From Candidatus Woesearchaeota archaeon (GTDB taxonomy: Archaea > Nanobdellota > Nanobdellia > Woesearchaeales > GW2011-AR15): a stretch of DNA of 34,216 nt. A program made the translations under genes and the position numbers. The DNA lies in the NCBI GenBank assembly GCA_014729915.1, contig WJJD01000054.1, forward strand, positions 1-34,216. Direction: 5' to 3'. Positions 1-34,216 of this stretch are shown piece by piece. Every line of letters starts with the position of its first letter. Position 1 is the stretch's first letter. Under the pieces are notes generated by a model. That model was given only the letters and a program-made list of their open reading frames with translations. It had not been told where the DNA came from and did not search any database.

Positions 1-516
1 ACCTCCGTAAAGAGCAACATTTGAACCGAATTTTTCAAAAACATGGCCAGCGGATCTGGTAATCTTTGCAAGAGTCCTATGATTATTTTTTTCAAGTTGT
101 TCTGCTTTTGTTTCAAAATAAATATTTGCAGCAGAAAAACCCTCACCAATGTAATTGGCAAATTTTCCTCTGAGAATCGGATAAGCAATTGCTCCGGCAA
201 CCGCACCTGCAGCAGAACCGACTCCGGGCAAAACAGAACCTGCAGCAGCACCATAGCCAGCACCTGTTGCAATCATCCTTAACGGAAAGATGATAGAATT
301 TGCTCTCTCAACAGTGTAATTAGCAGCATCAGCAAAATAAGAGGCAGGAGTCTTTTCTAAGCTTGCATCAGTCTCAAAAGGTTTGGCTGCATTTGGAAAC
401 ATAGCCCTGACAGTGCTTTGCAATGTGGATTTTACTGCTTGTCCCGGATCATCGATAATCTTTTCAAGTCCTCCGGTTCCGGGAGGTTTAAATTGCGCCG
501 CAATTGTTCCTGCCAT
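1..516 (-). CDS. Hypothetical protein, C-terminus beyond the left edge
   Basis: An open frame starts at the ATG at 516-514 and stays open for 172 codons to the window edge, so the stop codon lies outside. The protein begins MAGTIAAQFKPPGTGG. Residues about 80-115 form a Gly/Ala-rich hydrophobic stretch (IATGAGYGAAAGSVLPG, then AAGAVAGAIAYP) resembling a glycine-zipper membrane segment, and it is followed by a charged, probably helical part. I do not recognise the family. Codon choice and the long open frame support a real gene. No Shine-Dalgarno sequence is evident; a TATA-like stretch lies about 75 bp upstream. The rightward frame at 43-282 on the opposite strand is a shadow of this gene. 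Confidence 0.7.
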   Translation of the reverse strand, partial: MAGTIAAQFKPPGTGGLEKIIDDPGQAVKSTLQSTVRAMFPNAAKPFETDASLEKTPASYFADAANYTVERANSIIFPLRMIATGAGYGAAAGSVLPGVGSAAGAVAGAIAYPILRGKFANYIGEGFSAANIYFETKAEQLEKNNHRTLAKITRSAGHVFEKFGSNVALYGG

Positions 517-590
517 TTTCACTATTTTTAAATTACGCTAACGTTTTGGTTGATAAATTTTCAACTTATAGATTTAATTTCAGGCAAATG

Positions 591-604
591 TTATATATAA
601 ATTT
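591..604 (-). promoter_or_regulatory. Possible TATA box for the left-edge gene
   Basis: Read on the minus strand this is an AT-only run (AAATTTATATATAA) about 75 bp before the ATG at 516. In archaea it would place the transcription start near position 565 and leave a leader of about 50 nt. The whole region is AT-rich, so the call is weak. Confidence 0.3.
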
Positions 605-741
605 ATCGATATTTTCACTATTTAAAAATACTCCTAAACTTATAAATTAAAAAAGAATAAACTAAATAGTTGATTTAAAAAGAAACAGAATCTAATAAAA
701 ACCAAAAAATACAAGGTCAAAGACTGGTAAAAAATGAAGTT

Positions 742-873
742 TTAGTTATCTATTCCTCTTAAAGCTGCTTTCCATGCAGGAATCAGTTTAATATTTTCTA
801 CTTTTTCTTCAGTGTTTTTTGTAATAATATTAAGTTCCTCTGAAAAAAGAAGTTTTAATCGGGGATTAAATAC
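742..873 (-). pseudogene. Remnant of a protein C-terminus
   Basis: The minus strand has an open stretch of 43 codons ending in TAA at 744-742, bounded upstream by an in-frame TAA at 876-874, with no start codon near its upstream end. The peptide reads VFNPRLKLLFSEELNIITKN and closes with LIPAWKAALRGIDN. This is normal-looking charged protein sequence rather than low-complexity translation. I infer the surviving 3' end of a decayed gene; its family is not recognisable. It may also be chance, because the stretch is short. Confidence 0.35.
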
Positions 874-919
874 TTAATTTAAAAAAAACAAAGGAAAAAG
901 ACTCGATGTAGGATGTGTT

Positions 920-1102
920 ATGATTCCTATAGAGTATTTTGAAAAACATCAAAATTCTTTAAGAAGAACTTTGAATTATTCTCTATAAACATCTGAAAAT
1001 AGAGATCAATTTATAGATAATTCAAAGTTCTCTATAGAAAAATCAGGTAAATTTGAAGAGTTTATTAATTATTGGAATTTAAGTCTAAAATGTAAAATTT
1101 AA
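920..1102 (+). pseudogene. Small reading frame interrupted by one TAA
   Basis: The frame from the ATG at 920 reads MIPIEYFEKHQNSLRRTLNY and stops at a TAA at 986-988. It then continues without another stop for 37 codons, ending IEKSGKFEEFINYWNLSLKC plus KI at the TAA at 1100-1102. Both halves look like ordinary charged protein, which suggests one small gene of about 60 residues broken by a nonsense mutation. The internal TAA lies inside the left arm of the 965-1031 hairpin. The family is unknown. Chance remains possible. Confidence 0.35.
965..1031. repeat. Long imperfect inverted repeat (hairpin)
   Basis: The left arm 965-989 pairs with the right arm 1010-1031 over 22 base pairs, with one three-base bulge (TCT, about 980-982) and a 20-base loop. 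The core arms AACTTTGAATTAT and ATAATTCAAAGTT are perfect complements. The hairpin lies inside the degraded frame at 920-1102 and may be a remnant of an inserted palindromic element or a structured RNA. Confidence 0.6.
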
Positions 1103-1138
1103 TGTCTGGTAGGAATTTTACTTTTTTTTTTAGAACCC

Positions 1139-2668
1139 CTAAATGGATTTTTGTAAAAAATCCATTAAATTCCTTTTTTTCTCATCAATAGAAATACCAA
1201 TCAAATACATTTTTTTTCCTGAGTATTTTTTATAATAGTTTTTTTCTTTTATTTGTTCAAGTGCTTTTTTTAGAGCATTTTTTCCTTTCTTAAGTTCAAG
1301 AATATAGATAATATCTTTATGTCTGATAACAATATCTCTCCTTCCTAGATTAGTCATCTCTTCTGCTTTTGCATCAATACCTGCTGCCCACAAAAGAGTT
1401 AATAAGACAGCATGATAAAATGATTCATTTTTTGAAAAAAGATTATATGGAATCATTGAAAATGTTTTTTGGAATTCTTGAAAAACATTTTCAAAATCAT
1501 TTTTATCAAATGCGATTTCTAAATTGTGTTTTATTTCAGGAGCATCTTCTACATTGTAAATATTATCAAGAAACAAAGTTGCAAAAGCATTTTTTACTTC
1601 ATTATTAGGATAATCAAGTTTATAATACCTGCTCATACTTTTTTTTATTGTTAAATACCCTGCCTGGAAAAGAAAACTTTCAGGACTAGCTTTTTCAATT
1701 TCTTTTTTATTTGTAAAATCAATATCAACAATCTTTTCTCTGATATTTACATTATCAATTTTCTTTTTTTTTACAAGTTTAACAAGAAAACTTGGTGTCC
1801 CTGTTTCATACCAGTAATTCCTGAATTCATTCTCAGCAAACATAATTAAAATCGAGAAAGGATTATAAACAAAATGATTGCCATCAAAACTAAATCCATT
1901 ATACCAATCCTTAATTTTATCAAGAAGTTCAAATTGAGATTTATTCATTATTTTTGAGGTTTTTTGAAGGTTTTTTTTAAAATATTTTTTAATTTCTTTC
2001 TCAGTCAATCCTAAGAACTCAGAATACTCGCTGCTTAAACTAATATCTCTAAGATGATTCAGAGTAGAAAACACACCTACTTTAGAAAACTTTGAAATGC
2101 CTGTTAAAAACACATGCTTCAGATACTGGTCAGTTGGTTTAAGTATATCATAACAGCTTCTTAGAACTTCTCTTACTTTTTGTGCTTTTTTAACATTTGT
2201 GATATTATCCAGGATTGGTTTATCATATTCATCAATCAAAACAACAACTTTTTCGACTTTAGATAATTCTTCTATTATTTCTTTAAATAAACTGCTGATA
2301 ATTCTTTTTTTAATATTTAAATTATGTTTTTTTGCTTCAGAAGTAATTAGATCATGAACACTTTGTTTAAATTCTTCTATAGAACCTGTTGAATAAGTTG
2401 CACTCATATCAAGTCTGATTACAGGATATTTTTTAAAATCCCATTTATCATGGATATAAAGACCTTTGAACAATTCTTTTTTTCCTGAAAAAAGATAATA
2501 TAATGTTGATAATGTTAATGATTTTCCAAATCTTCTGGGTCTTGACAGAAATACAGGAGTTCCTTGTTTTATTAAATCAAATAAATATTTTGTTTTATCT
2601 ACATAGATATAATTACCATTAATTATTTTCTTAAAATCCTGTATTCCAATTGGAAGTTTTTTTGGCAT
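1139..2668 (-). CDS. AAA-ATPase-like protein with C-terminal PD-(D/E)XK nuclease-like domain
   Basis: This 509-residue protein fits the AAA-ATPase_like plus DUF1703 architecture (Pfam PF09820 and PF08011), known from many bacteria and some archaea. The N-terminus (IGIQDFKKIINGNYIYVDKT) is the family hallmark. The Walker A region is RPRRFGKSLT with Lys49, and the Walker B strand is VVVLIDEYDKP near residue 145. The stretch FLTGISKFSKVGVFSTLNHL is typical of the family. The C-terminal domain keeps the nuclease-like residues GRRDIVI and YILELKKGK (Asp, then Glu-x-Lys). Its cellular role is unknown; a mobile-element or defence link is often suggested. It is a single gene, divergent from the ATPase at 2849, with a TATA box about 30 bp upstream. 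Length matches the family, so it appears intact. Confidence 0.9.
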   Translation of the reverse strand: MPKKLPIGIQDFKKIINGNYIYVDKTKYLFDLIKQGTPVFLSRPRRFGKSLTLSTLYYLFSGKKELFKGLYIHDKWDFKKYPVIRLDMSATYSTGSIEEFKQSVHDLITSEAKKHNLNIKKRIISSLFKEIIEELSKVEKVVVLIDEYDKPILDNITNVKKAQKVREVLRSCYDILKPTDQYLKHVFLTGISKFSKVGVFSTLNHLRDISLSSEYSEFLGLTEKEIKKYFKKNLQKTSKIMNKSQFELLDKIKDWYNGFSFDGNHFVYNPFSILIMFAENEFRNYWYETGTPSFLVKLVKKKKIDNVNIREKIVDIDFTNKKEIEKASPESFLFQAGYLTIKKSMSRYYKLDYPNNEVKNAFATLFLDNIYNVEDAPEIKHNLEIAFDKNDFENVFQEFQKTFSMIPYNLFSKNESFYHAVLLTLLWAAGIDAKAEEMTNLGRRDIVIRHKDIIYILELKKGKNALKKALEQIKEKNYYKKYSGKKMYLIGISIDEKKRNLMDFLQKSI

Positions 2669-2695
2669 TTTTTATTAATTAAACTAAGTATAGGT

Positions 2696-2708
2696 TCTTT
2701 ATAAATAT
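2696..2708 (-). promoter_or_regulatory. TATA box for the leftward ATPase gene
   Basis: The minus-strand sequence here reads ATATTTATAAAGA, ending about 28 bp before the ATG at 2668. With the usual archaeal distance of about 26 bp from box to start site, the mRNA would have almost no leader. Confidence 0.5.
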
Positions 2709-2781
2709 TATTAAATCTGATTTCTTTTTCTTTTTTAGCTTCTATTGGAGTAGGTGAAAGGAATTATAAAAAGCAATCCAG

Positions 2782-2808
2782 TATGAATTTTACAAAGGAA
2801 AATTCATA
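2782..2808. repeat. Perfect inverted repeat upstream of the rightward ATPase promoter
   Basis: The arms TATGAATTTT (2782-2791) and AAAATTCATA (2799-2808) are perfect complements separated by seven bases. The site sits about 12 bp upstream of the TATA box at 2820-2828, where an activator or repressor dimer could bind. It is one of two palindromes bracketing this promoter. Confidence 0.6.
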
Positions 2809-2818
2809 AAGAAAAAGT

Positions 2819-2828
2819 TTTATAAATA
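2819..2828 (+). promoter_or_regulatory. TATA box for a probably leaderless ATPase transcript
   Basis: TTTATAAATA lies 21-30 bp before the A of the ATG at 2849. That is the distance expected if transcription starts at or next to the start codon. No Shine-Dalgarno sequence is present, which agrees with a leaderless mRNA. Confidence 0.65.
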
Positions 2829-2856
2829 CCAATTGGTTACTTAACCAAATGGTATT
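2825..2856. promoter_or_regulatory. Palindromic candidate operator over the start codon
   Basis: AATACCAATTGGTT (2825-2838) and AACCAAATGGTATT (2843-2856) are complementary at 13 of 14 positions, with a 4-base spacer. The site begins at the TATA box and covers the predicted transcription start and the ATG at 2849. A protein bound here would block transcription initiation, so autoregulation by a product of the unit is plausible (inference). Confidence 0.6.
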
Positions 2857-4408
2857 AATTAATAACATATATCCAAAAGACAGACAGAGATTATTTACAA
2901 ACAGGAAAAAAGAATTAAAATTAATAGAATATAATGTTGAAAGTTTCTTGAAAACCGGATTAAGAAAACATCTGGTTCTAATAGGGTTAAGAAGAATAGG
3001 CAAATCTTTGATTATTTATGAATTTATTAAAAGAAATAAAAATAAGATTAATATTTCATACATTGACTTAAAAAAGACAAGTATGGAGCCCCAGTATTTT
3101 GCTACCGATTATATAAAAAAAGTACTTCAATGGTCTTTAAAAACAAAAGAAGAGGATTTATTGATTCTTGCAAATAAATTAAATAATGAAAAAATATTTG
3201 AACAAGTGAATGATTTTTTAAATAAAAAAACTAAAAAAAATTACCTTGATCAGATTAATTTTGCATTTTCATTCCCTGAGTTATTATCAAAACTTCTAAA
3301 TAAAAAAATTGTAATCTGCATTGATGAATTCCAGGATATTTTAGGTATGAACAGATATAAGGGTATTGATGATATTATTGATATTTTCAGGACTCATCTG
3401 CAATCTCAATCAAATACATTCTACATAATAACTGGTTCTGTAATAACAACAATGGAAAAAATTTGTTTGGATGATAAATCAGCCTTATTTTTGCATTTTA
3501 ATAAAATTATTAATCTATATAATTTTACAAAAGAAGATAGTTTTGCCTTAATAAAGAAAATATTCAAGCAGGAGCAACTGAGTATTCATGTTAAAGACAT
3601 TCTGTTTACTCTTTTCAAAAAAACAACAGGCAATCCTTTTTATTTAACAATTTTAACTCAAAAAATCATTGAACTAAATAAACTCTTTGATTTAGAAATT
3701 GACGAGAATCTAATTAATAAAGCATTCCTTATAGAATTAACTAATAAAAATTCCCGATTATATAATTATTTTAATTATATTTTTGAAAATTCATTAGAAA
3801 AAGCAAGAGGAAAAGCAAGTTTAAAATCTGTTTTGTTTGAACTGGCAAAAGAACAGCCTGATTCTCTAAGCAACTTATCAGAAAAATTAAATAAAAAATC
3901 TGGTGAAATGAGAACATTATTAAAAAGATTAATTGAAGTAGATTTAGTTATTCAAAAACAAAATAAGTATTTATTTAGAGATAATTTATTGAGAAAATGG
4001 GTTGCATTATTTTATTTAGGGATCAATATTGAAGTTACTAGTTCATCTAAATTCATTAATGAATTGCTTTCTCAGTTTCAGGAAAAATACCAAAGAGTAT
4101 CAACAGAACTTGGCAGAGCAACGGAATACGAATACAAGGTAAAACTTGAAAAAAAGTTAAATATAAAATTAAATAACTACAATAAAAACAATCTGGAGTT
4201 TGATCTTGTTGGAAAAAAGAATAATATTTATTATATTTTTGAAATAAAACATAGAAATAAACCTGCAAATTATAAAGATGTAAAAAACTTTTTAGAAAAA
4301 GTAGAAAAATCTGAATTCAAAAAAATAAAACTTTTTTTTATATCCAAATCAGGGTTTACAAAACAAGCAGAAGGATTGATTGAAAAGAATGGCATTGGAA
4401 TATTATGA
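2849..4408 (+). CDS. Archaeal ATPase with C-terminal nuclease-like (DUF234-type) domain
   Basis: This 519-residue protein matches the archaeal ATPase family (PF01637) with a C-terminal region of the DUF234 type. The start region RLFTNRKKELKLIE is the usual entry to the fold. Walker A is IGLRRIGKSL, Walker B is KIVICIDEFQDILG, and FYIITGSVI is the sensor-1 strand. A winged-helix stretch follows around residues 330-380 (SDSLSNLSEKLNKKSGEMRT). The C-terminus has a PD-(D/E)XK-like pattern: LEFDLVGKKN, then YYIFEIKHR. The start at 2849 is supported by the TATA box position and by the absence of a Shine-Dalgarno site. It leads a three-gene unit, overlapping the next gene by 20 bp. Members of this family are abundant in archaea and of unclear function; links to mobile DNA or defence are inferences. 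Confidence 0.88.
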   Translation: MVLINNIYPKDRQRLFTNRKKELKLIEYNVESFLKTGLRKHLVLIGLRRIGKSLIIYEFIKRNKNKINISYIDLKKTSMEPQYFATDYIKKVLQWSLKTKEEDLLILANKLNNEKIFEQVNDFLNKKTKKNYLDQINFAFSFPELLSKLLNKKIVICIDEFQDILGMNRYKGIDDIIDIFRTHLQSQSNTFYIITGSVITTMEKICLDDKSALFLHFNKIINLYNFTKEDSFALIKKIFKQEQLSIHVKDILFTLFKKTTGNPFYLTILTQKIIELNKLFDLEIDENLINKAFLIELTNKNSRLYNYFNYIFENSLEKARGKASLKSVLFELAKEQPDSLSNLSEKLNKKSGEMRTLLKRLIEVDLVIQKQNKYLFRDNLLRKWVALFYLGINIEVTSSSKFINELLSQFQEKYQRVSTELGRATEYEYKVKLEKKLNIKLNNYNKNNLEFDLVGKKNNIYYIFEIKHRNKPANYKDVKNFLEKVEKSEFKKIKLFFISKSGFTKQAEGLIEKNGIGIL

Positions 4409-4916
4409 AATTCTGCTAAAAAAGCATACAGATTATCTTGTAGTGAGCGGCTATGTGAGTATTTCAACAGGCAGGACAAGAGGAACAGAAAATATTGATA
4501 TTATTTGTCCGATTATAGATAAAATAAAATTTCAGGAATTATTTTCAGACCTTGACAACAATAAATTCTGGTGTTATCAGGGAGATAAGGCACAAGAAGT
4601 TTATAATCAATATTTCAGTTCATTAACTACTATCAGATTTGCAAAAGAAAATCAGATTTTTCCAAATATAAAACTAATTCCTTTTAAAAAAACAGATAAA
4701 ATCAAATCTTTTGAGTTTAATCATCCACAGAAAATAATAATAGAAGATTTTGAATTTAAAATTCCTCAGATTGAATTTGAGATTGCCTACAAAGAAAAAG
4801 TTCTTAAAGGAAAAAAGGATATTTCTGATGCAAAACATCTCAGGATTTTCTTTTCTGATATAATAAAAGAATACAAAATAAAAAAATTCAAAAAATTAAT
4901 TCAGACTGAATCATGA
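4389..4916 (+). CDS. Nucleotidyltransferase-like protein
   Basis: This is a 175-residue protein. The ATG at 4389 is preferred over an in-frame TTG at 4380. The N-terminal segment YLVVSGYVSISTGRTRGTEN followed by IDII resembles the nucleotidyltransferase core, in which a Gly-Ser-type loop is followed by a D-x-D pair. Here the acidic pair reads E-N-I-D, so one expected Asp is Asn; activity is therefore uncertain. The rest is charged (EFEIAYKEKVLKGKKDISDA, as in substrate-loop regions of AbiEii-like proteins). It overlaps the ATPase gene by 20 bp and the next gene by 4 bp (ATGA), so translation is coupled. The neighbourhood suggests a toxin-antitoxin or defence-like cassette, which is inference. 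Confidence 0.7.
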   Translation: MALEYYEILLKKHTDYLVVSGYVSISTGRTRGTENIDIICPIIDKIKFQELFSDLDNNKFWCYQGDKAQEVYNQYFSSLTTIRFAKENQIFPNIKLIPFKKTDKIKSFEFNHPQKIIIEDFEFKIPQIEFEIAYKEKVLKGKKDISDAKHLRIFFSDIIKEYKIKKFKKLIQTES

Positions 4917-5101
4917 TGGATTATGTAAAAATCTATGCTGAAAAAATAAAAAACAATAATTCAAATTTTAAGCAATATAAAGAATTGATTGACAGCCAGA
5001 TTCAATCAAGTAAAGAGATCTTTTCAAAAAGATTCGGAAAAGGAAAAACTTTTAAAAAAAACGCTAGAAAATATTTGAAAGAAATCGGATTATTGGAATA
5101 G
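4913..5101 (+). CDS. Small basic protein paired with the nucleotidyltransferase-like gene
   Basis: This 62-residue, lysine-rich protein begins MMDYVKIYAEKIKNNNSNFK and ends NARKYLKEIGLLE. It overlaps the preceding stop codon by ATGA; a second ATG three bases later could also be the start. The sequence is mostly helix-forming, with no membrane segment and no signal peptide. I recall similar short frames next to nucleotidyltransferase-like genes in other archaea, but cannot verify that here. Tight coupling suggests the two products interact, for example as antitoxin and toxin or as subunit and cofactor. It ends just before an oligo-T run. Confidence 0.65.
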   Translation: MMDYVKIYAEKIKNNNSNFKQYKELIDSQIQSSKEIFSKRFGKGKTFKKNARKYLKEIGLLE

Positions 5102-5118
5102 GTTATATTCACCCTGAA

Positions 5119-5126
5119 TTTTTTTT
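5119..5126 (+). terminator. Oligo-T terminator of the ATPase unit
   Basis: Eight consecutive T residues lie 18 bp after the stop codon at 5101. Archaeal RNA polymerase ends transcription at such T runs without needing a hairpin. Confidence 0.5.
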
Positions 5127-5160
5127 CAAGATTATTCAAATTATCATAGCTTTTGTTCGG

Positions 5161-5175
5161 CAAATTTAAAATTTG
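5161..5175. repeat. Perfect 15-base palindrome
   Basis: CAAATTTAAAATTTG is self-complementary around its central base. It lies in the gap between the ATPase unit and the tandem repeats. It may be part of termination or a protein-binding site; being AT-rich, it could also be chance. Confidence 0.35.
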
Positions 5176-5274
5176 ATATTTAAGGGCAAGATTGAATTGT
5201 CCGGAACCGACAGACAGAATTTATTTCTGGAGAGCCTTATTAACCATAAAGATATTATTTCCCAAACCGTAGTT

Positions 5275-5495
5275 GCAGATGAATTTCTGAGTTTCAGAAA
5301 TTCAAAATCAGGAAAGTAACAAGCACAACCAATAGCTGCAGATGAATTTCTGAGTTTCAGATATTCAAAAACCCGAAAGTAACAAGCACAAACCAATAGC
5401 CGCAGATGAATTTCTGAGTTTCAGAAATTCAAACACCCGAAAGTAAACAAGCACAACCCCTAGCCGCAGATGAATTTCTGAGTTTCAGAAATTCA
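5275..5495. repeat. Four tandem 63-64 bp repeats, each carrying a hairpin
   Basis: Copies start at 5275, 5338, 5402 and 5466, spaced 63, 64 and 64 bp apart; the last is cut short at about 30 bp. Each begins GCAGATGAATTTCTGAGTTT. The palindrome is GAATTTCTGA, GTT, TCAGAAATTC, with perfect 10-base arms (one mismatch in copy two). The rest of the unit (AAGTAACAAGCACAACC, then AATAGC) is also conserved, so this is a tandem repeat and not a CRISPR. The last copy ends within 10 bp of the TATA box of the large secreted-protein gene. An array of regulator-binding sites or a phase-variation element is plausible. Confidence 0.85.
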
Positions 5496-5498
5496 TAA

Positions 5499-5508
5499 AA
5501 TATATAAA
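5499..5508 (+). promoter_or_regulatory. TATA box for the vWA secreted protein
   Basis: AATATATAAA lies about 31-40 bp before the ATG at 5539, giving a predicted leader of roughly 10 nt. It directly follows the last hairpin repeat, so factors bound to the repeats would contact the initiation complex. Confidence 0.6.
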
Positions 5509-5538
5509 GTTTAAAAATCCTTTAATAAACATTAAATA

Positions 5539-8500
5539 ATGAGCATGAGTAAAAAAAGAGGAATTCTGAATCTGATATTTATAATTATATCAATAATATT
5601 TTTCATAAACATAGTAAAAGCACAGTGGCTCTACTGCGGTGTTGAAAACCCTGATGGTACATCAGCAGGCCAGAATAGTGTTGTTTTTGATCCGACAGGG
5701 GGAACACCAAATGCAATATGCAGCTACCAATGGTCAATATACTGCAGCCAGATTGGAGACTACAGGAGATGGGCATATTCAGATGATGCAACAGAATATA
5801 TTGTTGGTGTAAACACAGATGATCCTTCTCATCCGCAATATCACTGGGGAACAACATATTCAGACAGACAGGACAGACAGATAATACATAGCTGCAACTG
5901 TGTTGCCTGTAACCTGGATAACCCTGATCTTTGCAACATAACCGGAAGATGGATGACCTGTGATGAAAACCAGGTTATTGAAAGTACAGAATGCAGTTAT
6001 TACTGCTACCCTTTTTGTCCTGTTGATACAAGCTCAAGAGACTTCTGCAATGCAACAATTCCCTGCCAAGGATCAGAGACCTGCTGTGATAACATGTGCT
6101 ATGAAACAGACACAAATAAAAAAAACTGCGGAACATGCGGAAATGATTGTGAGTTTTTAGAATACTGCAATTCAGGAATATGTGAATCATTATGGCTCTG
6201 GTCACCAGATGCACAGACAGAATGCAGCTGCTATGACGGCATTGACAATGACAGGAACGGAATAATTGATGAAGGTTGTGATTGTGTTGAAGCAGAAGAA
6301 AATCTGACTGGTACACCAATTGATATGATGCTTGCAATAGACAGAAGCGGGAGCATGAACAGCCAGACACAGTCTGGAGATACAAAAATGGATATTGCAA
6401 AAACATCATCTATAAATTTTATTAATATGGACGTCTGGATTGAAACTGATGCGATGGGACTGGTTACTTTCGGAACACAGGCAACCCTTGACCAATCAAT
6501 GCTTCTTATGACTTATCCTAACAGAGAAATATTAAATGACACTGTGCTCTCTATCTCACCTGGAGGATATACTGCAATGGGAGATGCAATTAATCTTGCT
6601 GTAAATGAGATTTTAACAGGAACATCCTCTCACAAATATATCATTCTCCTATCGGACGGAATAAGCAACAGGGGAGAGGGTTCTCTTACAGCTGCACAAA
6701 ATGCTGCTGACAATAATATTGAGTTATATACTATCGGTATGGGTACAGATGTTGATGACTCAAAATTAATAAATATTGCTGAGATGACCGGAGGAGAATA
6801 CTTTTTTGCTGTGAACGGAGACGAGATAAATGATGTTTTCTTATACATAGGAAGAGAAATCAAAGGATATGAAAGACTGTGCGGACCTGACACAGATATA
6901 GGAGAATGTGATTTTGGTTCTCAAATCTGCAATGAAACAACACTACAGTGGCAAGGATGTGTTGGTGCTGTTTTTCCGACAGATGAAATTTGTGACGGAC
7001 TTGACAATGACTGTGATGGATTTATTGATGAAGGGGGGTGTGCATGCATCTCTGAAACAGAAGTCTGCGACGGGCTGGATAATGACTGTGACGGGCAGAT
7101 AGATGAGATTCCGGAATGTAATTGTGATGACGTAGAAACAAATTGCAACGACGGCATTGACAATAATTGCAATGGAGAATGGGATTATGATACTTTAGAC
7201 AGAGGATCTTTTGGAAATGTTCCTCCGCATGGAGATTCTGATTGTGCAATTAATCTTACAGATATTTCATTAGACCAAACCGATTACTGCAAAGATACTT
7301 GGTTTGAAGCTAATTGCACTCCTCATGTTTCTCCTGTAAACAGTGTTGAGATGTATGTTGATGAGAATTTAAATTCCATCCCTGATCAAGGAGAGTACTG
7401 CTCATATTTAAGATGGGAATTAAATTCCGCAGTATTTAACTGCAGTTCAAAAAACAACGGCCAAAAAAATGTAACGTGCATTGTAAATCAGTCAAAATCC
7501 TATCAGACAGGAACAAATCAGTCATTTGAAATAAATGTTCTCGGAGATACTCCTGTTGTAACACTTTATGATCCAAATAACAATACTCATATAGAAAATT
7601 ACTATAAATATTATGAAACTGTTTTTATATATAGTGTGCAGGATTCATCAGATAATATTTTCAACTGCACCTTGTTGCTGAATAATGAATCTGTATTAAA
7701 TAATACAGATATACCTGAAAGCACAATAGTTAATTTTACAATTAATCTGACATCTGATGATTATGAATGGCAGATAAGCTGTACAGACAACTCAATCTGT
7801 AGGAGTACAGGATACTCCGGCAAAAGAAAATTATCAATATCTTATCATGAAGAAATAGACATAAGATCTCTGGATTACAGTTACCTTACAAATCCTGAAT
7901 GCACATCACTGCCTGCAGTAACCCTAAACATATCTTATCCTCCTTTTGCACAAAGCTGCAGATTCGGAAATGAAAATAAGGATACCTGGTCTTCAACTTA
8001 TCCATTGTGGGAGCCATGCATCTCTCAAAAATACTGGATACTAAATAAAACAAAAGGTATCAGAACAGTTCATATTGAGATAAAATATAATGATACATAC
8101 ATATCAGGACTAAATGATACAATTGAATATGATCCTTTAGGAAAGTGCATGGATATTACTGAACCAATGCCCCCGAGTGTTGTTGACGACGGAAATTATT
8201 CTAATTCAGACAGCACTTTCCATGCTTACTGGTATGGAGCATATGACCCTGAATCAATTAAGTATAACCTCAGACTAGAGTATGAATATTTAATAAATGA
8301 TTCAAACGGAACAGTTGTGACCCATCCATTAGGAGGATGGAACAGTACTGGTTATGATACAGAAATTAATCTTATTAATCTGAATCTGAGCCATGGAGAA
8401 ACATATTATGTTCATGTTAAAGTAATAAATTCAAATAATTTAACTTCAACATATTCTTCTGACGGTATAACTGTTGATGTAGTTAATCCGGGTCTAACTT

Positions 8501-10044
8501 TATTTTCTCATCCACATGGGAATAACTGGACAAATAATAATACTTTAGATTTCAGCTGGTCAGGTCATGATTCTGTCTCAGGAATTTACGGGTATAGTTT
8601 TGTTCTGGATAACAAAGATTTAACAATTCCTGATAAGATTACTGATTTTCCAAATATAAATTCTAAACAAATTAATGATCTTGTTGACAATAACTATACT
8701 TTTCATATAAGACCAAAAGATAATGCCGGAAACTGGGGAGATGCTGTTCATTCAGATGAGATAGGAATAGATACTAAAGCCCCGACAAAACCTCAATTAA
8801 TAGAAGATACAATACTTGCTGATTCAACTGAAGAAATCACTTTCTTATGGACAGAATCACTTGATCTGCCCTTAGGTAAAGCATCAGGACTTTTTTCTTA
8901 TTTTCTGAATGTTACTGATCTTAATATAGATCAGGTAATATTTTCTGAATGGGTAGGAAAACAACAGGAATATACATTAGATTCCACTGACAACATAATA
9001 GAAGGTCATAGTTATCATGCGAATGTGATTTCTAAAGACAAGGCAGGAACAAATAGTACATTTGTAGAATCGGAAGATACTACGCCTCCGGAAATAACCT
9101 TTATTAAACCAAGAGGAGATGTAGCTCAAACACCAATACTTATTGTAAAAACAAATGAAAATACTGTATGCAAATATAGTCTTGATTCAGCAAATTACAG
9201 GATATTTAGATACACAAACTCTACATATCACGAATCAATAATAAATACAGTTCCGGGATATCATGATGTTGAAATTATTTGCACAGACAATGCCGGGTTA
9301 ATAAATTTCACATCAACCTTTTTTAATATCACAGAAAAAATTCTTTCTTCGATAAATATTGTGAAAGAAAAAGAATTCTTTTCAGGAATTAATTCTGAGC
9401 TTATTATTTCTACACAACCGGAAATAGGCGAAATAAAAAGAGAAGAGATTAATGTGCAGCTAAACTCTGAAAAAATAAATGATTTTGTGTTAGAGGATCT
9501 TGGAGCAGGCAACTATAGTCTTATTCTGGTTCCTGAGAAAAACGGAACAGTCCTGATAAACATCACAATAAGATCAGTAAGTGACCAAATTGTTGTAAAT
9601 ATTAACGAATTTAAATTCAACCTTGAATATACCGGAAATATCGGTAATGTAATTCAGGATGAAAAATATATATCAAGCCAAAAAGATTCTGTATTTGGAT
9701 TAGCAGCAGACAGTTCAGAAGTTAAAACAGGTAATTCTTCATCTTCTATACGTATTAAATCCGGAACAGATGGTGTTGTATACATATTTAACACAAAAAC
9801 TTCTGAAACATTAGATGAAAAACAAAAGGATCTAAAAAAAGCGACATTTACAAATAATTTAAATGCATTCGGATATAGATTTGATAAAAAATACAAACTC
9901 ATATCATACAGGAGCTATAGTGATATAATGTTTGAAGAAATTTTTAAATTTCAGAAAGGTAAATACGAATTTAAAATTAAAAATCAGGGTTTAGATGAGA
10001 ATGATAATATTAAAATAAAAATTTCTCCTATTGAAAACTCCTAA
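5539..10044 (+). CDS. Giant secreted protein with vWA domain and MopE-like motifs
   Basis: This is a 1501-residue protein. Residues 1-28 form a Sec signal peptide (basic start, IFIIISIIFFINIVKA, then A/Q cleavage). A cysteine-rich region follows, with a motif at about 229 (CSCYDGIDNDRNGIIDEG). The vWA domain spans about 262-450 and keeps a full MIDAS: DRSGS at 268-272, Thr345 in GGYTAMGDA and Asp373 in LLSDG, so it should bind a divalent metal and a protein ligand. Putative metal-binding motifs of the MopE type lie at about 485 (CDGLDNDCDGFIDEG), 509 and 535. From about 770 to the end is a module shared with the next two genes, with Fn3/Ig-like strands and many N-x-S/T sites. No C-terminal anchor is visible. 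The role is probably cell-surface adhesion (inference). Confidence 0.88.
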   Translation: MSMSKKRGILNLIFIIISIIFFINIVKAQWLYCGVENPDGTSAGQNSVVFDPTGGTPNAICSYQWSIYCSQIGDYRRWAYSDDATEYIVGVNTDDPSHPQYHWGTTYSDRQDRQIIHSCNCVACNLDNPDLCNITGRWMTCDENQVIESTECSYYCYPFCPVDTSSRDFCNATIPCQGSETCCDNMCYETDTNKKNCGTCGNDCEFLEYCNSGICESLWLWSPDAQTECSCYDGIDNDRNGIIDEGCDCVEAEENLTGTPIDMMLAIDRSGSMNSQTQSGDTKMDIAKTSSINFINMDVWIETDAMGLVTFGTQATLDQSMLLMTYPNREILNDTVLSISPGGYTAMGDAINLAVNEILTGTSSHKYIILLSDGISNRGEGSLTAAQNAADNNIELYTIGMGTDVDDSKLINIAEMTGGEYFFAVNGDEINDVFLYIGREIKGYERLCGPDTDIGECDFGSQICNETTLQWQGCVGAVFPTDEICDGLDNDCDGFIDEGGCACISETEVCDGLDNDCDGQIDEIPECNCDDVETNCNDGIDNNCNGEWDYDTLDRGSFGNVPPHGDSDCAINLTDISLDQTDYCKDTWFEANCTPHVSPVNSVEMYVDENLNSIPDQGEYCSYLRWELNSAVFNCSSKNNGQKNVTCIVNQSKSYQTGTNQSFEINVLGDTPVVTLYDPNNNTHIENYYKYYETVFIYSVQDSSDNIFNCTLLLNNESVLNNTDIPESTIVNFTINLTSDDYEWQISCTDNSICRSTGYSGKRKLSISYHEEIDIRSLDYSYLTNPECTSLPAVTLNISYPPFAQSCRFGNENKDTWSSTYPLWEPCISQKYWILNKTKGIRTVHIEIKYNDTYISGLNDTIEYDPLGKCMDITEPMPPSVVDDGNYSNSDSTFHAYWYGAYDPESIKYNLRLEYEYLINDSNGTVVTHPLGGWNSTGYDTEINLINLNLSHGETYYVHVKVINSNNLTSTYSSDGITVDVVNPGLTLFSHPHGNNWTNNNTLDFSWSGHDSVSGIYGYSFVLDNKDLTIPDKITDFPNINSKQINDLVDNNYTFHIRPKDNAGNWGDAVHSDEIGIDTKAPTKPQLIEDTILADSTEEITFLWTESLDLPLGKASGLFSYFLNVTDLNIDQVIFSEWVGKQQEYTLDSTDNIIEGHSYHANVISKDKAGTNSTFVESEDTTPPEITFIKPRGDVAQTPILIVKTNENTVCKYSLDSANYRIFRYTNSTYHESIINTVPGYHDVEIICTDNAGLINFTSTFFNITEKILSSINIVKEKEFFSGINSELIISTQPEIGEIKREEINVQLNSEKINDFVLEDLGAGNYSLILVPEKNGTVLINITIRSVSDQIVVNINEFKFNLEYTGNIGNVIQDEKYISSQKDSVFGLAADSSEVKTGNSSSSIRIKSGTDGVVYIFNTKTSETLDEKQKDLKKATFTNNLNAFGYRFDKKYKLISYRSYSDIMFEEIFKFQKGKYEFKIKNQGLDENDNIKIKISPIENS

Positions 10045-10120
10045 AAAAAAATCTATTGATTTTATTTGGGTTTTCTATTAAGCCGGGAGGTATGATAGTT
10101 AGAGAATCTTTGGAATTTAA

Positions 10121-10144
10121 CATTTTTGCTTTGCAGAAATTCAT
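10121..10144. repeat. Short near-palindrome before the second adhesin gene
   Basis: CATTTTTGCTTTGCAGAAAT followed by TCAT is nearly symmetric around GCTTTGC. It resembles the perfect palindrome at 32250-32266 (ATTTCGCTTTGCGAAAT) and, in its right half, the GAAATTCAT ending of the tandem repeats near 5490. It lies 19 bp before the ATG at 10163. A shared regulatory or mobile palindrome is possible, but the evidence is thin. Confidence 0.35.
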
Positions 10145-10162
10145 AAGGTAAATATTAATATT

Positions 10163-12472
10163 ATGTGTAATAAAAAATTTTTAAAATATGTATTTATTGT
10201 TTTAGCTGGTCTTGTTCAGTTATCATTAGCTGATACTCTGTTTATTCATAATCTGGGCCATACAGGTTTTGACCAAATACATCCTGAATACACTTCAATA
10301 AGAACAGTCTATCTTAAAATTAATTATAGTTCACAGCCTGTAGAGTGCAGGTATGCAAATCATAACTCCTCAATAAATTCTCCTGAACAGGGAAGTTCTG
10401 CATGGACTTATTGGGAACCCTGTTTTGAACAAAAATACTGGACTTTATCAGATTATGCAGGAATAAAATATGTATATGTCCAGATAAACTACTCATCATC
10501 AATTGTTTTATTAAATGATTCCATATTCTATAATTCAACAGGTGCAGGACTTGATGTAACTCCCCCGACAACACCTGATTTAAAAGTTAAAAGATACCAG
10601 AATGACAATGAAAGTATAGTAGTCAAATGGGAAAAATCAAATGATTATGAATCCGAGGAATTGCTGCATATCCCGTTAATATATGAAATTAAATTATTCA
10701 ATGATAGTTTTGAACTAATAAAGAATGATACTACAAAAAAGTTAAAATACACATTTTCCAATCTTTCTCTGTCCCATAGAGAAAACATAACAGTTAATGT
10801 AACTGCTGTTAATTCAGCAGGACTAAAAAGCAATTCTTCAAGTCAAAAAATATCAATTGATCTTGTTTCTCCATACCTTACTAGTATTGATCTGGCTGAG
10901 TTTTTAAATTCTACTTCAAAAATATTTCAGCCAGTTTCCCAAGACGTCTGGATTAATACTGAAGAACTTAGATTTTCATGGTCAGGATATGACTCTGATT
11001 CAGGTGTTTATGCATTTAGTTATCATTTGTCTGAGAAAAATAAAAGTCCAGACAATATTCCTGAAGGAGATATCGGCGGATTTTCCAGTGAAACTTCACA
11101 TAGATTTTATCATTTGAACACAGGAATATTTTATTTTACAGTAATGTCTAGAGATACGGCAGGAAACTGGGATAATAATTTTGATTCTCAACTTATAAAA
11201 ATAGACAAAACACCTCCAAAAAGACCTGAAATAATTTCTAAAAAATATAATGCTAAAACCGAATCATTAACATTTTACTGGTCAGGTTCAGAGGATGATG
11301 AATCAGGTATATCATACTACAGGGTAAATGTTTCTGATCAGGATGATGTTTTTGTTGAGAGTTTTATTGTTAATGATACTACCGGAACATTAAATAATAC
11401 TCTTTCTCAAAAATACAAGGCAATTGTCGGGGTAAAAAATGGTGCCGGGATCTGGAAATGGTCCAATCAAAAAGAAGCAGAAATAGACTCAGATGCCCCG
11501 GAAATAAATTCTTTTATTGAGGGAGTAATTAATTCTAACAACCCGATAATCAGTATTGAAACAGATGAAAAATCCAGTTGCAGATATAAGATGCCTTCTG
11601 GTAAATATCAGTTATTTAGATTTACAAATTCAACATATCATGAAGACATCATAAATGTTTTGGACGGGTTAGTAAATATTGAAATTAACTGTTCGGACAG
11701 ATATGGCAATTATAATGATACCTTTGCAATTTCTTTTAATGTAGATACATCTTATGAACCTTATCAGATTGAGATGCCTGATAATCTTACCACATACCAG
11801 GATTCTTTATTTTCATTCAGTGTAAATGTCACATCTGATAACTCTACTCTTCTTTCAGGAATACCTTTTCAGGATTGGTCTTTTAAAATTTCCGGAAAAG
11901 ACCAACTATTTAGTATATTTGATGCTGGCAGCGGAAAATACAATGTTTATTTTATCCCACCACTTGATCCCGGAAATTACCAGATAGAGCTGTGCATAAG
12001 AGAAAATGTGTGCAATAGTAAACTAATTAACGTCTTTGCTGTCAGTCTTGAAACTAAATTTGTTACAGATGAAGCTCTGTCAGTACAGACTACAGAAAAA
12101 ATATCCTATCATAAGGATTCAGAAAAATTTTTCGGATTAGCTTCAGATGATAGAAACACAGATCCTGATCCTTCAAAGATAAAAATAAATTCCAGTCTTA
12201 ATAACAACATATTTATCTTTTCAAGTTTTGAAAAAACTCCTGTTTTACATAAGGATAAATATCTTAAAAATAAAGAATTCTTAAAAAAGACAGCTCCGAA
12301 TTTTGGTTCTTCTTTTATTGAAATTATCAAATTAAATTCTATATTAAAATATGAGGATATAAAACTAGTTACTGATAATAATATTCTCGTAAGACAAAGT
12401 AGTAAAAAAATTAGGCTTAAAAAAACCCACAAAGACGGCAAAAGAGCAGTAAAAATTGATTCATTAACATGA
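10163..12472 (+). CDS. Secreted adhesin-like protein, shared C-terminal module only
   Basis: This 769-residue protein has a signal peptide (KKFLKYVFIVLAGLVQLSLA, then cleavage before Asp) and consists almost entirely of the module that ends its two neighbours. Landmarks are FIHNLGHTGFDQ at the mature N-terminus, RTVYLKINY, WEPC at 84-87, SIFYNSTG, Fn3-like strands, GAGIWKWSNQ, a cysteine-containing domain ending RFTNSTYHEDIIN, and a Gly-rich Ig-like end (DAGSGKYNVYFIPP). Potential N-glycosylation sites are frequent. No catalytic motif or membrane anchor is visible. Its stop overlaps the ATG of the next gene (ATGA at 12469), so the two are cotranslated. I infer a structural surface protein. 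Confidence 0.85.
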   Translation: MCNKKFLKYVFIVLAGLVQLSLADTLFIHNLGHTGFDQIHPEYTSIRTVYLKINYSSQPVECRYANHNSSINSPEQGSSAWTYWEPCFEQKYWTLSDYAGIKYVYVQINYSSSIVLLNDSIFYNSTGAGLDVTPPTTPDLKVKRYQNDNESIVVKWEKSNDYESEELLHIPLIYEIKLFNDSFELIKNDTTKKLKYTFSNLSLSHRENITVNVTAVNSAGLKSNSSSQKISIDLVSPYLTSIDLAEFLNSTSKIFQPVSQDVWINTEELRFSWSGYDSDSGVYAFSYHLSEKNKSPDNIPEGDIGGFSSETSHRFYHLNTGIFYFTVMSRDTAGNWDNNFDSQLIKIDKTPPKRPEIISKKYNAKTESLTFYWSGSEDDESGISYYRVNVSDQDDVFVESFIVNDTTGTLNNTLSQKYKAIVGVKNGAGIWKWSNQKEAEIDSDAPEINSFIEGVINSNNPIISIETDEKSSCRYKMPSGKYQLFRFTNSTYHEDIINVLDGLVNIEINCSDRYGNYNDTFAISFNVDTSYEPYQIEMPDNLTTYQDSLFSFSVNVTSDNSTLLSGIPFQDWSFKISGKDQLFSIFDAGSGKYNVYFIPPLDPGNYQIELCIRENVCNSKLINVFAVSLETKFVTDEALSVQTTEKISYHKDSEKFFGLASDDRNTDPDPSKIKINSSLNNNIFIFSSFEKTPVLHKDKYLKNKEFLKKTAPNFGSSFIEIIKLNSILKYEDIKLVTDNNILVRQSSKKIRLKKTHKDGKRAVKIDSLT

Positions 12473-15400
12473 GATTAAAAAAAATAGTAATTAAAATCAT
12501 AATAATTCTTGGAATTGCTCTTTCAATTTCTTCTTCTGTAAATGCCTGGTGGAATTCTAGCTGGCAATACAGGCAAAATTTAACATTTGATAATAGCGGA
12601 CAGTCATCCTTGTCTGATTTTCCTGTTCTCATACATTTAACACCAACAAATTTCAATTACAGCCACATAAGACCTGACGGGAAGGACATTAGGTTTATTG
12701 ATTCTGATGATTCTACTAAGCTGAGCTATGAAATAGAAGAATGGAATTATAATGGTGACTCATATATCTGGGTAAAAGTTCCAAATATCCTCGCTAGTTC
12801 AACAAGTGATTATATTTGGTTATATTATAATTATTCTCAGGCAAGTGATGAACAGGACAAAGAAAATGTATGGGATGAGTATTATATCGGAGTTTGGCAC
12901 TTAAATGAAACAGGGACAGGAACAAGATATGATTCCACTTCAAATAACCAAGATGGGACAACCATTAATTATGATGGTACTGAAGGTATTTCTGCAAAAA
13001 TTGCTGGTGGAGAAGAAATAGATGGCATTGATGACTCAATAAATACTGGTTGGTATCCTTCACCGAATAATTATACTATCAGTTTCTGGGTTAATTGGAA
13101 CAGTATATCAGAATATGGGTTATCAGGAACACATGATGAGGCAAATCATCGTCTTTATCTTGGGATCGATGTAGAAAATGATGCTATGTTTGGTGCAGGA
13201 AACACGTATGTTGCTGCTGATGATCATCACATGACAGCAGGAACATGGTACTATCTCACGATGACAACTAATGGAACAGATGCTTTTTATTATGTGAATG
13301 CGACTCAAAAATCAACTTTTAGCTTTACATGGACAGGAACAAGTGCTGGAGCTTTCTTACTTGGTGATATTGGTGGGAGTTATGGTGCCAGTAATGATAG
13401 GGATATTAATGGTATTATTGATGAGTTTAGAATATCAAATATAACTCGATCACCATCCTGGATAAGCGCAACCCACCTTGCAATGTCTGATCAGTTTATT
13501 ACTTACGGAAATGAACAAGGATATTCTCCTCCCCCTGAATGGTGGAACAATGACTGGATCTGTAGAAAAAATTTAACATTTGATAATTCAGGACAAACAG
13601 AACAATTAGCTGCTTTTCCGGTTTTAGTGAAATTAACTCCGAGTAATTTTGATTATTCAGATGTTCAGACTGATGGTGATGATATTAGATTTGTTGATTC
13701 AGATAATACATTAAGTTTAAATTTTGAAGTTGAAGATTGGAATTATAACAGTGACTCATATATCTGGGTAAATGTGCCAAATATTCCTGCTTCTTCCAGT
13801 TCAGATTATATATATATGTATTTTTGCAATCCTTCTGCAGCAAATGGTGAAAATCCGGAATCTGTCTGGAACAATAATTATGTCTTTGTTCAGCATCTTG
13901 AAGAATCTTCGGGTACAATATTTGATTCCACATCTTTTAATAATGACGGTTCTGTTAATGGAGCTGTATATAGTAGTTCCGGATATCTAGACGGTAATTA
14001 TGAATTTGACGGCGATACTGATTATATCTCTGTTAATGATGATAATAGTCTTGATCTCTCAAATACTTTTACACTTGAAGCCTGGATATATCCGACTGCC
14101 TGGGGTGGCTCCGGACAGTACGGAAGAATAATCCATAAAGCTGACTCCGGAGGATATAGATTTTATACAAGATCCTCTTCATCCAGTGTAGCTTTATTTG
14201 ATGGTTCAAGCAGATGTGACAGCGGTTCAATACAGCTTGATCAATGGACTTATGTTGCTGCTACATTTGATGAGTCTGCATATCCTGAAGCAGACTTATT
14301 TCTCGACGGATCCTCTTCAACCGGAACTTGTTCAGGAGACTTTACTTTTAGTGCAACAACCGGATCTCTGTGTATCGGCTCCAGCTGTGGAAGTACTGAA
14401 GAATTCCAGGGCATGATTGACGAAGTAAGAATCTCAAATAATCTACGATCAGATTCCTGGATAAGCGCATCCCACCTTGCAATGTCTGATCAGTTTATTA
14501 CTTTCGGAACAAAAGAGACAAATAAGGTTTCTGACGGAGAAAGCTGTAGTAATGGTAATGGGTGCCTGAACAATTTATGCATAGAAGGGATCTGCAGGAG
14601 CAGTTGTTCTTCTTCTTACAACGGAGACAGATGTTCTGATGATTCATTTGCATATGATAACATAAACAGCGGTATCTGTGCAAGAACTTATTCAGGATTC
14701 TGGACTTGTGATAAAAATGAAGTATCTTATTTTTCAACTGATTATTACCAGGATTGTTATTACTCGGAAAACGGAGCACCATCAAGCTCAATTCAATGTG
14801 ATGGAGATGTAGATCCTTCTTATTCTGGTGAAGGGATCTGTTCTTATTCTTCAGGTGCCGAAAGTATATCTTCTGTGAATTGTGATACAGATGAGATATG
14901 CTATGATGACACAAATTATAGAAATGATTGTAATAACTGTTATTTATCAGGAAGTGACTGGGATTCCTGTGATTATAATGTTGGAATAAGTTATGCTACT
15001 GACGGAATCTGTGTTTATAATGGTGAATGTGATAATTCAGGTGAAGCCTGTTACAATGGTACAGTTTATGTTTCAGACTGTACAAACTGCGGTATTTCAA
15101 CAACTGACAACGACGCCTGTGATTCAGTAATAAGTGATGGAGAGTATACAGCCAATGGAATCTGTGTTTATAATGGTGAATGCGATACTGATGAAACCTG
15201 TGTTTACGGATCATCCGGTACAATTTATCCCGGCTGCAGTTATCCTGACTGTGATCCTTCAAATGGTGTTGAAAACAAATGTACACCTTTAGGAAGTACA
15301 GTATGGGCGCCTGATGGGTTGTGTACTGGATCTGAAGGAAGCGAAGTCTGTACACAAAACGGAAACGAGATTTGTATTGATTCTGCAGATTCAAACAGAT

Positions 15401-17880
15401 TAAAAAACAATTGTAATAACTGCAATAATATTGATTCATGTGATAACTTCCTCTCAGACTCAGATTTTGAGCAAGACGGAATATGCTGCTTTAGTTCATG
15501 TGTCGGAACTGATTCTTCTGACTGCTGCTCAGATTCTGATTGTTCATCCGGAGAATATTGTATAGGATACATGTGTATTTTTTCAAAACCAGTTAAACTA
15601 GATGTTTATAATCTGGGACAAACAGGATTTGAACAGACAAACCCAAAATTCAGTTCAATAAGGACAGTATATCTTGAGATGAACTATTCAGGAGAACCTG
15701 ATGTATGCAGGTATGTTAATTTTGATGATCCGGCCCAGGCACCCTCAGATGATTATCCTTTATGGTCAAAATGGGAACCCTGTTTATTAAAAAAATTCTG
15801 GAAAGTATCAGAATATACAGGAAACAAGACTGTTTATGTCCAGGTTAATTTTACAACTTCAAGTTTCCAATTTTTAGTTAATGATTCAATATTTTATAAT
15901 TCAACAGGAGAAGGAGGAATAGATACTACTCCTCCAGGAGCACCTATAATAAATGACGGGAATTATTCAAACAATAACAATACAATTAAAGTTTCATGGG
16001 AGAGTGCCTCTGATTTTGAATCAGTTGAAGTATTAGGAATACCTCTTCAATATTTTGTTGAACTAATTGTAAATAATACCCAGATTAAAAATGCAACAAC
16101 TTATAAGGAGTCTTATACATTTACAGGACTTAACTTAACACATGGAACAACTGTTATATTTAATGTGACAGCAATAAATTCTGCAGAATTAATAAATACA
16201 TCTTCATCAGACGGTGTGCTGATAGACTTAGTTTCGCCCGCGCCTGCGCCAATTATTCTTGAACATAATATACTAAATCTCACAACACAAACATTAGAGG
16301 AAGCAAATCAAATAGACTGGTATAATACAAGAAAAGTTCAATTTTACTGGAATGCAGATGGACATGACACTGACTCAGGAATCGGGGCTTACAGCTACAT
16401 ACTTACAACCAGAGCAGACTCATTTCCTGATTATATTCCTGAGGGAAATGAACAGTATTACCCTAAGGAAAAAAATCATACTTTTGAAAAACTTAAACAA
16501 GGCAATTACTATTTCAAAGTTCGGGCAGAAGATAAAGCTGGAAACTGGGGAGATTACAGGGAATTTAACATTCATGTTGACAATACTCCTCCTGAAAGAT
16601 CTGAAATATTAACGAAAAAGTATGATTCAGGTATGGGCACAATAGAATATTTTTGGAGTGAATCAGATGATATCTCAGAAATAGTCAGTTATCAGATTAA
16701 TCTTACTTATCCAAATAAAACATTATATAAGACAAAACAGGTCTCCGGAACAGAAACTAATTGCAGCATAATTGTTGATTCAGACACATATAACGCTATA
16801 ATAGGGGCAAAAAACGGAGCAGGGATATGGAGATGGTCAAATCAGCAACAGGTAATTACAGATTTTGATCCGCCTGAAATAATAAAAAAACAACCATCAG
16901 CTCTCTATGTATCTAATGAACCAAAAATTATGATCTGGACCAATGAAAAAGCAGTCTGCAGATATAATATTACAGGAACCGATTATACAGATTTCTTATA
17001 TACTGAAGATACATATCATGAATCAAAAATAAAATCCCAGGAGAATATGGCTTCTTTTAAGATTTTATGCACAGATTTATACAATAATACAATGACATCT
17101 CCTGAATTCCTGGAATTTAAACTGGATTTTCAACAAACTGCTGAAAACGGAAATTCAGATTCTGTTGTTAATACATATCCAAAAGTAAAGACTATTTTTA
17201 ATTTTAATGTGTCAAATTCATCAGGTAGTTTCCTATCAGGAATTTCAAGCAAAAGAATTAATATTCTTTCAGATAATATTAAATTAGATTATGATACTCA
17301 TGATAGAGGAGACGGAAATTATTTAATTTCTTTTATTGCACCTGAAAGTCCGGACACTTATATTTTGAATCTTAGTATTGATTCATGGAGCAGTTTAATA
17401 ACCCTGAATGTTGATAATCTACATTTAATTACTGAGATAAAATCAAATTCCGTTACAAATAATTTTTCACATATTGTCTATGCTGATGAAAATGATTACA
17501 CCGTCGGTATCGCTGCAAACAATAAAAATGCAACATTAACACCAGGGAGATTAAATTTATCTTCATCAGTTTACTCAGAAATACTTGTTTTTGTTTCCAG
17601 ACCAGATATTAATCTTAAAACAAGAAATACGCTGTTAAAAAGAAACGAATTTTTAAAACAAATAAATCCGAATTTCGGATTCAATACACAAAATAAATAT
17701 TTTATATCAACATTTCTTTCATATAAAGACAAAGACATTTATTCAGATGATGTCGGTTTTCTTGATCAGGGTATACATAATCTCTTGATAATAAATAAAT
17801 TCAGTTCTAACAATTATACAGAACTTAAAGTAACTAAAAACATTTCATCTTCAAAAGAAGAGGTATTTGTTTATGAATAA
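12469..17880 (+). CDS. Giant secreted protein: two DUF2341-LamG units, Cys-rich region, shared module
   Basis: This is an 1803-residue protein with a signal peptide (VIKIIIILGIALSISSSVNA). Domain order: DUF2341 (about 27-135, starting WWNSSWQYRQNLTFDNSG), concanavalin/LamG-like (about 140-345), a second DUF2341 (about 358-465, WWNNDWICRKNLTFDNSG), and a second LamG-like domain (about 470-682) ending in almost the same motif as the first. A cysteine-rich stretch with internal repeats (GICVYNGECD twice, 51 codons apart) spans about 683-1040. The module shared with the two upstream proteins covers about 1041-1803 (WEPC at 1102-1105). DUF2341 and LamG-like pairs usually bind glycans on surface proteins. 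The gene starts by ATGA overlap and its end overlaps a pilin-like gene, tying it to the pilus operon. A candidate pilus-associated adhesin. Confidence 0.88.
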   Translation: MRLKKIVIKIIIILGIALSISSSVNAWWNSSWQYRQNLTFDNSGQSSLSDFPVLIHLTPTNFNYSHIRPDGKDIRFIDSDDSTKLSYEIEEWNYNGDSYIWVKVPNILASSTSDYIWLYYNYSQASDEQDKENVWDEYYIGVWHLNETGTGTRYDSTSNNQDGTTINYDGTEGISAKIAGGEEIDGIDDSINTGWYPSPNNYTISFWVNWNSISEYGLSGTHDEANHRLYLGIDVENDAMFGAGNTYVAADDHHMTAGTWYYLTMTTNGTDAFYYVNATQKSTFSFTWTGTSAGAFLLGDIGGSYGASNDRDINGIIDEFRISNITRSPSWISATHLAMSDQFITYGNEQGYSPPPEWWNNDWICRKNLTFDNSGQTEQLAAFPVLVKLTPSNFDYSDVQTDGDDIRFVDSDNTLSLNFEVEDWNYNSDSYIWVNVPNIPASSSSDYIYMYFCNPSAANGENPESVWNNNYVFVQHLEESSGTIFDSTSFNNDGSVNGAVYSSSGYLDGNYEFDGDTDYISVNDDNSLDLSNTFTLEAWIYPTAWGGSGQYGRIIHKADSGGYRFYTRSSSSSVALFDGSSRCDSGSIQLDQWTYVAATFDESAYPEADLFLDGSSSTGTCSGDFTFSATTGSLCIGSSCGSTEEFQGMIDEVRISNNLRSDSWISASHLAMSDQFITFGTKETNKVSDGESCSNGNGCLNNLCIEGICRSSCSSSYNGDRCSDDSFAYDNINSGICARTYSGFWTCDKNEVSYFSTDYYQDCYYSENGAPSSSIQCDGDVDPSYSGEGICSYSSGAESISSVNCDTDEICYDDTNYRNDCNNCYLSGSDWDSCDYNVGISYATDGICVYNGECDNSGEACYNGTVYVSDCTNCGISTTDNDACDSVISDGEYTANGICVYNGECDTDETCVYGSSGTIYPGCSYPDCDPSNGVENKCTPLGSTVWAPDGLCTGSEGSEVCTQNGNEICIDSADSNRLKNNCNNCNNIDSCDNFLSDSDFEQDGICCFSSCVGTDSSDCCSDSDCSSGEYCIGYMCIFSKPVKLDVYNLGQTGFEQTNPKFSSIRTVYLEMNYSGEPDVCRYVNFDDPAQAPSDDYPLWSKWEPCLLKKFWKVSEYTGNKTVYVQVNFTTSSFQFLVNDSIFYNSTGEGGIDTTPPGAPIINDGNYSNNNNTIKVSWESASDFESVEVLGIPLQYFVELIVNNTQIKNATTYKESYTFTGLNLTHGTTVIFNVTAINSAELINTSSSDGVLIDLVSPAPAPIILEHNILNLTTQTLEEANQIDWYNTRKVQFYWNADGHDTDSGIGAYSYILTTRADSFPDYIPEGNEQYYPKEKNHTFEKLKQGNYYFKVRAEDKAGNWGDYREFNIHVDNTPPERSEILTKKYDSGMGTIEYFWSESDDISEIVSYQINLTYPNKTLYKTKQVSGTETNCSIIVDSDTYNAIIGAKNGAGIWRWSNQQQVITDFDPPEIIKKQPSALYVSNEPKIMIWTNEKAVCRYNITGTDYTDFLYTEDTYHESKIKSQENMASFKILCTDLYNNTMTSPEFLEFKLDFQQTAENGNSDSVVNTYPKVKTIFNFNVSNSSGSFLSGISSKRINILSDNIKLDYDTHDRGDGNYLISFIAPESPDTYILNLSIDSWSSLITLNVDNLHLITEIKSNSVTNNFSHIVYADENDYTVGIAANNKNATLTPGRLNLSSSVYSEILVFVSRPDINLKTRNTLLKRNEFLKQINPNFGFNTQNKYFISTFLSYKDKDIYSDDVGFLDQGIHNLLIINKFSSNNYTELKVTKNISSSKEEVFVYE
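17860..17864 (+). promoter_or_regulatory. Ribosome binding site deciding the pilin-like start at 17873
   Basis: GAGGT lies 8 bases before the ATG at 17873, inside the end of the adhesin gene. This favours the ATG over the in-frame TTG at 17867, which is only 2 bases from the site. Confidence 0.7.
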
Positions 17881-18346
17881 TAAATCTCAGTTATATATAT
17901 TTGCAGCAGTAATTTTCTGTACACTGGTTTTTCTAAGTTCATTTTCATATGTCGTGATTGAAAATCCGACTGAAGAAGTAAAACAAATTTATGATAATTT
18001 TATTTTTGAAAGTTATTATACTATAAACAACGCTGTTTATGAAAATAAAGATATTAACCAACAAGTAAAAAATTTAACAATTACGTTTATTGATTATTCA
18101 AAACAAAAAAATATTAATCTGGGTATCTTTTATGTTCTTATTATACCAGCAAGAGAAAAATCTTATATAGTAAATTATTTAAACTCAAAAGCCAATATTA
18201 ATCTTATAAATACAATACTTCCCGGAACTGAGGAAGAATTAAACATTGGGAAAAATCTGACAATTGAACTGGATAACAGGCAATACTCTTTTAATATACC
18301 AGAAGGAAACGATATCCAACTAAAAGTATTAATAAGAAAACAATGA
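17873..18346 (+). CDS. Pilin-like protein with class III-type N-terminus
   Basis: This 157-residue protein begins MNNKSQLYIFAAVIFCTLVF. A short polar start with Lys-Ser-Gln followed by one hydrophobic helix (about residues 6-28) resembles the class III signal peptides processed by archaeal prepilin peptidases. The remainder is a predicted extracellular domain with N-x-S/T sites. It starts inside the last codons of the 1803-residue adhesin gene, has a good ribosome site, and overlaps the next pilin gene by ATGA. That placement suggests a minor pilin or a membrane-anchored partner of the adhesin. The family is not recognised beyond the N-terminus. Confidence 0.75.
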   Translation: MNNKSQLYIFAAVIFCTLVFLSSFSYVVIENPTEEVKQIYDNFIFESYYTINNAVYENKDINQQVKNLTITFIDYSKQKNINLGIFYVLIIPAREKSYIVNYLNSKANINLINTILPGTEEELNIGKNLTIELDNRQYSFNIPEGNDIQLKVLIRKQ

Positions 18347-18798
18347 AAAATAAAAAAGGTGTTTCAGTCTATGTAAGCTGGATAATCGTAATTGCTATTG
18401 TGGTATCATTAAGTTTTATCATGTATCAATGGACACTAGACAGAGTAAAATCCAAAAACCAGGAATTAAACACCCGTAGTGATCTTGCATTATGCGAGCA
18501 GGTAGCTGTAAATATAGATGGAATCTGTCAAAATCCACAAATTTTAAATATTAATATTACAAATACAAAAAATATAAAAATCGACAGATTAGTTTTCAGA
18601 CTAGTTGATATTTACGGCAATTCACAAAACAGAGAAGAAGAAGTCAATATTTATCCTGGTGAAAAGGAAATAAATTCAGCAGTATTAAAACAGGGCACAT
18701 TAAGCAGCGCAAGAATTATTCCTGTCATAATTCAGGACCAAACTTATATACTCTGCCAGTCAGCATCAATAGAAAAGCAAAACATAGATCAATGTTAA
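18343..18798 (+). CDS. Archaeal type IV pilin-like protein
   Basis: This is a 151-residue protein. The N-terminus MKNKKGVSVYVSWIIVIAIV has the archaeal class III signal form: basic KKG, predicted cleavage after Gly, then a hydrophobic helix to about residue 28 that would pack in the pilus core. The rest is beta-rich, with cysteines at about 51, 62, 138 and 151, possibly forming disulfides. It starts by ATGA overlap with the previous gene and is followed after 16 bp by the next pilin. It is probably a structural or minor pilin of the system assembled by the ATPase at 20340. Confidence 0.8.
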   Translation: MKNKKGVSVYVSWIIVIAIVVSLSFIMYQWTLDRVKSKNQELNTRSDLALCEQVAVNIDGICQNPQILNINITNTKNIKIDRLVFRLVDIYGNSQNREEEVNIYPGEKEINSAVLKQGTLSSARIIPVIIQDQTYILCQSASIEKQNIDQC

Positions 18799-18800
18799 AA

Positions 18801-18806
18801 GAGGTG
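18801..18806 (+). promoter_or_regulatory. Ribosome binding site of the pilin at 18815
   Basis: GAGGTG lies 8 bases before the ATG at 18815. It is one of the strongest Shine-Dalgarno matches in the window, fitting a highly translated major pilin. Confidence 0.7.
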
Positions 18807-18814
18807 TATAATTA

Positions 18815-19324
18815 ATGATTAAAATATCATTCAGAAAAAAAGGAGTTTCTCCTTTAATAGCTACAGTTCTGCTTATTGCATTTTCAGTTGCACTCGGTGC
18901 AGTTGTTATGAGCTGGGGAAGAAGTTTTATAGATTCACAGACAAGTGATGTAGATTCCGGAACATCCCAGCAGATGACTTGTTCACTTGATGTAGGAATT
19001 AATTTTGTTACTATAAACAGTAGAGAATTAATTTGTTATGATTCAACAACAGGTGAGCTTGATATGACTATTGAAAATACCGGAGTTACAAATATTTCAG
19101 GAATCATGATTAAAGCTATAGATAATAATAATGAAGTGCATAGTGCAAGCAATTCAACTGCGATGGGAGTAGGAAGCGGACAAAGGTATGTAGTCTCATT
19201 TAGCTCAATTCCTTCTTCATTGCAGTTAGTAACTGTATCTCCGATAATGCAGGGACAGGGCAGCACACATTCAAGAATGTGTACAAATGTTAATCTCAAA
19301 AAAGACAATATTGAATCATGCTAA
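18815..19324 (+). CDS. Archaeal type IV pilin, candidate major subunit
   Basis: This is a 169-residue protein. RKKGVSPLIATVLLIAFSVA is close to the consensus of the archaeal type IV pilin N-terminal domain (PF07790/DUF1628 family): KKG, cleavage before Val, then SPLIATVLLIA and a long hydrophobic helix. The C-terminal part looks like an extracellular beta domain rich in Ser, Thr, Asn and Gly, including DMTIENTGVTNISGI, a strand pattern common in archaellin-like folds. It is preceded by GAGGTG and overlaps the next gene by 7 bp. The strong ribosome site and best consensus make it the likeliest main pilus subunit (inference). Confidence 0.87.
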   Translation: MIKISFRKKGVSPLIATVLLIAFSVALGAVVMSWGRSFIDSQTSDVDSGTSQQMTCSLDVGINFVTINSRELICYDSTTGELDMTIENTGVTNISGIMIKAIDNNNEVHSASNSTAMGVGSGQRYVVSFSSIPSSLQLVTVSPIMQGQGSTHSRMCTNVNLKKDNIESC

Positions 19325-20046
19325 ATATGAATAAAAAATCCCAGGTGTGGATATCAGCAATTCTCTATACATTAGTTGCAAGTGTCGCATTAGTCTTAAT
19401 TCTTGAAGCAGGAATTCCTATCCTGGAAAGACTAAAAGATTCCGCAACTTTTTCACAGACAAAAGATACTCTATTAAATCTCGATCAGCACATTCAAGAG
19501 GTAGCAAACGAGGGAGAGGGTTCTCAGAGAATGGTAAATCTTGAAATTAAACAGGGAGAGCTTTTAATTGGAAATAATCAGATATTATGGGAATTTGAAA
19601 CAAAAAGCAGAATTGTCGATCCAAGGACAAGCAGGAAATACGGAAATCTTGTTGTTACAAGCAATGCAAATGTAAGAACAATTGAAAACAGCACTCATTA
19701 TTTATTAACAACATATATTAAAAATGATACTTTTGAGGTGAGGATCAATAAAACAGGCTCAGAATCAAATTGGAACCCAATTAATACATCAGAAATTATT
19801 GATTATATAAGCTTTAACAATAATAAACTGAACGGAACCTTTTCTTTTTCAATAAACAACAACCCTGATTCTGTTGTCGGAAACGGTTATACAAGAATCA
19901 CACCTGAAGGAAACAATACAAATCTCGGCAGGGCAAAGGTAGTTGCTCATATCAACTCAAGTTTTGCAGAGTATGATCTGGAATTTATTCTTGAAAGCTA
20001 TGCAGATTTTATTATTACCAGAGTAAAAAACTTTGAGCCAAAGTGA
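19318..20046 (+). CDS. Pilin-like or pilus-associated protein with N-terminal helix
   Basis: This 242-residue protein begins MLNMNKKSQVWISAILYTLV; a second ATG at 19327 would give MNKKSQ, matching the KSQ form of the pilin-like protein at 17873, and is perhaps the true start. One hydrophobic helix (residues about 11-33) is followed by a large predicted extracellular domain. This contains EVANEGEGSQRMVNLEIKQG, a pattern I associate with pilus-related archaeal proteins, and many N-x-S/T sites. It is the last gene of the pilin run and is followed by a terminator-like hairpin. A minor pilin is the best guess. Confidence 0.75.
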   Translation: MLNMNKKSQVWISAILYTLVASVALVLILEAGIPILERLKDSATFSQTKDTLLNLDQHIQEVANEGEGSQRMVNLEIKQGELLIGNNQILWEFETKSRIVDPRTSRKYGNLVVTSNANVRTIENSTHYLLTTYIKNDTFEVRINKTGSESNWNPINTSEIIDYISFNNNKLNGTFSFSINNNPDSVVGNGYTRITPEGNNTNLGRAKVVAHINSSFAEYDLEFILESYADFIITRVKNFEPK

Positions 20047-20088
20047 CTTATAAATTCCTGAGAACTTGCGGCTGCATCCGATAAATGC

Positions 20089-20130
20089 TTTTTTCTGACT
20101 TTTTCTTAATCTTTCTTAAGACAGAAAAAA
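20089..20130 (+). terminator. Nested hairpin, probable end of the pilin operon
   Basis: TTTTTTCTG (20089-20097) and CAGAAAAAA (20122-20130) are perfect complements, and the inner arms CTTAA and TTAAG (20105-20109, 20116-20120) form a second stem. The left side also carries T-runs usable for archaeal termination. It lies 42 bp after the last pilin-like gene. Confidence 0.5.
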
Positions 20131-20207
20131 TTCACTCTATTTTATGGTTAATTTAAAAAAAATTAAGAAAATTTACTAAATGATATGTATTAGACAGCTT
20201 CCGAAAC

Positions 20208-20217
20208 TCTTAAATAC
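20208..20217 (+). promoter_or_regulatory. Possible TATA box for the assembly genes
   Basis: TCTTAAATAC lies about 125 bp before the ATG at 20340. Transcription would begin near 20240 and leave a leader of about 100 nt containing the hairpin at 20300-20321. Confidence 0.4.
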
Positions 20218-20299
20218 TTACAAAATCTTATCAAAATTTAAGAGATTGGGGACTGAAAGAATAATTAATAAATCCAACAAAATATTCAAAGGTTTAATA

Positions 20300-20321
20300 A
20301 AAAATCACGTTAGTGATTTTT
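20300..20321 (+). promoter_or_regulatory. Hairpin in the leader of the secretion ATPase gene
   Basis: AAAAATCAC (20300-20308) and GTGATTTTT (20313-20321) are perfect complements around the loop GTTA. The stem ends 9 bases before the ribosome site GAGG at 20331-20334. It could tune translation of the ATPase or serve as an operator, or could act as an attenuator because its 3' arm ends in five T. Confidence 0.55.
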
Positions 20322-20339
20322 AGAATAAAAGAGGATGAA

Positions 20340-21896
20340 ATGATAAAGCACCGCTCAATTTTTAAAATTGACACAAGACCTGAAATAGTAGATCTTCCAT
20401 CAATTAAAAACAGAAGAAAAATCGATGTGCGGTATCCATTAATTAAACCATATGCATATGCGCATATTTATTGGGATGAGGATAATAACGAACTTGTATA
20501 TCATGTTGAAGAACCTCATTTGAAAACATCAGAAAAAGAAATATTAAGACTGCTTCTTTTAGCTCTTGAAGAAATGATAAATATAAGCTACAGTGTTGCA
20601 AATAAATTTAATCTCATCTTAAATTATCTTGAAAAAAATGTCCAGGCAATATTAGTTGAATTGGGCACAAAAGTCTCAAAAGAAACCTATCTTAAACTTA
20701 TGTATTACATCTTCAGGAACTCAATCGGATTAAACAGGATAGAACCCCTTCTTCATGACTATTATATTGAGGATATTGAGTGCAACGGGCTTGATTCTCC
20801 ACTCTATATTGTGCATAGAAAATATGAAAACCTGAAGACAAACATAATATACAAAGATATTCAGGAACTTACTGATTTTGTAGAAAAGCTGGCCCAGAAA
20901 ACAGGAAGGTATGTTTCATATGCAAAACCCCTCTTAGACGGAACTTTACCAGACGGGTCCAGGGTTAACGCAACATACACACAGGATGTAACAACAAGAG
21001 GACCTACATTTACAATTCGAAAGTTCACAAAAGAGCCCTGGACACCAGTCCATCTCATCCTGTCAAAAACAGCTTCGGCTGATATATTTGCATATATCTG
21101 GATTGCAATAGAGCATAAAAGAAATTTTATTGTTATTGGTGAGACAGCTTCAGGAAAAACAACATTTTTAAACAGCATCTTAAGCTTTATACCCCCTGAA
21201 GCAAGAGTGTGCTCAATTGAAGACACACGCGAATTAAATCTAGCTCACGATAACTGGATGCCCTCTGTCACAAGAACAGGCTACGGCATACCGAATCTTA
21301 TGGGAAAAGAATACGGAGAAATAACACTTTTTGATCTATTAAAAGAGAGTTTTAGACAAAACCCAGATTATGTAATTGTTGGAGAAATTCGGGGAAAAGA
21401 AGCATATGTCCTGTTCCAGGGAATGGCTTCTGGACATGCATCATTCGGAACATTTCATGCAGGCTCAGTAGAAACTCTGATGAGAAGACTAGAAACACCT
21501 CCAATAAATCTTTCACCGTCATTAATTGAATCATTAGACATTGTTTGTGTTATGTCACATCTTAAAGATTCTGATAAGAATATCAGAAGATTAAAGCAGC
21601 TTGTTGAGATACAATCAAAAACTCAGAGTTCAGAAAAAGTACAGAAAAACATACCTTACGAATGGGATCCTGTATCTGATAAAATTTTGCAGAAAACTGA
21701 ACTTTCTTTGTTTTCTGAAATTTCAAAAGACTCTGGTATAAGCATAGAAGAACTGAAAAATGAACTTTCTTTAAGAACAAAATTATTAAGCCAGATGGCA
21801 ATGATGAAGATGAAAGATTTTAAAGAAATCAACGAAATAATCAAAGAGTATTACATTGACAAAGAAAAAGTATTATCCCGATTAAACTTAATATGA
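20340..21896 (+). CDS. FlaI/GspE-type pilus assembly ATPase
   Basis: This 518-residue protein belongs to the type II/IV secretion ATPases that power pilus assembly at the inner face of the membrane. The ATG at 20340 is chosen because GAGG stands 5 bases before it; an upstream GTG at 20313 lies inside a hairpin and is unlikely. Walker A is GETASGKT near 267-274, the Asp box is CSIEDTRELNLAH, Walker B is DYVIVGEIRGKEA near 343-355, and the His box is GHASFGTFHAGS. The N-terminal part has the family's LLHDYYIEDIECNG segment. The gene is first in a unit with a coiled-coil protein and a TadC-like membrane protein, with ATGA coupling, directly after the pilin operon. All catalytic motifs are present. 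Confidence 0.93.
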   Translation: MIKHRSIFKIDTRPEIVDLPSIKNRRKIDVRYPLIKPYAYAHIYWDEDNNELVYHVEEPHLKTSEKEILRLLLLALEEMINISYSVANKFNLILNYLEKNVQAILVELGTKVSKETYLKLMYYIFRNSIGLNRIEPLLHDYYIEDIECNGLDSPLYIVHRKYENLKTNIIYKDIQELTDFVEKLAQKTGRYVSYAKPLLDGTLPDGSRVNATYTQDVTTRGPTFTIRKFTKEPWTPVHLILSKTASADIFAYIWIAIEHKRNFIVIGETASGKTTFLNSILSFIPPEARVCSIEDTRELNLAHDNWMPSVTRTGYGIPNLMGKEYGEITLFDLLKESFRQNPDYVIVGEIRGKEAYVLFQGMASGHASFGTFHAGSVETLMRRLETPPINLSPSLIESLDIVCVMSHLKDSDKNIRRLKQLVEIQSKTQSSEKVQKNIPYEWDPVSDKILQKTELSLFSEISKDSGISIEELKNELSLRTKLLSQMAMMKMKDFKEINEIIKEYYIDKEKVLSRLNLI

Positions 21897-22090
21897 AGGC
21901 ATTAGAGACAATTAAGAAAAATAACGAAAAGATTAAGATATTGTCCGGACTTTACAAAGCTATTCTAAAATCCGAAATTTCAGATAAAAAAGAACTTGAA
22001 ATTTCTAAGACCAAAGCAAAAATAGCAAGACAGGAAATGCTTCATTTATTATATTCTAATCATAAAAAAATTAAAACGATTGAAAAATGA
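21893..22090 (+). CDS. Small coiled-coil protein between ATPase and membrane platform genes
   Basis: This 65-residue, lysine-rich, helix-forming protein begins MKALETIKKNNEKIKILSGL. It has no membrane segment or signal peptide. It overlaps both neighbours by ATGA, so all three are cotranslated. The family is unrecognised. Its position suggests a small cytoplasmic adaptor between the ATPase and the coiled-coil arm of the membrane protein; this is inference only. Confidence 0.7.
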   Translation: MKALETIKKNNEKIKILSGLYKAILKSEISDKKELEISKTKAKIARQEMLHLLYSNHKKIKTIEK

Positions 22091-23817
22091 TAAAAGCTGT
22101 AGATAAATTATCAAATGAAATCGATTTCTATCTTGATGAGATAAACAGATTACGATATTATAAAAAAGATCTTTATGACAGTCTTTCTAATCTTGAGAAC
22201 AGTTATCAGAAAAAAAAACTTACATATAAAGAATATATTAAAAAAAAAAGAAAAATTCTTTCAGACAAATCTGAAAAAGAAGCAATAAAATACTATGAAA
22301 TAAATATAAAAAATTACCTTGAAAAATTAGATTATATAAATACAAGACTTTTATCTGTTGTTTATAATGACAAATCATACAGAGATTTAAAGATTAATTC
22401 TAAAAAAACAAAAACAGACATTCCGATCCAAAAAAAGCTTCCGGGAATTGACATGATTAATTTTCCTGAACCTGAAATTAAAGTCTTACAAAAAACTATC
22501 AGTAAATCAAAAAAACCATTTAAAAAAGAACCGGATAAACATCTTCCTTTTGGTGTTCCTGTTCCAGCCCAAAGAAAAAAGACACCTGTACCTCAGCCTA
22601 AAAAATTAGGAGCTGTAAAAAATATTGCTTATAGTCTCCAATCCAAAGGAAAACCTATACTCAAAAAATTCTGGGATGATGATAATAATATAAGCTGGAG
22701 AAGCATATTCAGTCTTGATTTGTTGCGTTATCTTTTTGGTAAAAAAGCCCAAGAAAAAGAATTCTTATCAGACAAAACAAAAATTCTTCCGTCAATTCTT
22801 ACTTATGAAGACCAGGACATCGGAAAAATTTTTGAAGAAGATATTAAGGGAACTCTTGATCCATATTTATTAGAAAAAGAGATTAAAGAGATAAAAAATT
22901 TAATTTCAAGTCAGAAAAAAAAAATATATGAGCCAAGCTCATTAGGATATTATGCAAATGTTACTGTAAGAAAAATTAGCATTTTTTTTATTGAAAAGTT
23001 TCCGTACGTGTTTAAAAAACTTTATTTAGCAATAAGACTTGCAAATTTGAAACTTCTATCCAACACATATATCAACATAATGTTTTTTCTTTCAATTATT
23101 ACTTTTGTATTAGGTTTTCCATCGGTAACATTTTTAATTTTTATAAAAGAGGCTGTATTTTTTCCGTCTCTTATTAAAAGCTTTTTACTTTCTCTTGGTG
23201 CTTCTGTTTTGATATTTGCCATATTATTTTATTATCCTTTTATGAAACTTAAAAGCAGGAAGCGTTCCATTAATACAAACCTTCCCTTTGCAATAGACCA
23301 CATGTCCTCTGTAATTGCTTCAGGGGTTCCTCCAACAACCATGTTTAAACTATTATCTGTATCAAAAGAATATGGTGAGATATCTGTTGAGATGGAAAAA
23401 ATAACAAACTATATCGATGTATTTGGTTATGATGTTTTAACTGCAGTAAGATCTGTTCTTGCAATAACTCCTTCATCCCAATTCAAAGAATTCTTAAGCG
23501 GACTTATTTCTACTGTGGAATCTGGAGGAGAACTTAAAAATTATCTTGACTCAAAATCAAAAGAGGCATTAATGCATTACAGACTTGAAAGACAAAAATA
23601 TATTGAATCAATTTCAACATATTCAGATATATATACAGGAGTTTTAATTGCAGCCCCATTATTTTTTGTAACCGCGCTTTCTCTTGTCAGTATGCTTGGG
23701 GGAACTGTCGGAGGAATTGATATAAACATTATTGTAACCTTTGGTACATATCTTGTCATACCTTTACTAAATGTAATATTTATCTTATTTTTAGAATTCA
23801 ACCAGCCGGATATTTAA
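22087..23817 (+). CDS. TadC/FlaJ-like pilus platform protein with long coiled-coil N-terminus
   Basis: This is a 576-residue protein. Residues 1-110 are strongly coiled-coil (DEINRLRYYKKDLYDSLSNL), followed by a Lys/Pro-rich linker (FGVPVPAQRKKTPVPQPKK at about 155-175). Two hydrophobic helices lie at about 328-382 (INIMFFLSIITFVLGFPSVT and the segment after it). A T2SF domain (PF00482) follows at about 394-540 (NLPFAIDHMSSVIASGVPPT is its hallmark start). Two more helices close the protein. It carries only one T2SF domain, so it would act as a dimer or oligomer. It would sit in the membrane, with the ATPase docked on its cytoplasmic side. The long N-terminal arm is unusual for this family. 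It overlaps the 65-residue gene by ATGA. Confidence 0.88.
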   Translation: MIKAVDKLSNEIDFYLDEINRLRYYKKDLYDSLSNLENSYQKKKLTYKEYIKKKRKILSDKSEKEAIKYYEINIKNYLEKLDYINTRLLSVVYNDKSYRDLKINSKKTKTDIPIQKKLPGIDMINFPEPEIKVLQKTISKSKKPFKKEPDKHLPFGVPVPAQRKKTPVPQPKKLGAVKNIAYSLQSKGKPILKKFWDDDNNISWRSIFSLDLLRYLFGKKAQEKEFLSDKTKILPSILTYEDQDIGKIFEEDIKGTLDPYLLEKEIKEIKNLISSQKKKIYEPSSLGYYANVTVRKISIFFIEKFPYVFKKLYLAIRLANLKLLSNTYINIMFFLSIITFVLGFPSVTFLIFIKEAVFFPSLIKSFLLSLGASVLIFAILFYYPFMKLKSRKRSINTNLPFAIDHMSSVIASGVPPTTMFKLLSVSKEYGEISVEMEKITNYIDVFGYDVLTAVRSVLAITPSSQFKEFLSGLISTVESGGELKNYLDSKSKEALMHYRLERQKYIESISTYSDIYTGVLIAAPLFFVTALSLVSMLGGTVGGIDINIIVTFGTYLVIPLLNVIFILFLEFNQPDI

Positions 23818-23837
23818 TTAGATGACGTGCTTCTAGA

Positions 23838-25289
23838 ATGTTTTACAAAGGAAAAAGTTCAGGACTTGAAAAATGTTTATCCAGTTTGAACCTTTTTTTC
23901 ATGGGTCTTGCAAATATTATCGGACCCCAGATTTTTATTATGCTTTCCGGATTAATAACTATTTCAGGAATTTACGGGATTTTTTCACTTATTATTTGTT
24001 TTGTTCTTGCTATATTAATTGCCCTTATATTCTCTGAACTGGCTTTGTCTATGCCTACAACAGGTCTTGTTGTAAATTCCGTTAATGACGCTTGGGGAAG
24101 ATTTGTTTCATTTCTAGTGGGATGGTCTCAGCTTTTTGGAAATATCACTTTTGCAGCAGTGTGTGCATTAAGTTTCGGGGTTTTTATAAATTCACCTTTT
24201 ATTGGTGCTGTTGTTGCTGTTTTAGTTGTTACAATTCTGGAATTGATAGGAATTACTGAAATCGGAAAAATAGAATCAATTCTTGTAATCGCTATCATAG
24301 GAGTTTTATTAAGCATTATTGTATTTAACTTCCCCTTAGTAAGACAACTCGAACCAAAGTTATTTGTAAATATTGAGTTAAATAATATAAAAAAAATATT
24401 TTTAGGAGTAGGATTTTTCTTTCTTGCTTTTACCGGATTTGAGGATGTAACAACATATCTTGAAGAAGCTAAAAATATTAAAAAAGTCCCTATAGTGATG
24501 ATAGTGATAATTATTGTTATTTCATCATTATTTATCTTAATTTATCTTCCATTATTAAGCTATATAAATTCAGGAACAAATCTTAGTCGTCCTCTTCATG
24601 TGTTGTCAAAGGAATTATTAAAAGATAAGACTAATTTAGTAATTACACTAATAGGTATCTCTGCAACATTATCCTCTTTAATTACTGCTCTTAGTACTTC
24701 TTCAAGAAATATGTTCTCTCTTTCAGAAAGAGGATTTATACCAAAAAAATTCTTTTATCTTTCTTCAAGAAAAATACCTGTATATTCAATTATTGCTTCC
24801 TCTTTTATTGTGATGCTCCTTCTTGCGATAAGAAAATTAGATATTTTAGTTTATCTTGGCAATTTTTTATATTTTTTCATTGTCATAATTCTTTGTTTTA
24901 CAGTAATTAGATTAAGGCACAAAAGAGAAAAACTTTCAAGACCATTTAAGATTCCGTTCTTTCCGTTTCTTCCTCTAATTACAGCATATCTCATGTTAAT
25001 CCTGATGTTTTTTCTTGATTTTAAAGCTATCGCCTTTGGTTTAATCTGGTTTTTTTTGGGATTTATACTATATATTTTGAGGATAGTTGGAAAAAAAAGA
25101 TTAAGAATTGCTTTGCTGGGTGCTAATCTTGTCTGCAGCTTGCTTGTAATCCTTGGTTCAGTATTAATAGGAGAACTTTATCCCCACTTTAAAAAGAACA
25201 TCTATTATGTGTCGTATTCTTTTCTGTTTTTATTTATTGTGTTTGGAACAGGATTAATAAAAGATTATTTTAATAAAAAAGGCAGCTGA
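23838..25289 (+). CDS. APC-superfamily amino acid permease
   Basis: This 483-residue membrane protein has about twelve hydrophobic helices. The first contains FFMGLANIIGPQIFIMLSGL, which fits the unwound Gly-rich helix 1 of amino acid/polyamine permeases (PF13520). FSELALSMPTTGLVVNSVND is the usual helix 2-3 region (in many relatives, SELASMFPxxGG). ATLSSLITALSTSSRNMFSL followed by SERGFIPKKF is the typical helix 8 segment. It probably imports an amino acid by proton or sodium coupling; the substrate cannot be read from sequence. It starts 20 bp after the TadC-like gene and could be read through from that unit, although functionally unrelated. No Shine-Dalgarno site is seen. Confidence 0.9.
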   Translation: MFYKGKSSGLEKCLSSLNLFFMGLANIIGPQIFIMLSGLITISGIYGIFSLIICFVLAILIALIFSELALSMPTTGLVVNSVNDAWGRFVSFLVGWSQLFGNITFAAVCALSFGVFINSPFIGAVVAVLVVTILELIGITEIGKIESILVIAIIGVLLSIIVFNFPLVRQLEPKLFVNIELNNIKKIFLGVGFFFLAFTGFEDVTTYLEEAKNIKKVPIVMIVIIIVISSLFILIYLPLLSYINSGTNLSRPLHVLSKELLKDKTNLVITLIGISATLSSLITALSTSSRNMFSLSERGFIPKKFFYLSSRKIPVYSIIASSFIVMLLLAIRKLDILVYLGNFLYFFIVIILCFTVIRLRHKREKLSRPFKIPFFPFLPLITAYLMLILMFFLDFKAIAFGLIWFFLGFILYILRIVGKKRLRIALLGANLVCSLLVILGSVLIGELYPHFKKNIYYVSYSFLFLFIVFGTGLIKDYFNKKGS

Positions 25290-25293
25290 GATA

Positions 25294-25608
25294 TTACTTT
25301 CCTATAAGAAGAACACCTGCAATGATCTGGACAATTCCTATTATCCCGGAAGTTGCACTTATTACAATTCTTATCTTTTTGGTAAGTTCCAACCCAAATA
25401 AATTACCAAAAACAAAAACAGATACAAGAATAAACAACAATCCAAGTATAAAAATAGCTCCACCAACCGCAACTCCAAACATTCTCATTGAATGGACAAA
25501 CTTAAATTCAGAAAGGCGAAGTTCCATATCTTCTGCATCTTGTGCAATTCTTTGTACAACTTCTTTTAAATCAGGAGGAATATCATAATCAATATCTCTA
25601 TTTTCCAT
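25294..25608 (-). CDS. Small membrane protein, two helices
   Basis: This is a 104-residue protein. The charged cytoplasmic N-terminus (PPDLKEVVQRIAQDAEDMEL) is followed by two hydrophobic helices, about 45-70 (VAVGGAIFILGLLFILVSVF) and 80-103 (IVISATSGIIGIVQIIAGVL). No family is recognised. It is convergent with the permease gene (4 bp between stop codons) and divergent from mutL. The opposite frame at 25322-25588 is rejected because this strand gives the more natural protein. Confidence 0.7.
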   Translation of the reverse strand: MENRDIDYDIPPDLKEVVQRIAQDAEDMELRLSEFKFVHSMRMFGVAVGGAIFILGLLFILVSVFVFGNLFGLELTKKIRIVISATSGIIGIVQIIAGVLLIGK

Positions 25609-25658
25609 AATTTTTTGATTAGTATCATTACCTTATTAATTTTTTGGTAAATCCATTA

Positions 25659-25668
25659 ATTATATAAT
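25659..25668 (+). promoter_or_regulatory. TATA box for mutL
   Basis: ATTATATAAT lies about 30-39 bp before the ATG at 25698, leaving a very short leader. The sequence is symmetric (AATTATATAATT), so it could also direct the divergent membrane-protein gene. Confidence 0.5.
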
Positions 25669-25697
25669 TAAAAATCTATTTTTGCTATAAACCTAAG

Positions 25698-27410
25698 ATG
25701 ACCCAAATAAAAATTCTAAACGATTCACTGATTAACAAGATTGCAGCAGGTGAAGTCATAGAGAGACCAAAAAATGTTGTAAAAGAACTTATTGAAAATT
25801 CTATAGATGCAAAAGCATCAAAAATAACTGTAGAGGTTAAGAAAGGGGGAAAATCTTTTATAAGCGTAACAGACAATGGAGAAGGAATGAATAAAAAAGA
25901 TGCAAAAAAAGCATGCCTCAGGCACTCAACAAGCAAAATATCAAATCTTGATGATCTGTTTAATATATCTTCATTAGGGTTTAGGGGAGAAGCACTTGCA
26001 AGCATTGTTTCTGTTTCAAAATTAACATTAACAACTAGAACCGAAAATGAATTAGAGGGAATAGAACTGAAATATGAATCAGGCAATTTAAAAAATGTTG
26101 AAAAAAAGGGATGCCCCACTGGAACTGCTATTATTGTAAAAGATTTATTTTATAATACTCCTGCAAGAAAAAAATACTTAAAATCAGAAAGAAGAGAATT
26201 CAACCACATTATTGATATAATACAGAGGTATTCTTTAATAAATCCCAAAATTCATTTTAAGCTGATTCATAATAACAAAGAAATATTAAATTCCCCACAG
26301 ACATCAGATCAATTAACAAATATAAGCTATATTTACGGAAGAAAAACAGCAAAAAAACTTCTATTAATAGATTATAAATCTTCTTTATTAACAATAAAAG
26401 GATATATATCAAAACCTGAAATAGCCAGATGGGGAAAAAAAGATCAGTCTATTTACATTAATAAGAGGTATATAAAAAATAAAACTGTTTCAGATGCAAT
26501 AAATAATGCTTACAACACCTTAATGTTTCTTGACAAGAACCCGGTAGTTGTTTTAAATATCTCTCTTGACCCGGAGATTGTGGATGTCAATGTCCATCCT
26601 ACAAAATCTGAAGTCAGATTTGAAAAAGAAAAAGAAATCTATGACCATGTATTTTCTGCTGTAAGAAAGACTCTGCTTGAAAATGATCTTATACCTGATC
26701 CGGAACTTAAAAAAGATTCATTCACTCAATATACATTCAAAAACCACGAAAAAAATATTGATGTAAAAGAGTCTAGTCCTGGTTATTCAATTGAAAAGTC
26801 CAGGCAGACATTATTTGGAAAAGAAGATAACAAAATTGCACTGAATAAACTGCCTGAAATGAGAATCCTTGGTGTTTTGAATAAGACCTATATTGTCGCT
26901 GAAACCAGAAACGAACTTATTTTAATTGATCAGCACGCTGCAGCTGAAAGAATTTTGTATGAAAAATACCTGAAACAATTCCAAAGAAAAAAAATAATAA
27001 AACAGGTTTTACTTGAGCCGGTGCTGATTGAAACAGATAAAAAAATGCACGAATCTATTTCTCAGAATCTTTCTGTTTTTACTGACATGGGTTTTGATAT
27101 TGAAGCATTTGGAAGAAACGAATTTATTGTAAGATCTGTTCCTGAAATTTTTAAAAAAGCTGCTGATAATGAATTTATTATTGACCTAATAACTTCCGGA
27201 AAGAAATCTTTTAAAGAAAAAGAGCAAAATAAGATAATGAAAATGGCCTGCAGAGCAGCAGTTAAAGCTGGTGAGGAAATTACAATTAAGGAAATTAAAA
27301 ATTTTCTTAGTGATCTTGACAATTCTAAGATTTCTTATACCTGTCCTCATGGCAGACCGATATTGATAAAATTATCTTTTAGAGAGATTGAAAAGATGTT
27401 TAAAAGATAA
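25698..27410 (+). CDS. mutL: DNA mismatch repair protein MutL with endonuclease motif
   Basis: This 570-residue protein is a GHKL ATPase and nicking endonuclease of mismatch repair. The N-terminal ATPase motifs are intact: KIAAGEVIERPKNVVKELIE, ISVTDNGEGM and SSLGFRGEAL. VDVNVHPTKSEVRFE closes the transducer domain. After a variable linker the C-terminal domain has the full endonuclease motif DQHAAAERILYE (DQHA, two residues, Glu, four residues, Glu), plus ACRAAVKAGE and TCPHGRP, which help bind metal. It therefore belongs to the endonuclease-active type, not the MutH-dependent type. MutL is scattered in archaea and commonly considered transferred from bacteria. No mutS is in the window. Length is normal. 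Confidence 0.96.
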   Translation: MTQIKILNDSLINKIAAGEVIERPKNVVKELIENSIDAKASKITVEVKKGGKSFISVTDNGEGMNKKDAKKACLRHSTSKISNLDDLFNISSLGFRGEALASIVSVSKLTLTTRTENELEGIELKYESGNLKNVEKKGCPTGTAIIVKDLFYNTPARKKYLKSERREFNHIIDIIQRYSLINPKIHFKLIHNNKEILNSPQTSDQLTNISYIYGRKTAKKLLLIDYKSSLLTIKGYISKPEIARWGKKDQSIYINKRYIKNKTVSDAINNAYNTLMFLDKNPVVVLNISLDPEIVDVNVHPTKSEVRFEKEKEIYDHVFSAVRKTLLENDLIPDPELKKDSFTQYTFKNHEKNIDVKESSPGYSIEKSRQTLFGKEDNKIALNKLPEMRILGVLNKTYIVAETRNELILIDQHAAAERILYEKYLKQFQRKKIIKQVLLEPVLIETDKKMHESISQNLSVFTDMGFDIEAFGRNEFIVRSVPEIFKKAADNEFIIDLITSGKKSFKEKEQNKIMKMACRAAVKAGEEITIKEIKNFLSDLDNSKISYTCPHGRPILIKLSFREIEKMFKR

Positions 27411-27415
27411 ATAAC

Positions 27416-27437
27416 GGATTTTGCAAATTTAAAATCC
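27416..27437 (+). terminator. Hairpin after mutL
   Basis: GGATTTT (27416-27422) and AAAATCC (27431-27437) pair around an 8-base loop, 5 bp after the mutL stop codon. A T-rich stretch follows within 40 bp (ATATATTTTC, then GTTTTTT). Confidence 0.5.
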
Positions 27438-27492
27438 ATCATATATTTTCAAGTACAATAAGTTTTTTAAATTCTTATTATAATGTTTGTTA

Positions 27493-27727
27493 ATGGTGAT
27501 TTTAGATTCTATATAATACATTTCAGCACATCCCGGGAATCGGGAAAAAAACCGAAGAAAAAATCTGGAAAAAACAAATTCTTACATGGGATTTATTTTT
27601 ATCAGAACATAAAAAAATTAACATTTCAGAATCAAAAATAAAAAAAATATGTAAATATGTTGAGCTTTCTAAAATAGAGATTGAAAAAAAAAACCATCTT
27701 TTTTTCTTACCCCTGCTTTCAAGATCA
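27493..27727 (+). pseudogene. Conserved N-terminal part of the nuclease, out of frame or without a normal start
   Basis: The reading frame of the nuclease at 27728 is open back to a TAG at 27503-27505 and encodes 74 residues that fit the family N-terminus. It begins TFQHIPGIGKKTEEKIWKKQ (a helix-hairpin-helix motif), continues LTWDLFLSEH, and ends LPLLSRS just before MHWRAYPEF. No ATG, GTG or TTG exists in this frame. A neighbouring frame has an ATG at 27493 encoding MVILDSI, then a TAA at 27514. Adding one TA pair to the CTATATAAT run would join them as MVILDSIYNTFQHIPGIG. Alternatives are an ATT start at 27506, an assembly error, or a real frameshift. Confidence 0.6.
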
Positions 27728-28261
27728 ATGCACTGGAGAGCATATCCTGAATTTGCTGACAATTGCTGTTTTTTAGATATTGAGACAACAGGTCTTTCAA
27801 GAGATTATCATGATATAACAACAATTGCAGTTTATGACGGAAAAGAGTCAAAGGTGTTTATACAGGGAAAAAATCTTGATGAATTTAGATCTGAAATAAA
27901 AAAATACTCACTCATTGTTACTTATAACGGAATATGTTTTGATATTCCTTTTATTGAACAAAAACTCCCTGATATAGGATTTGATCATCTTCATGTTGAT
28001 TTAAGATTTGCTCTGAAAAAAATAGGTTATTCAGGGGGATTAAAATCAATTGAGAAGCAGTTGGGGATTGTAAGGGAAGGCGACATATGTGATGTTGACG
28101 GATATGAAGCAGTAAGATTATGGAAAAGATATAAAAGAGGAGACAAAAGGGCCCTTGATAAACTTATGAAATACAACATAGAGGATGTAGTAAACCTAAA
28201 GACTCTAATGGATATCACCTATAAAAATTTAAGGGAAAAATCCTTTTCTTGTATCCAATGA
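27728..28261 (+). CDS. RNase H-like (YprB-type, DnaQ superfamily) exonuclease domain
   Basis: From the first normal start codon this is 177 residues and contains the whole catalytic domain (PF13482-like, RNase_H_2). FLDIETTGLS supplies Asp17 and Glu19. IVTYNGICFDIPFIEQKL is the second motif with Asn and Asp. The last Asp is in KYNIEDVVNLKTLM near residue 160. Such proteins are metal-dependent 3'-5' exonuclease-like enzymes, of uncertain substrate in archaea. Homologues, as I recall them, carry a further N-terminal region of about 75 residues, which is encoded upstream in the same frame but lacks a start codon. If translation really starts here, the helix-hairpin-helix is lost. The stop overlaps the next gene by ATGA. 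Confidence 0.85.
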   Translation: MHWRAYPEFADNCCFLDIETTGLSRDYHDITTIAVYDGKESKVFIQGKNLDEFRSEIKKYSLIVTYNGICFDIPFIEQKLPDIGFDHLHVDLRFALKKIGYSGGLKSIEKQLGIVREGDICDVDGYEAVRLWKRYKRGDKRALDKLMKYNIEDVVNLKTLMDITYKNLREKSFSCIQ

Positions 28262-28440
28262 AAAAAATAGTGTCAAGCGAAAACCGACCACCACTGGTCA
28301 AAGACCAGTTGTATGTTCGCCCTTCGGGCGAAGGTCGGTTTTCAGTAACTTCAGAACTTGTAACAATTCCGGGAATGTCTCATGATTGGATAAACAGGGA
28401 TAAATATCTGAAAAAATATATTTTGCCTGAGCTTAGATAG
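28258..28440 (+). CDS. Small protein whose coding sequence contains a palindromic element
   Basis: This 60-residue protein uses the ATG at 28258 (ATGA overlap with the nuclease gene; an upstream TTG at 28249 is less likely). It reads MKKIVSSENRPPLVKD at the start and ends IPGMSHDWINRDKYLKKYIL plus PELR. Codons for residues about 8-28 are GC-rich (CGC, TCG, GGC, CGG), unlike the AT-rich usage around them, and this stretch coincides with a three-stem palindrome. The frame stays open through the element, as in the Rickettsia palindromic elements. No family is recognised. Its stop overlaps the convergent T2SF gene by 8 bp. Confidence 0.6.
   Translation: MKKIVSSENRPPLVKDQLYVRPSGEGRFSVTSELVTIPGMSHDWINRDKYLKKYILPELR
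28279..28343. repeat. GC-rich three-stem palindromic element inside a coding sequence
   Basis: Outer arms 28279-28289 (GAAAACCGACC) and 28333-28343 (GGTCGGTTTTC) are perfect 11-base complements. Inside are two perfect 7-bp hairpins: ACTGGTC-AAA-GACCAGT (28293-28309) and TTCGCCC-TTC-GGGCGAA (28316-28332). Together they form a three-way junction. The flank from 28270 (21 bases, to 28290) and TCAGTAACT at 28342-28350 recur at 32300-32330, which shows this is a repeated element. Confidence 0.85.
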
Positions 28441-29482
28441 TGAACCAGGAAAAGAATATACTAAATCCAAACATTGCCACTCTGTAGCTTGCTAAAGAAC
28501 CAAGAATATATAAAAATATCTCTTTATAATTATCTTTTATACTGCCTTTCATAATAACCGATATTATTATTGAAGTAAAAGCAGCAATTATTGCTATTGC
28601 AAGATATGAGAACAGCATAAAATCAGAATCATCAACCCTCACTCTGACTATATTGAACGGGACAGTTGATGTTCTTGATACAGCAGATATCTTATTTAAC
28701 ATGCTCCTGATAAGATTAACTAAATGAAACGCTAGTGCAAACATTGCAGGAGTTATTATTAAAGATACGATTGATAAAAAAATTTTGTAGCTTGTAACGC
28801 TTGCAATTACTTTTTTTTGCAAATATCTGGTTTCCTCGATATTGTCAGCCATCCTGTCAACAAGAGGAGGAGTATTGGCACCTTTTTTCCAGCTTATTAG
28901 GATAAGATCAAAGGTTTCTTCAATTATCTCAGAATCAAACCTTCCTGTAAATTCTTTAACAGACTCTTCAAGATCGTTTCCCACCGATATTTTTTTACAA
29001 ACCCGCTCTATCTCATCATTAAGATAAGTGAATTCTTTTTCAAGAGAATTTTCCATTGCATTTTCAAGGCTTAATCCAGATTTTAAATTTAAAGAAAGCT
29101 CATCTAAAAATTCAGGAAAAACTTCTTCCATTTTTCTTACTTTATGATAAATTCTTGCATCCAGAAAAAGCCTGTATATAAAAATATTGAAAAGACATAC
29201 CAATACAAAAATTACAGGTAAAAAAAGCACAGACAATAAAATTCCAATAAAAATATTAATATTTGAAAAAATTTCTGAATTCAATACTAAAATATCAAGA
29301 AGTACAGCAATAATAAAAAAAAGATAGACAGAAAGACCGAAATAATAGTAAGGAACCTCTTTGACACTTGCTCTTTGATGATAATTAAGGATATCTTTTC
29401 TATATTTTTTTGGAATAACTGCATCTCCGATAAATTCTGTAAAGAGCCTGAATTTTTTTTTTAATTCTCTTTTTCTCCTCAT
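28433..29482 (-). CDS. T2SF/FlaJ-like pilus platform protein (second subunit)
   Basis: This is a 349-residue membrane protein with two helices at about 47-115, then a T2SF domain (PF00482) at about 120-250. EVFPEFLDELSLNLKSGLSL and KISVGNDLEESVKEFTGRFD are characteristic, and KKGANTPPLVDRMADNIEET ends the domain. Three or more helices follow toward the C-terminus. It forms the membrane platform for the ATPase encoded two genes upstream. It starts by ATGA overlap with the preceding T2SF gene, so the two are made together and probably form a heterodimer, like TadB and TadC. Its 3' end overlaps a convergent gene by 8 bp. Confidence 0.9.
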   Translation of the reverse strand: MRRKRELKKKFRLFTEFIGDAVIPKKYRKDILNYHQRASVKEVPYYYFGLSVYLFFIIAVLLDILVLNSEIFSNINIFIGILLSVLFLPVIFVLVCLFNIFIYRLFLDARIYHKVRKMEEVFPEFLDELSLNLKSGLSLENAMENSLEKEFTYLNDEIERVCKKISVGNDLEESVKEFTGRFDSEIIEETFDLILISWKKGANTPPLVDRMADNIEETRYLQKKVIASVTSYKIFLSIVSLIITPAMFALAFHLVNLIRSMLNKISAVSRTSTVPFNIVRVRVDDSDFMLFSYLAIAIIAAFTSIIISVIMKGSIKDNYKEIFLYILGSLASYRVAMFGFSIFFSWFTI

Positions 29483-30312
29483 ATTTTCACCAATGGTCTC
29501 ATGCTCTGAAAAATAGATACAAAGATTAATTGGAGAGCAAAAATAAATATTAAGAGAAGAAAAAGAAAAGGAAAGAATTTAACTTCCATACCAATAACTG
29601 AAATCACAAGCACAATACCGACAATGCTTAATGCCGGAACAATAGTTCCAAAAATCATATAAAACATAGAAATCGGACTTAATTTCCTTTCATATTCTTC
29701 AATCTCAATAATTTTTTCCCTGCTGAGATCTTGAAGAGTTGCAACCAGGCTTTTTTTGATGTTTGTTCCTGTTTTTAAAGATTTTTTGATCGGCTCAAGA
29801 ACTCTCCTAAAAGTTGGGCTTGGAGTATATTTTATAGCATCATCTATTGCCTCTTCAATCCTTTTTCCAAGAAATATTTCTGATGCGATCTCACCAAAGT
29901 ATTTGCTTGATTTTGCTTTTGTATAGGATACACCCACAAGAGCAGTTACAATAGAATTTCCTGATTCAAGTAATGTAAGAAGCATCCTGCTGGGAACAAA
30001 AATATCACTTTCAATCTCCATTCTTACTTTTTGGATATTTAGATCAATTAATTTTATTGATAAAAAGAAAAATATTATATAAAAAACAAAAAAAACCGGA
30101 ATAATAATAATGACCAGATTGTAAGTTAACAGGATAAACAAAAAAAATATTGAAATATTAAATGAAAACACAAACGCAAATAAAAGAGCATTTTTTACAA
30201 ATTTAACAATGTCAGCATCCATCTGCGCAATCTTCAGTTTCTCTTCAAGATCTGGGAAAAGTTTTGTTATAAACTCTTCAATTGTTTCACTTCTTTTGAT
30301 TTTTACCACCAA
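29479..30312 (-). CDS. T2SF/FlaJ-like pilus platform protein (first subunit)
   Basis: This 277-residue membrane protein has a charged N-terminus (TIEEFITKLFPDLEEKLKIA), two hydrophobic helices at about 43-90, a T2SF domain at about 100-215 (IFVPSRMLLTLLESGNSIVT; SPTFRRVLEPIKKSLKTGTN) and two closing helices (SMFYMIFGTIVPALSIVGIV). The start is uncertain: TTG at 30312 and GTG at 30309 are adjacent, and both lie within the end of the ATPase gene, which it overlaps by about 25 bp. No ATG is available at this end. It carries one T2SF domain and would pair with the 349-residue protein. Confidence 0.87.
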   Translation of the reverse strand: MVVKIKRSETIEEFITKLFPDLEEKLKIAQMDADIVKFVKNALLFAFVFSFNISIFFLFILLTYNLVIIIIPVFFVFYIIFFFLSIKLIDLNIQKVRMEIESDIFVPSRMLLTLLESGNSIVTALVGVSYTKAKSSKYFGEIASEIFLGKRIEEAIDDAIKYTPSPTFRRVLEPIKKSLKTGTNIKKSLVATLQDLSREKIIEIEEYERKLSPISMFYMIFGTIVPALSIVGIVLVISVIGMEVKFFPFLFLLLIFIFALQLIFVSIFQSMRPLVKI

Positions 30313-32179
30313 AGATCTTATGCATGAGATATTTTTTATTAATATAGTAGTAGCTAATTAAAAGAGCAATCTCTTCATTGTCAGTAATCTTGTTTTTTGT
30401 AAAATATTTTAATATCCTGATCTTATCATTAATCTCTTTGTCAACTTCTTTTTTGCTTAGTCCTGCAAAAAGATTTAAAGTGTCATAGAACCTTTCCGGA
30501 TCATTTTCTTTTAAGAGCTTATCTTTTTTAATATCATACCCATAAATCAGGTTTGGATCTCCTGATTCTGTGATTTCAGCTAATTGGAATGTTCTTCTTG
30601 TGCCGGTTCTCCTGTTTCTGTTTTGCACAACAAAAAGACTCACCGCCGAAATTAATGATTTGGAAACACCGATTGGTTCGGTTGTAAGTCTTGTGATTGC
30701 CTGATTTACTGTGTTTGCATGAAGAGTGCCGTAAACAGAATGACCCGTGTGCATTGCTTCAAACAATACTTCTGCTTCTTTTTTCCTTCTGATTTCGCCG
30801 ACAATTACTCTGTCTGGTCTCATCCTCAATGAGTTTACAATCAGGTCAAGCATAGAAACCTCTCCTTTTCCTTCAGGATTAGGAAGTCTTGTTGTCAAGG
30901 GCACCCAGTGAAGTGTTTTGGGAAGTCTTAACTCCCGGGTATCCTCAATAGAGATAACTCTCTGGTTTGGAGGTATAAAGATGCTAAATACATTTAATGT
31001 TGAGGTTTTTCCTGAACCTGTTCCTCCGACAATTAGAATAGATAATTCATACTGAATTGCTGTCCAGATCATTGCCGCAGTCTTATAATCTATTGTATTT
31101 GATATAATAAAATCAGTAATAGACCAGGGAGTTTCTGCAAATTTTCTGATTGTTATTGTGTTTCCTTTTGTAGAGATAGGAGATATAGTTGCATTGAACC
31201 TGTCGCCTGATTTTAGATGCCCATCCATCAACGGCTCAAGTACTGTTATTGTTTTGTCAACGTTTCTTCCGGCAAGGGTTGCATAGTGATATATCTTATT
31301 TTCCTGTTCAAGTATTATATTTGTCTTAAGCCAGCCATGTTTTTTATGAAATACCCACACAGGCTCAAAAGAGTTGTTGACAACAATTTCTTCAAGATGT
31401 TTATCCCTTAATAAGAATTCAATCTCTCCCATACCTATGCTTATAAGTATAATATAATCACAAAAAAGATGAATTTTTTTATCAGAAATTTTTGGAAAAA
31501 CCTTTTTTAGTTTATCAATAAGCATTGTCTTGTATTCTCTTTTTATTCGGCTTTCTTCTTCACGAGTCTTAAAAACTACATTAAAAGAAATCTTGCTTAT
31601 AACTTCCTCTTTTATTTTTTCAATAACTAATCTTGTTATTTCTGAAGTTCTTAATAAAAAGACCATGTAAAACGGTACAGGTTCAAGTTCCTGTTTTACA
31701 ATATCAACCTCAACTTCTATTTTGTCAACATCTATGTTGTAAGATTCAATTTTTTTTATCGGATCAGCGGATTTTTTCTTATCAATTCCCTTCATGAAGT
31801 TCTCAATATAGTATTTTCTTACATTTTTATAGACTTTTTTTGTTTCCTGATCATCTTTTCTTTTAAGATATTTATACAGATCATAAATTAGTTTATTTGC
31901 AGAACTAACATCCTTAAGGTTTTTATAGAATTTAAGTTTGTTGATAAGTTCAACCTCATCAATATGTTCAAACTCAAATTCCGGTCCTCTCTGATATATT
32001 ATACTTGGACCCTTAATATTCTTATAATCAATTATTACAAATCCGAGTTTTTCAAGGTATCGGGCAATTTTTGTGACTGTTTGTGCTGATACATTAAGTT
32101 TTTTTGCAGTCAGGCTGATATTTACTTTTTTTTCAGTTTCAATAATTTTAAACAGGTCATCGATGATTGTTAAAAACAA
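30287..32179 (-). CDS. Secretion ATPase fused to an N-terminal winged-helix domain
   Basis: This is a 630-residue GspE/FlaI-like ATPase. Residues about 5-68 form a winged helix-turn-helix (ISLTAKKLNVSAQTVTKIAR, then YLEKLGFVII), normally a DNA-binding fold and unexpected here. The ATPase core has Walker A VGGTGSGKT (Lys391), Asp box ISIEDTRELRLP, Walker B DRVIVGEIRRKKEAEVLFEA and His box GHSVYGTLHANT, all intact. The start is a TTG at 32179: an in-frame TAG lies two codons upstream, no ATG or GTG is available nearby, and GGGGTG stands 6 bases before it. It leads a unit with two T2SF membrane genes. This ATPase differs from the one at 20340 (Walker A GETASGKT), so it belongs to a separate machine. 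Confidence 0.92.
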   Translation of the reverse strand: MFLTIIDDLFKIIETEKKVNISLTAKKLNVSAQTVTKIARYLEKLGFVIIDYKNIKGPSIIYQRGPEFEFEHIDEVELINKLKFYKNLKDVSSANKLIYDLYKYLKRKDDQETKKVYKNVRKYYIENFMKGIDKKKSADPIKKIESYNIDVDKIEVEVDIVKQELEPVPFYMVFLLRTSEITRLVIEKIKEEVISKISFNVVFKTREEESRIKREYKTMLIDKLKKVFPKISDKKIHLFCDYIILISIGMGEIEFLLRDKHLEEIVVNNSFEPVWVFHKKHGWLKTNIILEQENKIYHYATLAGRNVDKTITVLEPLMDGHLKSGDRFNATISPISTKGNTITIRKFAETPWSITDFIISNTIDYKTAAMIWTAIQYELSILIVGGTGSGKTSTLNVFSIFIPPNQRVISIEDTRELRLPKTLHWVPLTTRLPNPEGKGEVSMLDLIVNSLRMRPDRVIVGEIRRKKEAEVLFEAMHTGHSVYGTLHANTVNQAITRLTTEPIGVSKSLISAVSLFVVQNRNRRTGTRRTFQLAEITESGDPNLIYGYDIKKDKLLKENDPERFYDTLNLFAGLSKKEVDKEINDKIRILKYFTKNKITDNEEIALLISYYYINKKYLMHKIFGGKNQKK

Positions 32180-32185
32180 ATTCTA

Positions 32186-32191
32186 CACCCC
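32186..32191 (-). promoter_or_regulatory. Ribosome binding site supporting the TTG start at 32179
   Basis: On the minus strand GGGGTG lies 6 bases before the TTG. With a stop codon between them in frame, this fixes the start of the winged-helix ATPase. Confidence 0.65.
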
Positions 32192-32226
32192 TTTTTTTTA
32201 TTAATGTAATTCATTTTGTTAATAAT

Positions 32227-32240
32227 GTATATATATTTTA
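32227..32240 (-). promoter_or_regulatory. TATA box for the winged-helix ATPase operon
   Basis: The minus strand reads AAAATATATATACA about 48-61 bp before the TTG at 32179. A start site about 26 bp downstream of its centre gives a leader of around 30 nt that includes the GGGGTG site. Confidence 0.5.
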
Positions 32241-32249
32241 TGGTTATGC

Positions 32250-32266
32250 ATTTCGCTTTGCGAAAT
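32250..32266. repeat. Perfect palindrome upstream of the ATPase promoter
   Basis: ATTTCGC, TTT, GCGAAAT forms a 7-bp stem with a 3-base loop, about 10 bp upstream of the minus-strand TATA box. It resembles the near-palindrome at 10121-10144. It may be an operator or another short mobile palindrome. Confidence 0.5.
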
Positions 32267-32294
32267 CCATTAGATTTTGTACGGGGTAGGCAAT

Positions 32295-32333
32295 GGTCGG
32301 TGTCAAGCGAAAACCGACCAGTCAGTAACTGGT
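32295..32333. repeat. Shortened second copy of the palindromic element
   Basis: Bases 32300-32320 are identical to 28270-28290 (GTGTCAAGCGAAAACCGACC plus A), and TCAGTAACT at 32322-32330 matches 28342-28350. The two internal hairpins of the other copy are absent. Here GGTCGGT (32295-32301) pairs with ACCGACC (32313-32319), and ACCAGT with ACTGGT forms an overlapping alternative stem. The copy lies in the gap between the pilin-like gene and the ATPase gene. Confidence 0.75.
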
Positions 32334-32363
32334 GGAAAATGAACTTTTGTTCTGTTGCTACTA

Positions 32364-33041
32364 TTAATTAAAATCCGAAATGATTATTTTATCAGGCATG
32401 ATATCTAATCCTGTGCATGTTGAATCATAATCCATTATTTTGGTCAAATAACACGGTTCAGTATCATTTAATTTCCAGTCTTTTTCAATAGTATCATCAA
32501 ATGTCGGATGATAAAGATAATAAAAATCAATTACAATACTTACAGGCTTATTTGTTTTTGTCCAGTTTTTTTCAAAAACAATAAATGTATAATTTATTAA
32601 AAAATCAAATCTTGCTGAATAAAAATTTAATTGCTCAACATTCTCCAGACCATAATTGAAATTTATTGATTTTAGTTCTTTTCTGAAACTTAATGTCTGA
32701 ACTGATTGATTAAACATCTCTTTACTTGTAAACATGGGTTTTAAGTATTTTTTTGACATATGTTTTCCTGTTTTCATAATTGTTTCAAGCTCATCTTTGG
32801 ATACTGTTTCTTTTTCGTGAGTAATATTAATAAGACCAAGTTTTAATGGGTTTTTTAATATTTCTTTGACATACATATTGTCAAAATCTTTGATAAAACT
32901 GTTCATTGCGGAAAGTTTAACTCGGTTAAGATTAACTTTGTATTCCTCAGAAATAATCTCTGCCCTGTTTGTCATTATTAAAATTATAATGCCTACTAAA
33001 AGTACTGAAGTTAATGAAAAAAACATTGATTTTCTGTTCAT
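32364..33041 (-). CDS. Membrane-anchored pilin-like or secreted accessory protein
   Basis: This is a 225-residue protein. MNRKSMFFSLTSVLLVGIII is a short basic start followed by one hydrophobic helix (residues 6-24), compatible with a pilin-like or signal-anchor N-terminus. The remaining 200 residues are predicted extracellular, with N-x-S/T sites and two cysteines near the end (PCYLTKIM and STCTGLD). The family is unrecognised. It overlaps the secreted Cys-rich gene by ATGA and precedes the ATPase operon on the same strand, so it is probably exported or assembled by that machine. Confidence 0.72.
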   Translation of the reverse strand: MNRKSMFFSLTSVLLVGIIILIMTNRAEIISEEYKVNLNRVKLSAMNSFIKDFDNMYVKEILKNPLKLGLINITHEKETVSKDELETIMKTGKHMSKKYLKPMFTSKEMFNQSVQTLSFRKELKSINFNYGLENVEQLNFYSARFDFLINYTFIVFEKNWTKTNKPVSIVIDFYYLYHPTFDDTIEKDWKLNDTEPCYLTKIMDYDSTCTGLDIMPDKIIISDFN

Positions 33042-34216
33042 TTTTCTCTCAACCAGACATTTGATGTGAAAATAAACGGGCCCTTTGTAAAAGTCCTGTG
33101 TGTATAATAATAACCGCTGACTGCTCTGGAATTTGTTATTTTTAAATCTGAGTCAATTTCATAAATTTCTTCACCGATATCATAACTTATTTTTATCAAC
33201 TCAGGACAGATTCTTGCAGGATTATTTTCATGATTCAAAAATTCAATCTCAAAAACTGAAGCGTTCCGTGAATTATGAGCTCCTGTGCCTTTTATCTCAT
33301 ATTCTTCTTCAATATTATCATATCTGTACTTGGCAGTTATTACAAAATCACTGCTGAAAGAGTCAACTTCTGATATTATAAACTCATTCCTGTTCTCTGC
33401 ACCAGGAATTATTTGTCTTGCAGTTCTTTGGACAGGCTGATTAAATGTATAAATAGATTCATCCAGGCAGTCTAAATCAAACAAACATTCATATTCAGAC
33501 ACATATCCTCCAAAACCCGGTAAAAAACAATCATTACAGATAAGCTTATCACATTTTGAATCTAAATTTGTAAAATTAACTGGACACTTTTTAAATCCTT
33601 TATTGGTATAAACTGTAATATTTACAGTTTCTGTTGTATCAAAACCATCTTCTTCATACACTAGAATCTTTGATTCCAAAATTTCTGAATTAATTTCATC
33701 AGAAGAATCAGTTATCATAACAAAAACAATCTCATCTGGATCATAATCATATATTTCACTTAACAAAATAGCATAAGGTATTGTTCCTTTGTGAAGAAGA
33801 TAATTGGAAATGTCTGCAAGACATGATATATCTGAATCTCCTGCATGTTCCCATTCACACATAGCTGAGCAGCCGTCATTGTTAAAACTGTCTCCAAAGT
33901 CACATTCCTCATAAGGTTCATCAAGATTAGAATCTCCGCAATACCCTCCCTGGATTGTTTCTATTGAACAATCTTCTTTACAATATTCACATTCTTCATT
34001 ATACAACGGAGTGCATGCTATTCCGTTATCTTCCCCTGCATCACACTCCTCTCCTGTCTCTCTCTCTCGGTTTCCGCATACAGGATCTTCTGTCTCTATT
34101 TCACAAATTGCTGAACAGCCGTCATTATCCTGTTTATTTGCATCATCACATCCCTCATTTAAACCTGGTTGAAGTATGCCGTCACCGCAGAACTCTTCCT
34201 GGCATGTGCTTGAACA
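33038..34216 (-). CDS. Cys-rich secreted protein, N-terminus beyond the right edge
   Basis: The frame is open from the right edge (34216) to the TGA at 33040-33038, 392 residues, with no need for an internal start; a TTG at 34006 is not a credible start because homologous repeats continue upstream of it. Disulfide repeats of the Myxococcus cysteine-rich type (TIGR02232-like) are visible: CGDGILQPGLNEGCDDANKQ followed by DNDGCSAICE, a degenerate one (CGNRERETGEECDAGED), and CGDSNLDEPYEECDFGDS followed by NNDGCSAMCE. The C-terminal 250 residues look like a beta-rich extracellular domain with further cysteines. Its stop overlaps the pilin-like gene. It is probably a surface protein linked to the second pilus module. 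Confidence 0.82.
   Translation of the reverse strand, partial: CSSTCQEEFCGDGILQPGLNEGCDDANKQDNDGCSAICEIETEDPVCGNRERETGEECDAGEDNGIACTPLYNEECEYCKEDCSIETIQGGYCGDSNLDEPYEECDFGDSFNNDGCSAMCEWEHAGDSDISCLADISNYLLHKGTIPYAILLSEIYDYDPDEIVFVMITDSSDEINSEILESKILVYEEDGFDTTETVNITVYTNKGFKKCPVNFTNLDSKCDKLICNDCFLPGFGGYVSEYECLFDLDCLDESIYTFNQPVQRTARQIIPGAENRNEFIISEVDSFSSDFVITAKYRYDNIEEEYEIKGTGAHNSRNASVFEIEFLNHENNPARICPELIKISYDIGEEIYEIDSDLKITNSRAVSGYYYTHRTFTKGPFIFTSNVWLREK

Follow-up and report, generated by a model that had tools for sequence, protein, structure and literature searches.

Pilus adhesins with varied heads are already known, and archaeal tip adhesins containing DUF2341 have been predicted before. 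vWA and lectin domains are heads of the kinds used elsewhere in tip adhesion by type IV pili (T4P) (PMC8179133); in Streptococcus sanguinis two minor pilins carry them, PilB the vWA domain and PilC the lectin (PMC8179133, PMC9934059). For the archaea, Makarova et al. 2016 proposed a PilY-like tip adhesin role for the large DUF2341 proteins encoded in clade 1 T4P loci (PMC4858521), and a DUF2341 gene from the pilus locus of M. maripaludis received many independent transposon hits in a transformation-loss screen dominated by pilus genes (PMC10133366). The clade 1 proteins (Methanococci, Methanobacteria, Thermococci; arCOG03508; PMC4858521) are large and secreted, and are encoded with several class III pilins, a T4P ATPase and TadC proteins; the same is true of the proteins described here, from a 34,216-nucleotide stretch of Woesearchaeota DNA (the window, that is, the whole stretch analysed). 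The background question is by what means these small DPANN archaea identify partner cells or surfaces and keep hold of them.

Three tandem secreted proteins and their shared module

Three adjacent genes on the plus strand of the window encode secreted proteins of 1501, 769 and 1803 aa (P0001, P0002 and P0003), the start of P0003 overlapping the stop of P0002 by 4 nt. Their features are as follows (arrows mark signal cleavage sites).

5539-10044, plus strand: P0001 (1501 aa), first gene of the tandem; signal peptide ..INIVKA↓QW, Cys-rich vWA/MopE head, type A module
6322-6822, plus strand: vWA domain of the P0001 head (PF00092, 7e-19)
7855-10041, plus strand: C-terminal module of P0001 (type A), from three-way alignment and own-genome search
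10163-12472, plus strand: P0002 (769 aa); signal peptide ..SLA↓D, bare module without head
10238-12469, plus strand: module of P0002 (type B), parts D1-D7
10238-10561, plus strand: D1 of P0002, CRY/WEPC...KYW domain, ~108 aa
10559-11497, plus strand: D2-D4 of P0002, three Fn3 domains
11489-11761, plus strand: D5 of P0002, CRY/TYHE Ig-like domain
11762-12031, plus strand: D6 of P0002, filamin-type Ig
12029-12469, plus strand: D7 of P0002, C-terminal domain, ~145 aa
12469-17880, plus strand: P0003 (1803 aa); signal peptide ..SVNA↓WW, DUF2341-LamG twice, Cys-rich stretch, type B module
12676-12876, plus strand: DUF2341 copy 1 of P0003
13672-13932, plus strand: DUF2341 copy 2 of P0003
14008-14466, plus strand: LamG_3 (concanavalin A-like; Pfam), best copy; there is a second matched stretch in P0003
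15598-17877, plus strand: C-terminal module of P0003 (type B), from BLASTP and three-way alignment

A sequence-only reading of this DNA had claimed that the three proteins share their C-terminal part. BLASTP bears this out with E-values from 3e-59 to 5e-127: P0001 785-1463 aligns with P0002 40-733 (31% identity, E=9e-70), P0002 26-745 with P0003 1044-1767 (36% identity, E=5e-127), and the C-terminal parts of P0001 and P0003 with each other (28% identity, E=3e-59). In all three proteins the module is ~730 aa long and extends to the stop codon or close to it; its pairs share 28-36% identity across ~720 residues and score 213-405 bits, against 30 bits for the best of 1000 shuffled controls. The landmarks on which the claim had been built, WEPC...K(Y/F)W and C(R/K)Y...TYHE, are invariant in the three-way alignment, and GAGIW(K/R)WSNQ is indeed present in two proteins only, P0002 and P0003. 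The N-termini were also rightly described as unlike. The P0001 head matches VWA and MopE (1e-11) in Pfam, and the MIDAS-type residues of its vWA domain are intact (D268-x-S270-x-S272, T345, D373); the P0003 head matches DUF2341 twice (7e-29) and LamG_3 twice (1e-36); in P0002, which has no head, the module begins straight after the signal peptide. On inspection all three N-termini look Sec-type, with SPase I-like sites (VKA↓Q, SLA↓D and VNA↓W, respectively). A search of the own genome returned no further full-length copy of the module. Elsewhere in this genome (G000:C8, about 18-38 kb) lies an 8809-codon open frame with at least 8 DUF2341 matches, a giant surface protein without full-length module match.

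The module consists of seven parts in constant order: the CRY/WEPC domain (D1), three Fn3 domains (D2-D4), the CRY/TYHE Ig-like domain (D5), a filamin-type Ig (D6) and the C-terminal domain (D7), which carries the motifs GxAxD, YIFxT and PxFGY. The three Fn3 domains are related to one another (HHalign E 1e-7 to 1e-15) and match those of titin and contactin, D6 matches filamin Ig, and D5 is weakly D1-like (HHalign E=0.002). Pfam and NCBIfam give names for the heads only, the module yielding just weak Ig matches, and neither D1 nor D7 matches any Pfam, NCBIfam or PDB sequence. The "Gly-rich Ig-like end" of the sequence-only reading was correct in so far as there is a filamin-type Ig, but a separate domain of ~145 aa comes after it. 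As only window and related-locus sequences went in, the AlphaFold2 alignments were shallow: with 7 rows, the bare P0002 module was modelled as a chain of beta domains (pLDDT 67, pTM 0.35), and in shallow-alignment models of the last 250 residues D6 was confident (pLDDT about 90) and D7 low-confidence (pLDDT mostly <50-60). Foldseek hits of the module model in the PDB were generic Ig/Fn3 chains with low TM-score, which we do not take as kinship. We also considered D7 as a pilin-like domain, a candidate ruled out at the sequence level (HHalign probability against pilins <1%).

In a set of 50 family proteins, a median of 2 residues lies between the end of the module and the stop, and a C-terminal TM helix was found in none of them. 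Headed type B members of genera g4/g5 (L051:8284, L052:16471 and L054:5068) have a hydrophobic segment after about 35-55 residues, which could be either a long signal peptide or an uncleaved membrane anchor.

Linkage of the module to one pilus operon

Downstream of the tandem lie four genes that we call pilA to pilD, as working labels and with no claim of orthology, followed by the genes of an assembly ATPase and a platform protein. pilA overlaps the stop of P0003 by 8 nt.

17873-18346, plus strand: pilA-like, class III signal ..NNKS↓QLYIF; constant first gene of the pilus core
18343-18798, plus strand: pilB-like pilin, ..KKG↓VSVYVSW; weakly UpsA-like, homologous to pilC
18815-19324, plus strand: pilC-like pilin, ..KKG↓VSPLIATVLL; archaellin/type IV pilin N-terminal domain
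19318-20046, plus strand: pilD-like (242 aa), ..KKS↓QVWISAILYT; operon marker in the co-occurrence test
20313-21896, plus strand: T4P assembly ATPase (T2SSE/FlaI-like, PilB3_C; PF00437, 7.5e-29)
22087-23817, plus strand: platform protein (T2SSF/TadC/FlaJ-like; PF00482, 1.8e-15)

The operon has the components of an archaeal type IV pilus, namely a T2SSE-type ATPase and a T2SSF/TadC platform, with FlaI/FlaJ-type NCBIfam matches; the ATPase matches NF058587 at 4e-117, under the equivalog cut-off. The class III signals of pilA-pilD and their homologues, recognised by inspection, consist of (K/R)(G/S/A) and then a hydrophobic stretch, and two PF01478 prepilin peptidase genes over the cut-off are located elsewhere in the own genome. 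HHalign shows pilB and pilC to be paralogues (99.5%); pilC, which matches TIGR02537 (5e-6, over the cut-off) and UpsA (7e-8), is a candidate for the major pilin. A further pilus or secretion locus, distinct from this one, occupies part of the minus strand of the window (28433-32179), with another T2SSE ATPase (630 aa) and two T2SSF-like genes, after which come a TM protein (225 aa) and a protein bearing DUF4215-like Cys repeats (392 aa). Ahead of the operon, at 1139-4408, are genes that by appearance encode a 509-aa AAA/PD-(D/E)XK-like protein (minus strand) and a 519-aa ATPase-like protein (plus strand).

The sequence-only reading had asked for a profile search with the module and for a look at whether its homologues adjoin pilin or ATPase genes. 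A three-row profile detected full-length modules in a set of 60 relatives; a 32-row profile was then run on 353 genomes of the order plus a phylum sample, and a pilD profile independently on the same 353 genomes. Full-length homologues were recovered across the order (E to 1e-261), and pilin, ATPase and TadC genes stand beside practically every locus with enough contig. The module C-terminus was detected in 49 of the 353 genomes; pilD was present in 47 of these 49 compared with 17 of the 304 others, 287 genomes having neither (Fisher p=1.7e-41, not corrected for phylogeny, the co-occurrence being partly inherited by descent). In the phylum sample, 45 of 46 module-positive genomes belong to the order. 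Where module and pilD share a contig (42 genomes), they are always on the same strand with the module upstream, at a median of 2.46 kb. As a rule, the final module gene adjoins pilA or runs into it, the overlap commonly being 1-8 nt.

Ten of the 17 pilD genomes lacking a strong module C-terminus were inspected: the contig ends before or at the slot in five, the module is divergent in two and seemingly absent in three. Divergent loci (L110, L111, L112 and L113) have lost middle parts of the module and kept parts of the N-terminal half and D7. Matches to the middle only were obtained in 21 genomes, and the operon is absent from 17 of these, which is what generic Fn3/Ig domains would lead one to expect. 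Two variant arrangements were observed: at L114-L115 (G281:C6, about 32-51 kb), ~20 kb of small genes, by appearance PIN-like, AAA ATPase-like and repeat-protein fragments, separate the module gene from pilA, and in G289 a large insert sits after pilA.

The sister orders of the class have the pilus core in many genomes, with a PilD of about 170-190 aa compared with about 240 aa here. No module gene was found at ten sister-order pilus loci, where the genes upstream of pilA are unrelated, and two genomes of the same order (G030 and G239) have the operon and the long PilD without module at the locus. The module is therefore not needed for the pilus, and the absence from sister-order loci indicates that this order added the module proteins to a pilus that is older than they are. 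The idea that PilD in its long form (about 240 aa) is the docking site is only suggestive, since G239 and G030 have it without a module at the locus.

Head exchange and proposed role

In a tree built from 35 modules, two groups separate (support 95/89, midpoint root), the second of which includes the single-gene loci of other families. Where both types occur, type B adjoins pilA and type A, as in P0001, is the distal gene. Types A and B are encoded together in one operon in at least six genomes (G000, G005, G044, G104, G105 and G222), which fits a multi-subunit structure. Among relatives, the heads recognised by Pfam are vWA/MopE, DUF2341-LamG, LamG, DUF4215, beta-helix/NosD with DUF7402, and Big_7/Big_13; about two thirds of the heads tested in relatives have no Pfam match. 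DUF2341 heads occur in P0003 and at locus L049 only, and in neither P0001 nor P0002. Bare copies are recurrent (G000, G001, G005, G008, G044, G054, G058, G104 and G222).

That the heads are interchangeable had been supposed from the three proteins alone; exchange, gain and loss are now seen on orthologous modules. Bare P0002 pairs in the tree with the headed L048 protein (1418 aa; support 96-97/81-82, 43% identity), which is its orthologue in a congeneric genome; the L048 head is 673 aa long, and its first ~90 residues match the heads of type A proteins (E 9e-11 and 3e-8). In family f36, the proximal type B orthologue is bare in L059 and has a LamG-like head in the closest relative, L121.

We propose, with a probability of roughly 0.6, that P0001-P0003 are Sec-exported adhesins of an archaeal type IV pilus. 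The module would be the pilus-attaching part; it most likely docks on the minor pilins of the genes that follow directly (pilA-pilD), and its place is most likely the filament tip. The heads (vWA with MIDAS, DUF2341-LamG and others) would face outward to bind ligands, either protein or glycan, of other cells or of surfaces, and the bare copy would be a common adapter or spacer assembled with headed copies. As the proteins have no C-terminal TM helix, another attachment is needed, and Sec export, the missing C-terminal anchor and an operon-bound module together make pilus attachment through the module the most plausible one. The "anchoring or assembly module" of the sequence-only reading can be narrowed to a probable pilus-docking module. 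Docking on the pilins is putative, as D7 has no sequence relation to pilins and its model is of low confidence, and an uncleaved N-terminal anchor in some members could count against pilus display. It is possible rather than probable that the module is a dedicated non-pilin socket, used bare and headed, that types A and B co-assemble into a heteromeric tip fibre on the minor pilins, and that a head swap changes the target cell.

The same proteins might instead sit off the filament, as a cell-surface or S-layer-associated collar or base around the pilus or as a cell-wall layer. S-layer-like proteins are listed among the neighbours of archaeal T4P (Makarova et al. 2016; PMC4858521), the chain of Fn3/Ig domains looks like a generic surface stalk, and some members perhaps keep an N-terminal membrane segment. 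We nevertheless regard this as unlikely: a C-terminal anchor is found in 0 of 50 proteins, the heads are of adhesin type and exchanged, and an S-layer protein would be expected to occur independently of the operon, whose marker is missing in only 2 of 49 genomes. Confinement to the operon likewise speaks against a pseudopilus-type secretion system whose exported substrates carry the module as a secretion tag, because tags should also turn up on unlinked cargo and full-length modules are essentially operon-confined; the module is moreover bigger than a tag requires, and is found bare. Pilins, ATPase and platform protein are common to T4P and T2SS-like machines, and a single C-terminal module on varied cargo does look tag-like, but we rate this account as quite improbable.

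It is hardly credible, finally, that the shared part consists of common Fn3/Ig repeats tandem-duplicated by chance beside a pilus locus. The sequence-only reading had itself named pure Fn3/Ig repeats without a specific family as the outcome that would tell against it, and for the middle this description is apt: D2-D4 are Fn3, D6 matches filamin Ig, and middle-only matches without the operon occur in 17 of 21 partial-only genomes. It does not extend to the whole, in which (i) the complete seven-part chain recurs in fixed order in dozens of genomes, (ii) the ends, D1 and D7, are unique and without match in the libraries, (iii) what divergent members lose is middle parts, some of the N-terminal half and some of D7 being retained, and (iv) the full chain, instead of occurring in any context, is tied to one operon across the order (p=2e-41).

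Comparison with described pilus systems

In the literature searched, with most subscription journals outside its coverage, the module is described nowhere. The suspicion of an undescribed domain family was justified, D1 and D7 being in no Pfam, NCBIfam or PDB sequence and the module being tied to one operon. New are (i) a shared non-pilin module with two uncatalogued domains and an order-wide lock to one operon, and (ii) the coexistence of bare and headed copies, the two old lineages and the directly observed head exchange. The outcome is an order-wide set of candidate pilus adhesins identifiable by a single C-terminal module. The heads are the likely determinants of specificity, and cataloguing them from genomes, comparing them with co-occurring organisms and testing their binding become feasible; D1 and D7 offer two uncatalogued domains for structure work.

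Compared by description only, the clade 1 archaeal loci (PMC4858521) differ from the present one in that DUF2341 is here one head among several and in that the defining C-terminal module is absent from their description; clade 1 is characterised by its own ATPase clade, at least five class III proteins and two TadC proteins. The window has four pilins and one adjacent TadC-like gene, and additional pilC copies or a small TM gene and a second TadC are carried by many relatives. Ups pili of the Sulfolobales are matched weakly, pilB/pilC and the platform protein scoring far under the equivalog cut-offs for UpsA and UpsF. The Kil/Tad pili of Myxococcus (PMC12075869) likewise have variable tip complexes, but their tips are minor pilins with extra domains, encoded in separate clusters and with no shared non-pilin module. 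S. sanguinis PilB and PilC (PMC8179133, PMC9934059) share with our proteins the vWA and concanavalin A-like lectin heads and the presence of several tip paralogues; their heads, however, are C-terminal on a pilin, whereas here they stand at the N-terminus, ahead of a non-pilin module, in proteins with a Sec-type signal, and the polypeptide that bears the head has neither the class III signal nor the pilin alpha1 of a modular minor pilin. PilY1/PilC of bacterial type IVa pili are also large secreted proteins with a vWA head, a conserved C-terminal part, a gene beside minor pilins and presumed tip display. The vWA head, found here in P0001 only, and the minor pilin operon are insufficient for membership: a PilY1-type beta-propeller has no Pfam match in P0001, P0002 or P0003, the C-terminal part is here an Fn3/Ig chain with a unique end, and there are tandem paralogues including a bare copy. 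On our best reading, these proteins belong to neither PilY1 nor the modular minor pilins and would resemble both in function, as an archaeal counterpart constructed on another building principle.
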